64,000 bases of DNA from Burkholderiales bacterium RIFCSPHIGHO2_12_FULL_63_20. Lineage in GTDB: Bacteria > Pseudomonadota > Gammaproteobacteria > Burkholderiales > Burkholderiaceae_C. The translations under genes and the position numbers were made by a program. The notes beneath the pieces were generated by a model. That model did not search any database, had not been told where the DNA came from, and worked only from the letters and a program-made list of their open reading frames with translations. Below, in pieces: positions 1 through 64,000 of the stretch. Each line of letters opens with the position of its first letter. The first letter of the stretch is position 1. The stretch spans positions 1 through 64,000 of the forward strand of contig MESA01000006.1 in the NCBI GenBank assembly GCA_001770775.1, written 5' to 3'.

Positions 1-3000
1 TGGACTTGTCCAGCATTGTCATCACCTCGGCGCCCACCCATGGCTCCGTCACGGTCAACGCCAATGGCACCGTCAGCTATATCCACAACGGCTCGGAGAC
101 CACGGCAGACAGCTTCAGCTACACCATCAAGGATGCACAAGGCCTGACCTCGGCGCCAGTGAGCGTGAACATCGCTGTCAGCGGCGTCAATGACCTGCCC
201 GTCATCGACCCAACCAGCCCTGGGTTTGACCCCGTTGCTGGCCACTACAGCGCCACCACCGAAGAAGACACCCCGGTGTCCGGCCAAGTGATAGGCTCTG
301 ACGTCGATGGCGACACCCTCGCCTACACGCTGGGAACCGGCCCTGTGAACGGTGCAGTCACGGTCAATCCGAACGGCACCTGGACGTACACCCCCACCGC
401 TGAGTTCAACGGCTCGGACAGCTTTACTGTCACCGTCTTGGATGGCCAAGGCGGTGTGGCCACGGCCACCGTCAATGTGGACGTCACGCCTACCAATGAC
501 GTGCCAGTCATTGACCCGACCAGCCCGGGTTTTGATCCAGTTGACGGCAACTATAGCGCCACCACCGAGGAAGACACCCCGGTGTCTGGCCAGGTCGTGG
601 GCACTGATGCCGATGGCGACACCCTCGCTTACGCGCTGGGCACCGATCCGGTAAACGGTACCGTCACCGTTAACCCCAACGGCACCTGGACCTACACGCC
701 AAACACCAACTTCAACGGCTCCGACAGCTTCACCGTCACGGTCTCCGACCCTGATGGTTCAACCACCACGGTCACCGTCAAGGTGGGCGTGATTGCTGTC
801 AACGACGCACCTGTCGCCAACAACGACAGCCTCACCGCTGTCGAAGACACTGCAGTCATCTACACAGCCGCGCAACTGCTGGGCAACGACACCGATGTCG
901 ATGGCACCAACCTGAAGATCGCCAACGTCACAGCAGGCAACGGTGGCTCCGTGGTACTCAACGCCGATGGCACCGTCACTTTCACGCCCAACGCCAACTT
1001 CACCGGTGCGGCCGACTTCACCTACACAGTCACGGACGGCGCTCTGACCTCGGGCCCAGCCAGCATCACGGTCACCGTCAGTCCGGTCAACGATGCGCCG
1101 GTCGCCAACGTTGACAACGCAACTACCGCCGAAGACACCCCGCTCACCATTGACGTCCTGAGAAATGACACCGATGTCGATGGCCCGGCCTTGTCCATCA
1201 AGTCCGCCTTCGTCGATCCCGCTCAAGGATCCGTCAGCATCGTCGATGGCAAGCTTCTGTTCACCCCAGCGCCTAACTTCACGGGCTCTACAACCATCAT
1301 CTACGTCAGCAGCGACGGATCCTCTGACTCGGCTCCGACTGCCGTGACCGTCACCGTCACCCCGGTCAACGATGCGCCTATCGTCACGTCGGACAATGCG
1401 ACCATCTTCGAAGACTCCGTGGCCACAGGAAACGTGCTGAGCAACGACAGCGACGTCGAAGGCAATGCCCTCACTATCACGCAGTTCTCGATCAACGGCA
1501 CAAATTACGCCTCAGGCAGTATTGTCAACATCACTAACGTTGGCACGATCACCATACAAACCAACGGCGACTACACCTTCACTCCTGCAGCCAACTGGAG
1601 CGGCTCTGTCCCATCCGTGATCTACACGACCACCGATGGATCAAGTTCCAGCACAGGCCTGCTCGCCTTGAAAGTCACGCCTGTCGTCGATGTACCGACC
1701 ATTAGTGGCATCAACAACATCTATATGTTGATGGAAGGCAATACAACCATTTCAACAGGTTCAACCGACACCACAGTCAAACAATACGACTCGGGCTCGG
1801 GCGTCTCACAAGCAAACCTGGAGCTAGAGCTTGGCGTCGTCAGTGGCTACCTGGACAACCGATTTGACCCCAAAGGCCTGAACGTCAACGACTCGGGCTT
1901 CGTCGATATCATCGACGGGAAGGTCTCAGAATCGCACTTCAGCCTGCACACGGGCACAACGGTCACCTGGGACTACTCCTTCACAAATGGGGAAGACCTG
2001 ATTTCAGAAGTGTCCGGTGGCTTCAATGACGTTGTCGTACTGCTGGTCACCGATCCGCTGGGCAACAAGCAATCTATCTTGGTGGATGCTTCAGAAGCAA
2101 AATTCCCGCAGAAAACATCGAACGGCTCCTTCAGCTACACCTCCACCATGGATGGTGCCTACACCTTCCAATGGTTGGTCTTGAACAGCGGAGACAACTA
2201 CAAAGACTCCTCGCTGTCCCTCAACAACTTGCACTTCACCCTGGCAGGTGACACCACTCGCTACACGGTGCCAGTGGAGCTGCCCATCTTTGCAGCATTG
2301 CGAGACACAGATGGCTCGGAGACGCTGTCTGTCACCATTGGCGGCGTACCAGCGGGCGTCAAGTTTGATGCGGGGGTGAACAATGGCAATGGCACCTGGA
2401 CCTTTACCTCCTCGCAACTCGCAGACCTGCATCTCTTGGCCCCTGAAAATTACCAAGGGACATTGAACCTGACGGTCACGGCCACCGCGACAGAATCAGC
2501 GACAGGCGAGACTGCGAGCGCATCACAAAGTTTCACCGTCACGATTGCCGAGACGACCAATACCTACACGACAAGTGGTGAAACATCCCAAACCATCGTG
2601 GGGACCAACAGCAACGACCTGCTCAGAGGCTATGCTGGCAATGACATCATCAATGCTGGCACCGGTGACGACATCGCTTACGGCGGAGCAGGGACAGACA
2701 CACTGAACGGCGAGGCAGGGAACGACGTGCTTTACGGAGGCATCGGAAACGATGCACTCAATGGTGGACTGGGTCACGACATTTTGGTCGGTGGCAAAGG
2801 CAGCGACACCCTGACTGGAGGCGCTGGCAACGATGTCTTCCGCTGGGATTTCAGTGATGCCGGAAGCATGGGCACACCATCAGTTGACGTCATCACAGAC
2901 TTCAACACCGCAGCCCTTTCCGCTGGCGGTGATGTGCTGGATCTGCGCGACCTGCTGCAAGGCGAGTTGCACGCAGGAACGAACGTTGGCAACCTCGACA

Positions 3001-3203
3001 GCTTTCTGCGCTTTGAAACCGTGGGTAGCAACACCTTGCTGCACATCAGCAGCACAGGGGCCTACGGATCAGGTGGCTACACCCCCACCAAGGATGACCA
3101 GACCATCACTCTGCAAGGTGTCGACCTCAGCAGCAGCAACACCCTCACCAACACCCAGATCATTCAGAATCTGCTCGCGGCGGGCAAGCTGATCACAGAC
3201 TGA
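1..3203 (+). CDS. Giant RTX/cadherin-like repeat adhesin (LapA type), C-terminal part
   Basis: This is a 5'-truncated gene: the frame is open to the window edge, so the N-terminus, where a LapG cleavage site would lie, is not visible. The seen part has two near-identical 102-residue repeats (about nt 198-503 and 504-809). Several VCBS/cadherin-like modules follow, starting with NDAPV-type motifs and containing EDT and DxDG signatures. A roughly 240-residue non-repeat region comes next, then glycine/aspartate RTX nonapeptides (GYAGNDII, GGAGTDTLNG, GGAGNDVF; nt about 2600-2850). The end matches type I secretion C-termini (DVITDFN, DVLDLRDLL). Such proteins are exported by a type I system, bind calcium and anchor cells in biofilms. 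The LapD, LapG and TolC-like genes next door support this. An ordinary RTX exoprotein is possible but less likely. Confidence 0.92.
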   Translation, partial: DLSSIVITSAPTHGSVTVNANGTVSYIHNGSETTADSFSYTIKDAQGLTSAPVSVNIAVSGVNDLPVIDPTSPGFDPVAGHYSATTEEDTPVSGQVIGSDVDGDTLAYTLGTGPVNGAVTVNPNGTWTYTPTAEFNGSDSFTVTVLDGQGGVATATVNVDVTPTNDVPVIDPTSPGFDPVDGNYSATTEEDTPVSGQVVGTDADGDTLAYALGTDPVNGTVTVNPNGTWTYTPNTNFNGSDSFTVTVSDPDGSTTTVTVKVGVIAVNDAPVANNDSLTAVEDTAVIYTAAQLLGNDTDVDGTNLKIANVTAGNGGSVVLNADGTVTFTPNANFTGAADFTYTVTDGALTSGPASITVTVSPVNDAPVANVDNATTAEDTPLTIDVLRNDTDVDGPALSIKSAFVDPAQGSVSIVDGKLLFTPAPNFTGSTTIIYVSSDGSSDSAPTAVTVTVTPVNDAPIVTSDNATIFEDSVATGNVLSNDSDVEGNALTITQFSINGTNYASGSIVNITNVGTITIQTNGDYTFTPAANWSGSVPSVIYTTTDGSSSSTGLLALKVTPVVDVPTISGINNIYMLMEGNTTISTGSTDTTVKQYDSGSGVSQANLELELGVVSGYLDNRFDPKGLNVNDSGFVDIIDGKVSESHFSLHTGTTVTWDYSFTNGEDLISEVSGGFNDVVVLLVTDPLGNKQSILVDASEAKFPQKTSNGSFSYTSTMDGAYTFQWLVLNSGDNYKDSSLSLNNLHFTLAGDTTRYTVPVELPIFAALRDTDGSETLSVTIGGVPAGVKFDAGVNNGNGTWTFTSSQLADLHLLAPENYQGTLNLTVTATATESATGETASASQSFTVTIAETTNTYTTSGETSQTIVGTNSNDLLRGYAGNDIINAGTGDDIAYGGAGTDTLNGEAGNDVLYGGIGNDALNGGLGHDILVGGKGSDTLTGGAGNDVFRWDFSDAGSMGTPSVDVITDFNTAALSAGGDVLDLRDLLQGELHAGTNVGNLDSFLRFETVGSNTLLHISSTGAYGSGGYTPTKDDQTITLQGVDLSSSNTLTNTQIIQNLLAAGKLITD

Positions 3204-3230
3204 CACGTCTCACTTGCGAAGTACCCAACC

Positions 3231-3254
3231 ACAACGGCCCCTCGGGGCCGTTGT
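3231..3254. terminator. Bidirectional hairpin between adhesin and lapD
   Basis: A perfect 10-bp GC-rich stem (ACAACGGCCC at 3231-3240 with GGGCCGTTGT at 3245-3254) closes a CTCG loop. It sits between the convergent stops of the adhesin and lapD genes. No long T-tract follows, but the position and stem fit a shared terminator. Confidence 0.75.
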
Positions 3255-3260
3255 TCATGG

Positions 3261-5177
3261 TCACATCTTCACCACCGGCCCGGTCAATCCATCCATCCCC
3301 AATTGATACAACACCGGGATGTCGGCCGCATCGCTCACCCCTTCGGCATACACCTGCAAGCCCAGGCCATGCAGCATGCCCACGGTTGCCTGCACGAATG
3401 CCGCGCGCGCAGCATCCCGCGCCACGCCCTGAATCACCGAAGCGTCCAGCTTCACATAATCCAACCCAGCCTCGAACAGAAACTCGATGCGCGTCAAGCG
3501 CTCACCGGCGTGCTCCAGACCAATGCGAGCGCCCAGAGGCCTCAACTGCTTGCACAACTCCCGCACCAACTCGAACCGTTCCACAGCAGCGCTCTCGGCC
3601 ACCTCCAGCCACAGCAACCGGCTCTCCTTGGGTGATGCCAACAACAAGGCACGTACGCGAGGCACGAAGCCACTGTCCAGCAACGATGCTGGCGACAGAT
3701 TCACGCCCCGCGGCACCTGATCCTTGGCGATGCTCTCCAAGGCCAATTTCACCGCCAACTCGTCAATCTGCGACATCAGCGCCGAACGCAAGGCCATCGG
3801 CAACCACGTGGAGGCCACCTCGTAAGGGCCTTGACGCTCGATCTGAATCCGCATTGGGCACTCCTGGTGCACCAACTTCCCTCCGCGGTCCATCACGGGA
3901 AATGCCACCAAGCGCACCCTGCGCTCACTCAAGGCCTCCGTCAGGCTCACGCGCCAGGCATCCTCGCCCATCACCATGGGCAACACGTCATCCGTGTCTC
4001 CCAGCTCGACAGCAAACGCTCCGCGCGCCTCTGCCCGCGCCAACGCCGAGTCCGCCGCAGCCAGAACCTGAGGCTCTGACATGCCCCGCTTCCAGGTCAC
4101 GCCACCCAGCACAAACGTGGCGTCCACCCCAGCGGTACGCAACACCTCCCGCCACGCCGCCACATACACCTCGGGGGTCACCGAGCGCAACGCATCCACG
4201 CCGCGCAGGCACACCGCAAAGTCACCGCCATTCAAGCGGCCCACGCACGAACCGCTTGAGGCCTGAGAGGCCGCCTTCAACGCCAGACCCAGCTTCTGCA
4301 ACAAGGCATCGGTCTGCATGTGGCCCAGCGTGTGGTTGAGCCCCTGCAGGTCACTGACCCTCAGGAAATACAACACCCCGGCGCCCGCCCCCTCGTCATC
4401 ATCCAGTGCACTGGCAAGCTGAGTCATGAAATGCGCACGATGCGACAGGCCCGTCACCGGATCGCAGTGCGCCTGCTTGCGCAGCATCTCCACCTGCGAC
4501 GCCTGCTCATCAAACAAGGCCTTCAAGCGCAACACCACTCCGTTCATGGCCTGAGACAGCCGCGCCAGCTCCGGCACCCTCGGCTCCTTGACCGTGATGA
4601 AACGGCGCTCCATCAACGCTTGCGCCTGCCCCACCGTAGCCTCCAGAGGCTGGCGAATGCCTCTCACCCCGAACGTGGCCAACAAGCCCGACACACCGCC
4701 CAACAAAGCCAACCAACCAGCCGTCTTGATCGCCCCCTCCCACAACTGTGCATGCGCGAACGACGAATGGCTGACAACCTCGACCGCTCCCACGGCCCGC
4801 CAACCGTCCGAAACCTGCGCCACCCCAGGCGTAGACACCACTGGCATCAGGTTCACGAACCACGCTGGCACGGCCTGCTGCAGCCCGACTGCGTCCGACT
4901 CGCTGTTGACCACCACCTTGCCTGCGGCATCCTTGAGCGTGATCCGCTGGTAGTAGCCCGTATCGAACATCGCCATCACCGCCAACTCCATGGCGGTGGC
5001 GTCGCCCTTCTGTTGCGACAGGTTCAAAGCCAGTGCCTGCGCGTTGTCAGCATTCTTCATGCGCAATTGCGTCTCCAGGTATCCCTGTGACGAGGCCATC
5101 CACACCGCAAAGCTGCCCAAAAACGCCAGCAACAGCGTTCCCAACAGCAACAACCAGATCTGACGAATCAATGACAT
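3261..5177 (-). CDS. lapD: LapD-like c-di-GMP receptor (degenerate GGDEF/EAL membrane protein)
   Basis: The 638-aa inner-membrane protein has the LapD layout. There is a TM helix at about 5-27, a periplasmic LapD/MoxY-type domain to about 148, a second TM at about 150-172, a HAMP-like stretch (RQPLEATVGQAQAL), then GGDEF and EAL domains. Both catalytic sites are broken: the GGDEF motif reads NGGDF and the EAL motif is replaced by ECPMR. It should therefore bind c-di-GMP rather than make or degrade it. In the known Lap pathway, c-di-GMP-bound LapD sequesters the protease LapG and so keeps the adhesin on the cell surface. The gene lies 13 bp downstream of lapG, probably in one transcript, and faces the adhesin tail-to-tail. 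Confidence 0.93.
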   Translation of the reverse strand: MSLIRQIWLLLLGTLLLAFLGSFAVWMASSQGYLETQLRMKNADNAQALALNLSQQKGDATAMELAVMAMFDTGYYQRITLKDAAGKVVVNSESDAVGLQQAVPAWFVNLMPVVSTPGVAQVSDGWRAVGAVEVVSHSSFAHAQLWEGAIKTAGWLALLGGVSGLLATFGVRGIRQPLEATVGQAQALMERRFITVKEPRVPELARLSQAMNGVVLRLKALFDEQASQVEMLRKQAHCDPVTGLSHRAHFMTQLASALDDDEGAGAGVLYFLRVSDLQGLNHTLGHMQTDALLQKLGLALKAASQASSGSCVGRLNGGDFAVCLRGVDALRSVTPEVYVAAWREVLRTAGVDATFVLGGVTWKRGMSEPQVLAAADSALARAEARGAFAVELGDTDDVLPMVMGEDAWRVSLTEALSERRVRLVAFPVMDRGGKLVHQECPMRIQIERQGPYEVASTWLPMALRSALMSQIDELAVKLALESIAKDQVPRGVNLSPASLLDSGFVPRVRALLLASPKESRLLWLEVAESAAVERFELVRELCKQLRPLGARIGLEHAGERLTRIEFLFEAGLDYVKLDASVIQGVARDAARAAFVQATVGMLHGLGLQVYAEGVSDAADIPVLYQLGMDGLTGPVVKM

Positions 5178-5190
5178 ACCTGCACCATCC

Positions 5191-5895
5191 TCACCACCAG
5201 CCCTCGGCCTTGGCTTTCGTTAACATGTCGCGCCAACGTGACAAGCGGGCCGAGGGGTCGCCCGCACTCGAGACCCCCACCCCTTGCCACAGGCCTTCGG
5301 CGTTGAAACTGAACACCGGCGTCAGATCCGGCCGACGCGACGCCGGACGGATGTCACCGAGCAAATTGTCCAAAATCATGGGTTCGGCCATCGGGTCGCG
5401 GTAGTAGGCCAGCACCATGTGCGCCTGCGTGACCGCGCCAATCTGCGCACGCACGTACACCAGTCGCAACTTCGCGCTGGGTACACCCGCCGCCATCAGG
5501 GCGAAATACTTGGCAATGGCAAAGTCCTCGCAATCCCCCTGCCCCCGGTTCATCATCTCCAGCGGCGAGGCCCAATAGTCCACCTGCCCCCAGATGTCTC
5601 GGTCATCCCGGTACAAAATGGCACGGTTGAAGAAGGTGTTGACCCCCTTGAGCCGGGCCTCCTCCTCCATCCCCTGCGCTTCCATGATCTCCTGCGCCAG
5701 CACCTGAGCCCGCGTTGCCGCCATGGGCCCCAGACGCTGAGCTTGCGTCAACATGCGCTCCGCCGTCCAGGCATGGCTGAACATGCCCGCCAGCACCAAG
5801 CCTGCCGCGAGCGCACAGGACCGCGCACCTCGCTGCAGGATCGCCCACCAACGGGTCTGACGCCAGAACGACAGCAAAAACAAGGTCACACGCAA
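5191..5895 (-). CDS. lapG: LapG-like periplasmic cysteine protease (transglutaminase-like)
   Basis: The 234-aa protein has an N-terminal hydrophobic export segment (about 25-45) and a bacterial transglutaminase-like cysteine protease domain. The catalytic triad is readable as Cys122 (GQGDCEDFA), His159 (QAHMVLAYY) and Asp176 (MILDNLL). The C-H-D spacings of 37 and 17 equal those I recall for Pseudomonas fluorescens LapG (C135, H172, D189). The acidic residues flanking the Cys (DCED) match its calcium site. LapG clips the adhesin N-terminus when LapD is c-di-GMP-free. The start is uncertain: the longest frame begins with TTG at 5895 without a clear Shine-Dalgarno sequence, and translation may begin slightly downstream. 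Confidence 0.93.
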   Translation of the reverse strand: MRVTLFLLSFWRQTRWWAILQRGARSCALAAGLVLAGMFSHAWTAERMLTQAQRLGPMAATRAQVLAQEIMEAQGMEEEARLKGVNTFFNRAILYRDDRDIWGQVDYWASPLEMMNRGQGDCEDFAIAKYFALMAAGVPSAKLRLVYVRAQIGAVTQAHMVLAYYRDPMAEPMILDNLLGDIRPASRRPDLTPVFSFNAEGLWQGVGVSSAGDPSARLSRWRDMLTKAKAEGWW

Positions 5896-6100
5896 ACGGA
5901 GGACTCAATCATGTTGTGCATCCAGAAAGCGGCCCCCTATTCCGGTGGATGGGGGTAAAAGCCTACAAACGTAACAATTTGTAAGAAGAGTTTGATGCCA
6001 GAATGATCAAATCATGACACAGCCGTTCTGTGCCATTGAGCCTTCAGGCCCCTGCTTTCGTGGCGCGGGCAGTGTTTGCGCACAAGAAACCGAGGATTTC

Positions 6101-7942
6101 GTGAACAACAAAACGATCAAGCTGAGCCTGTCTGCCTTGAGCCTGGCCATCCTGTCCGTCGCTGCCCATGCGCAGAGCACGCAACCCACCGGTCTGGCCG
6201 CCGCCGTGCAACAGGCCATCAACAACAATCCGGACGTCACCGCACGCCTGAACGCCTTGCGCGCTGCCGGCAACGAGGTCGATGTGGCCCGCGGTCAGTA
6301 CCTGCCCAGTGTCGACCTCAGCGCCAGCGTCGGCCGAGACAGCGACCGCATCACCTCGCGCTCCCCCGCTTCGCAAAGCCTCAGCCGCACCGGTCTGGCC
6401 TTGAGTGCCAGCCAGATCCTGTGGAACGGCATGGCCACCAGCAAGGAAGTCTCCCGTCTGGGTCACGCTCGCCTGACGCGCTACTTCGAATTCCTGGGCG
6501 CCACCGAAGACACCGCCCTGGAAGCCACACGCGCCTACCTCGATGTCGAGCGCTACCGCAAGCTGGTGGTCCAGGCCGAAGACAACTACGTCCAGCACAA
6601 ATACGCCTTTGACCAACTCCAGACCAAGTTCAAGGCGGGTGTGGGCCGGGGCGTCGATGCCGAGCAGGCCAATGCCCGTCTGGCCCTGGCCGAGTCCAAC
6701 CTGACGACCGAGCAAGCCAATCTGCACGACGTCAGCGCCCGCTACCTGCGCATCGTCGGGGAGCTGCCTGCAGCCACCACGGGGGCCGTCGACAACCAAT
6801 TGTCCAAGGGCATCCTGCCCGCCAACGTCGACACCATCAACCAAGCCCTCGCCAAGCACCCGAGCATCAGCGCCGCCATTGAAAACCTGCGTGCCGCACA
6901 AGCTCAGGTCCAAGGTGCCGAGAGCCGCTACCAGCCCACCGTCGAGGCCCGCCTGCGCACCGGCGTGGGCAAGAACTTCGATGGAGTGCAAGACCAAAAA
7001 CGCGACAGCTCGGCAGAACTCCTGCTGAACTGGAACCTCTTCAACGGCGGCAGCGACAAGGCCCGCGTGCGCCAGTACGCCGACCTGCTGAACCAGACCG
7101 CCGACCAACGTGACCGCGCCTGCCGCGATGTGCGCCAGAACGTTGCCATCGCCCACAACGACATCCGCAAGCTGCAAGACCAGTTGGTGGCACTGGACCG
7201 CAACGTACTGGCCATCGAAAAAGCCCGCGATGCCTACCGCCAACAGTTCGACATCGGCCAACGCAGCCTGCTGGACCTGCTTAACGCCGAAAACGAGCTC
7301 TACACCGCCAAGCGTTCCTACGCCAACGCCGAGTCCGACCTGCAACTGGCCTATGCCCGCACCCAGGCGGCCAAACACAGCCTGACCAGCACCCTGGGCC
7401 TGTCGCGCGAAGCCGATGGCACCCAAGAACTGGTTCAAGACTGGCAGGCCGCCGACGATGCGGCACAGCGCTGCCCCGTCACCGCCATCGACGTGAAAGC
7501 CACCAGCCTGGGTGAGCTCGATGCCCGCGCCCGCAAGCTGGCAGTCCCTGCACTGGCTGCCGCACCTGTGGTGGTTACACCCAGCGCGCCGGCCCCCGAC
7601 GCCTCACCGGCTGTGGCAACCGTTCAGCAACGCCTGCGTGACTGGGCTGACGCCTGGATGGCCAAGGATGTGGACGGCTACTTGAGCTTCTACGCCAAGG
7701 ACTTTGCTCCCAGCCGCAGCACCTCTGCCAAGTGGATTCAAGAGCGTCGCCGCCTGGTCAGCAAGACCGGCACGATTGCGCTGACGCTCGACAACATCCA
7801 GACGCAAGCTCAAGGTGATGCAGTCGTGACGCGCTTTGACCAAAAATACACGTCCAACAACTACCAGGACCGCAGCGTCAAGGTGCTGACCTGGAAGCAG
7901 ATCGATGGCAAGTGGGTCATCGTCAAGGAAAGCAACCGCTGA
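6101..7942 (+). CDS. TolC-family type I secretion outer-membrane protein with C-terminal NTF2-like domain
   Basis: I place the start at GTG 6101, preceded by GAGGA at 6092-6096 and followed by a clean signal peptide cut after AAHAQ; an upstream in-frame ATG lacks these. The 613-aa protein has the duplicated coiled-coil TolC organisation to about residue 460 (GQYLPSVDLSA, ESRYQPTVEARL, FDIGQRSLLDLLNAENEL). A proline/alanine linker follows, then a ~105-residue SnoaL/DUF4440-type fold (RLRDWADAWMAKDVDGYLSF ... GKWVIVKESNR). It is the likely outer-membrane channel (LapE role) for export of the adhesin. The ABC transporter and membrane fusion partners are not next to it in the window. The added C-terminal domain is unusual for TolC and would face the periplasm. 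Confidence 0.9.
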   Translation: MNNKTIKLSLSALSLAILSVAAHAQSTQPTGLAAAVQQAINNNPDVTARLNALRAAGNEVDVARGQYLPSVDLSASVGRDSDRITSRSPASQSLSRTGLALSASQILWNGMATSKEVSRLGHARLTRYFEFLGATEDTALEATRAYLDVERYRKLVVQAEDNYVQHKYAFDQLQTKFKAGVGRGVDAEQANARLALAESNLTTEQANLHDVSARYLRIVGELPAATTGAVDNQLSKGILPANVDTINQALAKHPSISAAIENLRAAQAQVQGAESRYQPTVEARLRTGVGKNFDGVQDQKRDSSAELLLNWNLFNGGSDKARVRQYADLLNQTADQRDRACRDVRQNVAIAHNDIRKLQDQLVALDRNVLAIEKARDAYRQQFDIGQRSLLDLLNAENELYTAKRSYANAESDLQLAYARTQAAKHSLTSTLGLSREADGTQELVQDWQAADDAAQRCPVTAIDVKATSLGELDARARKLAVPALAAAPVVVTPSAPAPDASPAVATVQQRLRDWADAWMAKDVDGYLSFYAKDFAPSRSTSAKWIQERRRLVSKTGTIALTLDNIQTQAQGDAVVTRFDQKYTSNNYQDRSVKVLTWKQIDGKWVIVKESNR

Positions 7943-7970
7943 TACCCGGCTGAATCGGCACCACCCCATG

Positions 7971-7996
7971 CAAAGCGCCCTGACCGGGGCGCTTTG
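7971..7996 (+). terminator. Rho-independent-like terminator after the TolC gene
   Basis: A perfect 10-bp stem CAAAGCGCCC (7971-7980) / GGGCGCTTTG (7987-7996) has a six-base loop. It lies 29 bp after the stop codon and is followed by a short T-containing stretch. It separates the secretion gene from the GGDEF-EAL gene. Confidence 0.8.
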
Positions 7997-8067
7997 TCAT
8001 TCAGGGCTTGTCAACGATTTGACACACATGGATTGCACACTCGCGGCTTTCTTGTCCTGTCCTCATC

Positions 8068-10428
8068 GTGCGCACTCTCTTTTCCCTGCCGTCCCGCGCA
8101 TGGCTTGATTCCCTGGGCACTCAACGCGGTCGCTGGCTGCTGGTCGTCAGCACCAGCCTGTCGCTGGGTTTACTGGCGCTGGTCTGGAGCTTCACCTGGC
8201 AACGCCTGGAATCTGAAAAAATGCTGACGCGGGCCAACGCCAACGTCCAGCAGCAAAACCTCACGGCCATCATTTCCGAGAACCTCGGCCAGGTTCTCGA
8301 CCGTGGCAAGCTGATGGCCATCACCGCAGAAAGCTGGTTCGACGGGCATGAAAGCGAAGTGCCTGCGCGCCTCAGTGCGATGATTGCCGCCGACAGAATC
8401 TTCCTGCGGGTGGTGCTGTATGACAGGCAGCTTCGCCGCGTGTACGCCAGTTCACCGGGCGAAGATCCGCCCGCCCTCCACAGCGCCATGGGCCGCTTCC
8501 TTCATCCTCCGCAAGGGCAAGCCATGGCGCGTCTGGCCATGGCCCCGCGCCCTCAGGCCGATGAGCAAGCCTGGCAAATCCCGCTGATGATCCCCGTGCT
8601 GGGCAAGGATGACCGTGCCGCCGGGGTGCTGCTGGTTGTGCTCGACCTTGGCTACTTTCTCCAGCTGTACCAGCACATCGACATCGGACGCACCGGCCTG
8701 ATCCAGGTCATCCGCCACGACGGCGAGATCGTGGCCGAAGCGCGCCAGGAGGGCCTGGTGCTACAGCGACAGGTGGCCCACGTCACGCCACACCTGCTGC
8801 CGATCAACCACCCCCAGGGCGCCATGGAAGCCGAGCTGTACCGAGACGGCCGCACCTTCCTGTCGAATTACCAGCAGTCCGATCACATGCCCTTGCGGGT
8901 CGTGGTCAGCCGGGAAATGAACGACATCCTGGCGCCGCACAAGGCCACCCGCAACCGCTTCCTGAGCCTGCTGTTGGTGGTCAGCACCCTCTTCCTCGGC
9001 GCCACGTTCTGGGTCACACAGGGCATACGCCGTCAAGGCCGCTATGCGGCGGCACTGGCGCAAGCCGACCAGAACAACCGTGCCTTGATTTCGCAACTGG
9101 AAGAAGAAAAGCGCCGCGCCTTCGTCATGGCCGCACACGACCCGCTGACCGGCCTGCCCAACAGGCGGATGTTCAACGAGCTACTGAACAGCCATTTGCA
9201 ACAGGCCAAGCGCAACCGCAAGCACTACGCGCTCATGTACATGGACTTGGACCGCTTCAAGCAGGTCAACGACACGCTGGGGCACCATGTGGGGGACCTG
9301 CTGCTGCAAGCCGTCTCCGCCCGTTTGCGCTCACTCTTGCGAGAATCGGATCTCATCGCTCGCCTGGGCGGAGATGAATTCGCCATCCTGCTGACGGCCT
9401 TGCCGCGTGCCGACGATGCGGCGGTCGTCGCCAGCAAGATCGTCACCGAGCTCTGCAAGCCCTTCCCCAACCTGGATGGTCACGACATCGAGGTCAGCCC
9501 CAGCATCGGCGTCGCCCTGTTCCCTCGCGATGGCAACGACACTGACGCTCTGTGCCGCAATGCCGACGCCGCGATGTACCAGTCCAAGCGCGCCGGCCGC
9601 GCCCGCTACACCTTCTACGACGCTTCGCTGAACCCCACCGATGCCCGGCTCTTCAACCTCGCTCAGCGCCTGCCCAAGGCGATCGCAGAAGGTGAACTGG
9701 TGCTGCATTTTCAGCCCAAGGTCAACCTGTCCAACTACCAGATCAGCGGCCTGGAAGCACTGGTGCGATGGCAGCACCCCGAGCTCGGCCTGATCTACCC
9801 CAACGACTTCATTCCGCTGGCCGAACGCACCGGGGCCATTGTGGAGCTCGGTGACTGGGTGGCCGAGGCCTGCTGTCGACAACTCGCCAGCTGGCGGGCA
9901 CAAGGTCAGCGTCTGGTTCCCATCGCCTTCAATGTCTCGGCCATCCAGTTGCACGACGACCTGCTGCCCGAGCGCATCGCACAACTGCTGGCCCAGTACA
10001 ACCTGTCTGGGGAGTTGCTCCAGGTGGAGATCACCGAGACCTGCCTGGTCGAATCCATGGACGTCGCCAGCACCGTGCTCAACCAACTGGAGCAGCTGGG
10101 CATCCACATCTCACTGGACGATTACGGCAGTGGTTTTTCCAGCCTCGGCTACATCCGCACCCTGCCGATCCACTGCCTCAAGATCGACCGCGGTTTCATC
10201 CACGACATCCGCAACAGCCCGGACGACGCCGTCATCGTCAGCTCCATCATCACCCTGGCCCACAACCTGAACATGTGCGTGGTGGCCGAAGGCGTCGAGC
10301 TGGTCGATCAGCTGGTTCACCTGAAGACCGCGGGTTGCGATCAGGTACAGGGCTATTTCTTCAGTCGCCCGGTTCCTGCCGACAAGGCCAGCGAACTGCT
10401 CAGCCTCCCCTCTCTCGCCCCCTCATGA
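8068..10428 (+). CDS. Membrane sensor GGDEF-EAL protein (c-di-GMP turnover)
   Basis: The 786-aa protein starts at GTG 8068. A TM helix (about 24-44) leads into a ~260-residue periplasmic CHASE/Cache-like sensor region. A second TM (about 302-322), a short coiled coil and then GGDEF (from DPLTGLPNRRMF; active site RLGGDEFAILL) and EAL (LEALVRWQHP, EITET, DDYGSGFSSL, KIDRGF, EGVE) domains follow. Both active-site signatures look intact, so the protein may synthesise or hydrolyse c-di-GMP depending on signal. Its place beside the Lap genes suggests it sets the local c-di-GMP level read by LapD, but that is inference. The stop overlaps the start of the next gene (ATGA), implying coupling to the periplasmic binding protein. 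Confidence 0.92.
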   Translation: MRTLFSLPSRAWLDSLGTQRGRWLLVVSTSLSLGLLALVWSFTWQRLESEKMLTRANANVQQQNLTAIISENLGQVLDRGKLMAITAESWFDGHESEVPARLSAMIAADRIFLRVVLYDRQLRRVYASSPGEDPPALHSAMGRFLHPPQGQAMARLAMAPRPQADEQAWQIPLMIPVLGKDDRAAGVLLVVLDLGYFLQLYQHIDIGRTGLIQVIRHDGEIVAEARQEGLVLQRQVAHVTPHLLPINHPQGAMEAELYRDGRTFLSNYQQSDHMPLRVVVSREMNDILAPHKATRNRFLSLLLVVSTLFLGATFWVTQGIRRQGRYAAALAQADQNNRALISQLEEEKRRAFVMAAHDPLTGLPNRRMFNELLNSHLQQAKRNRKHYALMYMDLDRFKQVNDTLGHHVGDLLLQAVSARLRSLLRESDLIARLGGDEFAILLTALPRADDAAVVASKIVTELCKPFPNLDGHDIEVSPSIGVALFPRDGNDTDALCRNADAAMYQSKRAGRARYTFYDASLNPTDARLFNLAQRLPKAIAEGELVLHFQPKVNLSNYQISGLEALVRWQHPELGLIYPNDFIPLAERTGAIVELGDWVAEACCRQLASWRAQGQRLVPIAFNVSAIQLHDDLLPERIAQLLAQYNLSGELLQVEITETCLVESMDVASTVLNQLEQLGIHISLDDYGSGFSSLGYIRTLPIHCLKIDRGFIHDIRNSPDDAVIVSSIITLAHNLNMCVVAEGVELVDQLVHLKTAGCDQVQGYFFSRPVPADKASELLSLPSLAPS

Positions 10429-11297
10429 GATTCCTGGCCCCCGTCCTCTCACTGATCCTGCTGCTGTCCCTGCCAGCGCACGGGGCCGCCCCCCAGCCTC
10501 ACTGCGAAGACCCACGCCCGCTGCGCCTGGCGCTGGTGCCCGTCAAGAACACCCAAACACAGGCACGGCAATACCGCCCCCTGATCCGGGCACTTGAGGC
10601 GGCCACTGGGCGCCGCGTCCACGCCGCCCCGGCCACCTCGTATGGCACCGTCATTGAAGGCCTGCTGGCCGGCGACATCGACCTCGCCGAGTTGGGGCCA
10701 GCCTCCTACGCCATTGCGATGGTGCGCGGTGCCCAAATCGACCCCGTTGCCTCCTTCAAGCTGCAGCCAGGGCCAGCCACGCCCAGTTCCCGGGCGTATC
10801 ACTCGGTGCTCATCACCCAAAGCGCCCACCCCGCCAAGAGCCTGGCACAGTTGCGCGGCAGCACGCTGAGCCTGACCGACCCCGCCAGCACCTCGGGTGC
10901 GGTGCTGCCCCGCCAGGCCGTGCCACGCCTCACAGGCACCCAGCTGGAGGCCCACTTCTCTCGCGTCACATTTGCAGGCGCCCACGATCGCTCCATCGAA
11001 GCCGTGCGCACGGGCCGGGTCGATGCCACCTTCGTGGCCAGCAATGCCGTGGACGAGGCCGTGCGACGCGGCACGTTGCGCATGGACGAGATCCGCATCC
11101 TGTGGCGCTCCGACCCCATCCCCTACGACCCGTTCGTGACGCGCCGCAGCCTGTGCCCGGCCCTGCAAAAACAGATCCGCCAGGTGTTCCTGGGCGACAC
11201 CCAAGCCTTGCAAGGGATGCTGAAAGAGCTGGGCATGACCGGCTTTGTGCCGGCCTCCCACGAGGACTACCGGGAGATCCGGCAGCTTTACCCTTGA
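10425..11297 (+). CDS. PhnD-like phosphate/phosphonate-type periplasmic binding protein
   Basis: The ATG at 10425 overlaps the previous stop (ATGA) and opens a 290-aa protein with a signal peptide (LSLILLLSLPAHGAA). The body matches PhnD-family solute-binding proteins: RLALVPVKNTQTQARQYRPL near the N-terminus, IEGLLAGDIDLAELGPASYA, then a SIEAVRTGRVDATFVAS lobe-2 motif. No ABC permease or ATPase lies nearby, so it is probably not a transport receptor. The coupling to a GGDEF-EAL protein with a periplasmic sensor suggests it presents a ligand to that sensor. The ligand cannot be named; PhnD-like folds bind diverse oxyanions and other molecules. Confidence 0.85.
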   Translation: MRFLAPVLSLILLLSLPAHGAAPQPHCEDPRPLRLALVPVKNTQTQARQYRPLIRALEAATGRRVHAAPATSYGTVIEGLLAGDIDLAELGPASYAIAMVRGAQIDPVASFKLQPGPATPSSRAYHSVLITQSAHPAKSLAQLRGSTLSLTDPASTSGAVLPRQAVPRLTGTQLEAHFSRVTFAGAHDRSIEAVRTGRVDATFVASNAVDEAVRRGTLRMDEIRILWRSDPIPYDPFVTRRSLCPALQKQIRQVFLGDTQALQGMLKELGMTGFVPASHEDYREIRQLYP

Positions 11298-11304
11298 TCC
11301 GCCA

Positions 11305-12099
11305 TCACTTGGCGATGCCGCCCGGGTAGCACAGCCCCCCCGTGATCTCGATCGTCGTGGCGTTGAGGGCCTCGTTCTGCACGCAGTAGCCGATCATGTC
11401 GGCGATCTCCTGCGGCTCGATCAGGCGATCGATGTGCACGTCCTTCAAGATGGCCTTGAGCGCCTCCTGGTTCATGCCCGTGAGCATCGGCGTGGCGGTG
11501 TAGCCCGGCGCGATCCCCACGCAACGGATGTCGCGGATGCCGCGCAGCAGGAACTCGCCCACGATGATCTTGGGCATCATCGCCACAGCCGCCTTGGCTG
11601 ACGAGTAGTTCAGTTGCCCGATCTGGCCGATCTTGTTGACCGACGAAATCGGCACGAGCAAGCCCTTCCAGCCGCCGTTGACCATGGCCTCGGCCGCGTC
11701 ACGCAGGGTCAGGAAGGTGCCGGTCAGGTCCACATCGATCACCGGCTTCCACTTGTCCATGCCCATCTTGCGAGACACCTTGCCCGTGGTCTTGTCCAGC
11801 GCCAACATGGTGCCGTCGCGGATGATGCCGGCGCACGTCACGGCAATGTTGAGCTGACCAAAGGCACTCACCGTGGCTTCGATGAAACGGGCCGTATCGG
11901 CCTCGCTGCTCACGTCGGCCTGCACGCCGATGGCTTCGCCGCCCATGGCCTTGATCTCGGCCACCACGCGGTCAATGTCTTCCTGCACCATGTCGACGAT
12001 GGCGACCTTGGCCCCTTGCCGCACGAAATGCTTGGCAACCGCCTCGCCAATGCCCTTGCCACCGCCCGTGATGAGGGCCACGCTGTTCTTGATGTCCAT
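11305..12099 (-). CDS. Short-chain dehydrogenase/reductase (FabG-like)
   Basis: This 264-aa classical SDR has the dinucleotide motif TGGGKGIG (residues 11-18), a TCAG variant of the NAG motif (88-91), and catalytic Ser152/153, Tyr165 and Lys169 (YxxxK). It should use NAD(P)(H) to interconvert a ketone and an alcohol in the cytoplasm. A 3-oxoacyl-ACP or acetoacetyl-CoA reductase-like substrate is plausible from the resemblance, but the sequence does not fix it. The gene is single, convergent with the PhnD-like gene (7 bp apart) and divergent from the HlyD gene across 167 bp that must hold both promoters. I see no strong promoter consensus there. Confidence 0.88.
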   Translation of the reverse strand: MDIKNSVALITGGGKGIGEAVAKHFVRQGAKVAIVDMVQEDIDRVVAEIKAMGGEAIGVQADVSSEADTARFIEATVSAFGQLNIAVTCAGIIRDGTMLALDKTTGKVSRKMGMDKWKPVIDVDLTGTFLTLRDAAEAMVNGGWKGLLVPISSVNKIGQIGQLNYSSAKAAVAMMPKIIVGEFLLRGIRDIRCVGIAPGYTATPMLTGMNQEALKAILKDVHIDRLIEPQEIADMIGYCVQNEALNATTIEITGGLCYPGGIAK

Positions 12100-12266
12100 G
12101 AACCGTTCCGATCTGATAACAATGAAATGACTGCACGAGCCTCACACCTTATGCGGGCTCCACCTCGACCATGATGACAGATGCACGCCACACGCTCAGC
12201 CGTGACAAACCGCACAGGCTGCGCGCTTGACGGTAGACTGTCCGCAAACAAGGGAAGTGACACAAG

Positions 12267-13373
12267 ATGGCATGGACACGCACAAGTCGCTGGATGGTGG
12301 GCGCAGGCCTGGTGGCCGCAATCGCTGTGGCCGCCGGTGTTTACTGGTCAAGCCAGGCGGATGCAGACACGGGCCTGGTTCAGGTCAATGGGCGCATGGA
12401 AAGTGACCAGATCGTGGTCTCGGCGCGGGTGCCCGCGCGCATTGCCGAACTGCTGGTGCGTGAGGGCGACCAGGTCCAGGCCGGACAGGTCATGCTCAAG
12501 TTGCGCGATGAGGCCGTCGCGGCTCGCTCTGCCCAGGCCGAAGCTGCAGCGGCAGCCCAGCTGGCCCAGGTCCGTGCGCTGGAATCGTCCTTGAGCCTGC
12601 TGCGCAGCGAATCCACCGTCCTCACCCAGACCGCGCAGGCCGAAGTCACAGCCGCACAAGCCGAACTCACCCGCGTGGGCGTCATCGCCCAGCAAAGCGC
12701 CTTGGAGCGCGATCGTGTCAAGCAATTGGCCGAGCAAGGCTTTGTCGGTCCGCAGGCCTTGGAGCGCGCGCAGGTCGCCACCAAGAGTGCCCTCGAACAG
12801 TACAGCAGTGCCCGCGCCCAAGTGCAGAAAGCCCAGCTGAACCTGCAGAACGCCCGTCTGTCACCCCAGCGCATCCAGTCCCGCTCGGCCGAACTGCAAG
12901 CCGCCGTGGCACAGGCCGAAATGGCCCACGCCAAGGCCCTGGAAGCCGCGAGCGAGTCCAAAGAGCTGACCGTCACGGCGCCCGTCAACGGTCACGTGGT
13001 CGCCCGCTACATCAACCCCGGCGAGGCGGTGAACCACGGTGTGCCGCTCTACGCCATCGCTGACCTGTCCAAGGTTTACCTCAAGGCCTACATTCCCGAG
13101 CCCATGCTGGGCCGTATTCAGCTGGGTCAAGCGGCCCAGATCTGGACCGATGCCACACCCGACCAGCCCATCGACGCCAAGGTCGGCTACATTGCCAACC
13201 GCGCCGAGTTCACGCCCAAGGAAGTACAGACGCGTGACGAGCGCACCAAGCTGGTCTTCGAGGTCCGCCTCTACCCCACGCAAACCTCCCAGCTCAAGCT
13301 TCTGCCCGGCCAACCCGCCGACGGCATGATTCGCCTGAGCCCGGATGCCCCCTGGCACGCCCCCCGCCACTGA
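12267..13373 (+). CDS. HlyD-family membrane fusion protein of an ABC-2 exporter (YbhG-like)
   Basis: The 368-aa protein has one N-terminal TM/uncleaved signal (about 9-28), a split biotinyl-lipoyl domain (VNGRMESDQIVVSARVPARI and LTVTAPVNGHVVARYINPGE) and a long alanine-rich coiled coil (about 75-215) of the adaptor type. A beta-barrel region with PEPMLGRIQLGQ follows. It should bridge the inner-membrane ABC permeases encoded downstream to an outer-membrane channel. The order HlyD, dual ATPase, permease, permease is that of YbhGFSR. The four genes are tightly packed, so one operon is very likely. The exported substrate is unknown; drugs or lipophilic compounds are usual. Confidence 0.9.
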   Translation: MAWTRTSRWMVGAGLVAAIAVAAGVYWSSQADADTGLVQVNGRMESDQIVVSARVPARIAELLVREGDQVQAGQVMLKLRDEAVAARSAQAEAAAAAQLAQVRALESSLSLLRSESTVLTQTAQAEVTAAQAELTRVGVIAQQSALERDRVKQLAEQGFVGPQALERAQVATKSALEQYSSARAQVQKAQLNLQNARLSPQRIQSRSAELQAAVAQAEMAHAKALEAASESKELTVTAPVNGHVVARYINPGEAVNHGVPLYAIADLSKVYLKAYIPEPMLGRIQLGQAAQIWTDATPDQPIDAKVGYIANRAEFTPKEVQTRDERTKLVFEVRLYPTQTSQLKLLPGQPADGMIRLSPDAPWHAPRH

Positions 13374-13377
13374 GCCC

Positions 13378-15432
13378 ATGAGCCGCCAGCCCGCGCCAAG
13401 CAGCCTCCTGCCTGACGAGCGGCGCGCCGTGCGCCCAGTCGTGCGCGTAGACAAACTGGTCAAACGCTACGACCTGGTGGAAGCCGTTCGCGCGGTCTCG
13501 CTGGAAGTGAAACCCGCCCAGATCTACGGCCTCATCGGTGCCGACGGCGCCGGCAAAAGCAGCCTCATGAAGGTGATCGCCGGGGTACTCAGTCACGAAG
13601 AAGGCAAGGTGGAGGTGCTCGGCCAGCTCATCGACTCCGAGCGTCAGGCCGAGAAAGTCAAAAGCGCCCTTGGCTTCATGCCACAGGGCCTGGGCCTGAA
13701 CCTCTACCCCACGCTGTCCATCGAAGAGAACATCGACTTCTTTGCCCGCCTGCGCATGGTGCCACCTGAGCTGTTGCGCGAGCGCAAAGAACGCCTGCTG
13801 GAGGTGACACGGCTGAGCGCCTTCCGCGCCCGCCCGGCCGGCCAGTTGTCGGGGGGCATGAAACAAAAGCTCGGGTTGATCTGCACCCTGATCCACGCAC
13901 CGCGCCTCATCATTCTCGATGAACCCACCACAGGGGTAGACCCTGTCTCGCGCCGCGACTTCTGGCTGATCCTGGCGCAACTGATCCACACCGAGCAGAT
14001 CACTGCCCTCATCTCCACGGCCTACCTCGATGAGGCCAGCCGCTTCGACCACGTCGCGCTGATGCACGAGGGGCAGATCATCCTCGAAGGCCCGCCCGAC
14101 CTGCTGATCGATCGCAGTGACGCCACCATCGTGCAGTGCCCGGCCGAGGGTGCTGCACTGGCTGCACTCACGACCGCCTTCCCCCAGAACGAAGCCACCC
14201 AAGGTCAGGTCCGGCTGTTCGTGCCCCTGCGGGACGCCGCTCAGGCCCAGGCGCAAGTGCAGGCCACCTTGGTCGCCGCCGGCTTGCCCAAGGTCGAAGC
14301 GCCCATCGTCACCCGCCCGCAGCTGGAAGACCTGTTCATTGCCCGGCTCTGGACCGATGCCATCGCCGCCCGCTCCTACCTCCCACCCTCCACCTCCCGG
14401 GGCACAGCCGGCACCCTGGCTGATGCGCCTGCGCCGTTTCAGTCTCACGCAGTCGACACCGGCTGGGCCATCGACGCACAGGCCTTGACCCGCGATTTCG
14501 ACCAGTTTCGCGCGGTCGATGGCGTGTCCTTCCAGGTCGGCTATGGCGACATCTTCGGGCTGCTGGGTGCCAACGGTGCAGGCAAGACCACAGCCATCAA
14601 GATGCTGACCGGCATCCTGCCTCCCAGTGCCGGTCTGGGCCGTGTCGCCGGCTCCGACATGCGCCATGCCCGCCAGGCCATCAAGGAACGCATCGGCTAC
14701 ATGTCGCAGGCGTTTTCGCTCTACACCGACCTGACGGTGGAAGAAAACCTGATGCTGTTCGCTGGCGTCTACGGCCTGCCGCGCAAGGTCGCCCGCGAAC
14801 GCGCCCGCTGGGCCATTGAGCTGGGTGAACTGCATGGCTACGAACAGGTCGCTGCCATCAGCCTGCCCATGGGCCTGCGTCAGCGTCTGGCCCTGGGCTG
14901 TGCCCTGGTCCACCGCCCCCGCGTGCTCTTCCTGGACGAGCCCACCTCGGGCGTCGACCCGATTGGCCGCAAGCACTTCTGGAGCATTTTGCGCAAACTG
15001 GCCCGTGAAGACGGCGTCGCCATCCTGCTGACCACGCACTACATGGCCGAGGCCGAGCTGTGCGACCGCGTGGCCATGATGTACGCGGGCCGTGTGGTCG
15101 CCGACGCCCCGCCCGCCCAGCTCAAGCTGGATCTTCTGGCCCGCCGCGGTCAGCTGCTGGAGGTCACGCCGCGCAACGCCCTGCTGGCCATGCAGGCCTT
15201 GCAGGACGCTGGCTTCGACCAGGCTGTGCTCCACGGGCGCAACATCCACATCATGTCGCACCAGCCCGAGGCAGACCGCGCGCGCATCTTCAGCGTGCTG
15301 CGTGCGGCCCGCCAGCGCAGCGCCAACGTCATCCCCCGGCCCCTGACCATGGAAGACGTCTTCATCGACATCGTGCTCAGCCGCGAAGGCCAAGGCGCAA
15401 ACGCTGACACCCACGCGCAGGAGGCTGCATGA
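13378..15432 (+). CDS. Dual-domain ABC transporter ATPase (YbhF-like)
   Basis: I take ATG 13378, four bases after the upstream stop, giving 684 aa. Two complete nucleotide-binding domains are fused. The first has Walker A GADGAGKS, signature LSGGMKQ and Walker B ILDEPTTGVDP. The second has Walker A GANGAGKT, a divergent signature PMGLRQRLA and Walker B FLDEPTSGVDP. It energises the two permeases encoded next, and its stop overlaps the first of them (ATGA). The divergent second signature is common in this subfamily, so it is not by itself a sign of inactivity. Confidence 0.92.
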   Translation: MSRQPAPSSLLPDERRAVRPVVRVDKLVKRYDLVEAVRAVSLEVKPAQIYGLIGADGAGKSSLMKVIAGVLSHEEGKVEVLGQLIDSERQAEKVKSALGFMPQGLGLNLYPTLSIEENIDFFARLRMVPPELLRERKERLLEVTRLSAFRARPAGQLSGGMKQKLGLICTLIHAPRLIILDEPTTGVDPVSRRDFWLILAQLIHTEQITALISTAYLDEASRFDHVALMHEGQIILEGPPDLLIDRSDATIVQCPAEGAALAALTTAFPQNEATQGQVRLFVPLRDAAQAQAQVQATLVAAGLPKVEAPIVTRPQLEDLFIARLWTDAIAARSYLPPSTSRGTAGTLADAPAPFQSHAVDTGWAIDAQALTRDFDQFRAVDGVSFQVGYGDIFGLLGANGAGKTTAIKMLTGILPPSAGLGRVAGSDMRHARQAIKERIGYMSQAFSLYTDLTVEENLMLFAGVYGLPRKVARERARWAIELGELHGYEQVAAISLPMGLRQRLALGCALVHRPRVLFLDEPTSGVDPIGRKHFWSILRKLAREDGVAILLTTHYMAEAELCDRVAMMYAGRVVADAPPAQLKLDLLARRGQLLEVTPRNALLAMQALQDAGFDQAVLHGRNIHIMSHQPEADRARIFSVLRAARQRSANVIPRPLTMEDVFIDIVLSREGQGANADTHAQEAA

Positions 15433-16583
15433 ACCTGCTGCGCGTGCGCACCCTGGTGACCAAAGAGGTCAGCGAAGCCCTGCGTGACCGGCTTTATCTC
15501 ACCCTCGCCTTCTTCCTGCCCATTTTGCTGATGCTCGTGTTCACCTACGGCATGACCAGCAACATCGACAACGTCGGCGTCGTCATCGTCGACGAAGACC
15601 AGACCGCAGCCAGCCGCGAATACACCCAGCGCTTTTTGTCCACGCGGCACTTCAAGCAGGTCGAGGTCACCCACGCCCCCACCCGCGCTGACGCGGCCCT
15701 GCCCGCCTACCAGGCACGCCTGCTCATCTGGGTCGGCTCGGGCTTTGAGCGTCAACTCCAGAACGGCCAGACCGCGAAGGTGTCCGTGCAGATCGACGGC
15801 GCGTTCACCGAACCCGCGCGCACCATTGGCGGCTATGTCGAGGCCATCAACGCCCAGGCCAACCAGGACCTGCGCCAACGCTATGCGGCCGCGCAATGGG
15901 GCGCCCGCTCCAGCCTGACACGCCAGGTCACCCACCCCGTGCAACTGCAGACGCGCTACCTGTACAACCCCGAGTTGCGCAGCGTGGCCATGATCGCCCC
16001 CGCGCTCATGATGATGATCCTGATGATGTGCCCGCCCCTGCTGATCGCCGTCAGCGTCGTGCGCGAGAAAGAAAGCGGCTCCATCTACAACATCGCCAGC
16101 TCCACCGTCACCCGCGTCGAGTTCCTGCTGGGCAAGCTCATCCCGGTGGTCGCCATCGGCATGGTCAACGGCTTCATGCTCTGGGCTCTGGTCGCCTTCT
16201 GGTTCGACGTGCCCTTCCGCGGTCACGCCCTGTCCTTCACCCTGGCCCTGCTGCTCTACGTCGTCGCCACGTCCAGCATGGGCCTGCTCGTGTCAGCAGC
16301 GGTCAAGACCCAGCAGGCGGCCATCATCATCACCACCATGACAGCGGTGATCGCGTCCATGCAGTTCGCGGGACTGTTCGCACCACTGGAGACCGCCGAC
16401 CCGGTCAACCAGTTCATCAGCCACCTCTTTCCAGCGGCCGACTTCCTGCGCGTGATCCGTGGCATCTATGTGCGCGGCGCAGGCGTCGAGGTGTTCTGGC
16501 CGGAGATGCTCTCCATGGCCGCCTACGGCGCCATCGCCCTCACGCTGGCTCACACCCTGTTCCACAAAAGGACCGCCACATGA
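15429..16583 (+). CDS. ABC-2 type permease (YbhS-like)
   Basis: The ATG overlaps the ATPase stop (ATGA). The 384-aa protein has one N-terminal TM helix (about 22-42), a large extracytoplasmic domain (about 45-175) and a block of five TM helices (about 180-375), the standard ABC2_membrane_3 layout. The conserved VREKESGSIYNI segment marks the cytoplasmic coupling region. It pairs with the next gene product to form the channel of the exporter. Confidence 0.92.
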   Translation: MNLLRVRTLVTKEVSEALRDRLYLTLAFFLPILLMLVFTYGMTSNIDNVGVVIVDEDQTAASREYTQRFLSTRHFKQVEVTHAPTRADAALPAYQARLLIWVGSGFERQLQNGQTAKVSVQIDGAFTEPARTIGGYVEAINAQANQDLRQRYAAAQWGARSSLTRQVTHPVQLQTRYLYNPELRSVAMIAPALMMMILMMCPPLLIAVSVVREKESGSIYNIASSTVTRVEFLLGKLIPVVAIGMVNGFMLWALVAFWFDVPFRGHALSFTLALLLYVVATSSMGLLVSAAVKTQQAAIIITTMTAVIASMQFAGLFAPLETADPVNQFISHLFPAADFLRVIRGIYVRGAGVEVFWPEMLSMAAYGAIALTLAHTLFHKRTAT

Positions 16584-17722
16584 GCCTGCGCCGCTGGCTC
16601 ACCCAGGTGAGCGCCCTGATGACCAAGGAGTGGAAGCAGCTCTACCGCGACCGCGCCCTGCTGAGTTTCGTCATCTTCATCTTCACGCTCGACATCCTGC
16701 TGGCGTCTGGCGCACCCGCGCTCGACCTCAAGCAGACCCCCATCGGCATCATCGACCGCGACCACAGCGCCCTGTCGCGCGAGCTGATCTACAAGCTGCC
16801 GGCGCAGCAGTTCACCGTCGTCCCCATGGCCGATCAGGACCAAGCCGTGTCCCACGCCCTGGAACGCGGCGAACTGCGCGGCGTGCTCACCATTCCCCAC
16901 GGCTTCGAGAAGGACCTGCTGCGTGCGCAAAGCCCGGCCCTGCAACTGGTGGTGGACGCCAGCGACGCCAACCTCGGGTTCCTGCTGTCGAGCTACACCG
17001 AGCGCATCCTGTTCACGCTCAGTGGTGAGCTCGTCGGCGGGCAGGCGGCCGCGCAAGGGCGGTCCGTGGTGCTGCCGCAGATCGACATCCAGTCACGCAC
17101 CCGCTTCAACCCCAGCCTGACCGAGTCCTGGTACGCCACCCTGTCCGAACTGCTGACCATGGTGACCGTGGCCTGCATCCTGCTGCCCGCAGCCGCCCTG
17201 GTGCGCGAGAAGGAACGCGGCACCGTCGAGCAGTTGCTGGTGTCACCGCTGTCACCGCTGCAAATCGTGCTGGCCAAGGCCTTTGCGATGACCTCGGTGG
17301 TGCTGCTGGGCTCGCTGGTGGCCGTCGGGCTCGTCATGCACCAACTTGTGGGCGTGCCGTTCGTGGGCAGCCCGTGGGTCTTCTTCAGCCTGATCGCGCT
17401 CTACGCCATCACCAGCTCCGGCCTGGGCGTGCTGGCCTCCACCTTCGCGCGCAACTCCGGCCAGGTCGGCCTCATCGTCGTGCTGCTGGTCATGCCCATC
17501 ATCATGCTCTCGGGCACCTGGAGCTTGCGTGAAAGCATGCCGGATTGGTTGCAAAACATGGTGGCCTTCTCGCCCATGACCTACTTCGTGGACATCGCCT
17601 ACGGCGTGCTGCTCAAAGGCAGTGACATGGCGGTGCTGTGGCCCAAGGCGCTGAAGATGTCACTGCTCGGGCTGGCATTCTGGGCACTGGGCGTTTACCG
17701 TTTCCAACGCCAGTTCCGCTGA
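16580..17722 (+). CDS. ABC-2 type permease (YbhR-like)
   Basis: The start is ATG 16580, overlapping the previous stop by four bases (ATGA), giving 380 aa. The layout is one N-terminal TM, an extracytoplasmic domain, then five TM helices. VREKERGTVEQLLVSPL is the family coupling motif. It is the last gene of the exporter operon and ends 74 bp from the convergent protease gene. No clear terminator hairpin is visible in that gap. Confidence 0.92.
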   Translation: MSLRRWLTQVSALMTKEWKQLYRDRALLSFVIFIFTLDILLASGAPALDLKQTPIGIIDRDHSALSRELIYKLPAQQFTVVPMADQDQAVSHALERGELRGVLTIPHGFEKDLLRAQSPALQLVVDASDANLGFLLSSYTERILFTLSGELVGGQAAAQGRSVVLPQIDIQSRTRFNPSLTESWYATLSELLTMVTVACILLPAAALVREKERGTVEQLLVSPLSPLQIVLAKAFAMTSVVLLGSLVAVGLVMHQLVGVPFVGSPWVFFSLIALYAITSSGLGVLASTFARNSGQVGLIVVLLVMPIIMLSGTWSLRESMPDWLQNMVAFSPMTYFVDIAYGVLLKGSDMAVLWPKALKMSLLGLAFWALGVYRFQRQFR

Positions 17723-17796
17723 GTCGGCGCTTCCCGGCGATGTCCGCGCGCTGAAGCCCACTGCCTCTCACAATCACGTCATCGGCCAAGATCGCG

Positions 17797-18591
17797 TCAC
17801 GGACGCTGCCGGGCCATCATTTCGCGCACATGGCGTGCCGGAATGGCATACGAAATGCCTGATGGCTGGCTCAAGGCAGACTCGCGCGCGCCCTTGAGCA
17901 TCACCATGTTCACTACCCCCACCACCTCGCCGGAGACGGGGTCGAACAAGGGACCGCCGCTGTTGCCCGGGTACGCGGTGGCATCGAGCTGAAAGATCTG
18001 GAAGTTGCCTTCGCGCAAGCCCCGAATGGCCCGCTCGTTCAGCTGACCGCTCTGCGCCGAAGGCAGCCGAGCCTGTGTGATCGACGACACCATCGCCCGG
18101 TGCGTCACCGACGAAAACCCCAACGCCCCACCAATCGGAAAGCCCATGAAGGCCAACTCCTGCCCCTCCTTGACGCGATCCGAGTCCGCCAGTGACAAGG
18201 CCGGCACCGGTGGCCCATCGATCTGCAGCAGTGTCAGGTCATGGAACACGTCCTTGTCGAGCACCTGCGCGGCCCGCGTCTGAAACGTATCAGGGCCGGT
18301 GCGCACCTGCACCACCAGTTGCCCCTGCGGCGGGGCACTGCCAGGGGCTTGCAGCACATGGGCATTGCTCACCACCCAGTTGCCCGAGCCCACCACAAAG
18401 CCCGTGCCCCGCAGGCTGAAGCGCGGCGCCGCAGTCGGGTTGTAACTGCCCACGATCACCACCGAGGGCTTCACCTTGGAGATGGTGTCCGGCAGGGCGT
18501 TGTGTTGGGCCACCGCTGAAGCGCCCCACGTCACCAGCGTACACAGCAGCATCTGGCGCCCCCAGGGTGCCCATTTCGTGCAAATCGACAT
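17797..18591 (-). CDS. Exported trypsin-like serine protease
   Basis: The 264-aa protein has a signal peptide ending near SAVAQ (about residue 29) and a chymotrypsin-fold protease domain. The triad is readable as His78 (VVSNAHV), Asp118 (HDLTLL) and Ser211 (YPGNSGGPLF). There is no PDZ domain, so it is not a full HtrA/DegP protein. Its ATG directly follows the stop of the nucleotidyltransferase gene (TGAATG), making it the last gene of the minus-strand operon that starts with the Tat-exported Cys-rich protein. By context it may process or degrade that exported protein in the periplasm; this is inference. Confidence 0.85.
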   Translation of the reverse strand: MSICTKWAPWGRQMLLCTLVTWGASAVAQHNALPDTISKVKPSVVIVGSYNPTAAPRFSLRGTGFVVGSGNWVVSNAHVLQAPGSAPPQGQLVVQVRTGPDTFQTRAAQVLDKDVFHDLTLLQIDGPPVPALSLADSDRVKEGQELAFMGFPIGGALGFSSVTHRAMVSSITQARLPSAQSGQLNERAIRGLREGNFQIFQLDATAYPGNSGGPLFDPVSGEVVGVVNMVMLKGARESALSQPSGISYAIPARHVREMMARQRP

Positions 18592-19692
18592 TCAAGCTCC
18601 TTGGGAGGGCGACCGCCACAGCTTTCGCAACAGGTGCAGCGTCAACAAGCCCGGCGGCATCCGCAGCCAATGACCGCGCAGGTACAGAAAACCACGGGCC
18701 AGCGGAGTCCACCGGTCGGCCACCAAAGGGTGAGGTGGGCACAACACCCGCGTGAACATCGCGTCCATCCACTTGAGGCGCCACGCCCCCGGACGTGCAC
18801 CGTGCGCCTGATCCAGCCCTGCCAACACGTCCTGCGGCACCACGGTGCCCAAGATCATGCCCACATAGCGCAAGGCATAAAACAAGGGTCGCGTGAGCTG
18901 CAAGGCGGTGGCGCGCGCTACCAGATGTGGCCAGAAATCAGGCGCCGAGCCATGTTCGCGCAACAGGGCATCCAGGTCAACCAGGCCACGCATGCCCTGC
19001 TCGAAACTGCCCTCGTGCATCAAATGGGTGGCGCTGTGCAACACCATGTCGATCGGGGCCAGCACATGCAGGCACGAGCCCGGCTGCAAGGGCCGGGCTT
19101 CGCTCAACAGCAAGGCCGAGCTGGGATGGATGCGTGCCGAAACCGGCATGATCGCGTGGTGCACATCCAGCACCGTGCCCCGCTGAAGGTGCTGCATCGG
19201 CGGCAACTCGTGCATCCAGGTGCGGTAGTAGCGCTGGTCGTAATCCGACCGCGCCGAGCTTGCCCAGCCACCTAGCATCAGTGCCGCCTCTACCTCGGGC
19301 AAAGCGGTCTTCGGCACCAGCACGTCCACATCCGACACCACGCGCCCCTTGGCGGCATCCAGGTCGGCCGCCACATAGGCCGCGCCCTTGAGCAGCACCA
19401 CCGGGATGTTCAACGAGCGCAACGCCAGCTCGATCTCCTGAATCTCGTAACCCAGCTCGCGGTGCTGGCGATCAGCCAGGCGCAGCGCCGACTCCAGATA
19501 CTTGCGCGGCGCCTCAGGAATCTGATCCCATACCCCGTCGCGTTGAGCCAGAAAGCCCAGCCGCGCCGACAGGTCGGCCACCCGCGCCAGACGGATGACA
19601 TGGTCCCACTGTTGCCCTGAGAACAATGCCATCTCCTGGGGCCGCTGCAGCGCACGCACCAGCATGACCTGCCCCGTGGTGCCGCCGCTCAT
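18592..19692 (-). CDS. Nucleotidyltransferase-fold protein (NTP_transf_5 type) of an HPr-rel-A-like system
   Basis: The 366-aa protein carries the features of the PF14907-type uncharacterised nucleotidyltransferases. These are VVLLKGAAY (about 98-106), the metal-binding SDVDVLV (Asp121, Asp123) and a third acidic strand LDVHH (Asp176). The C-terminal half is helical. Members of this family occur beside HprK-like kinases and PqqD-like proteins, including in lasso-peptide clusters, where they extend or nucleotidylate a phosphorylated peptide. It overlaps the kinase gene by four bases (ATGA). The predicted role is transfer of a nucleotide or phosphate to a peptide or protein; the target is not known. 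Confidence 0.8.
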   Translation of the reverse strand: MSGGTTGQVMLVRALQRPQEMALFSGQQWDHVIRLARVADLSARLGFLAQRDGVWDQIPEAPRKYLESALRLADRQHRELGYEIQEIELALRSLNIPVVLLKGAAYVAADLDAAKGRVVSDVDVLVPKTALPEVEAALMLGGWASSARSDYDQRYYRTWMHELPPMQHLQRGTVLDVHHAIMPVSARIHPSSALLLSEARPLQPGSCLHVLAPIDMVLHSATHLMHEGSFEQGMRGLVDLDALLREHGSAPDFWPHLVARATALQLTRPLFYALRYVGMILGTVVPQDVLAGLDQAHGARPGAWRLKWMDAMFTRVLCPPHPLVADRWTPLARGFLYLRGHWLRMPPGLLTLHLLRKLWRSPSQGA

Positions 19693-20609
19693 GCGCTCAA
19701 CCGGTCAAAACACGCCAGGGCCTCGTCGAGGTCGCTGTAGTGGAGGTCATAGACGTCGCAGCGCTCGACCACGTCGGCCAAGGTCTCGAACCCCTGCCGA
19801 CCATGAACATGGTGGTTGAAACTGTTGCGATGCAGGTGCAGCAAGGCGTCGGCCTTGGCGCGCGCGCTCAGCGTCAACGGTGCGCCGGCCACATAGCGAG
19901 GAAAGATGATCCAGGCAGGCGTCGCCAACTCACGCGCGCGCGCCGTGCTGTCGGCCGACACCTGCATGTGGCACACCGTGCCCTTCATGGTGTCGAGCGC
20001 CACGGGCCCCATGACCGCACTCGGCGCCCGGCGTCGCATGATGTCGATGGACGCATTCTTTAGGCTGATGGGTCGGGGAGACGCCGTGAGCAAACCGGTG
20101 CGGGGGTCGAGCAAAGCCATCTCGTCAGAGAGCAGGCGCCAGCCATCGAGCATCAAGGCCGCGCACAGCGTGCTCTTGCCCGAGCCAGGTGGCGCAGGCA
20201 GGATAACGGCACGCCCATCACGCTCCAGCACTGCAGCGTGCAGGGTGATCCAGTTGTGGCAGTAGCTGGTGATGCACCAGTTGAGTCCCCACTCAAGGAA
20301 TGCATAGGCCTCACCGTAGGCCAGGGGGGTGAAGGGTTGCTGCCCGTCCATCTCAAACAGGCACAGCGGGCGCGATGGGCGCCACTTGCGGCGCACCGAC
20401 ACATGAAAGTCCGCAAACTGACCGCCTTCGGTCCAGCACGCGTGTCCCGCGTACAAACGCTTGATGCCATCGGCCACGATCGGGATGGCACTGCGCACAT
20501 GTACCACGAACGGATCCATGCGCAGATACAGACCCGACGAGCACAGTGCCGCAGACAAGGCATCGGGCAGCACCGCCTGAACCAGGCGTGGTGTCACGCC
20601 GACCGACAC
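19689..20609 (-). CDS. HprK-related kinase A
   Basis: The 306-aa protein (GTG start at 20609) resembles the C-terminal domain of HPr kinase/phosphorylase. It has a P-loop APPGSGKST at about 139-147, the preceding LHAAVLE strand with His124, and the SDEMALLD strand (Asp162, Glu163). The N-terminal ~110 residues are specific to this family. HPr itself is not encoded in the window, so the substrate is probably not the sugar phosphotransferase protein. It overlaps the PqqD-like gene by 16 bp and the nucleotidyltransferase by 4 bp. The triad PqqD/kinase/nucleotidyltransferase is what is annotated as the HPr-rel-A system. By analogy with lasso-peptide HprK-like kinases, it may phosphorylate a serine near a peptide C-terminus. 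Confidence 0.85.
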   Translation of the reverse strand: MSVGVTPRLVQAVLPDALSAALCSSGLYLRMDPFVVHVRSAIPIVADGIKRLYAGHACWTEGGQFADFHVSVRRKWRPSRPLCLFEMDGQQPFTPLAYGEAYAFLEWGLNWCITSYCHNWITLHAAVLERDGRAVILPAPPGSGKSTLCAALMLDGWRLLSDEMALLDPRTGLLTASPRPISLKNASIDIMRRRAPSAVMGPVALDTMKGTVCHMQVSADSTARARELATPAWIIFPRYVAGAPLTLSARAKADALLHLHRNSFNHHVHGRQGFETLADVVERCDVYDLHYSDLDEALACFDRLSA

Positions 20610-20899
20610 GTCACCACACCCATTGTCCTCAGGTCGTCCAATACCGAACTCACCAACGCGATGTCCGTGTCCTCTGGGGTCTCGCCGATCAGCAAACCGG
20701 CCAAATGCGCGGCGGTCTGAGCTGTTGTCTGGCCCGACTGGTCTGGCGAGTGATTCACCCGGTCCTTCAGCAAGGACAGCAACTGAAATGCCGACTCCGA
20801 CACCTCATACAGGGCCGAATCGGCATCGTCGTACACCACGCCACCGTGCCCGATCCAGCCGCGCAAAGCGAAGCGGGACGAGTTGAACGCGTACTGCAT
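20594..20899 (-). CDS. PqqD-family peptide chaperone of an HPr-rel-A-like system
   Basis: I choose the ATG at 20899 (101 aa). The longer frame, from 21001, would run 49 bp into the upstream gene. The sequence has the PqqD pattern: an N-terminal strand pair (FALRGWIGHGGVVYDDADSA), then LYEVSESAFQLLSLL, and a C-terminal helix ending VVSSVLDDLRTMGVV. PqqD-like domains bind leader peptides and hand them to modifying enzymes (RiPP recognition element). Here the partners would be the kinase and nucleotidyltransferase encoded immediately downstream. The Shine-Dalgarno sequence is weak, so translation may depend on the upstream cistron 53 bp away. Confidence 0.82.
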   Translation of the reverse strand: MQYAFNSSRFALRGWIGHGGVVYDDADSALYEVSESAFQLLSLLKDRVNHSPDQSGQTTAQTAAHLAGLLIGETPEDTDIALVSSVLDDLRTMGVVTCRSA

Positions 20900-20952
20900 C
20901 GTCAAACTCAAAGCACCTACTTTAACCACACACCCAACCGAAGCCCAACACG

Positions 20953-21618
20953 TCAGCCACAGCTGCTTCCGTCCGATTGTGACGATGGATTGATCAGGCA
21001 ATCGCTGAAGCCCGTACCGGAGTACACGCGCGCGAAGTAATCACAGGTGTCGGACAACCCCCAGCGAACGCCGGCGGTGGGCTCCCAGCTACCGTAATTG
21101 CGCCAAATGTCCTTGCACCGCTGCTCGCTGATGTAGGAATCACTACCGTACTTCTTGGCCGACAAGTAACCCGCCGCCAGATACTGCGCCAGACGCTCCA
21201 TGTCCGAGCGTTCATTCATCTTGAAAACCTGCTTCAAGGTCTTCTTGGCGATGGCAGGGCTTGGCGTCATTTCAAAGCCACAGCCACGCTTGTGGCTTCT
21301 GTCACAGCCATCCGGGCCAAACAGCAAGTCATCGCAGCCTTGGTGCTTCTCGCACTCGCTCATCGGAATGAACGATCCGGTGGTTTTCGCGTTGGGCGCC
21401 ACACTGCCCCCCGTGGTCGTCAACGATGCGAAAGAGGAGGCACGAACCGTCACATTGGTGCCGCTGGTTGCAGCCAACACCATGTTGCCCTTGAAGGCCG
21501 CCACAACAGGCGCCGCAGCCAGACCAGCACGCACCAGCTTACGTCGACTGGTGTTGACTCCAGCGGGCGGCACGTCCACGCCTGTGGTCTGCGTGCGCTC
21601 GTTTTGCTGATCTGACAT
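20953..21618 (-). CDS. Tat-exported cysteine-rich protein, possible substrate of the HPr-rel-A-like system
   Basis: The start is ATG 21618, with AAGGGG placed 4 bases upstream; the longer frame to 21678 is not supported. The 221-aa product has a twin-arginine signal (SRRKLVRAGLAAAPVVAAF) followed by a mature domain with eight cysteines. Four are in SECEKHQGC and DGCDRSHKRGC, and four lie in the C-terminal third. It ends in a serine-rich tail, NPSSQSDGSSCG. I do not recognise a family fold. Tat export and an even number of cysteines suggest a folded, possibly metal- or disulfide-containing periplasmic protein. It is the first gene of the operon with PqqD, kinase, nucleotidyltransferase and protease, so it is the best candidate for their target; this is inference. 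Confidence 0.75.
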   Translation of the reverse strand: MSDQQNERTQTTGVDVPPAGVNTSRRKLVRAGLAAAPVVAAFKGNMVLAATSGTNVTVRASSFASLTTTGGSVAPNAKTTGSFIPMSECEKHQGCDDLLFGPDGCDRSHKRGCGFEMTPSPAIAKKTLKQVFKMNERSDMERLAQYLAAGYLSAKKYGSDSYISEQRCKDIWRNYGSWEPTAGVRWGLSDTCDYFARVYSGTGFSDCLINPSSQSDGSSCG

Positions 21619-21698
21619 GGTGTACCCCTTGAAACTCGATGTATGTGCCCCGTGCCGCACACAAGCCGTGTCCGACACTGAACCTCAGCCTCAACTCA

Positions 21699-21713
21699 TG
21701 CAATTTTCATACC
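21699..21713 (-). promoter_or_regulatory. Candidate sigma-54 promoter of the Tat/HPr-rel-A operon
   Basis: Read on the minus strand the site is GGTATGAAAATTGCA: a -24 GG and a -12 GC separated by exactly ten bases, with a full TTGCA element. It lies 80 bp before the ATG of the Tat protein, a normal distance. It is the best such match I saw in the intergenic gaps. The nearest sigma-54 activator is PrsR, encoded 3 kb upstream on the same strand. Confidence 0.55.
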
Positions 21714-21727
21714 GATTTTCGAACACA

Positions 21728-21817
21728 TCGACAAGTACTTGATTTGCTTGAGAATCTACAGATGGCAGGCTGCAATTTCGCGAATCTGATTTCGCACTGT
21801 CAAAAATCTCGACAAGT
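21728..21817. repeat. Two direct copies of TCGACAAGT upstream of the sigma-54 site
   Basis: The 9-mer TCGACAAGT occurs at 21728-21736 and at 21809-21817, 81 bp apart, the second overlapping the prsT stop. Between them is the inverted repeat GCGAA-N6-TTCGC (21780-21795). The distance, about eight helical turns, and the position upstream of a sigma-54 site are as expected for enhancer-binding sites. Function is inferred. Confidence 0.4.
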
Positions 21818-24600
21818 CAAAGTGACTGAAGCATCTTATCGACTTCCGCCTGGCGGTTGAACTTGTCACCCACCTGTTTGAGCGCCTGCAAGTTGGCTTT
21901 CGCACTGGCCTTGTCGCCAGCCTGAATCTGGATCTGCGCCAGGTTGAACTTGAGCAAGTGCGCCTCTGGCTGGAGCTGCAACGCTCGCTTCTGAATCTCC
22001 AGGGCTTTGCTGACGTTCTTCTCCGAGGCCAGCAGCATCGCCCAGGTGTCCAAAATGGACGGGTTGTTCGGGGCCAGTTTGTCGGCCTTCTCTACCAGGC
22101 TCAAGGCATCCTTGCGACCCAGCTTGCCCGCCACCCAGGCCAGGTTGTTGAGGGTGAGCGCGCTGTTCGGCTGCAGGTCCAGCGCCTTCTGGTAGTAGCC
22201 GGCCGCCGCATTCAGGTTGTTGTCCGCCACCGCACGGTCTCCCATGTACAGCGTGAACACCACATCCTTGGGGTGGCTGCGCAGCCATGAGCTGGCCAAG
22301 GCGTCGGCCTCGCGCTTTTTCTGGGCCACCAGCTGCACAGAGTGCAGCTTGACGGCCAGATCCGAGGCATTGGGCGCCAGCTTCAACGCCTTCTCATACG
22401 CCAGGATCGCCGCCGCCCAGTTTTTTGCGGCGGCCTGTACTTCGCCTTCCAGCGCAAAGCCCACCGCTTCCTGCGGACGCTGCGTCTGTATCTCCTTGAC
22501 CATCGCCAGGGCGTCGGGCACACGTTTGCCGCGCACCGCCAACTCGGTCAGACCTTGCTGTGCAGCCAGCAAATTAGGCTGAATCTCCAAGGCCTTGCGC
22601 AGGCTTTGAGCCGCCCCGGCGGCATCCTGGTTGGCCATGTAGACCCCCGCCATCCGCAGGTGCGGCAGCGTGGACTGAGGCTGCATTGAGGCCATCTTGC
22701 CGTAGCTGCTGATTGCCTGGTTGAACTCCTTCGCCGCCACCTGGGCCTGGCCCAGGCTGTCCAGCAACTCAGGGCTCTTGGGCAGCGCCGCGACGGCGTT
22801 CTGTGCGGCCGTCAAGGCCACCTTGGGCTCCTGATTGAGCAGGTGGTGTGCCACCAGAATCTGACGCGGCAGCAACTCGTTGGGGGCGACCTCGACCGCC
22901 TTGCGCAGCAAGCCAGCGATCTCGTCCTTGTTGACGCCCCGCAGCGTTTTCACGCGGGCCAAGCCCAAAATGGCCTGCACGCTGTCGGGCTTACGGGCCA
23001 GCAGGGCCTCAAAGCGCTTTTGTGCCGCGTCTGGCTGCTTTTGCGCCAGGTCCAGCTCGGACAGCGCACCGATCGCCGGGAAGAAGTCTGGCGACACTTC
23101 AAGTGAGCGCTCCAGGGCTTTGCGCGCCCCGGCCAAATCGCCTTTCTTCATCAGCACCTGCGCTCGCAGATGGCTGGGAATCGGGTCTTCTGGCGGACGC
23201 TTCTTCTCCAGTTGCGCAATGGCCTTCAACGCCTCGTCCAGCTTGCCTTGCCTGGCCAGCACGTTGATCATGGCCATGTCAGCCACCACCCCGGTGTCGC
23301 TGGCCGCAATGTCCTGCAACTCGCTGAAACCCACATCGGTCTGGCCCGCGGCCAGTTTGCTCACCGCCAGCGACGTGCGCTTCATCGGATCCTTCGGATC
23401 CAGTGCCGAGGCCTTCGCGAAATAGCGCTGAGCCAGCTCCTGGTCACCGTGAACCATGTAGGCCTGCCCGGCCGCCGACAGCATGGCGGGATCGTTGTCG
23501 ATCTCGTCGAGGTTGCCAGGCAAGGTGGCAATCGCCTTGTCAACCTGTCCCAAACGCAGGTAGGTCATGACCAGCATGCGGCGCGCCAGCTTCAAGTCAG
23601 GCGCCGCGGCCAGCGCCTTGGACAGCATGGACTCGGCCTGGATCAGGGCATTGGACTGGGCTTCGATGGTGCCCGCCAGCTCCAGGGCCTGCGGACTGTT
23701 CGGGGTGGCCCGCAAAAGCTGTTGTGCCGCTTCACGCGCGCCCTTCAGGTCTCGCTTCTTCAATGCCAGCTGAGACTGCAGGTACAGCGTGTAAGGCGCC
23801 GTCGCCGCCATCTTCTTCAGCGCATCCATTTCCGTGGTGGCCTCGGAGAGCTTGTTCTGCGCCATGAGGACACGCACGATGCTGGCCTGCGCGTCCTTGT
23901 AACCCGGCTTGACCTTGAGCGCCTGCCGGTACGACGCCAGCGCCTCATCAGCTCGTTGCTGGCCGAACAGTTGAATGTCGCCTCGCAACTTGTAGGCCTC
24001 TTCATTCTGCGGCGCCACTTTCACGATCTGATCGATCTGCGCCAGCGCCCCTTCAAAGTCCTTGTTCGAGGCCGTCATCCGGGCCTGCAGGATCAGGGCG
24101 GACGCATGCTTGGGATCGAGCTTCAGCGCATCGGCCAAGCTGGCCTGAGCCAGATCGGCCTTGCCCTGTGCCAGCCACGCACCGGCCAGCAGTGTCAGCA
24201 ACTCCGCCTGCGCGGCAGGATCCGAAAGCCGAGTCTGCGCATAGGTGTCGGTGAGCTTCTTGTGTTCGCCCAGGCTGAGCATCACGCGCGCCATCACCGG
24301 CACGATTTGCTCTTGTGCGTATCCGGCGTCCTGCGCCTTCTTCAACTCCGTCTGGGCCCCCGACGCATCGCCAGTCACCAGCAAGGACTTTGCCAACAGG
24401 AAACGTGCCTCAGCCAGATCAGGCTGAGCCTGCAGAGCGTTTTTCAGCTGGATGATGGCCGCTGCGTGGTCGCTCTTGGCCATGTAGTCTTTGGCGGACT
24501 GCATCAGCTTGGCGGGGTCGTTGCCACTGCAGGCCGCCAGCACCAATGTCAAAGTCAGCGCGGCCGGGAGAGAGCGAAATACAGAAGGTTTGTGCTTCAT
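21817..24600 (-). CDS. prsT: XrtA/PEP-CTERM system TPR-repeat lipoprotein PrsT
   Basis: The start at ATG 24600 gives 927 aa and a lipoprotein signal with lipobox LAAC (LTLVLAACSGND); the frame extends seven codons further upstream without support. The mature part is almost entirely tetratricopeptide repeats (AKSDHAAAIIQLKNAL, KALDLQPNSALTLNNLAWVA). This is the signature of PrsT, a very large TPR protein linked to exosortase A exopolysaccharide loci. It probably scaffolds export or assembly of polysaccharide at the membrane, but its exact role is not established. It follows prsR by 27 bp in the same direction. Confidence 0.92.
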   Translation of the reverse strand: MKHKPSVFRSLPAALTLTLVLAACSGNDPAKLMQSAKDYMAKSDHAAAIIQLKNALQAQPDLAEARFLLAKSLLVTGDASGAQTELKKAQDAGYAQEQIVPVMARVMLSLGEHKKLTDTYAQTRLSDPAAQAELLTLLAGAWLAQGKADLAQASLADALKLDPKHASALILQARMTASNKDFEGALAQIDQIVKVAPQNEEAYKLRGDIQLFGQQRADEALASYRQALKVKPGYKDAQASIVRVLMAQNKLSEATTEMDALKKMAATAPYTLYLQSQLALKKRDLKGAREAAQQLLRATPNSPQALELAGTIEAQSNALIQAESMLSKALAAAPDLKLARRMLVMTYLRLGQVDKAIATLPGNLDEIDNDPAMLSAAGQAYMVHGDQELAQRYFAKASALDPKDPMKRTSLAVSKLAAGQTDVGFSELQDIAASDTGVVADMAMINVLARQGKLDEALKAIAQLEKKRPPEDPIPSHLRAQVLMKKGDLAGARKALERSLEVSPDFFPAIGALSELDLAQKQPDAAQKRFEALLARKPDSVQAILGLARVKTLRGVNKDEIAGLLRKAVEVAPNELLPRQILVAHHLLNQEPKVALTAAQNAVAALPKSPELLDSLGQAQVAAKEFNQAISSYGKMASMQPQSTLPHLRMAGVYMANQDAAGAAQSLRKALEIQPNLLAAQQGLTELAVRGKRVPDALAMVKEIQTQRPQEAVGFALEGEVQAAAKNWAAAILAYEKALKLAPNASDLAVKLHSVQLVAQKKREADALASSWLRSHPKDVVFTLYMGDRAVADNNLNAAAGYYQKALDLQPNSALTLNNLAWVAGKLGRKDALSLVEKADKLAPNNPSILDTWAMLLASEKNVSKALEIQKRALQLQPEAHLLKFNLAQIQIQAGDKASAKANLQALKQVGDKFNRQAEVDKMLQSL

Positions 24601-24627
24601 TTCAAGGTCCACTTCGAACACAGAGAC

Positions 24628-25985
<1,358 letters not shown>

Positions 25986-25989
<4 letters not shown>

Positions 25990-28061
25990 GCACCCTCTCC
26001 GCTGAGTATGTTGCCGGGTTGCACCACGTCCATCACAGGGAGCAGCAAGGTCACGAGGGTGCCCTCGCCTTCCTTGCTCTCGACCGTCATCTTGCCACCC
26101 AGTTCTTGTATGTATTGCAGGCTCTCGTACGCACCGATGCCCATGCCTGCCACCTTCGTCGTCTGGAAGGGTTTGAACAATCGGGTTTGCACGAATTCGT
26201 CACTCATGCCGACACCATTGTCACCGACCTGCAGGCTTGCATGGCTGCCAAATCGATGGGACTTGACCCAGACGTCATGACCTTGGTGTTCGGTCGCATC
26301 GAGGGCATTTTGAATGAGGTGACCCACCACGCGTTTGAGCCGCTCCACATGGCCCCGGGTGAAGACCTCGGGCTGCAGATCAAGACGCACGGTGCGTCCA
26401 CGGCTCTCGGCCGACCTGGCCCATTCCTGGGCGATCGCTCCCAGGTCCACCCCAACGGCGCCGCCCGATGGCGCCGCCCCCTCGCGCAACTGCATCATCA
26501 ACTGCTTCATGCGCTCCAGCGAGTTCTCCACCGTCATCAGCATGTCGGCCTGGAACTCGGGGTTGTGCTGCAGGCGCTTGGCGTTCTTCACCATCAGCGA
26601 CAACTGGGTAACGATGTTCTTGAGGTCGTGGACCACAAACGCGGACATGCGGTTGAAGGCGTCGAACTTGCGAGATTCGAGCAAGGCCTCCGTGGCCTGC
26701 ATCTGGGCCAGGAAACTCGCGGCCTGGGCCGCCGCCGTCTTGAGCAAGTCAGTCACTTCCCAGTTGAGTTCCAACTCCGTGCGCGGCTGCGCCAACAAGA
26801 CAAAGCCCAACTGCTCTCCGCCAATGGGCAGGGGCACCAGCAACCAAGCTTGCTTGAGCTCCAGCAGCCAGTCGGGCAGGCTCAGCCCTTCATAGCGTTG
26901 CGGATGGCTTTGAAACTCCTTGACGTCGATCACCCAGCCCGTGCGCTTCATGAACTGCGCCAGCACCGATGTCAGCGGCTCCATCGCCGTGGACTGCGGC
27001 ACGTTCCAGCGGGCCACCTGCACGAAATGGCTGTGCTCGGCGTTGAGCAGCCACAAGGCCCCCGCCGGGCTCTCCACCATGTCGGCCAGGCCACGGATCA
27101 CATGCTGACTGAGTTCCTGAGGCTGGGTGTGGCTCGTCAAGGTGCGGGTGAACTTGAGCCCCTCCTCGCGGTAGTCGTAGCGGTAGCGCAGAAAGTGCTT
27201 GCCCAGCCACACCCTCACGCGCGCACGCAAAGTGCCCGAGAGCCCCACCGCCACCAGCGCCACCACGGCCAAAAAGACCAGGGCCACTTGCAGCACCCGC
27301 CCCCAATGCCCGCCAAAGTAGCGCACGTAGTAGCCCAGCGACGAGATGAACAGCAGGTAAAGCCCGGCCATCATCAGCGTGGCCGAGTGGAACACCACCT
27401 GGCGTGACACCTGGATCTTGGAGATCCAGTTGCGATGGCGCGCGCTGGGCAAGATCAGCAGCGGCACCATCAAGGCGTGGACAAAACCGCGTGCGGCGGC
27501 CGCATCTTCGTCCATGCCGTTGAACAAGGCCGCTTCCGAGAACAGGTACACATCGAACAGCAGCGTTCCGGCCAAGCCCAGGCAGATGGGCTTGGCGCTC
27601 CAGCGCGCATCGGAGGGAAGGTTGCGAAACAGCTGCTCGATCAAAACCAACCCGAACACGGCCAGCACCGTCATGGGCATGAAGTGAGGCGTGAAGGTCG
27701 CCACAGCCGTCAAGCCGATCGCCACCCAGGTCAAACGGCGCACCAGCATGCTGCGATGGCCGCCATCGCTGCGGGCCTGGCCCAGCAAGTGCAGCACGAA
27801 TGCAAACCACAGGCCGTAGCGCGCCACGTCCAGCCAGCGCGGCAGCCAATGCCACACGCCCTCGAGCTGCAGCAGGTACACGGCAGGCACGCTCCAGGCC
27901 CAGACCACCGAGGCCAGGGTCGCAGGCAAGATCGTCTGGGTGGACCGATGCCCCTCGGTTTGCTGCCCACGCTGCCACAGCAGGCGCAGCGTCAGAACCA
28001 GGTAAGCCAGGCCAGCCAGCGCCTGCCCTGCAACCATCAACAGGTCGGCATCCAATGGCAT
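25986..28061 (-). CDS. prsK: XrtA/PEP-CTERM system sensor histidine kinase PrsK
   Basis: The 691-aa inner-membrane kinase begins with about ten TM helices (residues 5-290). A GAF-like cytosolic region follows, then a dimerisation helix with the phospho-acceptor His in FVVHDLKNIVTQL. An HATPase domain completes it, with the N box (HLIQNALDA), DNGVGM and GMGIGAYES. The replacement of the usual HExxxP by HDLKN is typical of PrsK. It partners PrsR, with which it overlaps by four bases. The signal is unknown; the membrane block suggests sensing in or near the bilayer. Confidence 0.95.
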
Positions 28062-28066
28062 GGGGA

Positions 28067-29461
28067 CTACTGCGCGCCTTTGCCGGTCAGGACCACACCC
28101 ACGGTTTCAAACAGGATCACAAAATCCAGGAACAGCGAGTGATTCTTGACGTAATACAGGTCGTACTGCAGTTTTTCGGTCGTGTCGGAGAGGGAGCCTG
28201 CATAGTGATAGCGGACCTGAGCCCAGCCCGTCACGCCGGGCTTGACGCTGTGCCGCACCGCGTAAAAGGGAATGTCCCGGGTCAACTGTTCGACAAAATA
28301 CTGGCGCTCAGGACGCGGCCCCACCAGGCTCATGTCGCCCTTGAGCACGCTGAACAACTGCGGCAGCTCATCAATGCGTACCTTGCGGATCACACGCCCG
28401 ACGCGGGTCACGCGGCTATCGCCAGCCTGGGCCCACTGCGGCACGCCATCCTTTTCAGCATCGGTTCGCATGCTGCGAAACTTGACCACGTGAAAGATGC
28501 GGCCGTGCAAGCCCACCCGTTCCTGGCGATACAGGACGGGGCCGGGGCTGTCGATCCGGATGGCCAGCGCGGTGATGAGCATCAGCGGCAGGCTCAACAG
28601 GATCAGCACCAAGGCCCCCGCGATGTCAAAGCAGCGCTTGACGAGTGTGCGGATGAAGTCCTGGTTGAAGCCCTCGCCAAAAATCAAATAGCCTGCCGAC
28701 ATCGCATCCAGGCGAATCTGACCGAGCTTTTGCTCAAAGTGACGGGCGATGTCCACCACACGCACGCCCTGCAGCTTGCAGTCGAGCAGCTCACGCATCG
28801 GCATGCTGCCCCCCCGCCGCTCGGTCAAGGCCACAACGATCTCGTCGACGTCGTGGTCTCGCACCACATCCGTCAAACTGCGCCCGGCAGACACCCGCTG
28901 CACCTCAGGCACCGTGATCTCGCTTTCATTGGGGCTGGCAAAAAAACCGACCACCTGCACGTTGGGGTCGGACTGCTGCAGAGACTCGGCCACCGACCGC
29001 GCGCGCTGACCCGCGCCGTAGATCAGAACGCGTTGCACCGTCATGGCGTGCGGCAAGGTCTCGAACGACAACTCACGCCAGATCATGACCAAGGACATGG
29101 TGATCGCCAGCATGGCGAAGGTGGAGACGAGGTTGTAGCCCTGGTCAAGTTGCAACAGCACGACCAGCACGAAAGCGACGACGCACGACACGCCCCACGC
29201 CAGCACGGCGCGAGTGCGCATCACCCCTTTGGCGAACGAGCGGCTGTACTCGTAAAGCCCCAGGGCACCATTGACCCCCGCGAAGGCCAGCGCCACCACA
29301 CCCCCGATGAACACCCCCTCGGCCATCACCTCCGAGGCGATGGCGTTCGGCCCGCGTTGCAGCCACAAGGAGATGGCTGACACCAACCCTATCAATACCG
29401 CTTCACAGACGACCTGCAGCACAGTGCGTCTGTGAAAGTAATGCCCAAACACCTTGATCAT
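28067..29461 (-). CDS. XrtA-type initiating sugar transferase (undecaprenyl-phosphate glycosylphosphotransferase)
   Basis: The 464-aa protein has four N-terminal TM helices and a CoA-binding-like middle domain (VQRVLIYGAGQRARSV). The C-terminal bacterial sugar transferase domain follows one TM helix (KRCFDIAGALVLILL) and contains SPGPVLYRQERVG, FHVVKFRSMRTDAE and SLVGPRPER. It moves a sugar-1-phosphate from a UDP-sugar to undecaprenyl phosphate, the first committed step of exopolysaccharide synthesis. The family fits the exosortase-A-associated TIGR03013 group. It lies 5 bp upstream of prsK. The start is ATG 29461, with GGGAAG upstream. Confidence 0.93.
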   Translation of the reverse strand: MIKVFGHYFHRRTVLQVVCEAVLIGLVSAISLWLQRGPNAIASEVMAEGVFIGGVVALAFAGVNGALGLYEYSRSFAKGVMRTRAVLAWGVSCVVAFVLVVLLQLDQGYNLVSTFAMLAITMSLVMIWRELSFETLPHAMTVQRVLIYGAGQRARSVAESLQQSDPNVQVVGFFASPNESEITVPEVQRVSAGRSLTDVVRDHDVDEIVVALTERRGGSMPMRELLDCKLQGVRVVDIARHFEQKLGQIRLDAMSAGYLIFGEGFNQDFIRTLVKRCFDIAGALVLILLSLPLMLITALAIRIDSPGPVLYRQERVGLHGRIFHVVKFRSMRTDAEKDGVPQWAQAGDSRVTRVGRVIRKVRIDELPQLFSVLKGDMSLVGPRPERQYFVEQLTRDIPFYAVRHSVKPGVTGWAQVRYHYAGSLSDTTEKLQYDLYYVKNHSLFLDFVILFETVGVVLTGKGAQ

Positions 29462-29493
29462 TTTTTATTCTTCCCTGTTCTTCACAACAGCTG

Positions 29494-29510
29494 TCAACGC
29501 ATGACGTTGA
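29494..29510. repeat. Small inverted repeat upstream of the sugar transferase gene
   Basis: TCAACG (29494-29499) and CGTTGA (29505-29510) are separated by five bases in the 71-bp gap between the polymerase-like gene and the sugar transferase. On the minus strand the overlapping TTGACA at 29492-29497 could be a -35 element, but no good -10 follows. The repeat may be an operator; support is weak. Confidence 0.3.
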
Positions 29511-29532
29511 AAACCATTTGTTACAGCTCATT

Positions 29533-31479
29533 CTAGGCAGATCTGTCGCGTAACACACCCCCCCAAAGCGACGATACGAGCAACAGGCTGCCAGTCAAAA
29601 ATGACAACCTCGGCAACTCCGTCACGCTGATGACACAAAGCAGGACGCTGCATGACACCAGCCCCCCCAGTATCGGCAGCAACCATGTCTCACCTGTGAA
29701 ACACCGAAAACATACCTGCCAGAGTATGCAAGCCATCAATATGACATGAGCTACCGATCCTAGCAGGCCGCGCTCGACCCACAACTCCATGAACAAATTG
29801 TCGGCATGCCAGGGGCGAAAATATCCCGTGGTCACAAAATACCAGCCATTGAAACCCTCAGAAAAATCCGCATGGTGCAAAACGCCCTGATTTGTGGCGT
29901 TCCGAATATCCCAACCCAACACCTCGACAGCACGGTCAGCTTGCATGACAGTCAAGGACGCCATGCCTTCACGGAAACGTGCGGCCCCCGTCTGCCCGTC
30001 CAACTCAGGTCCAGACAGAGGCCACACCAGCACTTGCGCCGGGCCGGGCTGCAACGTCCCCACAGCCTCCTGGCAGCGGATTTCATACAACAGATGCCGT
30101 TCACAAAGGCTAAAACGCAAGCGGGTCTCCGCCGCTGCGCGAACAGTCAGATGCACCACGTGCGGCCCGGGGGCCAAAGACACCCTGCGCGCCAACGCAA
30201 AGCGCCCCGCCAACTCCGCTGACGCCTTCGGCCCCTGCAATCGCACGGCTGGCGCTCCCGGCTCGACCGACCAAGACAGATAACCAGGCATGGCCGGCCC
30301 CGACACCATGGCGCTGTGACGCGCAGGCAAGCGCCCCTGCCCCAGCCCCCACCACCAGTCTTCGGGCTCTTTCAGCAAGCCGTACATGGACTGCCAGTGC
30401 GCCCAGCGGCTCTGAACGTCCACACTGGTGTTCGAAAGACGGTCAGAGGCAAATTGACCAGCGCCCACCAGGCACAATGCCTCTGCCAACAGGCCTGCCA
30501 GCAACCAACGTTGAGCCTGCTTTCGCCACACCAGCGCGTCTTGCCGGGCCTGGGGCACGCGCCGCCACAACCACCACATGACGACACTGCCGCCCACGAA
30601 CACGCCGGCCAGGCCTCGCGAGTACGTGGTGACCACCACGTACACCAGCACCGCCAGCAGCGTCGCAGCCAGCGCCCACTGCCACGTTGTGCGCGCCCGC
30701 CACAGGGCCCACCACGCAAAAGGGGCCGTCAAAGCGAGGTAGACGTCGATGGCCCCGCCCCCCACATGCATCTCCCAGAACCAGGCGGTGGTGCGGTAGT
30801 CGCTGCGCAGATCCCACAGCCCGATGTACACCGCCCTCTCCCACACGGCCAGGGCACACACCAGGATCAGACCGATGAGCAGCCCCCCATGCAGACTGCG
30901 GATCGCCTGAGGGGGTGAGCGGCAATAGAGCGCCTGCAGCCAAGGCGCGATCAGCAACAGGGCCACCATGCTTTTGGCCACGCGCCAGACGTTGCCTGTA
31001 CTGTCGTAGCCGTCCCACAGCAGATCGGGGGCGCTGGCGCCCGCGTCGAACCACCCCCGCCAGGCCGACACCGCCCAGGTCAGCAGCACGGCGGCCCACG
31101 CCCATCGCACGGCCCCCCCGACGGCCGACTGCATGCCGCTGCTCTTCGGGGGAGTCGCGACACGCGGCAAGGCGTGCGACATCCTCATCCATGCTTCATG
31201 TGCGTAGCCCCCGCCCAGAATCAGCAGCAGCAGCACGTCGAACTCGTCGGTCACACGCCAACCGCTCCAGATGCTCAGGCTGGCCATCGGCAACAAGCCC
31301 AGCAGGGTCAGCAGCCCCCAGTAGGGCCGTACCGCCGACATGATCGCCACACCTGCCGCCACCAGCACCGAGGGCAGCGACAGCATGGGATGGATGCCGA
31401 TCAGGCCGAAGGCCAGCACCCAAAGGGTCAGCGCGGCCAAAGCTTGCACAGCGACAGGCCACGGGGTGCTGCGGCTCAT
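29533..31479 (-). CDS. Polytopic O-antigen polymerase/ligase-like membrane protein
   Basis: I use ATG 31479 (MSRSTPWPV), giving 648 aa; the frame extends further but would overlap the upstream decarboxylase gene. At least eleven TM helices are visible in residues 10-370. A ~150-residue extracytoplasmic loop follows (KEPEDWWWGLGQG, then a beta-rich segment). Near the C-terminus is the O-antigen ligase-like HADNLFMELWVERGLLG, with final TM helices. The layout is that of Wzy/WaaL-type enzymes. By position in the exosortase A cluster, it should polymerise or ligate the exopolysaccharide. A second ligase-like protein is at 59944-61239, so the roles are split between them. Confidence 0.82.
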   Translation of the reverse strand: MSRSTPWPVAVQALAALTLWVLAFGLIGIHPMLSLPSVLVAAGVAIMSAVRPYWGLLTLLGLLPMASLSIWSGWRVTDEFDVLLLLILGGGYAHEAWMRMSHALPRVATPPKSSGMQSAVGGAVRWAWAAVLLTWAVSAWRGWFDAGASAPDLLWDGYDSTGNVWRVAKSMVALLLIAPWLQALYCRSPPQAIRSLHGGLLIGLILVCALAVWERAVYIGLWDLRSDYRTTAWFWEMHVGGGAIDVYLALTAPFAWWALWRARTTWQWALAATLLAVLVYVVVTTYSRGLAGVFVGGSVVMWWLWRRVPQARQDALVWRKQAQRWLLAGLLAEALCLVGAGQFASDRLSNTSVDVQSRWAHWQSMYGLLKEPEDWWWGLGQGRLPARHSAMVSGPAMPGYLSWSVEPGAPAVRLQGPKASAELAGRFALARRVSLAPGPHVVHLTVRAAAETRLRFSLCERHLLYEIRCQEAVGTLQPGPAQVLVWPLSGPELDGQTGAARFREGMASLTVMQADRAVEVLGWDIRNATNQGVLHHADFSEGFNGWYFVTTGYFRPWHADNLFMELWVERGLLGSVAHVILMACILWQVCFRCFTGETWLLPILGGLVSCSVLLCVISVTELPRLSFLTGSLLLVSSLWGGVLRDRSA

Positions 31480-31489
31480 GGCCACCGCC

Positions 31490-32695
31490 TCACACCAGCA
31501 TCTCCACGCAAGGTGGGTGACCCAGGAATGCCTGAGGGCTGGCCGTCGCGCCATAGGCCCCTGACTGGAAGATCACGATCAGGTCACCCTCGCTCGCCAT
31601 GGGCAGGGTCACCTTGTGCGCCAACACGTCCAGCGGTGTGCACAAGGGCCCGACCACGCTAACCTGCTCCAACGTCGACCCCGCCAGCAGATTACCCAGG
31701 GCCACCGGATAATTGCGGCGCAAGACCTGCCCGAAGTTGCCGGTGGCGGCCAAGTGGTGATGCAGCCCCCCATCGGTGACGAGAAAGACCTCCCCACGGG
31801 ACACCTTGCGCTCGAGCACCCGGGCGACATAAATGCCCGCCTCGCCCACCAGAAAGCGCCCCAACTCCACCACCAGGTGCGCTTGCGGCCACTGCGCGTG
31901 CAAACGCTGCTGCGCGGCCAAAAGGGCCGCCCGCACGGGCCCCAGATCCAGCGACTGCTCACTCGGGAAATACGGAATGCCCCAGCCACCGCCCAAGTTG
32001 ACCTGCCGCACCGGCCCAGGCAAAACCGACTGCAGCGTCAACAGCATGTCCAGCGATCGCTCAATGAGATTGGCCAGCAACTCGGCCTTGAGCACCTGCG
32101 ATCCGGCGTACACATGAAATCCCTCGAACTGCAAACCCGCCTGCGCCACGCGCGCCAGAAGGGCCGGCACCTGCTCCAGGTCGACGCCGAACACCTGGGC
32201 GCCCCCGCCCATGCGCATCCCGGCACCACGCAATTCGAAGTCCGGATTGACACGCACGGCCACGCGCGCCGGAAGCTTCATCTCTGTAGACAGGCGCGCA
32301 AGCAACTCGACCTCACGGAAGGATTCGATGTGGAGCAATGCACCGGCTGCCACGGCCTGGCGTAACTCGCCTTCCCGTTTACCGGGTCCTGCAAAACTGA
32401 TGTGCGCCGGTGCGCAGCCAGCATCCAATGCGGCAGACAATTCGCGCCCCGACGCCACATCCATCCCGTCCACCAGGGGCGCCAGGCAGGACAGCAACGC
32501 CTGCATGGGGTTGGCCTTGATGGCGTAGTGCAGTTGCACACCCACGGGCAGCACCGCCCGCACCTCGGCGACTCGCCGTTGAATCAGGCTACGGTCATAC
32601 GCGTAGAAAGGGGTCTGCCCTGCGCGCTGGGCCAGCCGCTGCAAGGGCACGCCCCCCACGCACAACTGCCCCTCGGTCACTTCAAAGCCGCGCAT
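31490..32695 (-). CDS. PLP-dependent decarboxylase, exosortase A system-associated
   Basis: The start at ATG 32695 is backed by GGAGAG four bases upstream and overlaps the ligase gene by 14 bp. The 401-aa protein belongs to the Orn/DAP/Arg decarboxylase 2 (LysA-like) fold. The PLP lysine is in LHYAIKANPM, the glycine loop is LGGGWGIPY, and the C-terminal active-site Cys lies in VGPLCTPLDVL. It should decarboxylate an amino acid or diamino acid. In exosortase A loci it always sits beside the AMP-ligase/ACP cassette, so it probably supplies an amine for polysaccharide modification. The substrate is not known. Confidence 0.9.
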   Translation of the reverse strand: MRGFEVTEGQLCVGGVPLQRLAQRAGQTPFYAYDRSLIQRRVAEVRAVLPVGVQLHYAIKANPMQALLSCLAPLVDGMDVASGRELSAALDAGCAPAHISFAGPGKREGELRQAVAAGALLHIESFREVELLARLSTEMKLPARVAVRVNPDFELRGAGMRMGGGAQVFGVDLEQVPALLARVAQAGLQFEGFHVYAGSQVLKAELLANLIERSLDMLLTLQSVLPGPVRQVNLGGGWGIPYFPSEQSLDLGPVRAALLAAQQRLHAQWPQAHLVVELGRFLVGEAGIYVARVLERKVSRGEVFLVTDGGLHHHLAATGNFGQVLRRNYPVALGNLLAGSTLEQVSVVGPLCTPLDVLAHKVTLPMASEGDLIVIFQSGAYGATASPQAFLGHPPCVEMLV

Positions 32696-34289
32696 CGTCT
32701 CTCCAGCATTGACGGTCAAACTTGCCATTGGGGTTGCGTGGCAGGGGCGAGGCCACCCACACCACCTCCCTGGGCACCATGTAAGCGGGCACCTGCTGCC
32801 TGAAATGACCCAGCAACTCGGCGGTTCGGCTCTCGTCAGTGCCCCCCTCGCCGAGGTCACCATGCACCACCAGACGGATCACACTGCCCAAGGCCTCGTC
32901 GGCCACCGGCACAGCAACGGCCTCACGGATGCCCGCGTGCGCCATCGCCACATCCTCCACCTCGGTCGGGCTGACCCGGTAGCCCGATGTCTTGATCATC
33001 TCGTCACGGCGCCCCACGAAATACAGAAAGCCCTCGGCGTCACGGCGTACCGTGTCACCCGAAAACACAGCCACTTCCGGTGCGGCTGCGCCCTGCCCCG
33101 CCCTGCCCACACCTCTCGGCAAGGGTTTGAAGCGCTCGGCCGTAGCCTCGGGCCGCTGCCAATACCCCAGGGCCACCAAGGGGCCGCGTTGTACCAACTC
33201 GCCCGGCTCATCGGCGTCACACAGACTGCCGTCGTCTCTGAGCACCAGCACCTCGGCGTTGGGAATGGCCTTGCCGATGGCGTCGGGGCGCTGACTCACC
33301 TCTTGGGGTGGCAAATAGGTGGCACGAAAGGCCTCAGTCAAACCGAACATCAGATAAGGCAAGGCCGAGGGCGCACGCGCCTGCATGGCCGACAACACCG
33401 AGCGCGGCAGACGGCCTCCGGTATTGGCCCAGTAGCGAAGGTGCTGCGCGGCCTCGGGGGGCCATTCGAGGGTGGTCAGTTGGGCGTACAAGGGCGGCAC
33501 CGCCGTCAAACCGGTCACACGGTAGCGCGCCATTGCGCGCACCACATCCATGGGCAACAGGTAGTTCAAAAGCACCACCTGCGCGCCCACGAGGAAAGCC
33601 GTGGTGAGCTGGCTGAAGCCCGCATCAAAGGACAAGGGCAAAGCCGCCAGCAAGGTGTCACCCGCGTGGTTGCCCAGGTAGGAGGCCACGCTGCCGGCCC
33701 CGGCCAACAAATTGCGGTGCGACAACATCACGCCTTTGGGCAAACCGGTGCTGCCCGAGGTGTAGAAAATGGCGGCCAGATCGGTTTCGAGGGCTCGGTG
33801 GGGCACCTCGTCGTCGGCAAGCTGATTGGTGGCGATGGTGGTGGTGGCACTCACGGCGTCGGCCGATGTGTGCGCCACGTGCCGCAAATCGGGACACGCC
33901 TCGCGCAAGGCTATCCACGTTGACTGACGACTGGCCGGGCCGATCAAGACCGCCACGCCACAGTCGCTCAAGATGTGTTGAACCTGGGCTGGCTTGAGCA
34001 GCGGGTTGATGGGCACCAGCACCCCCTGCGCCAGGCTGACCGCAAACATCGCCGCGACCGTGTCAGGATGCTTGTCGGCCACCACGGCCACCCGCTCGCC
34101 GCGTTGCAAGCCCCACGTGCACAAGCCCTGCGCCCATGACGCAATGCGAGCCTGAAAGGCCGCATATTCCCAGCGGGTATCTCCGGATGTCAGGGCCACG
34201 TGCGCAGGCCAGCATTGAGCAGCACGCGCGGGCAAATCATGCAATAAAACCGGAGGAAGCCCCCCCCTGAAATCGGGCGCCAAAGTCAT
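32682..34289 (-). CDS. AMP-forming acyl-CoA ligase, exosortase A system-associated
   Basis: The 535-aa adenylate-forming enzyme shows the AMP-binding P-loop YTSGSTGLPKG, the YLMFGLTEAF motif, the hinge region GRRDEMIKTSGYRVSP and the C-terminal lysine motif NPNGKFDRQ. It activates a carboxylic acid with ATP and should load it onto CoA or, more likely here, onto the acyl carrier protein encoded divergently 36 bp away. It is transcribed with the decarboxylase. The acid cannot be named from sequence. Confidence 0.92.
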   Translation of the reverse strand: MTLAPDFRGGLPPVLLHDLPARAAQCWPAHVALTSGDTRWEYAAFQARIASWAQGLCTWGLQRGERVAVVADKHPDTVAAMFAVSLAQGVLVPINPLLKPAQVQHILSDCGVAVLIGPASRQSTWIALREACPDLRHVAHTSADAVSATTTIATNQLADDEVPHRALETDLAAIFYTSGSTGLPKGVMLSHRNLLAGAGSVASYLGNHAGDTLLAALPLSFDAGFSQLTTAFLVGAQVVLLNYLLPMDVVRAMARYRVTGLTAVPPLYAQLTTLEWPPEAAQHLRYWANTGGRLPRSVLSAMQARAPSALPYLMFGLTEAFRATYLPPQEVSQRPDAIGKAIPNAEVLVLRDDGSLCDADEPGELVQRGPLVALGYWQRPEATAERFKPLPRGVGRAGQGAAAPEVAVFSGDTVRRDAEGFLYFVGRRDEMIKTSGYRVSPTEVEDVAMAHAGIREAVAVPVADEALGSVIRLVVHGDLGEGGTDESRTAELLGHFRQQVPAYMVPREVVWVASPLPRNPNGKFDRQCWRDDARL

Positions 34290-34325
34290 GAATTGATGTT
34301 ACGGCAGAAACTCTAGAATGCAGGC

Positions 34326-34580
34326 ATGGACCTCATGAAACATGTACTCAGGGTGCTCGACGATGCCCTGCATCTGCAGGAGCAGGCTTTGGCCTTTGAT
34401 GTCAATACCCCCTTATTGGGGAGTTTGCCCGAATTGGATTCCATGGCGGCTGTGGCCCTGATCACAGGATTGGAAAATCATTTTGGCGTCACATTTGACG
34501 AGGCCGATCTGAATGCCGACACTTTTGCCACGGTTGGCAGTTTGTGCCGCTTGGTTCAGGCTTATGTGAGCCCACCCTGA
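34326..34580 (+). CDS. Acyl carrier protein, exosortase A system-associated
   Basis: The 84-aa protein is a stand-alone carrier with the phosphopantetheine serine in ELDSMAAVAL and the usual four-helix pattern. It diverges from the ligase gene and is followed two bases later by the first hydrolase gene, so it starts a plus-strand operon. It probably carries an acyl group activated by the ligase for transfer to the exopolysaccharide. Confidence 0.92.
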   Translation: MDLMKHVLRVLDDALHLQEQALAFDVNTPLLGSLPELDSMAAVALITGLENHFGVTFDEADLNADTFATVGSLCRLVQAYVSPP

Positions 34581-34582
34581 AC

Positions 34583-35422
34583 ATGGCCGATCTGCCCGAC
34601 GCCTTCTTCCTGCCCACGCACAGCGGATCGCTGTTTTGCCTGTATCACGCACCTCAAGGACCCGTGCTACGCGGGCAGGTGCTGCACCTGCACCCGTTTG
34701 CCGAAGAGCTCAACACCTGCCGACGCATCAGCGCCCAGTGTGCGCGGGCACTGGCCGCGGCGGGCTTCGCCGTGTTGCAGTTCGACATGTATGGGTGCGG
34801 CGACAGCGTAGGCGATTTTGGGGACGCCACCTGGACCGACTGGCTGAACAATGCCCACGATGCCCAGGAAGAGTTGCAACGACGAGCGGGGGAGCCCACC
34901 GAGGCGGCCCCCTTGTGGCTTTGGGGTGTGCGCAGTGGAACCTTGATGACGGCTGACATGCTCAAGGACATGAATGTGCCTTGCCATGTGTTGTGGTGGC
35001 AGCCGGTGGTCAGCGGGCAACAGGTGTTGCAGCAGTGGCTGCGACTGGATGCAGCCAAAGAATGGCTGAGCAAAGACAAAGAGCGCATCGAAGCCACGCC
35101 ATCCCTCAGTGAACAACTCAAACGTGGACAGGATGTACATGTGGGTGGCTACCGCATTTCACCTGAGCTGGCACGCGAGCTGAACACGCTGCATTTGGCG
35201 CCCTCCCGCCCACAAACACCCGGGCAAGGCAAGCTCGTGAGCATGGACATCTCTGCATCGCCGTCATCCCCCCCTCCCGGAATCACACGTCAGGCGCAGA
35301 TCTGGCAAGACCAAGGCTGGCAACCCCATCTGCAAAGCGTGACCTGCGGCACCTTCTGGCAGCAATTCAGCAGCACAGATCCTTCGGATCTGATCGACGC
35401 AAGCCTGGCCTGCGTCCGGTGA
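34583..35422 (+). CDS. Alpha/beta hydrolase-like protein (hydrolase 2, exosortase A associated)
   Basis: The start is ATG 34583, two bases after the ACP stop, giving 279 aa. An alpha/beta hydrolase fold is visible: LHLHPFAEELN, FAVLQFDMYGCGDSVGDF and the nucleophile-elbow region LWGVRSGTL. The elbow does not show a proper GxSxG, since the central position is Arg, so ordinary serine hydrolysis is doubtful. Such degenerate elbows are usual in this family. It abuts the next hydrolase gene. A thioesterase or acyl-transfer role with the ACP is possible but not shown. Confidence 0.82.
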   Translation: MADLPDAFFLPTHSGSLFCLYHAPQGPVLRGQVLHLHPFAEELNTCRRISAQCARALAAAGFAVLQFDMYGCGDSVGDFGDATWTDWLNNAHDAQEELQRRAGEPTEAAPLWLWGVRSGTLMTADMLKDMNVPCHVLWWQPVVSGQQVLQQWLRLDAAKEWLSKDKERIEATPSLSEQLKRGQDVHVGGYRISPELARELNTLHLAPSRPQTPGQGKLVSMDISASPSSPPPGITRQAQIWQDQGWQPHLQSVTCGTFWQQFSSTDPSDLIDASLACVR

Positions 35423-36295
35423 ATGCCACCCATGCCAGCAACAGACATGTCATCCTGCACTGAGAGCCCCGTTGAGATCCTGACCCAGGCCTCCGCAGCA
35501 TGGGGCATCGTGTCCGCGCCTCAGGGGCCAGCCTTTGAGACTGGGGTCATCATCGTGACGGGTGGACTGCAGTATCGTGCGGGCGCCCACCGTCAGTCCG
35601 TCCTGCTCGCCCGACAACTGGCCGCAGCGGGGTTCACGACCTTGAGGTTCGATCTGGCCGGGCTCGGCGACGCCACCGGCAAAGTGTGTGATTTTGAGGT
35701 CCTGGGGCCGCAACTCACTGCAGCGCTCGATGCCTTGACCACAAAGCATGACGCCGTGAAACGTGTGGTGCTCTGGGGCTTGTGCGACGGCGCATCTGCC
35801 GCCTTGCTTCACTGGCGCACCACCGCCGACCCGCGCATCGCGGGGCTCTGCCTGGTCAACCCGTGGGTGCGGTCAGACACGGGGTTGGCGCGAACACACA
35901 TCAAGCACTATTACGGGCACCGACTCACCGAGTGGTCGTTCTGGCGCAAGCTGCTGGCAGGTGGGGTGGGGCCCAAAGCCATTGCGCAGTTGATAGGCAC
36001 CTTGAAAACCAGCCTCCACAGGCAGGATACGTCACAGAGCTTCCAGCAAAGAATGGCGCTGGCGTGGCACAACTTCCCCGCCCCCATCCTGCTGCTGATC
36101 AGTGAACGGGACCTGACGGGGCGGGAGTTCATGGATCACGCTCGCACCGACAAGGCTTGGCAGGGCTGCCTGCAAATGGCCAACGTGCAGCAACACATCA
36201 TGCCGGGCGCTGACCATACCTGCTCGACACAAGGCGGTCATGAACTGCTGGGCCAACTGACCCTGCAGTGGCTACTGAGTCGCTTCAGGAACTGA
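35423..36295 (+). CDS. Alpha/beta hydrolase with cysteine elbow (hydrolase 1, exosortase A associated)
   Basis: The 290-aa protein begins directly after the preceding stop. It has a standard core: GGLQYRAGAHRQ, TLRFDLAGLGDATG and the elbow VLWGLCDGASAALL. A cysteine sits at the nucleophile place (GLCDG), as in dienelactone hydrolase-like enzymes. A late His in PGADHTCST completes a plausible triad. It ends 24 bp inside the convergent acetyltransferase gene. It is part of the ACP cassette and probably acts on an acyl intermediate. Confidence 0.85.
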   Translation: MPPMPATDMSSCTESPVEILTQASAAWGIVSAPQGPAFETGVIIVTGGLQYRAGAHRQSVLLARQLAAAGFTTLRFDLAGLGDATGKVCDFEVLGPQLTAALDALTTKHDAVKRVVLWGLCDGASAALLHWRTTADPRIAGLCLVNPWVRSDTGLARTHIKHYYGHRLTEWSFWRKLLAGGVGPKAIAQLIGTLKTSLHRQDTSQSFQQRMALAWHNFPAPILLLISERDLTGREFMDHARTDKAWQGCLQMANVQQHIMPGADHTCSTQGGHELLGQLTLQWLLSRFRN

Positions 36296-37291
36296 GGCTC
36301 TTCGGATCGCATCAGGGTTCAGGCAGCGTCGGTAGAGCTTGCCAGCAGAATGCCTCGCCCAAGCCATGCATCCGCGCAGGCGGGACCTGTCGAAGGCGAT
36401 CAGGCCCACCCGCTCACGCCGATGTGACATCCAGTCCTTCTTGTAGCTGTCGTCTCCCGTGAGGTAATCGACCTCTCGCACGCCATCCACATCCATCACG
36501 TGCTGCATCAGCGCAGCCGTCAACACCGATCCCACCGAGAAACGCTCGAACCCTGCTTGGTACGCCAACTTGAAAATATGCGCTTTGCCGGCGGTCACGA
36601 TCCAGACTTGGGCTGCGACAACCTCACCCTCAAGCCACAACAGCCCCAATCGCAACAGCCCTTGATCAGCGGCCATCCGAATCAGCCCGGGCATGAACGC
36701 CTCATTGGGCTCTGCCTCTTTCCAACTTTGCGCATAAACACGCTGATAGGCCGCAATGCCAAGCTCTAGCGCCGGTGACGGGGCCGTCAAGATGTTGATG
36801 TGCCACGTGTGCGATCGGTCCAATCTGCGCCGAGCACGCTCCACCGTGTTACGCAACTGTGCCGGGCGCTGCCGCCAATAAGCCTCAAAGCCACCGGCCT
36901 CGATGGGCAGGTACCAGTTGCCAAAGCAGAAGAACCGATCGACGCGGTAACCGCAGGCGTGCAAGCCCGCTTCCATGCCACGGATGAACACGCCATCGGC
37001 ATCCAGGGGCTGCAATCTGATCACCGCACTGCCAGGCAAGCGCACCACAGCCTGGCAGAGCTGGCGCCAATCCACACTTTCACACACCCCATCACACCAC
37101 ACGGGCCCGAACAGAGAGCTGTAATAGTTGGCGAGACCCGTCAACGGATCTTCAGGCTTCGTCTGCATCAAATGCAAACGCAGCGATGGCCCGCCAAGCT
37201 CCTGCGGGGCTTCTACGACATGGTGCGCGTAGGGGCGCGACTCGAATCCGCACGACAGAAGATGATCAAACCAAGCTTGATTTTCAAACAC
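36272..37291 (-). CDS. GNAT/FemAB-like acetyltransferase of the exopolysaccharide locus
   Basis: The product shows the Acetyltransf_6 (BcsL/CelD or FemAB-like) pattern: FEAYWRQRPAQLRNTVERAR, AYQRVYAQSWKEAEPNEAFM, GLLWLEGEVVAAQVWIV, and KLAYQAGFERFSVGSVLT near the CoA-binding region. The frame is open to a GTG at 37426. I prefer GTG 37291 (VFENQAW), preceded by GGTGAG, giving 339 aa, because the first 45 residues look non-conserved. It probably N- or O-acetylates, or adds an aminoacyl group to, a sugar precursor. It is a lone minus-strand gene between two plus-strand blocks. Confidence 0.8.
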   Translation of the reverse strand: MFENQAWFDHLLSCGFESRPYAHHVVEAPQELGGPSLRLHLMQTKPEDPLTGLANYYSSLFGPVWCDGVCESVDWRQLCQAVVRLPGSAVIRLQPLDADGVFIRGMEAGLHACGYRVDRFFCFGNWYLPIEAGGFEAYWRQRPAQLRNTVERARRRLDRSHTWHINILTAPSPALELGIAAYQRVYAQSWKEAEPNEAFMPGLIRMAADQGLLRLGLLWLEGEVVAAQVWIVTAGKAHIFKLAYQAGFERFSVGSVLTAALMQHVMDVDGVREVDYLTGDDSYKKDWMSHRRERVGLIAFDRSRLRGCMAWARHSAGKLYRRCLNPDAIRRASVPEATQ

Positions 37292-37489
37292 ACGCTCACC
37301 ACGTCTCGCGCCAGAAAAAGTCTTGCGTTGACCGCATGGCCCGCAAGCCGCAATGCGGACGCTGAGATCAAACCGCCTCGGATACTGCCGCCCCAGTTTA
37401 CTTGACCAGCGCACCGCGACCCACACCTTTGCTTGCTATCATGCGGGCAATAACACATAAAATTTGCGGCGCAAGATCGGGGGAACCCG

Positions 37490-37508
37490 CCCTGCTCCGC
37501 AGGCAGGG
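37490..37508 (+). promoter_or_regulatory. Hairpin overlapping the ribosome-binding site of the acyltransferase gene
   Basis: CCCTGC (37490-37495) pairs with GCAGGG (37503-37508), closing a seven-base loop just before ATG 37513. The right arm contains the purine-rich Shine-Dalgarno region, so folding could limit translation. I could not match the leader to a known riboswitch. Confidence 0.3.
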
Positions 37509-37512
37509 AAGC

Positions 37513-39513
37513 ATGGACATCAAACCGCAGCTCAAGCCATTGAGCGATGGATTCAGGACGGACATCAATGGGTTACGTGCATGGGCCGTGATGGCGGTCG
37601 TGCTCTACCACTTTGGCGTGCCAGGCTTCCAGGGCGGCTTTGTCGGGGTCGACATCTTCTTCGTGATATCCGGTTTCCTCATGACCGGCATCATCGTCAA
37701 GGGTATTTCACGCGCCTCATTTTCGTTCATCGGGTTTTATCTGGCACGCGCCAAGCGGATCATCCCGGCATTGCTGGCCGTGTGCATCACCTTGCTGATG
37801 CTAGGCTGGTTTTTCCTGCCAAGCACAGATTACAAAACGCTGGCCTCGCACTCGGTTTACAGCCTGTTCTTTCTCTCCAACATTGAGTATTGGCTCAGCG
37901 CAGGTTATTTCGACGCAGAGTCTCATGAGAAATGGCTGCTGCACACATGGTCGCTCTCGGTGGAATGGCAGTTTTACATGCTGCTGCCCCTCATTTTGTG
38001 GGCACCGTGGAAACTCAGGCCAGGTAAACGTACACTGATTGCGGTCCTGACGCTGCTAGCCCTGATGTCTTTCGCTGCATCGGCGTACTACTCGTCCATT
38101 TACCCGACCGCCTCGTTTTACCTGCTGCACACGCGCGCTTGGGAATTGATCGCAGGAGGACTGATCTGGCTTATGCCGGCGGCACAACTCAGCCAGCGCA
38201 TCCGCTACAGTTTGACGCTGCTCGGACTGGCCCTCATCGGGGCTGCGATCGCAGGCCTCGATAAAAATGTCGTCTGGCCAGGTGCTTGGGCCGCACTGCC
38301 CGTCATCGGCACCTCACTGGTGATTTGGTGCCAGCAACGGACCGCGCTCACCCACCATCGCATCGCGCAATGGCTGGGCGACCGCTCCTATTCACTTTAT
38401 CTGTGGCATTGGCCAGTGTTTGTCACCTTGGTTCTGCTAGAGCAGCGATATGAGCCGGTGGCGCTCGCCGCTGGCATTGTGATGTCCATTCTGCTCGGGG
38501 CCTTGTCATACCGTTGGATTGAGCAGCCGACCAGAGTCTCGTTTTCCAGGTTTACGGCGACACGAGCATGGGTCAGCCTGATCAGCGCTGCCTCGTTGGC
38601 ATCAGGGGCGGCCATTGTGGTCTGGAAGCTCAATGGTTTTCCGGAACGCATGCCTCAAGCCGTCGAGTTCACTGCAAACGAACAGAACAACAAGAATTCA
38701 GCATCCGAAGCGTGCAACATCAAGACTGGCACCAAACCCAATATTTGCGAGCACGGCGACCATCACAACAAAATCATGATCGTCGGCGACTCCCACGCGC
38801 AAGCCCTTATCTCATCCTTGACAACTGCCCTGCCAAATTACAGCATCTTGCAGATCGGCTATGGAGGTTGCCCCCTTATCGAGGGACTGAAGCGCACAGC
38901 TGATGCGACCAAAACACTCCCAGCCAAATACGATTGCACTGGCTACAACCTAGAGTTAAAGCGCGCAATCCATCAGTATTCGCCAGAAGTGCCGGTGATT
39001 TTGGTCGGTCGCTACGCCATTCACGCCTTTGGTTTGAACGAATCAAATCCGGCCCCACAGAAACCACAGGCTTATTTCGACAAAATCTACGACGCGGGCA
39101 CGCCTGAATTCATGGCGGAATTGTCTGCCGCCCTGACGAAAACAGCTTGCAATCTCGCCAAGGAGCGGACCGTCTTCATGCTCCGGCCCATCCCGGAAAT
39201 GGGAATCAATGTGCCTCGAGCCGCTTCCGTGCGCATCGCGTTTGGTCTGTCGCCGGAAATCAGCATTCCAAAAGAGAGCTACATGGCCCGCAATGCCTGG
39301 GTCTGGAAGGCGCAAGATACCGCCCGCGATCAATGCGGCATCGTGATCCTGGATGGCACCGACGCGTTCTGCGACGACACCCGTTGCTACGGCACCAAGA
39401 ATGCCCGCCCGATCTACTTTGACGACGACCACCTGAGCGAATACGGCAACAAACTCCTGGTTCCTACATTCAAGCAGATTCCCAGTCATTTGCCGGCTCT
39501 GCGCCATCCCTGA
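37513..39513 (+). CDS. Acyltransferase-3/SGNH fusion (OafA/YrhL type) polysaccharide O-acetyltransferase
   Basis: I set the start at ATG 37513, with AGGGA upstream, giving 666 aa. The N-terminal ~380 residues form a ten-TM acyltransferase-3 domain with INGLRAWAVMAVVLYH, GVDIFFVISGFLMT, RAKRIIPAL and LWHWPVFVTLV. The C-terminal periplasmic SGNH domain has the nucleophile motif IVGDSHAQAL and a late FDDDHLSEYGNK with catalytic Asp/His. Such proteins take acetyl-CoA from the cytosol and O-acetylate a lipid-linked or exported polysaccharide. It opens a long plus-strand operon. Confidence 0.93.
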   Translation: MDIKPQLKPLSDGFRTDINGLRAWAVMAVVLYHFGVPGFQGGFVGVDIFFVISGFLMTGIIVKGISRASFSFIGFYLARAKRIIPALLAVCITLLMLGWFFLPSTDYKTLASHSVYSLFFLSNIEYWLSAGYFDAESHEKWLLHTWSLSVEWQFYMLLPLILWAPWKLRPGKRTLIAVLTLLALMSFAASAYYSSIYPTASFYLLHTRAWELIAGGLIWLMPAAQLSQRIRYSLTLLGLALIGAAIAGLDKNVVWPGAWAALPVIGTSLVIWCQQRTALTHHRIAQWLGDRSYSLYLWHWPVFVTLVLLEQRYEPVALAAGIVMSILLGALSYRWIEQPTRVSFSRFTATRAWVSLISAASLASGAAIVVWKLNGFPERMPQAVEFTANEQNNKNSASEACNIKTGTKPNICEHGDHHNKIMIVGDSHAQALISSLTTALPNYSILQIGYGGCPLIEGLKRTADATKTLPAKYDCTGYNLELKRAIHQYSPEVPVILVGRYAIHAFGLNESNPAPQKPQAYFDKIYDAGTPEFMAELSAALTKTACNLAKERTVFMLRPIPEMGINVPRAASVRIAFGLSPEISIPKESYMARNAWVWKAQDTARDQCGIVILDGTDAFCDDTRCYGTKNARPIYFDDDHLSEYGNKLLVPTFKQIPSHLPALRHP

Positions 39514-39525
39514 TGCGGCAGACGC

Positions 39526-41043
39526 ATGCTCGACACTGAGAGTCAGTCGGTCACCATGCCACGCACATCCAAGCCCGCCTGGAACCAATGGCTGACGCTG
39601 AGCAGGCTGTATGCACTGCTCGCTGCTGCCACAGTGAGCGTAGGCATCTGCGGAGCTGCAGGCATACAGAGCGAGCCCACCTCAGCGATACGCAACGCCT
39701 GGGCACAGGTCAACGCTCCCCAGCGGTTCGAGAGGCTGGCGCATTCGTTGAGCCTGTCGGTGCATCGTCACTTGGGGAGCGACCTTGTGGTTCCTGCGGA
39801 GGCTTTTAGCCAACTGGGCAAGGGGCAACAGGCCTTCTCGTTGCCAACGCAGATCTATGCGAAGGACGGCCGGCCGCAGCCCACCCCTCCCACGGCCCTC
39901 GTTGGCGAGCACGCCACCTCGCAGCGCTTGGTAACCTCAAGTCGCACTCAAGTGGTCCATGATGGCGCAGAACTACAGCAGGCCACGCTCAAGGCCCAAG
40001 CAGGTGACACCATCTTGTTGGCCCCGGGCATCTATGTGCTGCGCAGCCGGCTGAGTCAACGCCAGGACGGTCGCCCGGACGCGCCCATCACGGTGCGTGC
40101 GCAACGCCCAGGTGATGTGCAAATCCGAATGAGCGGGGGCACGATTCATCAAACGCACGCCCACTGGATCTACGAGAACTTGACCATTGAAGGTCATTGC
40201 GGCCCAAGGGGGCAGCCTTGCGAACATGCTTTCCATGTTGTCGGCGCAGCGCGTCATGTGGTGATCCGCAACAACCTCATCCGCAACTTCTCTGCGCACA
40301 TCAAGATCAACGGTGAAAACGGCCAGTTTCCTGACGGTGGGCTGTTTCAGTTCAACACCTTGAGCAACGGCAAAGCCATCGCGAGCGACATCCTGACCCC
40401 CTTCGATTTGGTGGGCGCCAGCCACTGGGTTGTCGCCGACAATCAGGTCAGTCATTTCATCAAAGCCACCAGCCACTATCCGTCTTACGGTCTGTTCATG
40501 AAGGGTGGCGGAGAAGGTGGGCGCATCGAACGCAACCTGGTGATGTGCGCCATCGGAGGAGATGTCTCTCATGGTGGCAGCAGGGTCGGCATCTCCTTGG
40601 GAGGCGGTTTGACGGGCCCGCGCTTCTGTCCTGATGGGCGCTGCCTTTTCGAACACAAAGGCGGTGTCATCCGCAACAACGTCATTGTTGATTGCAATGA
40701 TGTCGGCATCGACAACAACCGCGCTACGCAGTCCGTGATCGCACACAACACCGTCATCCGCACCCTTGGCATCGGCCTGCGCGCCACGCCTTCTGACGCC
40801 ACGGTGTATGGCAACGTCGCGGATGGCCCCATTCAGGCGCGTCAGGGCTCGACGATCCGCCTCGATCACAACCATCGCGGCGATGCACGTCAGTTCCCCT
40901 CGGGCTGGCAAAACCCTCCCGCACGCATTCCGACACACCGCCTCGTCTCAGACGATTTCTGCGGACGCCCTCGCCCAGCCACAACCTTGCCTGGTGCCTT
41001 CCATCAAGCCGGTGGATGCCAAGATGTGACGCCCGCGCCATGA
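39526..41043 (+). CDS. Exported right-handed parallel beta-helix protein
   Basis: The 505-aa protein has an N-terminal membrane/signal segment (about 27-46). A linker follows, and from about residue 150 a beta-helix repeat region (GDTILLAPGIYVL, HWIYENLTIEGHCG, HVVIRNNLIRNF, VIRNNVIVDCNDVGIDNN, VIAHNTVI). This fold is used by polysaccharide lyases, C5-epimerases and hydrolases acting on uronic-acid polymers. A ManNAcA pathway (wecB/wecC) in the same locus would supply such residues. I see no certain catalytic signature, so the activity remains open. Confidence 0.82.
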   Translation: MLDTESQSVTMPRTSKPAWNQWLTLSRLYALLAAATVSVGICGAAGIQSEPTSAIRNAWAQVNAPQRFERLAHSLSLSVHRHLGSDLVVPAEAFSQLGKGQQAFSLPTQIYAKDGRPQPTPPTALVGEHATSQRLVTSSRTQVVHDGAELQQATLKAQAGDTILLAPGIYVLRSRLSQRQDGRPDAPITVRAQRPGDVQIRMSGGTIHQTHAHWIYENLTIEGHCGPRGQPCEHAFHVVGAARHVVIRNNLIRNFSAHIKINGENGQFPDGGLFQFNTLSNGKAIASDILTPFDLVGASHWVVADNQVSHFIKATSHYPSYGLFMKGGGEGGRIERNLVMCAIGGDVSHGGSRVGISLGGGLTGPRFCPDGRCLFEHKGGVIRNNVIVDCNDVGIDNNRATQSVIAHNTVIRTLGIGLRATPSDATVYGNVADGPIQARQGSTIRLDHNHRGDARQFPSGWQNPPARIPTHRLVSDDFCGRPRPATTLPGAFHQAGGCQDVTPAP

Positions 41044-41053
41044 AAGTCTCTTC

Positions 41054-42409
41054 ATGAATACCTTGCTTCACCAACTTCTGATCACGGCCGCCACGCCTCG
41101 CCGCGTCGGGCTTTATCGGCTGATGAAGGCGCGCGCTGCCTGGACGCCAGATCAGATCCGCACCTACCAGGAGAAGAAGCTCAGGGATGTCATCGCCTAC
41201 TGTTGGCGGCACATCCCCTTTTACCGCGAACACTGGCGAGGGCACATTGACGACCCGCGCGAAATCCGCACCATTGCCGACCTGCATAAGCTGCCCTTGC
41301 TGACCAAAGACCAGGTGCGTGAACACCTTGACGCGCTGATCACGACCGACCCCAAAGTCAAGAGCACGGAAGCCCGCACAGGGGGCAGTACGGGCAAGCC
41401 CATCATCTTTCGCATGACCTACCACGACGAGCAACTGGCGTGGGCGCACATGTACGTCGGATGGTCGTGGGCGGGATACCGCATCGGCGATCCCTTTCTG
41501 ATCGTGGGCGGCGAGTCGGTCGGCATTGGTCTGGGCGACAAGCGCACGCTGGCTGACAAGGTGATGAATCGCTGGGTGACCAGCGGCTCGAACCTGACGC
41601 TGGAGCGCACTCGCGCGCTGACCCAACAGCCCCATTTCCATCAAATACGCCTGATCTACGGGTATCCGAACTCCATCAAGGAGTTGTGTGAATACCTGGT
41701 TCAGTTGAACATTCGCCCCGCATCACTGCGCGGCGTGATCTGCACGGCCGAGGTCATGTTGCCCGAGGTGCGGCAACGCATCCAGGAGGTGTTGGGCGTC
41801 AAAGTCCTGGATCAGTACGGCCTCAACGATGGTGGCCTGCACGCCTGCGAAGGACCAGAACAGGACGGACTGCACCTGTCTTTCCATCGGGGAATTCTGG
41901 AGATTCTGGGGGACGATGATCAGCAGATCCACAGCCTGAAGACGACCGGGCGTGCCGTGGCCACCTTGTTCTCGAACCCCGCCATGCCCTTCATCCGCTA
42001 TGAAACGGGTGACAGGGTTCATTGGCACAGCTTCGAGCCCTCGGCGTCGGGCGTGCACTGGCCACGCATTGGCCCTGTGGATGGCCGCACGGGTGATGTC
42101 CTGCATTTCCCCAGTGGGCGCAAGGTACCGATGCCCGGCCTGACCCTGGTGATGCGCTGGATGGCAGGTCTGAACAGTTATCAGTTCATCCAGTCCGCCG
42201 CCAACGTGATCACGGTGAGACTGGAACGCGGCCCCTCGTTCACCATGAGCGAAGAAGATGTCCGTCGCTTTCTCAACGACAAGATCGGCACCGAAGTCAC
42301 TTGGCAGATTGAATGGGGCAAGCCTGAGCTGACCCAGAACGGCAAGCTGCTGATCATTCGCAATGACTGGCTGAAGCGCCAAACCCAAGTGGAGACAGCC
42401 AAGGCATGA
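41054..42409 (+). CDS. CapK-like (phenylacetate-CoA ligase family) adenylate-forming protein
   Basis: The 451-aa protein matches the CapK/PaaK-like family found in capsule clusters. It has RDVIAYCWRHIPFYREHW near the N-terminus, the P-loop ARTGGSTGKPIIF and GYPNSIKELCEY. Later come LDQYGLNDGG, FIRYETGDRV and GRTGDVLHFPSGRKV. It probably activates a carboxylic acid (acyl or amino acid) for attachment to a sugar. The next gene starts within its stop (ATGA). Its coupling to the flippase and glycosyltransferase genes points to decoration of the repeat unit. Confidence 0.87.
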   Translation: MNTLLHQLLITAATPRRVGLYRLMKARAAWTPDQIRTYQEKKLRDVIAYCWRHIPFYREHWRGHIDDPREIRTIADLHKLPLLTKDQVREHLDALITTDPKVKSTEARTGGSTGKPIIFRMTYHDEQLAWAHMYVGWSWAGYRIGDPFLIVGGESVGIGLGDKRTLADKVMNRWVTSGSNLTLERTRALTQQPHFHQIRLIYGYPNSIKELCEYLVQLNIRPASLRGVICTAEVMLPEVRQRIQEVLGVKVLDQYGLNDGGLHACEGPEQDGLHLSFHRGILEILGDDDQQIHSLKTTGRAVATLFSNPAMPFIRYETGDRVHWHSFEPSASGVHWPRIGPVDGRTGDVLHFPSGRKVPMPGLTLVMRWMAGLNSYQFIQSAANVITVRLERGPSFTMSEEDVRRFLNDKIGTEVTWQIEWGKPELTQNGKLLIIRNDWLKRQTQVETAKA

Positions 42410-43893
42410 GCCCCCCGCCCCCAACCGTCGTCAAGGACGCGAAGGCCTCCTTGATCAAAGGCGCCCTGTGGTCACTGGGCATGCGCTGGTCCATAAAGGG
42501 AATCGGTCTGCTCAGCACCTTCATCATGGCGCGTTTCCTGGCGCCTCAAGACTATGGGGTGGTGGCGCTGGCCTTCCTGGTCGTCGGCCTAGTCGATGCG
42601 TTCCTGAACGCGGGCTCCAATCAGGCCCTGGTCCGCATTGGCAACCCCAACCACGACCAAATCAACTCGGCCTGGACCTTGCGTGCGATGCAGGGGGTGC
42701 TCATGGCCGTCGTGCTGACCGCGCTGGCTCCGTTGGCCGCTCAGTACTTTCACGAGCCCAGGGTGCAGAACGTTCTGTGGATCGTCGCCGCCGGGATGGC
42801 CTTCATGGGCTTTTCCAACATTGGCATGGCCCTGGCTTACCGCGACCTACAGTTTGGTGTCGAGTACCGCGCAGCCGTCACGGCCAAGCTGAGCTCGGCG
42901 CTGGTCACGCTGGCCACCGCCTTGTATTTCGGTGACTACCGCGCCTTGGTGTGCGGCATCCTGGCCGGCTATGTGTGCGAGTTCGTCTTGAGCTACCGTC
43001 TGCACCCCTATCGGCCGCGCTGGTGCACGTCTCGCATTCCTGAAATCTGGGCCATCTCAAAATGGTTGCTGACCGCCGGGATCGGCAACTTTGTGCTCCG
43101 GCGCACCGATCAGATCGTCGCCGGACGGGTCGGCACCACTCGGGAATATGGCCTGTTCACAGTGGGTGCCGACATCGGTCAAATCCCCACAGGAGAGCTT
43201 GGCCCAACCCTGACGCGACCGCTTTTTCCCATCCTGGCGTCCATGCAAGGTGACCTGGAGCGAGCCAAAAGCGCCACCTTGCGCACGCTCTCCTCAGTGA
43301 ACTCGGTCACCATTCCTCTGGGCTTTGGCTTGGCCGCCGTGAGCCATGAGGCGACACTCGTCCTACTTGGGCAGCAATGGCAAGAGGCTGCACCGTTTGT
43401 GGCTGGTTTTGCCATGATTGGGGTCGTGCAATATCTGACTGGGCCGCTCACCACCTTGATGAACGTGGTGGGGCATGTCAAGGTGCACAGCAAGGTAATC
43501 TGGATGGAATTCGCCGCCTTTGCGCTGCTCGCGGCAGCGCTGACGCCGGAGTACAAGCTGATCGGGCTGATCGTCGCACGGCTGATCAGCGGTCTACTGC
43601 ATGCGCTCATGATCATCGCTGCCACGCACAGGTATCTCCAACTGCCAGCGGGTACGGCGCTGAAGACTTACCTGCGCCCCGTAGTTGGCAGCGTCGCCAT
43701 GTACGTCATGCTGACGTCATTCAGCGTGAGCAGCATCGCGCCCATCGAGTTGATGAGCAAGGTCATCTTGGGCGGGGCATTTTATGTAACCTGGATGCTC
43801 TCCACCTGGGCGCTGGCGGGCAAGCCAGATGGCATCGAAACAATGGCAACATCCTTGCTCACCCGCGTCTTGACCAAGTGGAGGACACCGTGA
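42406..43893 (+). CDS. Wzx-type oligosaccharide flippase
   Basis: The 495-aa membrane protein has about 12-14 TM helices and the N-terminal polysaccharide-synthesis pattern (GALWSLGMRWSIKGIGLL, MARFLAPQDYGVVALAF). It also carries the middle FVLRRTDQIVAGRVGTTREY motif of MOP-superfamily flippases. It should move the undecaprenyl-linked repeat unit to the periplasmic side. It is coupled by overlaps to the CapK-like gene upstream (ATGA) and to a glycosyltransferase downstream (GTGA). Confidence 0.93.
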   Translation: MSPPPPTVVKDAKASLIKGALWSLGMRWSIKGIGLLSTFIMARFLAPQDYGVVALAFLVVGLVDAFLNAGSNQALVRIGNPNHDQINSAWTLRAMQGVLMAVVLTALAPLAAQYFHEPRVQNVLWIVAAGMAFMGFSNIGMALAYRDLQFGVEYRAAVTAKLSSALVTLATALYFGDYRALVCGILAGYVCEFVLSYRLHPYRPRWCTSRIPEIWAISKWLLTAGIGNFVLRRTDQIVAGRVGTTREYGLFTVGADIGQIPTGELGPTLTRPLFPILASMQGDLERAKSATLRTLSSVNSVTIPLGFGLAAVSHEATLVLLGQQWQEAAPFVAGFAMIGVVQYLTGPLTTLMNVVGHVKVHSKVIWMEFAAFALLAAALTPEYKLIGLIVARLISGLLHALMIIAATHRYLQLPAGTALKTYLRPVVGSVAMYVMLTSFSVSSIAPIELMSKVILGGAFYVTWMLSTWALAGKPDGIETMATSLLTRVLTKWRTP

Positions 43894-44765
43894 ACACCTA
43901 CGGCTTCATGCTGGTCAAAAATGAGGCAGACATCATTGCCCAAACCCTGGCATCCTTACGGCGATACGGGGGCTTCAAGCACATTTTCGTCTTCGATAAC
44001 GGTTCGACCGATGACACCTTGGCCATTGCCCGTGGCTTCATCGGACCCGACCTGAGCGTTGCGTCACTGCCAACACCGTTCAGCGACAACCTGAAGTTTG
44101 AAACCGTGTACCAGCACCGCCACCTGATGCAAGACGGCGACTGGTTCGCCATCCTGGATGCCGATGAGGTTTACGCCGAGCCACTTCAGCCCGTTCTGAA
44201 TGCAGCGGCCCGTGAGGGCGCCAACTTCGTCGAGTGCCAGTCAGCCCAGTTTTACTTCACCGACGCTGAAGAAAACTACGGCTTCGACCCGGCCACACCC
44301 GCCATCCAGCAGCGCCGTCATTACCTTGTCAACTACGGGGAGCCCCGTGTGTTCCGCTATGCGTCCGGCACGACACTCACGGCCGACGCCGTCAAGCAAC
44401 GCGCCCCGGGTTTGACCAAAGCGTCACGGCAGTTTTTGATTCACCATTTCCAGTTTCGCTCTGATCAGCAGACCCAGAAACGCATCGACATCCGCAGACA
44501 GAACAACCAGCACTCGAACAACTGGGGACACATCAACTCCGACCAGTGGCGAGACTACCTGGTGCCGCATCAGCACCTGCACCGGTACGACGGCGAGATC
44601 CGCTACGGCTTGCCTGCCAACGCGAACCTGTACAAGATCAAAGACAACGCGGCCTACACCATGGCCAACCTGAAATGGTTGCAACGGCACGGTCATCTGA
44701 CCCCCACTCAGCAGGGCTTCATGTCTGCCGGCCTGCTCAAACGGATCATTCACAAGGTATGGTGA
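43890..44765 (+). CDS. Family 2-like glycosyltransferase
   Basis: The GTG at 43890 overlaps the flippase stop (GTGA). The 291-aa protein begins TYGFMLVKNEADIIAQTL and shows FVFDNGSTDDTL and the DxD motif FAILDADEVY. It is a soluble GT-A type enzyme adding a sugar to the lipid-linked repeat unit. The later RRHYLVNYGEPRVFRY segment resembles glycan-transferring DUF4422/GT92-like proteins, so donor and linkage are unknown. Confidence 0.88.
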   Translation: MNTYGFMLVKNEADIIAQTLASLRRYGGFKHIFVFDNGSTDDTLAIARGFIGPDLSVASLPTPFSDNLKFETVYQHRHLMQDGDWFAILDADEVYAEPLQPVLNAAAREGANFVECQSAQFYFTDAEENYGFDPATPAIQQRRHYLVNYGEPRVFRYASGTTLTADAVKQRAPGLTKASRQFLIHHFQFRSDQQTQKRIDIRRQNNQHSNNWGHINSDQWRDYLVPHQHLHRYDGEIRYGLPANANLYKIKDNAAYTMANLKWLQRHGHLTPTQQGFMSAGLLKRIIHKVW

Positions 44766-45712
44766 ACACACAACGCAAACGGGTCTGCATCAGCATCCTG
44801 AACTGGAACAACGCCCAGGAAACCGTCGAATGCATCCACTCACTCGGCACACTCAATGACGTGGACGTCGAGGTCATCGTGCTGGACAACGGCTCCAACG
44901 ATGACTCGGTCGAGGTGCTGTCGCGCACGACAGGTATTACCTTGATGACGTCGGATGTGAACCTGGGCTTTGCGGGGGGGCATAACCTCGTGATGCGTCA
45001 TGCCCTTCAACACGATTTCGACTACGTCTGGTTGCTGAACAACGACGCGTGTGTTGAGCACGGTTGCCTGTCCAAGCTGTTGGCTGCCATGGAGGCAGAC
45101 CCGACCATCGGGGCAGCCAGCCCGGTAATCCGGGACAAGGCCACACCTCATCAGGTTCAGCACGCCCTGAGCCTACTCAATGACACCGGCACGGGGGTGG
45201 TCGAGTACCCTGACCTTCAGCAAGCTGCCCTCATGCAACAAAGCCATCCACAAAAGGTCATCTTGTGGGGCACCGCGCTGCTGCTCAAACGCAGCACCAT
45301 CGAACAGGTGGGCCTGCTGGACGACAAGCTCTTCGCCTATTCAGAAGACACCGATTACTCCCTGCGCTGCATCCGTCACAAGCTGAAGACGCATGTGGTG
45401 CTGGATGCCGGCATCCGTCACGATGCGCCGCCGCATCCCCGCAAACCCCATTACTACTACTACACGCAGCGCAATGCGATCCTGATGTGGCGAAAGTACG
45501 TTGGAATGGCTCAACTGGCTCGCGTGGTCCGCTGGAACGCCAGGCTCGCCCATGACCAGCTGAAACGTCTGCAAGGTAACCCTGCAGCGCAGACCGCGAT
45601 CAAGCTGGGCATCTGGGATGGGCTGACGGGCAAAGGCGGAGCCTACCGCCCCCAGCGCACACTGCGCCCTCATCAGAATTTGATTGTTCAATCCTTGCTG
45701 ACGCTCGCATGA
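44759..45712 (+). CDS. Family 2 glycosyltransferase (WcaA/rhamnosyltransferase-like)
   Basis: ATG 44759 overlaps the upstream stop and follows AAGG, giving 317 aa. GT2 motifs are clear: ISILNWNNAQETVECI, VIVLDNGSNDDSVEVL, LGFAGGHNLVMRHAL and the DxD-equivalent WLLNNDACV. Further on are LWGTALLLKR and FAYSEDTDYSLRC. The sequence resembles dTDP-rhamnosyl transferases, but the donor is not certain. It is about one third identical by eye to the next gene product, suggesting duplication. Confidence 0.9.
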   Translation: MVNTQRKRVCISILNWNNAQETVECIHSLGTLNDVDVEVIVLDNGSNDDSVEVLSRTTGITLMTSDVNLGFAGGHNLVMRHALQHDFDYVWLLNNDACVEHGCLSKLLAAMEADPTIGAASPVIRDKATPHQVQHALSLLNDTGTGVVEYPDLQQAALMQQSHPQKVILWGTALLLKRSTIEQVGLLDDKLFAYSEDTDYSLRCIRHKLKTHVVLDAGIRHDAPPHPRKPHYYYYTQRNAILMWRKYVGMAQLARVVRWNARLAHDQLKRLQGNPAAQTAIKLGIWDGLTGKGGAYRPQRTLRPHQNLIVQSLLTLA

Positions 45713-46686
45713 CCAAAGTACTGATCAGCATCCTGAACTGGCATGGCGCCGACAAGACCCTCGACTGCGTGCAATCGGTGCGGCGCTCCATCCTGCCCGG
45801 CACGCTGCAATGTGACATCCGCGTGGTGGACAACGGATCTGGTTCTGTGCAGGTTGATACCTTGAAAGCGGGGCTCCCATCTGACGTGGAGTTGGTCGTG
45901 AACCCGGTGAACACCGGATTCACTGGTGGACAGAACCTCAACATTCGCCATGCGCTGGCACACGGTTACGACTACGTTTTCCTGCTCAACAACGATACCG
46001 TCGTGGACCCCAAGGCGATTGCAGAAGTCATCCTTGAAATGAGCAGTGATCCACGCTGCGGCGCGGCGTCCCCCGTGATTGCCCGCCTGGGCAACCGCGA
46101 CATTGTCGATTTCTGTGGTGCGATTCATGAGTGGCGCAACATCGACACGTTGCGGCCGTCGTCGCAGGCAGAGGCTCCCCGTTTTCTGGCCGACCACGCC
46201 GACCAGGTCTGGGCTGTCGGCACCGCGTTGATGCTCAAGGTTGCTGCGGTGCGTGAGGTCGGTGTGCTGGACGAGCGCATGTTTGCCTATTACGAAGACG
46301 ATGACATGGGCGCCCGGCTCATCGCTGGTGGATGGCGCACGCGGATCGTCTTGAATGCGGTCGTCGAGCACGCCTGTTTTGATGGCGACATGTACCAGCG
46401 CCAACCCTATTTCTTCTACCTGATGACGCGCAATGCGATCTTCTTCGCCCTCAAGCATGTGCCGAGTGGCTACCGAAAGGGACTGCGGCTTCGCTACATC
46501 GATCGCTCCCTCGTGATGGCCGAGAAGCTAATGTCTCAAGGGCAAACAGACAAAGCGCGCGCTTGCATGCTGGGGCTGGCCGATGGTTTGGCTGGACGCG
46601 GTGGCCCGCCGGTGCTGGACCGCCCCGTTCCCCTGTGGATTCGTGCGCTGCGGCCGCTGAGTCGCGCGTGGAACGCCCGTCGCTGA
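45709..46686 (+). CDS. Family 2 glycosyltransferase
   Basis: The ATG overlaps the previous stop (ATGA). The 325-aa enzyme shares the layout of its neighbour: ISILNWHGADKTLDCV, IRVVDNGSGSVQVDTL, NTGFTGGQNLNIRHAL, FLLNNDTVV, AVGTALMLKV and FAYYEDDDMGARL. It adds another sugar to the growing repeat unit. Confidence 0.9.
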   Translation: MTKVLISILNWHGADKTLDCVQSVRRSILPGTLQCDIRVVDNGSGSVQVDTLKAGLPSDVELVVNPVNTGFTGGQNLNIRHALAHGYDYVFLLNNDTVVDPKAIAEVILEMSSDPRCGAASPVIARLGNRDIVDFCGAIHEWRNIDTLRPSSQAEAPRFLADHADQVWAVGTALMLKVAAVREVGVLDERMFAYYEDDDMGARLIAGGWRTRIVLNAVVEHACFDGDMYQRQPYFFYLMTRNAIFFALKHVPSGYRKGLRLRYIDRSLVMAEKLMSQGQTDKARACMLGLADGLAGRGGPPVLDRPVPLWIRALRPLSRAWNARR

Positions 46687-46694
46687 GGAAGGCC

Positions 46695-47675
46695 ATGCTC
46701 GTATCTGTGGTTGTCGCCACCCGTAACCGCCCGGAGCTGCTCCGTTCGACCTTGCAGGCCCTGAAAGCGCAAACGCATCAGGCGCTGGAGGTGGTCGTGC
46801 TGGACGATGGATCCTCCTCGGCCACACGTGCGCACTACGCCAGCTTGTGGCGTGACCTGGATGAGCGCTTCCACCTGGTGCAACAAGGGCAGGACGGGCA
46901 ACGTGGTCAAGGGCCTTCCGCCTCGCGTAACCAGGCCATTCAGCATGCGCAAGGCCAGCTTGTCGCGTTCTGCGATGACGACGACCTCTGGATTGACAAC
47001 GAGCATCTCGCCCGCGCCGTCGCTGCCTTCGGGTCACATCCTGAGTTGGACCTCTACATCAGCAATCAGCGCGCCGTTTACCCAGACGCTTCCGTTCGGG
47101 AAGACTGGCTGCCTCGGCTGACTGCGCGGCGGGCAGACATGCCCGCACTGGCCGAAGGATGCCATCGGGTCACGGCTGAACAGCTGAGCCAGTGCGGCGG
47201 GTTTGCGCACCTCAACATGCTGTTGTTGCGCCGCACGCTCCTGCTGGAGGTGGGCGGGTTCTGGGAAGGGGTCAACTACGAAGAAGACCGAGACCTGTTC
47301 TGGCGCTGCGTGGACCGCGCCCGAGTGATGGCGTATTGCCCAAGGGTGACCGCACAGCACCATGTGCCAGACCGGGGCAAACAGAACAACGTGTCCATGA
47401 CCGTGCCCCCCACCGATCGGTGGTTGATGGCCGCCATGGTGTGCCGTCACATTGCCATGTCGGTGTCCAGCCCTTACATTGTCAAACTGAGTCTGCAGCA
47501 TGAAGGAGACCTGCTGCGTCACCTCTCCGAACACAGCAGTCAAAATGGGCGTCATCCGACCGCGAGACTTCTGGCTTGGCAGGCTCTGGGAGCGAAGTTC
47601 ACCTGGAAGTGGGCGCTTTACTGCGTCTGGCTGCAAGCAAGGTCTCTGATATCCCTTTTCCTCCCGTCCCGGTAA
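46695..47675 (+). CDS. Family 2 glycosyltransferase
   Basis: I start at ATG 46695, preceded by GAGGAAGG; the frame runs further upstream into the previous gene without support. The 326-aa protein has SVVVATRNRPELLRSTLQAL, VVVLDDGSSSAT, the DxD-like VAFCDDDDLWI, and NYEEDRDLFWRC as the acid-base region. It is the fourth consecutive glycosyltransferase, which together with the other enzymes suggests a repeat unit of at least four to five sugars. Confidence 0.88.
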   Translation: MLVSVVVATRNRPELLRSTLQALKAQTHQALEVVVLDDGSSSATRAHYASLWRDLDERFHLVQQGQDGQRGQGPSASRNQAIQHAQGQLVAFCDDDDLWIDNEHLARAVAAFGSHPELDLYISNQRAVYPDASVREDWLPRLTARRADMPALAEGCHRVTAEQLSQCGGFAHLNMLLLRRTLLLEVGGFWEGVNYEEDRDLFWRCVDRARVMAYCPRVTAQHHVPDRGKQNNVSMTVPPTDRWLMAAMVCRHIAMSVSSPYIVKLSLQHEGDLLRHLSEHSSQNGRHPTARLLAWQALGAKFTWKWALYCVWLQARSLISLFLPSR

Positions 47676-47679
47676 CCGC

Positions 47680-49386
47680 ATGGCGCAAGCAGCAAAGAAA
47701 GTATTGGTCATCGGCGATGACACGCGAAGTTTCCTGGCCTGCGTCCGCTCACTGGGGCGTCAAGGCCTGGAAGTCCATGTCGCTCCCAATACGCTGCAGT
47801 CGCCAGCCTTGGCCTCGCGCTACATCAAGCAGGTTCACATCCTGCCCTACTACCTGGGAGATGGGCAGGAGTGGCTGACGGCCACACGCGCCCTGTTGGA
47901 AAACGAGCGCTTCGCCCTTGTCCTGCCCTGCGAGGAGCGCAGCCTGCTGCCCTTGATTCGGCATCAACACGAGTTTCCGCCCGAAACCCGTCTGGCCATC
48001 CCCAACGAACAAGCCCTTGAAGCCTTCTTCGACAAGGTTCGAACACGCGAGTTGGCCTCACGCTGCGATGTGCCGGTGGCGCAGGCGCACCTCTTCCATG
48101 CCGAAGGACCACTGCCGCAGACCTTTCCGCTGGTCGCAAAGTACCGCAAGTCTTACAGCTGGCCAGACCTGTACGTACGCACCCAGGTCAAGATTGTGAA
48201 GTCGGCAAATGAGCTGGCGCAGTGGCTGCAGGCGCATCAACCCGCTGACCAGGAGGTGTTCTTCGAGCACCTGGTGCCCGGTGTCGGGGTGGGCGTGTCG
48301 GTGTTATGTGACCGCGGCGAGGTGCTGCAGGCCTTTGAGCATCAGCGCGCGCACGAGGTGTCAGGCAGCAGCTTTTATCGCAAGAGCATGCCGCTGCATC
48401 CGGAGCGCCTGGCGGCCGTGCAACGCATGGTATCGGCCATCCGCTACACCGGCCTTGCCATGTTCGAGTTCAAGGTAGATCAAGCCACCGGGCAGTGGCA
48501 CCTGCTGGAAGTCAACGCGCGCCCCTGGGGCTCCCTGCCCTTGCCTGTGGCTTGGGGGATCGACTTCCCCTATCGCCTCTACCAACTGCTGGTTCTGGGT
48601 CAACGCACGCCATCCGTCACTTACCCGGCACCACGTTATGCCCGCAACTTCATGTCGGACCTCTGGCAGTTCAGGATGACGAGCAGCGAACTACGGTCTC
48701 ATCCACTGGCCATGGCGAAACATGCTGCCGGATGGTTGGGTGGATTGCTGCGCATTCTGGTCAATCGGGAGCGGCAGGACACCTGGGTGTGGGACGACAC
48801 CGGTCCCGCTCGACTCGAGTTTCAACAGCTGCTGGCGACGATCAAACACAAGCTGCAAGGCGACGATGTACGCACTCGGCGGGCACTGCCAGCGCTCACG
48901 CTGGAGCGTCGCCCTCGTCTGCTCTTCCTGTGTCAGGGCAATATTTGCCGCAGCTCCTATGCCGAGAAGAAGGCCCGCCAACTGATTGAGCATGCCAAGC
49001 TGAACGTGGCCGTTGACTCCGCTGGCATGCTGCCGCGCAACGCGCGCCCAGCGCCACTGGTGGCACAAGAGGCGGCACGCCAGCAAGGCGTGGATCTGAG
49101 CACGCACGCCTCCAAACACGCCTTTGAGCCCTTGCTGCGCCAAAGCGACTGGATCGTGATCTTCGACGACATCAATCGCCAAGCCTTGATCGAGCGTTAT
49201 CCAGATCTGGAAAACCGACTGGTGTACCTGGGCGACTTTGCGTCCGCGCCTGACCGGCAGATCCTCGACCCCGATGGCAAGGATCTGGACACGTTCCTGC
49301 AAACCTATCGACGCATTGATGCCTGCCTTCCAGCCCTGCTGAAGCAGGCACATCAAGCCACGCCTGCCCACGAATCAGCATGCTGA
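47680..49386 (+). CDS. ATP-grasp enzyme fused to a low-molecular-weight protein tyrosine phosphatase
   Basis: The 568-aa protein has two domains. Residues 1-~400 form an ATP-grasp module (KVLVIGDDTRSFLACVRSL, PLVAKYRKSYSW, FEHLVPGVGVGVSVLCDRG, MFEFKVDQATGQWHLLEVNA). Residues ~412-568 form a Wzb-like phosphatase with P-loop Cys418-x5-Arg424 in LCQGNICRSSYAE, SAGMLPRNARPA, and the general acid Asp530 in ILDPDGKD. ATP-grasp proteins ligate a carboxylate to an amine. Wzb-type phosphatases act on tyrosine kinases that control chain length, but no such kinase is in the window. The fusion suggests a link between decoration and phospho-control. It overlaps the deacetylase gene by 7 bp. Confidence 0.88.
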   Translation: MAQAAKKVLVIGDDTRSFLACVRSLGRQGLEVHVAPNTLQSPALASRYIKQVHILPYYLGDGQEWLTATRALLENERFALVLPCEERSLLPLIRHQHEFPPETRLAIPNEQALEAFFDKVRTRELASRCDVPVAQAHLFHAEGPLPQTFPLVAKYRKSYSWPDLYVRTQVKIVKSANELAQWLQAHQPADQEVFFEHLVPGVGVGVSVLCDRGEVLQAFEHQRAHEVSGSSFYRKSMPLHPERLAAVQRMVSAIRYTGLAMFEFKVDQATGQWHLLEVNARPWGSLPLPVAWGIDFPYRLYQLLVLGQRTPSVTYPAPRYARNFMSDLWQFRMTSSELRSHPLAMAKHAAGWLGGLLRILVNRERQDTWVWDDTGPARLEFQQLLATIKHKLQGDDVRTRRALPALTLERRPRLLFLCQGNICRSSYAEKKARQLIEHAKLNVAVDSAGMLPRNARPAPLVAQEAARQQGVDLSTHASKHAFEPLLRQSDWIVIFDDINRQALIERYPDLENRLVYLGDFASAPDRQILDPDGKDLDTFLQTYRRIDACLPALLKQAHQATPAHESAC

Positions 49387-50393
49387 ACCTACAGGCTCAC
49401 CAACCCCTCTCACTGCCCCCTTCCACTCGCCCGGTGCTGACGGTGGTGGTGGACACAGAAGAAGAGTTCGACTGGTCTCAGCCCTTTGATCGCCGCAATG
49501 TGGGGGTGAGCTCGATCGCAGCCCAGCCTTTGGCGCATGAACGTGTGTTCGACAAGCATGGTGTGGTGCCCACGTATGTCATCGACTGGCCCGTGGCGAC
49601 CACGCCATCGTCCATCGCGGTGCTCAAGAAGCTGATGGACGAGGGGCGTTGCGAGATTGGCACCCACCTGCACCCCTGGGTGTCTCCGCCCCACATCGAA
49701 GAGGTCAATGTCTTCAACTCCTATGCCGGCAACCTGCCGCGTGAGTTGGAGTTCGAGAAGCTGCGCCTGCTGACCGAAGCGATCACCACCCACTTTGGCC
49801 GCGCGCCCAAAGTTTTCAAAGCCGGACGCTATGGCGTGGGGCCCCACACGGCCGAGATCATCGCCGAGTTGGGCTACACGGTGGATGCCAGTGTGGTGCC
49901 GCATACCGATATGTCGGCAGATGGTGGCCCCGACTTTTCAGAGCATGGTCGTGATCCATACTGGTTTGAGGCCAAGGGCGACCGCCTGATGGAGCAACCC
50001 GCCACGGCGACCTACTCGGGAATGCTGCACCGGCAAGGCCCTTGGCTGCACAAGCTGCTGCTGACATCCCCAGCCAAGGCGGCGCGCCTGCCAGGCATCG
50101 CCTCAAGACTGGGCATGCTGGAGCGCGTCAAGATCACCCCGGAAGGCTACAGCCTAGAAGAACTGAAGCGCGCCACCCGCTGCCTTGTGCAAAGCGGGGG
50201 ACGGTTCGTTGGATTGACTTATCACAGCCCGTCGCTGCAGCCTGGCCACACGCCGTATGTGCGCACGCAAAGCGATCTGAACCAATTTCTTCGCACACTT
50301 GACAGCTACATCGAGTTCTTCAAAGACGAGTTGAATGGTGTGGTGATGTCATCGACGGGCTATCACGCTGCTGCGGAATCCAACAGCGCCTGA
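49380..50393 (+). CDS. Polysaccharide deacetylase (WalW-like)
   Basis: The 337-aa protein has the NodB-fold signs of WalW-type deacetylases. The N-terminal acid is in VVVDTEEEFDWS, the metal region is GTHLHPWVSPP, and a conserved KAGRYGVGPHTAEII follows. PDFSEHGRDPYWFEA and YHSPSLQPG come late. It has no clear signal peptide, so it may act in the cytoplasm on a sugar or oligosaccharide intermediate, removing N-acetyl groups. The start overlaps the fusion gene by 7 bp. Confidence 0.85.
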   Translation: MLNLQAHQPLSLPPSTRPVLTVVVDTEEEFDWSQPFDRRNVGVSSIAAQPLAHERVFDKHGVVPTYVIDWPVATTPSSIAVLKKLMDEGRCEIGTHLHPWVSPPHIEEVNVFNSYAGNLPRELEFEKLRLLTEAITTHFGRAPKVFKAGRYGVGPHTAEIIAELGYTVDASVVPHTDMSADGGPDFSEHGRDPYWFEAKGDRLMEQPATATYSGMLHRQGPWLHKLLLTSPAKAARLPGIASRLGMLERVKITPEGYSLEELKRATRCLVQSGGRFVGLTYHSPSLQPGHTPYVRTQSDLNQFLRTLDSYIEFFKDELNGVVMSSTGYHAAAESNSA

Positions 50394-50422
50394 ATTGCGC
50401 ACACTCAACCGGACACGCCGAC

Positions 50423-51469
50423 ATGAAGATCACTCCCACGCTGTCGGTCACGTTGAACTTTTTACGTTTCATGGCGGCCCTGATCGTCGTGATCGGCCAC
50501 ATGAATGTGCTGGAATACAGCAACTTGGGCTTGGAGGTTGGGAAATATGGTCACACCATGGTTGTGCTGTTTTTCGTGATCTCCGGCTACATCATCGGCC
50601 GAACCACGATTGACCAGAATCCGGACACCAAGACGTATTTACTCAACCGAGCATCTCGGATCTACATTGTTGCGCTACCCAGCATTGCGCTTTGCTTCGC
50701 GGCCAGCTTACTGATTCCCGGCATCAACGATGCGAATGCCCCTACAAGCACATCGCATCAAATCATCCTTTTCCTGAAAAGTATTTTCTTCCTGAATCAA
50801 TCGTGGGGAAGCTTTGAGAACCCGCCGCTCAATCCACCGTTCTGGAGCCTGTGCTACGAGGTCTGGTACTACGTCATATTTGCAGCTTTTTACTACCCCA
50901 AAACCAGAACCTCTAAATTGTTACTTGGTGGACTGGCCTGCATGATAGCGGGACCCGCCATTCTGGCGCTCATGCCAGCATGGCTGTGTGGCCTGGCTTT
51001 GGTATACATAAAGTCAGATCACATTAAAAAACCGTACCTCGTCATTCCAGCAGCCGCGCTGGCGATCGTCTTGATTGTTGAGGCAGAGTTGGACCTCCAA
51101 ATAAAGAATCACATATCCAATCTCATACCCTCAGTGTGGCACCTTGGATTTGCAACCAAATTCCTCACAGACTACATTTTGGCCGTCTGCTTCGGATTGG
51201 TTCTGCTCTCAGTCGGAGCAATTCAAGTCAGATCCAGCGTCACCAGCGAGAGAGTCCTGGCCAATCTTGCCGGATTTTCATTCACGCTCTACCTGTTCCA
51301 CGACCCCATTCTTCGCATCATGCAGTCGTTCACCGGGTTGAAGAACGTCAGCACCCTCACTCATCTTGCAGTCCTATCGATGGTGGTGGCATTGTGTTGG
51401 CTGATCAGTCTAGCAACTGAAGCGAAAACATCATCCTTCAGAAGACGGCTTAAGAAGTTGGTTACTTAA
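50423..51469 (+). CDS. Acyltransferase-3 family membrane O-acetyltransferase
   Basis: The 348-aa protein has about ten TM helices and the acyltransferase-3 pattern (LNFLRFMAALIVVIGHMN, VVLFFVISGYIIGR, NRASRIYIVALP, NPPFWSLCYEVWYYV). There is no SGNH domain. It should transfer an acetyl or other acyl group to the polysaccharide. The base composition is visibly more AT-rich than the genes upstream, suggesting later acquisition. It is the last gene of the plus-strand run. Confidence 0.9.
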   Translation: MKITPTLSVTLNFLRFMAALIVVIGHMNVLEYSNLGLEVGKYGHTMVVLFFVISGYIIGRTTIDQNPDTKTYLLNRASRIYIVALPSIALCFAASLLIPGINDANAPTSTSHQIILFLKSIFFLNQSWGSFENPPLNPPFWSLCYEVWYYVIFAAFYYPKTRTSKLLLGGLACMIAGPAILALMPAWLCGLALVYIKSDHIKKPYLVIPAAALAIVLIVEAELDLQIKNHISNLIPSVWHLGFATKFLTDYILAVCFGLVLLSVGAIQVRSSVTSERVLANLAGFSFTLYLFHDPILRIMQSFTGLKNVSTLTHLAVLSMVVALCWLISLATEAKTSSFRRRLKKLVT

Positions 51470-51561
51470 CCTCGGAAGCCTCGCCCACCGACACTGCGTC
51501 ACACTGAATGAGAAAAATGGAGGCGAATGTCGGAATCCATGGCCATGAAATCAACTGAACA

Positions 51562-53505
51562 TCAATCAACCACCATCTTGGCAAGAACGTCCTTGGAGAA
51601 TTGATAGGAAGCAATTGGGGTCAAGTGCCCGAAATCCCAGGTCGTCACCCCTTCAGCCACATCGTCGCCATAGTAAACAAGACAGCCCTTCTTGCCACAG
51701 AAGTAATCGATCAAGCTCACGTAATTCACGTGAGGCAACGATGAAGTCTCCGCTTTCAAGCGCTCATCCAACTGAATCACACCTTTATCTAATCCAGAGA
51801 AGGTATGCCGCGGAGGATTTGCCACAAACCTGGAAGCAATGACGGCTGGCAAGCTTGGCGACCAATGCGGGGTCGGCCCTGTAAAAATCACCTTCCTAAC
51901 GCCCACCTCTCGCAAAGCGCGCGAAATCTTGTCCATGCCTTTTGAGGTGTGCTTCAAATTTTGCCCAACGATCACCACTTTCGGCTTGAGCTCTTTGATT
52001 TTCTCAAGAGCGAACCAGTTCGACTGCTGGCAATAATCAACTTTACTCTCGACAGCATCAAGTTGAGCAACACAACCAGAGCTGGCCACTTGCAGAATAT
52101 CGTAATCGCCCGAAAGTGATTCACGAAGACCATGATTTAGTTGCTGAGCGTGCGAGTCACCCCAAATGAACACCAACTGATCGCTACTCTTCCCACTGGC
52201 ATAGCACTCCGGCGATATAGATTCACGCGGCACATTCGTCGACCTCCCTGTCTGGTACTTTGCAATATCATAAAAATTACACTCATGGCGATATTTCTCA
52301 ACCAAACCCTTCTTAACGTCATACTGCCAATCTGGGGATGCGTTTGCAAAATAATCCAGAAATACTTTTTGCACCTCACTGGTTTGCCCCAGATCGCCGT
52401 CTTTGTGATAGCCAACCATGCCCAGCGCGGCAAAAAACACCGTGCCGACCGAAGCGAAAATAAATACCCTCGCGCGACCAAAAAACATTCGACTCCTGAA
52501 TGGAGCCTCAACATACCGCCAGCCAAAATAAGCCAGAATCATCGACAAAACAGACAATGAAAGAAAAACAAACTTGTCATGCTCGGTCACTCCCCGATGC
52601 CTGGCAAAAGCAAACAACGGCTGATGCCAAAGATATGCGCTGTAACTCAGCAGCCCCACCCCGACGAAAGCCTTGTTACCGATGAACCTACCAACAATCG
52701 TTTTTTGACTGGCAAACAATATGATCAGGGCCGCGCCAACCGTTGGAACCAGAGCGAAGAAGCCAGGAAATGGGACTGCCTTGCTGTAAGTAAAAACAGA
52801 AAACAGTATCAACACCAATCCGAACCAGCCACAAAACTCAGATGTGCCTCGTGAAAAGACAGCGCGATCAGCCGTTGACAGATAGAAGGCGGCAAACGCG
52901 CCGATGAGCAACTCCCAACCGCGTGTTGGCAGCAGATAGAAGGCTGCGGCAGGCTCAGTGACAGATGCCCACTGCGCCAAAGCGATTCCAGCCAAAAACG
53001 CAGCAGACAGCAGAAGCAAGGTCCACCGTTTGCCAAATCTCCAGGCAATCATCAAGAACAGAGGAAACAGGACGTAGTACTGCTCCTCAACGGCCAAACT
53101 CCACGTGTGCAAGAGTGGCTTAAGTTCGGCCGCGGTATCGAAGTAACCGCTCTCACGCCAGAATAATACATTGGACGCAAAAAACGAAACCGCAACAAGA
53201 CTCTGTGAAAAGTCTTTCATATCGCTTGGCAACAACCAGAACCAAGCAAACGGAATACAGACAAGCATCACGAGAAACAGCGCTGGCAGAATGCGCCGGG
53301 CTCGTCGCTCGTAAAAATTAACTATCGAAAATTTGCCTCGCTCAAGCTCTGAAAGAATGATAGTAGTGATCAAGTATCCGCTGATCACAAAAAACACATC
53401 AACGCCTACAAAGCCACCACTGAATGTCTCGAAACCTGCATGGAACAGTATGACGGGCAGAACAGCAAGTGCTCTCAGTCCGTCTATCTCTCGTCTGTAT
53501 TCCAT
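51562..53505 (-). CDS. Acyltransferase-3/SGNH fusion polysaccharide O-acetyltransferase
   Basis: The 647-aa protein has a ten-TM acyltransferase-3 domain (YRREIDGLRALAVLPVILFH, GVDVFFVISGYLITTI, ARRILPALF, LLHTWSLAVEEQYYV). The C-terminal SGNH domain has nucleophile FIWGDSHAQQL and late Asp/His DFGHLTPIASYQ. It is a close paralogue of the product at 57930-59855 but with lower-GC DNA in its C-terminal half. Its ATG overlaps the VanZ-like gene stop by one base (TAATG). Confidence 0.92.
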   Translation of the reverse strand: MEYRREIDGLRALAVLPVILFHAGFETFSGGFVGVDVFFVISGYLITTIILSELERGKFSIVNFYERRARRILPALFLVMLVCIPFAWFWLLPSDMKDFSQSLVAVSFFASNVLFWRESGYFDTAAELKPLLHTWSLAVEEQYYVLFPLFLMIAWRFGKRWTLLLLSAAFLAGIALAQWASVTEPAAAFYLLPTRGWELLIGAFAAFYLSTADRAVFSRGTSEFCGWFGLVLILFSVFTYSKAVPFPGFFALVPTVGAALIILFASQKTIVGRFIGNKAFVGVGLLSYSAYLWHQPLFAFARHRGVTEHDKFVFLSLSVLSMILAYFGWRYVEAPFRSRMFFGRARVFIFASVGTVFFAALGMVGYHKDGDLGQTSEVQKVFLDYFANASPDWQYDVKKGLVEKYRHECNFYDIAKYQTGRSTNVPRESISPECYASGKSSDQLVFIWGDSHAQQLNHGLRESLSGDYDILQVASSGCVAQLDAVESKVDYCQQSNWFALEKIKELKPKVVIVGQNLKHTSKGMDKISRALREVGVRKVIFTGPTPHWSPSLPAVIASRFVANPPRHTFSGLDKGVIQLDERLKAETSSLPHVNYVSLIDYFCGKKGCLVYYGDDVAEGVTTWDFGHLTPIASYQFSKDVLAKMVVD

Positions 53506-55901
53506 TATCTTTTCGCCGCTTTCTGAAGTGCCCCGTTCGGTGCCTCATCCAAACCCATTCGATGTCGCCTGCGCCTCTCGCGACTGGACGCCGGTCGCGC
53601 TTCAATAGCAAGGTGTCGCCAAGCCAGCCACTGCATCATCGCCAAGCCCACGCACATCAAACTTATCGCGGCAACGAAACGCACAGCCAAGGCAGCGCCT
53701 TCGACATAGTGATCCCGGTCGGTGCTCAACAGGAACTGGAAGGCAGAAAACACCTTGCCGTATTTCAGGATCGTGTGTTCTGCGCCCCACCAAAAACACA
53801 ATGACGCCAGCAGCGCGCCGCCCACGGCCAAGCTGATCAGCATCCCAACCTGACGACGCGTGCTGAGCGCCGCAGAGAGGGCGCTGCCCGACATACACGT
53901 CAACATCAAGCCGAGCACCAGCAGGCTGGCAGACAGGAAGCTGGCATGGTCGGCCACCAACTCCGTGAGGTTGTCGGTCGCAGCCCATTGCACCACAACC
54001 GTGTAGAGGGGCCACGCCAGAGTCAGGCTCAACATGAACCAGCACAAGAAGTAAGACAACCTGGCAGGTTTGAGAATGCTCTGCACCAGCAGCACCGCCC
54101 CGACCACCTGCAACAACAGGCTTGTGTGCAAGGCCATGTACCGGCCAGACAGCTCCCACTCCCCTGGCCACCCCAAGGTGGGGGCGCCCACAATGTCGTG
54201 GATGGACTCCAAGGGCACACTGAGGCGCAGCAGCCCCCAGGACAAGATCGCGTGTCCGATCAGGAATACCGGGAACATCACCAACCACACGCGGCTTGGC
54301 AAAGCGTCCAGCAGAAACACCCCATTCACCATGCTGTAGGTCAACACGCACAGGGCGACCACCGCAAACGCCCCGCGCCCACCGGATGGAATCAACTCTC
54401 GCAGGTTGTAAGACACGGCTGATGAGGTCAGTACGACGCCCAACACCAGGGCAAATACCGTCAAGAAGGCCATGTGAGCCAGCCAAGCAGGTGAACGTGC
54501 GTGTCTCACCCCAGTACGCGTCGCCCTCGTCGCACTGGCCTCCGCCATGCCGGCGGACTGGACGTCGGTCATACCCGGCACGGCAATCCAGCGTGCAATT
54601 TGGTAGCCCAACCACGCCCCACCGAACTCCAGCACGGCATCGGTCACATCCGCTACCTTCCCAGGTAAAGCCAGCTGACCAAACTCGACGACAAACGCCA
54701 ACAAAGCCAGCATCCCTAAGTGCAAGCGCACCATTCCGGGCGAAACCTTGACACTCAGCGATGCGGCAAATCCCAGAATCAGCCCCGCAGGCAAGAAGAA
54801 ACCAACCTTGCGCAGCAACTCGTTGATGGCATGGAATTCCGAGCCAAAGTAATAGGTGTAAAACGGTACCCGGGTGAACGCGGCAGCGACATCGGCGCCG
54901 CTCAGGTCCGCCACACGAAAGTGAAACGGAAACCAGAAAACGCACAGCAGGAGCACAGCCCAGGCGCCCCACACTGCGAACCAATGACGCTGGATCAACG
55001 ACGCGATGGTCGGCCACGATGGTCGTGTGCGCCGCAGTAGTAACGCCCCTCCCAGGGCACCACACGCCCCCAGCAGCACATCGGTGACATCGGTCGTGCG
55101 GCTGTAAACAAACAACTGCAGCGCCTCAATGCCAGCGGCGGCCAGCAAACCGAGCCAAAAGATCTGACGGAAAGTACGCGCTGCCTGCAACGCCCACAGT
55201 GCACCCACCGGTGCCCAGATCAACAAATCCGTGAGAAGACCGTAGAGCGTGATGGACCATCCATCTTTCAGACCGTAGAAGGGTATGAAGATGACGCGTC
55301 CCTCTTTCCACTTATGGAACATCTCCACCGGGCTCAAGGTCAGGTCCAATGGCATGACATTGAAAACCAACAAGATGAGCAGATAGCTGCGCAACAAGAT
55401 GCTGGCGCGGTCTTGCGCCTGCTGTGCTCGCCAGAACCCGTCGAGCCAAGCATGTACCTTTACGCCTGCGAGGAAGTGCAAGGCCGTACCGACGATGCCT
55501 CCGAGGCCTTCGGCCAGGATGTCGTTTTGCGACACCGTGCGCTGAGGGAAGAACAATTGGGTGAACTCGATACCCACCGCAAGAGCCCATGCAGACAGCG
55601 TCAACATGCCTGCGATGAGAACGCGCCTGAATGTACCTGCGGAGCCGTTCAAGACCAAGCCCGCCAGAAAGGTCAGCGGAATGAACAGGAGAAAGTTGGC
55701 AACCCAGTCCGCGCGGGAGTGGATGCCCAAATCGAGGAATGGGATGTTCCTGAACGCCTCCATCGCATCGGTCCACCCGCGATCCACAAAACGCAGAGGA
55801 ACCAGGCTGCCGTAAATCACAAACAGGACATACAGCAGGAAGATCCAGATCTGAAGGGACCGAGAGTCATGCCGAGCGCGATGGGATGCGGTCATGTTCA
55901 T
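53505..55901 (-). CDS. Large polytopic VanZ-like protein with three VanZ-type units
   Basis: The 798-aa membrane protein contains three successive VanZ-like units. The first is about 20-165 (GSLVPLRFVDRGWTDAMEAF, GIEFTQLFFPQRTVSQNDIL). The second is about 185-305 (MPLDLTLSPVEMFHKWKEGR, IEALQLFVYSRTTDVTDVLL). The third is about 325-455 (FPFHFRVADL, VVEFGQLALPGKVADVTDAV). Each ends with the glutamate/acidic QLF-x-TDVxD-like motif of the family. A further ~330 residues with about nine TM helices follow, of no recognised type. VanZ-like proteins accompany exosortase A loci, but their molecular role is unknown. Confidence 0.82.
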   Translation of the reverse strand: MNMTASHRARHDSRSLQIWIFLLYVLFVIYGSLVPLRFVDRGWTDAMEAFRNIPFLDLGIHSRADWVANFLLFIPLTFLAGLVLNGSAGTFRRVLIAGMLTLSAWALAVGIEFTQLFFPQRTVSQNDILAEGLGGIVGTALHFLAGVKVHAWLDGFWRAQQAQDRASILLRSYLLILLVFNVMPLDLTLSPVEMFHKWKEGRVIFIPFYGLKDGWSITLYGLLTDLLIWAPVGALWALQAARTFRQIFWLGLLAAAGIEALQLFVYSRTTDVTDVLLGACGALGGALLLRRTRPSWPTIASLIQRHWFAVWGAWAVLLLCVFWFPFHFRVADLSGADVAAAFTRVPFYTYYFGSEFHAINELLRKVGFFLPAGLILGFAASLSVKVSPGMVRLHLGMLALLAFVVEFGQLALPGKVADVTDAVLEFGGAWLGYQIARWIAVPGMTDVQSAGMAEASATRATRTGVRHARSPAWLAHMAFLTVFALVLGVVLTSSAVSYNLRELIPSGGRGAFAVVALCVLTYSMVNGVFLLDALPSRVWLVMFPVFLIGHAILSWGLLRLSVPLESIHDIVGAPTLGWPGEWELSGRYMALHTSLLLQVVGAVLLVQSILKPARLSYFLCWFMLSLTLAWPLYTVVVQWAATDNLTELVADHASFLSASLLVLGLMLTCMSGSALSAALSTRRQVGMLISLAVGGALLASLCFWWGAEHTILKYGKVFSAFQFLLSTDRDHYVEGAALAVRFVAAISLMCVGLAMMQWLAWRHLAIEARPASSRERRRRHRMGLDEAPNGALQKAAKR

Positions 55902-55916
55902 GATCCCTGCAGGACG

Positions 55917-56849
55917 TCAGGCCACGGCACTGCGAATGCGCCCCAGAAACCTGTTGGCCTCTTTGAGATAGATGCCTTTGAGGTAACGATGGGGACCGAT
56001 GAAGTGCACGAATGCCGTCGTGTGGTCGATCTTGTTGGGGGTTGTGTATACAGGATGAGGCAAAACCTCGGAACCAGGTATATTGGCCACCACAAAATTG
56101 GACGCGAATTGCTCGGTACCCCATTTGGCCCAGGCATCGCCCACTTGTTGCTGCATCCGCTTCGACAGCGCGACGAGATCATCGGGGGAAAAAGAGCCGC
56201 GTCCGAAGCCCGCAAAACCGGAGCACCCCCTGATGTAAAACTTGCCGGGGTTCCCCGCAGCTGCTGCGGTCAGAAGCGCCGCTTCACACACCAACTGGAT
56301 ATGAGGCGATGCATACGTCTTGCAATGTGATTGCGCCCAGCGGCTGACTTCGGTGACACTGACTTTCGCCTGCAGATCGTACGTACCGATGGTGAAAGAG
56401 ACATTCTTCTTGAAGCAGTCCACGACATGATCTATGTCTGCCAGCGTCATGGTGTCGGCATCCAGTTGGATCACATAAGCCTCGCTGACGTAATGAGCGA
56501 TCGCCATCAATCGCTCCCACGTTCCGCCAACGGGCACGCCAGGGCGCTCAAACTCGTGTGCGCGGTGGAGTTCTATCTCGGGAACCTGCTGCCTGAACAT
56601 GGCCTCATCGCTGGCGTCGATGGTCTTATCGGCAACCACCACGACCCTGGACGGCAGCAAATGCTGAGCAAACGACTTTAATGCCAGCAGGTAAGGCAGC
56701 ACATCGCGGTGATGCACCATGGACAGCAGCATCGGCCCCTCCTTACCCAGGACCAAAGGAGGTGTGTTCATCACGCCCGCTGCGGCTTTGTTGAACTGCC
56801 TGACATCCCATCTGCGCCGCAGATTGTCAAAATAGTACGATATGTTCAT
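55917..56849 (-). CDS. Putative GT-A type glycosyltransferase
   Basis: I use ATG 56849 (MNISYYFDNL), giving 310 aa; the longer TTG start lies only 7 bp from the upstream stop and lacks support. Weak glycosyltransferase features are visible: PMLLSMVHHRDVLPYLLALK, RVVVVADKTIDASDEAMF and the DxD motif YVIQLDADTMTLADID. Late FYIRGCSGFAGFGRG could bind an acceptor. I cannot place it in a named family. It lies between a VanZ-like gene and a sialyltransferase-like gene. Confidence 0.65.
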   Translation of the reverse strand: MNISYYFDNLRRRWDVRQFNKAAAGVMNTPPLVLGKEGPMLLSMVHHRDVLPYLLALKSFAQHLLPSRVVVVADKTIDASDEAMFRQQVPEIELHRAHEFERPGVPVGGTWERLMAIAHYVSEAYVIQLDADTMTLADIDHVVDCFKKNVSFTIGTYDLQAKVSVTEVSRWAQSHCKTYASPHIQLVCEAALLTAAAAGNPGKFYIRGCSGFAGFGRGSFSPDDLVALSKRMQQQVGDAWAKWGTEQFASNFVVANIPGSEVLPHPVYTTPNKIDHTTAFVHFIGPHRYLKGIYLKEANRFLGRIRSAVA

Positions 56850-56882
56850 GAGTGGCAACCTGATGACTCGAAGCAAAAGGAA

Positions 56883-57902
56883 TCAGATGAATTCGACCGA
56901 TTCATGGAAGACCTGAGGCAATCGTTCCAGGCGACGCATGAATTCAGGACTGCTGCGCCCTATACTCCGAGCATAAGAATAAACCTTGGACCCTAGCCTG
57001 CTGGCATAAATAGACACAGAGCTGACATTCAGATAAAACTCCGCCCCACCTGTCAAAGCCATCTTTTCCAGAGACACCTCGCCCGCCAACTCCTGCACCT
57101 CATGCGCAGGAATTTTTTTCTTCAAATAGGCAATCAGGCGATCTGAAAATTCAGGCTTGACATATTGATAAGGATGGCGCTTGAGGTAAACAATCTCACT
57201 CTCACCCAAGCGTTCAGTCAGTTTCTCCAACAACTGGTCAAAGCCCGCCATGAAATCATGTTCGGCCACCACCCGGGTCTCGACCACAGAGTCCAGCACA
57301 ATCACTTTCCGAGAACCTGGCGGGGGAATCACCTCATCTCCTACGCCCGGAAATGCGAGATCAACAACAACCTTTTTTGCAAAGCCAGGAAAGGCCTTTT
57401 CAGATGTGCAATACACTGAAAGATAGTCATCTTTGCAAAAAAATCGATCTTTGAAGCGTCCCAGATAAAAAACACGTGATAGCAATATCTGCTTCCACCC
57501 GAGTATGGCGGGCGGCACCACGTCATTCATCTTATCTACCGAGAAGTAGGACCACAAGCCCTCCTCCATCAAACTGTAGCCCCGACACCGGGGGTGAGAC
57601 ACGGCCAAGTTTGCAAACTCTGAATACGTATGAGGAAAATAACAAACAAATTCGGCGGGGGACAAATCATCAATGAACTGTCGGATTTTTCGAAAATGAC
57701 GCCAACCCCGCAGCGGGTTCTTATAGATCAGAAAATATTCATCCGGCAAATCCAGAGGGGCCACTCTGATGCCGTCCTCGCTGGTTTCAAACTTTCTGTC
57801 CAGCAAGAACACCACGTCATTCGGCGTAATGCGCTCCCGGCGGATGATGGCCCAAGCCACCTCGCGGGTAATGTGACTGTGTATCAAAAAGATATGTTTC
57901 AT
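56883..57902 (-). CDS. Putative sialyltransferase-like (GT-B) glycosyltransferase
   Basis: The 339-aa protein starts IFLIHSHITREVAWAII, as do several capsule and lipooligosaccharide sialyltransferases. It shows their three short motifs in order: an acidic-acidic-Gly (SLMEEGLWSY), an HP motif (YLKRHPYQYV) and a serine pair (LNVSSVSIYA). This supports a transferase using a CMP-activated nonulosonic acid or a Kdo-like sugar. No neuB, neuA or kds gene is in the window, so the donor must come from elsewhere. The composition is more AT-rich than the locus average. Confidence 0.6.
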   Translation of the reverse strand: MKHIFLIHSHITREVAWAIIRRERITPNDVVFLLDRKFETSEDGIRVAPLDLPDEYFLIYKNPLRGWRHFRKIRQFIDDLSPAEFVCYFPHTYSEFANLAVSHPRCRGYSLMEEGLWSYFSVDKMNDVVPPAILGWKQILLSRVFYLGRFKDRFFCKDDYLSVYCTSEKAFPGFAKKVVVDLAFPGVGDEVIPPPGSRKVIVLDSVVETRVVAEHDFMAGFDQLLEKLTERLGESEIVYLKRHPYQYVKPEFSDRLIAYLKKKIPAHEVQELAGEVSLEKMALTGGAEFYLNVSSVSIYASRLGSKVYSYARSIGRSSPEFMRRLERLPQVFHESVEFI

Positions 57903-57929
57903 GCGGCAACCCCATGATCGATACGGCTG

Positions 57930-59855
57930 TTAGCTTGATGGCCCGACTGACTGCGCCGGCATCGATCCGCCATGCTTGCCTACCAACTGTCTCGCAGTCA
58001 ACTCCTCGTACAGCAACTTGCCCAGTAAGACGGCGCCCTCTTTGGTCAAATGACCACCGTCGTAGGAAATCAACCGCCCATTCGGCAGGAAGAGCGGGCA
58101 CGAGCCTTGGGGGCCACACAGCAGACCTGACACGTTGACAAAGCGGGCTGTGCCCGCTGCCTCCTCCACGATCCGATTCACGTCCCGATGCGTTCCCGAG
58201 ACCTTGTTCTGCCTGGCATACCTGTCCGGCAGCGGGATTGACATCAGTCGCTTGATGTCGATGGCACCAAAGCTCTTGGAGCCGAAGACGATGAACTTCT
58301 CACCATATTCCTTTTTGAGGTTAGTCAGGCTTTCCTTCAGCAGACCCGCCTCCCAAGGCGCCCATGCCGACGCAACCCAGACCACATCGCTCTGACGAAT
58401 CAGGCCATCGAGGGCCTTGCCCTTGTACCAGCCATCGTTGTCGCACAAGAAGGGCTGTTTCTGAGTAATGTCCTGATGGAAGTCGCGGTCGAGGTGCAGA
58501 TTGCCGCAGCCAGCCGTGATCTGGTGGGTGGAGATCTGCACCTGAGCCGCAAGCGGGCTTTCGTACACCGCATTGACCAGATCCTTGGCAAAGCTGTCGC
58601 CCACGACAAGAATCTTCAAGCGTTGATCGTTGGCCTTGAACGGCACATGCTGCAGGTCATCGAAGCGCTTGCGCACATACGCGCCATAGACACCGGGCGA
58701 TACGCTGGCCAGATACCGATCCTCCGGCGCGAGGCGTGACACAAAGCCGTCCGAGGCATGGGCGACCGCCCCGAGCATGGCCACCGCGCCACATCCGGCG
58801 AAACTGAAACCAGCGATTTGCTTGCCCGTGATGCGCCTCCCATGGCGAAACGGGGTTTCAACGAAACGCCAGCTGCCGTACGCCAGGATCAGTGCAAACA
58901 AAGAGAGCCCGCCATACAAGACCGCGTGGTGGCTTGGCAACCCGGCGTGCTTGGCAAAAGCAAACAGGGGTTGGTGCCAAAGGTAGGCGCTGTAACTGAT
59001 CAGGCCCACGCCGACAAAAGCCCGTGAACAAAGTACCCGGCCCACCCACGTCTGCGGCCCGCAGTACACGATGATCAATGCGGTGCCCACGGTGGGCACC
59101 AGGGCATAAAACCCCGGGAATGGCGTACGCTGGTCAAAACCAAAAATCGCGTACAGCAGCAATCCAGCGCCAATCAGCGCGGCGACATTGCGCGCCGCCA
59201 GCGAGACCTCCTTCTGCGCTGGACGAGACAGATAAAAAGCCACCAGGACCCCGAGAATCAACTCCCAAGCACGCGTAGGGAGCAGAAAAAAGGCGGCGAT
59301 GGGCTTGTTGAGCGCCCCCCACTGTGCCAACGCCAAGCTGCCGATGGCCACCACGACCAAGAGGGTCGTCAGCCACGCCCTGCCCCAGCGCCACGCCAGC
59401 ATCATGAACAGGGGGAAGAAAAGGTAGAACTGTTCCTCAACGGCCAGACTCCAGGTGTGCAACAGCGGCTTCAGCTCTGCCGCCCCCTCGAAATAGCCTG
59501 TCTGCGACCAGAAAAGGATGTTGGACGAGAAGGTCATTGTTGCGACCAGACTTTGGCCGAATTCCTTCATCTCGCTGGGCAACAAGAAAGCGTAAGCCGC
59601 CGGAATACATACCGCCACCACGAGCAGCAGTGCGGGAAGGATCCTTCGGGCTCTTCTTTCGTAAAAGTGAACGATGGAAAAGCGATCAGCCGACATCTCG
59701 GCCATCACAATGTTGGCGATCAGGTAGCCACTGATCACAAAAAACACATCGACACCGACATAGCCGCCCGAAAAAATCTCGAATCCCGCGTGAAACAGAA
59801 TCACTGGAATGACGGCCAGTGCTCTCAACCCATCTATTTCTCTTCTGTATTTCAT
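57930..59855 (-). CDS. Acyltransferase-3/SGNH fusion polysaccharide O-acetyltransferase
   Basis: I start at ATG 59855 (MKYRREIDGL), which matches the paralogue start and is preceded by GGGGGGTGG; 641 aa. The ten-TM acyltransferase-3 domain (GVDVFFVISGYLIANI, ARRILPALLL, LLHTWSLAVEEQFYL) is followed by an SGNH domain with ILVVGDSFAKDL and late YDGGHLTKEGA. The N-terminal 330 residues are very like those of the protein at 51562-53505, while the SGNH halves differ strongly. This suggests duplication with altered acceptor specificity. Confidence 0.93.
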   Translation of the reverse strand: MKYRREIDGLRALAVIPVILFHAGFEIFSGGYVGVDVFFVISGYLIANIVMAEMSADRFSIVHFYERRARRILPALLLVVAVCIPAAYAFLLPSEMKEFGQSLVATMTFSSNILFWSQTGYFEGAAELKPLLHTWSLAVEEQFYLFFPLFMMLAWRWGRAWLTTLLVVVAIGSLALAQWGALNKPIAAFFLLPTRAWELILGVLVAFYLSRPAQKEVSLAARNVAALIGAGLLLYAIFGFDQRTPFPGFYALVPTVGTALIIVYCGPQTWVGRVLCSRAFVGVGLISYSAYLWHQPLFAFAKHAGLPSHHAVLYGGLSLFALILAYGSWRFVETPFRHGRRITGKQIAGFSFAGCGAVAMLGAVAHASDGFVSRLAPEDRYLASVSPGVYGAYVRKRFDDLQHVPFKANDQRLKILVVGDSFAKDLVNAVYESPLAAQVQISTHQITAGCGNLHLDRDFHQDITQKQPFLCDNDGWYKGKALDGLIRQSDVVWVASAWAPWEAGLLKESLTNLKKEYGEKFIVFGSKSFGAIDIKRLMSIPLPDRYARQNKVSGTHRDVNRIVEEAAGTARFVNVSGLLCGPQGSCPLFLPNGRLISYDGGHLTKEGAVLLGKLLYEELTARQLVGKHGGSMPAQSVGPSS

Positions 59856-59943
59856 TCCACCCCCCATTCGGTCAACGTGCTCGACCAGCCGCCAGCCTCA
59901 AATCTTGCTTCTGAGCGATCACCATTGACCCTTTCCCACAGGC

Positions 59944-61239
59944 TCACGGCAGGTCGACCTCTTTATCCAGCTCGGCTTGCATGACCGTCGGCAGCAACGA
60001 CAACATGACAATCAGGAAATAGACCAGCTCGAAATACGCAAGACTGACCCCACCACCGGCAGCCATGAACGCGACCAACGACAGGCACCCGGCGTTGCTC
60101 AAATCCAGCGCCCACAAACCACGCTGAGTCTTTGCGTAAATGCGTTTGACGCGAAATCGCGCATAAAAGGCCGATGTCAACAACCCCAGAAACAAGAAAA
60201 GTCCCACATATCCCAAGTCTCCCAACACTTGGAAGTAGATGCTGTGCGCTGCCTTGGGGCTGTACTTGCTCATATCGACCACAAACAGGCTCGGTCGATC
60301 CTTGTGTTCGTCCCAGATCCAGTAGTTCTGCACTGCATTGAAGCCACCGCCGAAGACAGGGTGTTCGTTGGCAATCGATGCACTGACCCGCCAGGCCGCC
60401 ACACGGTTCATGAAGGAGTCGTCCTCACCCGCGGTCTGGATGGATTCAATGCGATCAAACCACCGCTCTGGTGCCATTTGCGCAACCCCGAACGCCAAAA
60501 CCGCCACCACAACCAGAGAGCTCAACTTACGGTGACTGATCAACCAGTACCAGAAGCCCAACACAGCCAAGGCCAGAAAGCCACCGCGCGAGTTGGTGCC
60601 GATGATCGTCATGATGGTCACCACCACGCCGAATACAGCCACCAACTTGGCGGACTTTTGCGCACTGTATCGGTAGAGGTACATCAGCAGAGGAACCAAC
60701 ATCGCCATGCCCAAGGCGTAGAGGTTGTTGTCCGTGAGACTGGAACTGGTGACGCCCACGACGTTGTGGGTACCGCCCGACACGATCACTTTCAAGCCGT
60801 CTACGACCGCATGAAAGCCCAACCCCAAGGCCAGTACCACCAGGGTCATGTGAATTCGCCAACGCGAGCAGAGAAAGAAGGGGGCCATCAACGCAAGTGC
60901 CATGCCCTTCCAGAACGTCTCTACACGGATCTCCAGAAGTGGGTTGGGCTGCAATGCAAATGCGGCGGACAACATGCCGTGCACAACGAAAAACAGAAGC
61001 AAAACGGTGCTGGCATTCCATTGGAATTTCCCGCGGTCCTTCACGCGCCCCATCATCAACAGCAGCGCGGCAATTCCTGCGAACACGAACACGTATCTGA
61101 AGCCCTGCATGAACCCGTACAGGTAGTTCGCGGGCGACATCAACGTGGTGAAGATCCAAAGCAGGAAGGCGATGAAGCCATCCATGAATGCCATAGGCAC
61201 CAGCCCCAGCATGATGCCGAACATGAAGAGGTCTCTCAC
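59944..61239 (-). CDS. O-glycosylation/O-antigen ligase, exosortase A system-associated
   Basis: The 431-aa protein (GTG start at 61239) has about ten TM helices. The family-typical start is AFMDGFIAFLLWIFTTLMSP followed by YLYGFMQGFRYVF. It also has a Wzy/WaaL-type loop (GTNSRGGFLALAVLGF, PVFGGGFNAVQNYWI, AHSIYFQVLGDLGYVGLFL). This is the exosortase-A-associated ligase group (TIGR03097-like), thought to polymerise or transfer the exopolysaccharide. Its start overlaps the 48-aa gene stop (GTGA). Confidence 0.92.
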   Translation of the reverse strand: MRDLFMFGIMLGLVPMAFMDGFIAFLLWIFTTLMSPANYLYGFMQGFRYVFVFAGIAALLLMMGRVKDRGKFQWNASTVLLLFFVVHGMLSAAFALQPNPLLEIRVETFWKGMALALMAPFFLCSRWRIHMTLVVLALGLGFHAVVDGLKVIVSGGTHNVVGVTSSSLTDNNLYALGMAMLVPLLMYLYRYSAQKSAKLVAVFGVVVTIMTIIGTNSRGGFLALAVLGFWYWLISHRKLSSLVVVAVLAFGVAQMAPERWFDRIESIQTAGEDDSFMNRVAAWRVSASIANEHPVFGGGFNAVQNYWIWDEHKDRPSLFVVDMSKYSPKAAHSIYFQVLGDLGYVGLFLFLGLLTSAFYARFRVKRIYAKTQRGLWALDLSNAGCLSLVAFMAAGGGVSLAYFELVYFLIVMLSLLPTVMQAELDKEVDLP

Positions 61240-61382
61240 TTCTTGCCCTTTGCTTTTTCTTCTTCGTAGGCAAACAGCCCCAGGTCAGCCGGGGTTCGGC
61301 CCTGCTTTTTATTGAACTTCACGATCACCCAGCAGCAGTACGCCAGCAAGAGCACATCAAGAGCAAACAGCAAAGATTCCAT
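61236..61382 (-). CDS. 48-aa single-span membrane peptide
   Basis: The ATG at 61382 lies two bases after the GT4 stop and the stop overlaps the ligase start (GTGA), so the frame is embedded in a coupled series. The peptide has one hydrophobic span (LLFALDVLLLAYCCWVIV) followed by a charged tail, EEEKAKGKK. I do not recognise a family. The tight fit suggests a real gene that may be a partner of the ligase. Confidence 0.7.
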   Translation of the reverse strand: MESLLFALDVLLLAYCCWVIVKFNKKQGRTPADLGLFAYEEEKAKGKK

Positions 61383-61384
61383 CG

Positions 61385-62611
61385 TCAGTTCACCATGTGT
61401 GGATCTTTGTCCATCGTGCGGAACACGTCCAGCAAGACCTGTACACGATGAGGCCACGCATTTTCTTGGGCGTACTGCCGAATGCGCGCAGCGTTCCACT
61501 GTGCCCTCAAGGCTGCCTGCAACGCTTTGCTCAAAGCCTGCGCATCACCGAAGGGCACCACCTCGCCCAATTCTGACCGACACACCACCTCGCGGTTCCC
61601 CCCCACATCCGTGGTCACCACGGGCACCCCGCAGGCCATGGCCTCCAGAAAGACATTGGCCCAGCCTTCGGCACTGGTCGCCAACACAAACACATCGGCC
61701 GCACTCAACACCTCAGCCAACGCATCATGCGGCTTCGGCCCTAGAAACCTCACATGTGGGCCAAGACCCAGCTCGGCCACCATCTTCTCCAGCTCTGCGC
61801 GGTTGTCTCCCTCGGCGCTGGCGCCGCCCACGATGAGGTAGACCAGATCGGGGTAAGTCTTCAGCAACTCCGGCAGCAGCGGAATGACACGATGGAACCC
61901 TTTGCGCTCGACAAGCCCACCCACAGAGATCAGCACCTGAGCAGTGGGTGCAATGCCGAGCTTAGCGCGAGCCTGGTCTTTGGGGTGTGGCTGAAACTTG
62001 CTGATGTCGACGCCATTGCCCACCACCAGCGTGCGTGCCGGATCAGCACCCAGCTCCAAGGCCACACGCTTCAACTCTGACGACACCGCGATGAGACGTG
62101 TCGCCCTCTGGAGCGCCTTTTTCAAGGGACCCACCAAGGCCGGTGTGCGCGCGTGACGGGCCTCGGTGCCACGCAGGGTGATTGCCACGGGCACCTTCAG
62201 CCATCGCCCCAGCAAGGTGGCTGCGTAACCGTCGGGGTACGCGAAATGCGCATCAATGATGTCTGCTCGGCCGGCTTGCCTCAGGCGTTTGACCATCGCA
62301 TACGTGCTCAGGGCCATGAACACCCCATCCCACTGCTTGAAGACACCTGGAATGGAAAAGTAGCGCGGATACCAGACGTCCACCCCGTCTTGCTGCTGAT
62401 GCGCAGGGGGCCTTGGGCGGAAGTGCGGCTTGAACATCCGCAAGACCGACTGGAACGGAAACCAGGGCGTTGGCGCGACAACCACGATGGGCAGATGCGC
62501 CCCCACCCTGAACATCCTCTCGCGCACAAAGACACCCGCGTTCGGTTGCACAGGACTGGGAAAGAGGCTCGAGTACACCAGCAGTGCCGGTCGCGGGGCC
62601 TGGTCTGACAT
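61385..62611 (-). CDS. Group 1 (GT4) glycosyltransferase
   Basis: I use ATG 62611, overlapping the wecC stop by one base (TGATG); 408 aa. The GT-B features are clear: PNAGVFVRERM at the N-terminus, HFAYPDGYAATLLGRWL, TLRGTEARHAR, VVGNGVDISKFQPHP and LISVGGLVERKGFHRV. The nucleotide-sugar site is EGWANVFLEAMACGVPVV. It adds a sugar to a lipid-linked intermediate. Its operon position after wecB/wecC makes ManNAcA a possible donor, but the sequence does not prove it. Confidence 0.9.
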   Translation of the reverse strand: MSDQAPRPALLVYSSLFPSPVQPNAGVFVRERMFRVGAHLPIVVVAPTPWFPFQSVLRMFKPHFRPRPPAHQQQDGVDVWYPRYFSIPGVFKQWDGVFMALSTYAMVKRLRQAGRADIIDAHFAYPDGYAATLLGRWLKVPVAITLRGTEARHARTPALVGPLKKALQRATRLIAVSSELKRVALELGADPARTLVVGNGVDISKFQPHPKDQARAKLGIAPTAQVLISVGGLVERKGFHRVIPLLPELLKTYPDLVYLIVGGASAEGDNRAELEKMVAELGLGPHVRFLGPKPHDALAEVLSAADVFVLATSAEGWANVFLEAMACGVPVVTTDVGGNREVVCRSELGEVVPFGDAQALSKALQAALRAQWNAARIRQYAQENAWPHRVQVLLDVFRTMDKDPHMVN

Positions 62612-63831
62612 CAACGCCACACGCCCTTTGTGTCGATCACCACCTTGTCCTTGATCAGCTCACGATCCAGGTCCATGAACTCCTCATGATCGACCAGCAA
62701 CAAGAGAATGTCAGCCTTCTGGAGCGCCGTCTTCAAGTCGGTCAACGGGAAAGGCGCTTTCGCTGGGTCCACATTGGGATCGCAGGCCAGGATCTCCCCG
62801 ATCTGTGCTTCTCGCAGGTGTTGAACGATCTCCAGCGAAGGCGATTCGCGCATGTCATCGATGTTGGCCTTGAAGGTCAGGCCTAGACAGGCAATCACAG
62901 GCTCCTTGAAGCGCGCGGCTTTGACACGCACCCGCTCGATCACCCAATGCGGCTTGTCGTCGTTGACCTCACGCGCGGTGCGGATCAGGCGCGCCTCCTG
63001 CGGTGCGCTGGACACGATGAACCACGGGTCCACCGCAATACAGTGCCCACCCACACCGGGGCCGGGCTGCAAGATGTTGACGCGCGGGTGACGGTTGGCC
63101 AGCGAGATGGTTTCCCACACATTGATGCCCAGCTTGTCGCAGATCACGGACAGCTCGTTGGCAAAGGCAATGTTGACATCGCGGAAGGAGTTCTCCACCA
63201 GCTTGGACAGCTCGGCCGTCTTGCTGTCGGTCTCCAGGATCGCACCGTTGCAGAAGGTCTTGTACAGCGCCTTGGCCTTCGCCACCGCGGCCTTGGTGGT
63301 CCCGCCAATGATGCGGTCGTTGTCCACCAGTTCACGCAGGATGTGCCCCGGCAGCACGCGCTCGGGGCAATGGGCGGTGTGCACCTTGCCCGCCAGTTCC
63401 GGACGCGCCTCGCGCACGATGCGCTCGATCAATTCGGTGGTACCCACGGGCGAGGTGGACTCCAGAATGATGAGGTTGTCTTCACGCAGATAAGGCACGA
63501 TCGCGCGGGTCGCTGCTTCGACGTAAGACAGGTCGGGAGCCTTTGGATTGCCTTCGTCGACCTTGAAGGGCGTGGGCACGGCGATGATAAAGGTGTCACC
63601 CTCTTCCGGCACCAGCGAGGCACGCAAGTTGCCGCTGTTGACGGCCGAACGCACCAGGATATCCAGGTCCGGCTCGATGATGTGGATACGACCTGAATTG
63701 ATGGTGTTGACCGCCGACTCGTTGACGTCCACCCCCACCACGGTATGGCCCTTGGTGGCCAGCATCGAAGCCGTGGGCAGGCCGATGTAGCCCAGGCCCA
63801 TGACGATGATTTTTTGAAGTTCGCGTGCCAT
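62611..63831 (-). CDS. wecC: UDP-N-acetyl-D-mannosamine dehydrogenase
   Basis: The 406-aa enzyme oxidises UDP-ManNAc to UDP-ManNAcA with NAD+. It has the Rossmann motif MGLGYIGLPTA, the family motifs ESTSPVGTTE and AHCPERVLPG, LVENSFRDVNIAFANELS, and the catalytic Cys264 in GPGVGGHCIAVDPW. The C-terminal UDP-sugar domain has CLGLTFKANIDDMRESPS. Its ATG directly follows the wecB stop (TGAATG). Confidence 0.96.
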   Translation of the reverse strand: MARELQKIIVMGLGYIGLPTASMLATKGHTVVGVDVNESAVNTINSGRIHIIEPDLDILVRSAVNSGNLRASLVPEEGDTFIIAVPTPFKVDEGNPKAPDLSYVEAATRAIVPYLREDNLIILESTSPVGTTELIERIVREARPELAGKVHTAHCPERVLPGHILRELVDNDRIIGGTTKAAVAKAKALYKTFCNGAILETDSKTAELSKLVENSFRDVNIAFANELSVICDKLGINVWETISLANRHPRVNILQPGPGVGGHCIAVDPWFIVSSAPQEARLIRTAREVNDDKPHWVIERVRVKAARFKEPVIACLGLTFKANIDDMRESPSLEIVQHLREAQIGEILACDPNVDPAKAPFPLTDLKTALQKADILLLLVDHEEFMDLDRELIKDKVVIDTKGVWR

Positions 63832-64000
63832 TCAAACTCTCCCTTGCATGTTTTGTAGTGTGTTCACGATGCGCGCCACAGCCCGCCCGTCGCCATACGG
63901 GTTGTGCGCGCGTGACATCGCCAGATACGCGTCCGAGTCGGTCAGCAGGTGCTCGCATTCGCGCACGATGGCGTCGCGCGAGGTGCCCACCAGTTTCACC
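63832..64000 (-). CDS. wecB: UDP-N-acetylglucosamine 2-epimerase, C-terminal end
   Basis: Only the last ~55 codons are in the window; the gene continues past its right edge. The visible end reads VKLVGTSRDAIVRE, then MSRAHNPYGDGRAVARIV, the conserved C-terminus of non-hydrolysing UDP-GlcNAc 2-epimerases. It supplies UDP-ManNAc to WecC, encoded immediately after it. Confidence 0.9.
   Translation of the reverse strand, partial: VKLVGTSRDAIVRECEHLLTDSDAYLAMSRAHNPYGDGRAVARIVNTLQNMQGRV

Follow-up and report, generated by a model that had tools for sequence, protein, structure and literature searches.

Which molecule would be modified by three enzymes of the kind known from peptide tailoring, when their genes stand beside one for a whole protein with a twin-arginine (Tat) type signal? 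This is the question raised by one operon in the window, by which we mean the entire stretch of 64,000 nucleotides that was analysed. The trio consists of a PqqD/RRE-like protein, an HprK-related kinase A and an NTP_transf_5 nucleotidyltransferase-like enzyme, and our answer is that the Tat-signal protein is very probably its substrate. The wider reading, in which the trio is a cytosolic modification cassette for this partner, is in our view the best explanation as a whole and, on balance, a probable one. In this way, an orphan, widely distributed modification system would gain a candidate substrate and a specific residue.

The operon and its setting

All five open reading frames that the initial annotation had grouped together are present on the minus strand. 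The first encodes the Tat-signal partner (221 residues, 20953..21618), recognised by its ORF, the Arg pair at residues 25-26, the family alignment and the neighbour count; its start is ATG 21618, with AAGGGG five bases upstream. If PqqD starts at ATG 20899, it is followed by 53 bp, the sole gap inside the window operon. Next come the genes for the PqqD/RRE-like protein of HPr-rel-A type (20594..20899), the kinase (19689..20609), the NTP_transf_5 enzyme (18592..19692) and a trypsin-like (HtrA-type) protease (17797..18591), a neighbour and not a core member. The overlaps are as previously described, namely 16 bp between PqqD and HprK, 4 bp (ATGA) between HprK and the nucleotidyltransferase, and TGAATG between the latter and the protease. 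Absent from the initial annotation was the setting: the five genes lie directly downstream of PrsK-PrsR-PrsT (21817..28061, minus strand; TIGR02916, TIGR02915 and TIGR02917, all over cut-off), within an exosortase-A/PEP-CTERM exopolysaccharide cluster. A sigma-54 site ahead of the Tat gene, considered with PrsR encoded upstream, was rejected: the consensus matched 34 times across the window, where 42 matches were expected, and not once in 21619-21816. A sigma-70 and terminator scan was uninformative.

Judged by sequence, the operon is an HPr-rel-A system, with its core of PqqD, HprK-related kinase A and NTP_transf_5: a TIGR04352 match over cut-off, a PqqD-type protein and PF14907 stand in one operon. 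We take the PF14907 nucleotidyltransferase to be part of that system, which is consistent with the loci. NCBIfam has names for the kinase and the PqqD protein of the system; for the HPr-rel-A substrate we found no NCBIfam model, and no substrate is named in the literature searched. What is added to the system here is the Tat partner, its motif and the link to exosortase A.

The kinase scores 364 bits against TIGR04352 (cut-off 200), its best profile matches are HPr kinase structures, and the active-site residues H124, K145 (P-loop), D162 and E163 are intact in 174 of 174 loci. This set derives from 186 loci, of which 181 remained after the removal of 5 duplicates and 174 after the exclusion of 7 with a kinase below 200 bits (L239-L245); 80 of 574 confirmed relatives were sampled, and the over-cut-off matches G375, G351, G459, G359, G482 and G466 lie outside the locus set. 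The PqqD-like copy of the window reaches 17-18 bits against TIGR04353 (PqqD_rel_X, cut-off 35), a model that NCBI names 'peptide chaperone'; E<=0.01 against this model is reached by 21 of the 22 members aligned. The NTP_transf_5 enzyme (PF14907, 183 bits) is present in 163 of the 174 loci; its residues D121, D123 and D176 are at least 99% conserved across the loci, are invariant in the 48 rows of alignment A5 (48 of the 163 nucleotidyltransferases), and fit what we presume to be a catalytic triad. Its structure model (pLDDT 94) has MenT1 and ANT(2'') as the nearest folds, none at E<=0.001 in the PDB, and resembles FKRP weakly (E about 0.9 to 2.3); solved structures matching by sequence were at chance level only.

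The Tat-signal partner and its serine motif

The initial annotation had made its case depend on the Tat protein and the kinase occurring together across genomes, and this they do: 168 of 174 distinct loci have a partner with a Tat-type signal near the trio, as do 49 of 49 in a draw made evenly from the order to which the window belongs. Signals were called by a pattern rule of our own, by which 96 of 1571 control ORFs are called as well. As a control, the strict form of the rule finds an ORF in the upstream slice of 135 of 161 loci, and in equal-width slices elsewhere in 13 of 153, 17 of 149, 11 of 157 and 14 of 111; L064, L211 and L238 were removed as false relaxed or strict hits. Co-inheritance is also seen from the side of the partner: a match to the partner group of the window that covers both signal and motif was obtained for 35 genomes of the order draw, and the kinase is present in all 35 (the profile search scored at most 11 candidates per genome). 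The partner was not found in 6 of the 174 loci, 2 of them truncated by a contig end (L204 upstream, L211 downstream) and 4 not. In L064, the partner is located downstream.

In the window protein, the twin Arg, a hydrophobic stretch and a cleavage-like end are all present, the signal region running from S24 R25 R26 to about A50 (21469..21549, minus strand), and the two Arg are kept in 105 of 107 and 107 of 107 group members. Neither Pfam nor NCBIfam has a match for the protein itself. For 64 members of its family that were aligned, NCBIfam gave no match at E<=0.01, PEP-CTERM models included, and Pfam gave three weak single-member matches, one of them TAT_signal. The structure model (mean pLDDT 68) is confident only over about residues 100-180 and has no match at E<=0.001 in the PDB or viral library; the sequence has none among PDB sequences.

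The bodies of the partners fall into five BLAST groups (0-4) and singletons, with the window protein in group 0. When the profiles for group 0 and group 1 are compared, 28 columns align within the signal, with no alignment in the body; since the signals are alike, these two groups may have more of their history in common than is apparent from their bodies. A signature of eight cysteines, for which the initial annotation had suggested a search, was rejected: the window protein has eight, but only 12 of 106 group-0 partners do, groups 1-4 mostly have 0-5, and a Cys common to 99 of 107 aligned group-0 partners is absent from the window protein.

What the groups have in common is a short conserved motif, [S/T]-small-hydrophobic-x-Ser, which lies just after the signal in group 0, where 106 of 107 proteins have the Ser, and close to the C-terminus in groups 1-4, at a distance of 1 to 16 residues, as in the SCWTSF tail of a group-1 partner. 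In the window protein it reads S61-S62-F63-A64-S65-L66 (21421..21438, minus strand), with S65 as the proposed acceptor on the basis of conserved columns and motif counts; S61 and S65 are Ser in 105 and 106 of 107 group-0 proteins, respectively. In alignment A2 (64 of 108 group-0 proteins) only three columns are invariant, namely R26, S61 and S65 (R6, S41 and S45 in trimmed numbering), and in A3 (24 of 30 group-1 proteins) six are, one being the C-terminal Ser. The strict pattern, [ST][CAGS][FWYML].S[FLIVGM], is found in 69/106, 28/30, 9/9, 7/7 and 2/2 members of groups 0-4 and in 0/4 singletons, with shuffled means of 5.9, 0.9, 0.1, 0.3, 0.1 and 0.3, a margin that is descriptive, as the pattern was derived from the same proteins. 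These counts are without L238, L212, L158 and L116, and the nine of group 2 include L229. Group-0 members without the motif number 37 of 106 by the strict and 12 of 106 by the wide pattern, and no convincing motif was found in the singletons L103, L225 and L226. In a tree built from 111 of the 174 kinases, 93 of them labelled, the position of the tag, N- or C-terminal, changes 2 times, as against at least 24 in 200 label shuffles. That the tag follows the signal in one group and is C-terminal in four suggests that the enzymes read a short sequence; in that case, it could be transferred to other proteins as a tag.

Could the motif instead have a structural role, or serve in binding, be it of polysaccharide or of the RRE, with the kinase acting on something else? 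We consider this unlikely, even if a position close to an end of the mature protein would suit a docking tag, and even if groups 1-3 mostly have Cys three residues before the Ser (SCWxS, TCFAS). The Ser pair of group 0 is conserved above the surrounding residues, and related kinases, according to the available parts of PMC8498205 and PMC13381572, have as their acceptor a Ser that is C-terminal or close to where the core begins.

Quite improbable, in our estimate, is that the trio makes a separate small modified peptide, with the Tat protein as an exported helper. The same kinds of enzymes do act on short precursors in lasso and LPP clusters (PMC8498205 and PMC13381572, in their available parts), and the NCBI name of TIGR04353 does speak of a peptide. 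That said, the 53 bp gap is the only one in the window operon, the motif Ser pair and the Arg pair are the best conserved features of the partner, and the partner group follows the kinase tree. The earlier statement that neither a cyclase nor a precursor gene is present stands for the cyclase, as none is found among the five proteins, and fails for the precursor, whose place is taken by the Tat gene.

Proposed modification and its precedents

A shared operon and a conserved Ser fall short of proof for an enzyme-substrate pair. What the genomes show is that the genes are associated and inherited together, that the motif is conserved, that the active-site residues of the enzymes are intact and that there is a link to exosortase A. 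Taking the Tat protein as the substrate, we infer from this the chemical steps and their order, the target Ser, what the RRE does and the final function as follows. The PqqD/RRE-like protein would present the partner, and the HprK-type kinase would phosphorylate S65 in the window protein, the conserved Ser of a portable tag with the pattern [S/T]-[C/A/G/S]-hydrophobic-x-Ser. The NTP_transf_5 enzyme would then perhaps cap the phosphate, in the simplest case with a hexose or a nucleotide attached through it, which is what has been proposed for PsmN in pseudomycoidin. The modified partner would leave the cell folded, via Tat, and would act at the surface of cells making exosortase-A-type exopolysaccharide. 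Phosphorylation of the motif Ser is the step that we consider probable; its glycosylation is a tentative suggestion.

We give little credence to the alternative that the NTP_transf_5 enzyme puts a nucleotide or phospho-sugar directly on the Ser, with the HprK-like protein regulating or reversing this. It would agree with the retention of the three Asp, presumably the triad, and with a model nearest to nucleotidyltransferases and weakly similar to FKRP. In the pseudomycoidin system, however, PsmN acts on the phosphorylated Ser (PMC9266682, available part).

The closest known systems are lasso-peptide tailoring and the linear polyphosphorylated peptides (LPP) of 2026. In the available part of their description (Popov et al. 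2026, PMC13381572), LPP clusters likewise combine an RRE, an HprK-like kinase and an NTP transferase with no cyclase, the RRE-like protein of the window resting on a sub-cut-off match; further likenesses are that the LPP precursors are conserved towards the N-terminus and vary at the C-terminus, that a Ser near the core start is phosphorylated in them, and that the clusters often lie in capsular polysaccharide loci. According to the same part, LppK phosphorylates Ser3 of the peptide core and LppN had no visible effect in the published test. LPP are found in Bacillota and have 35-200 aa precursors, a YxxP leader, a SipW-like peptidase and an MsbA-like exporter, whereas the system here is mainly proteobacterial, with a Tat-type-signal protein and a C-terminal tag in four groups. 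A SipW-like signal peptidase and an MsbA-like exporter are absent from the five-gene operon, whose sole peptidase is trypsin-like. A leader motif of the lasso or LPP type was rejected, as [Y/W]xxP, the RRE ligand of such leaders, occurs in the 45 residues before the RR in only 4 of 157 partners and in none of the signals. LPP occur in capsule loci of Gram-positive bacteria, and this parallel hints at a role in surface polysaccharide common to both systems.

Phosphorylated and phosphoglycosylated lasso peptides (paeninodin, pseudomycoidin; available parts of PMC8498205 and PMC9266682) share the HprK-like kinase, the RRE (B1) and sometimes the nucleotidyltransferase, and their acceptor is a C-terminal Ser, as is the tag of groups 1-4. 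PsmK phosphorylates this Ser and hexoses on it need PsmN, a case in which a host glycosyltransferase was not excluded. Unlike in lasso clusters, a macrolactam cyclase and a B2 peptidase are absent among the five operon proteins. The same genome carries a second, lasso-type cluster (L083) with its own HprK and NTP_transf_5, which show 36% identity to the window enzymes over 45 kinase residues and 22% over the nucleotidyltransferase match, and its region holds a candidate macrolactam cyclase and B2 peptidase.

Exosortase A and the protease

Exosortase A is found in 47 of 50 genomes with the kinase and in 26 of 250 without it, the HPr-rel-A system being almost confined to exosortase-A genomes. 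The trio system adjoins biofilm-sugar genes in many environmental bacteria, and its combination of RiPP-type enzymes, a whole Tat-signal protein and exosortase-A biofilm loci was not found in the literature searched. In particular, the available text of the floc paper (PMC9850573) makes no mention of HPr, PqqD, Tat or nucleotidyltransferase, that of the Accumulibacter secretome (PMC12019908) none of HPr or twin-arginine, and those of RRE-Finder (PMC7470986) and the Janthinobacterium paper (PMC9860564) none of HPr. With the PEP-CTERM/exosortase-A system (PMC1569441, available part) the operon shares its gene neighbourhood and mostly its genomes; unlike PEP-CTERM proteins, the Tat protein has a Tat-type signal, and no sorting-tail match was seen in 64 members. 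One could go further and imagine a bacterial phosphoglycoprotein pathway, with a phosphate-linked sugar stub, built in the cytosol on the portable Ser tag of the Tat-exported protein, to which exosortase-A-type exopolysaccharide is joined or on which it is started outside, a bacterial counterpart of protein-linked polysaccharides; we regard this as improbable.

Of 300 genomes, 67 have the protease (Trypsin_2, 92 bits), and 64 of these are positive for exosortase A. Where exosortase A is present, the protease accompanies it in 45 of 47 genomes with the kinase and in 19 of 26 without (Fisher p 0.008, genome relatedness ignored). In 16 of 47 genomes that contain both protease and kinase, the two are no more than 4 kb apart. 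The full pathway of the initial annotation, with modification, Tat export and then cleavage by this protease as a linked last step, is very improbable. The protease gene does directly follow that of NTP_transf_5 in the window, but the protease is found in most kinase-free exosortase-A genomes, is close to the kinase in only those 16 of 47 genomes, and has 12 of 46 kinase-near family members on the opposite strand. In spite of its enrichment with the kinase, we rejected it as a core member of the pathway because its presence mainly tracks that of exosortase A. Two further loci, L057 and L058, have the protease gene on the same strand, 88-228 bp after the nucleotidyltransferase match.

The putative tailoring genes and their Tat-type partner

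The five minus-strand genes at 17797-21618, which the initial annotation had read as a single operon tied together by overlaps, are borne out as such by the open reading frames and the sequence. In particular, the kinase is an HprK-related kinase A (NCBIfam TIGR04352, 364 bits against a cut-off of 200), followed on the same strand by an NTP_transf_5 nucleotidyltransferase (Pfam PF14907) and a Trypsin_2 protease (Pfam). The PqqD protein of the window, taken alone, scores below the TIGR04353 cut-off, and 21 of 22 aligned members match TIGR04353 at E ≤ 0.01. The 221-residue Tat protein (20953-21618) has no Pfam or NCBIfam match; among 64 aligned members, NCBIfam gives none and Pfam three weak matches, one member each.

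The same annotation had offered co-occurrence of the Tat protein with the kinase across genomes as a test, and the two do go together: a partner with a twin-arginine signal is encoded in 168 of 174 distinct loci. The starting set held 186 loci. An even draw of 300 genomes from the order gave 49 (kinase over the cut-off in 50, the window's genome included), 80 were kept from 574 relatives (the named genomes), a phylum draw (61 of 398 above the kinase cut-off; 49 of 55 new ones taken, plus seven weak ones) contributed 56, and the window itself was the last. These give 181 distinct loci, 174 of which score at least 200 bits on our own kinase profile. The nearest kinase locus among the named genomes, with 86% kinase identity, lies in an Aquabacterium metagenome bin, so that the window's genome probably stands near Aquabacterium. 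Many genomes of family f79 (e.g. loci L239, L243, L244) have weak HprK_rel_A-like matches alone, of at most about 100 bits; these may represent a sister family of kinases acting on different substrates.

Partners were found in 49/49 loci of the order draw, 75/75 of the named genomes (duplicates removed), 43/49 of the phylum draw and the window; 158 lie directly upstream, eight downstream on the same strand, one divergently and one at 2-3 kb. A first, strict signal-pattern rule by itself picked out 146 of 181 loci, a few of them spurious (e.g. L238, L240), and the remaining partners came from a relaxed rule, from profile searches and, in six cases, from placement by hand. By way of control, strict-rule hits fall in the upstream slice at 135 of the 161 loci with enough sequence, compared with 13/153, 17/149, 11/157 and 14/111 for equal-width slices elsewhere. 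Six loci lack a partner; in two of them the sequence breaks off at a contig end, in the other four it does not. The Tat gene follows the nucleotidyltransferase in seven loci (five from family f44 and two named), so that a survey of upstream regions only would miss these partners. In L047, L055, L061, L062, L064, L114 and L142 the Tat gene is downstream of the kinase instead of first in the operon, its open frame starting 0.8-1.3 kb from the kinase; the genes upstream resemble prmC or hslV.

The reverse search agrees with this picture. The profile of the largest partner group (group 0) matches in 41 of the 300 order-draw genomes, 38 of which have the kinase, and a match covering both signal and motif occurs in 35 genomes, all 35 with the kinase. 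As for the three genomes without the kinase, the match in genome G046 is taken as chance, because it spans 38 columns antisense to a 959-residue open frame; the remaining two matches cover the body only and lie in open frames 1046 and 1301 residues long.

Unlike bodies and a conserved serine

Grouped by BLAST (E < 1e-6, alignment reaching past the signal), the 162 candidate partners fall into groups 0 to 4, of 108, 30, 8, 7 and 2 members, and seven singletons. The window protein belongs to group 0, whose body is a TPGYW-type domain that received no Pfam name among the aligned members. This domain also occurs in large open frames (L277, G067:C65; L278, G184:C43; G108:C33; G088:C22), those of L277 and L278 being repeat-rich. 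When the profiles of groups 0 and 1 are compared, 28 signal columns align, including P-x-hydrophobic-hydrophobic-T-hydrophobic towards the signal end, whereas the bodies do not; for the remaining groups the comparison was by BLAST alone. The two signals (21469-21549 in the window) are thus alike beyond the twin arginine, and Thr/Ser is mostly kept before the cleavage site.

What the groups share is a serine motif. Across the 107 aligned group-0 proteins, conservation is highest at the arginine pair (105 and 107) and at two serines (105 and 106) lying four residues apart, S-small-x-x-S, shortly past the signal; in a 64-row alignment of this group, whose columns average 19% identity, only R26, S61 and S65 (window protein numbering) are invariant. 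Group 1 has an invariant serine within an SCWTSF-like C-terminal end, and groups 2, 3 and 4 end in TCFASL, SCWTSF and SAWNSV/SSWSSL-type tags, respectively. The strict pattern [ST][CAGS][FWYML].S[FLIVGM] was derived from these very proteins, and its counts in groups 0-4 (69/106, 28/30, 9/9, 7/7 and 2/2) and singletons (0/4), against shuffled means of 5.9, 0.9, 0.1, 0.3, 0.1 and 0.3, are therefore descriptive and not an independent test. Free of any choice of pattern, the two alignments with unlike bodies each keep one such serine, and very few residues are invariant in either. When 111 kinases are placed on a tree, the position of the tag (N- or C-terminal) changes twice among 93 labelled rows, while 200 label shuffles required at least 24 changes. 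Two partners (L066, 10294-10674, minus; L162, 3684-4025, plus), whose bodies are of low complexity with much Ser, Asn or Gly, have no motif match, yet both still carry a Tat-type signal and keep their position in the operon.

Enzymes and proposed modification

Kinase residues H124, K145, D162 and E163 are present in all 174 sequences, and the best profile matches are HPr kinase structures (E 4.6e-4). NTP_transf_5 is found in 163 of 174 loci, always on the kinase strand, with D121, D123 and D176 conserved at 99% or more. Its predicted model (mean pLDDT 94) has the MenT1 and ANT(2'') nucleotidyltransferases as nearest folds, no match reaching E ≤ 0.001; FKRP, a phosphoribitol transferase, is among the weak matches.

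Most simply, the motif serine would be phosphorylated in the cytosol, the nucleotidyltransferase would cap the phosphate, and the modified protein would be exported folded via Tat; such an order would suit cytosolic enzymes dependent on ATP and NTPs. Enzymes of these kinds are at work in two characterised settings. In paeninodin-type lasso peptides, the kinase phosphorylates a C-terminal serine, and for pseudomycoidin PsmN is needed to add one or two hexoses to the phosphoserine, a host enzyme not being excluded (PMC8498205, PMC9266682). For LPP peptides, whose clusters often lie within polysaccharide loci, LppK phosphorylates core Ser3, more than once, and LppN showed no effect in the test host (PMC13381572). 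The conserved serine of the Tat partners occupies both kinds of place, C-terminal as in lasso peptides and near the start as in LPP. Most partners lack the [Y/W]xxP leader of the lasso and LPP settings (present in 4 of 157), so that the PqqD (RRE) protein probably reads something else; the shared signal end is a candidate, perhaps the part it binds. We did consider membership in the LPP or lasso families and rejected it, because defining features of each were looked for in the operon and the partners and not found. We rather interpret the system as RiPP-like phospho-tailoring whose putative substrate is a protein bearing a Tat-type signal. Searches of open-licence PMC literature gave no paper for the terms TIGR04352, HPr-rel-A or HprK-related, and none that links HprK-related kinase A with Tat proteins or with exosortase A.

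Exosortase A and the genomic setting

In the order draw, 50 of the 300 genomes have the kinase, 73 exosortase A and 47 both (Fisher p 2.7e-32, in a test that ignores genome relatedness). The protease belongs mainly with exosortase A, since 64 of its 67 carriers (among the 300) have exosortase A and 19 of the 26 kinase-less exosortase-A genomes have the protease, and is somewhat commoner with the kinase (45/47 of the exosortase-A genomes, against those 19/26, p 0.008); protease and kinase are no more than 4 kb apart in 16 of the 47 genomes having both.

In the window, PrsT, PrsR, PrsK and then EpsB2 lie directly upstream of the operon on the same strand, followed at 31490-36295 by a decarboxylase, a ligase and two hydrolases, all four exosortase-A-associated by name; exosortase A is at 70972-71748 of the same contig, beyond the window. 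Between EpsB2 and the decarboxylase, a 673-residue protein (29533-31554, minus) matches Wzy_C (O-antigen ligase) weakly, under the curated cut-off, and is a candidate for the polysaccharide's polymerase or ligase.

The window's genome also has a lasso-type cluster (L083, contig C33, 380000-399900; 2360-10132 and 14203-17024) encoding an Asn-synthase-like cyclase, a candidate precursor, an HprK-like kinase, a sulfotransferase, a PqqD-like B1, a transglutaminase-like B2, an ABC transporter and NTP_transf_5, with a second cyclase-like and HprK-like pair on the same contig. The sulfotransferase adjoining the lasso kinase looks worth separate study.
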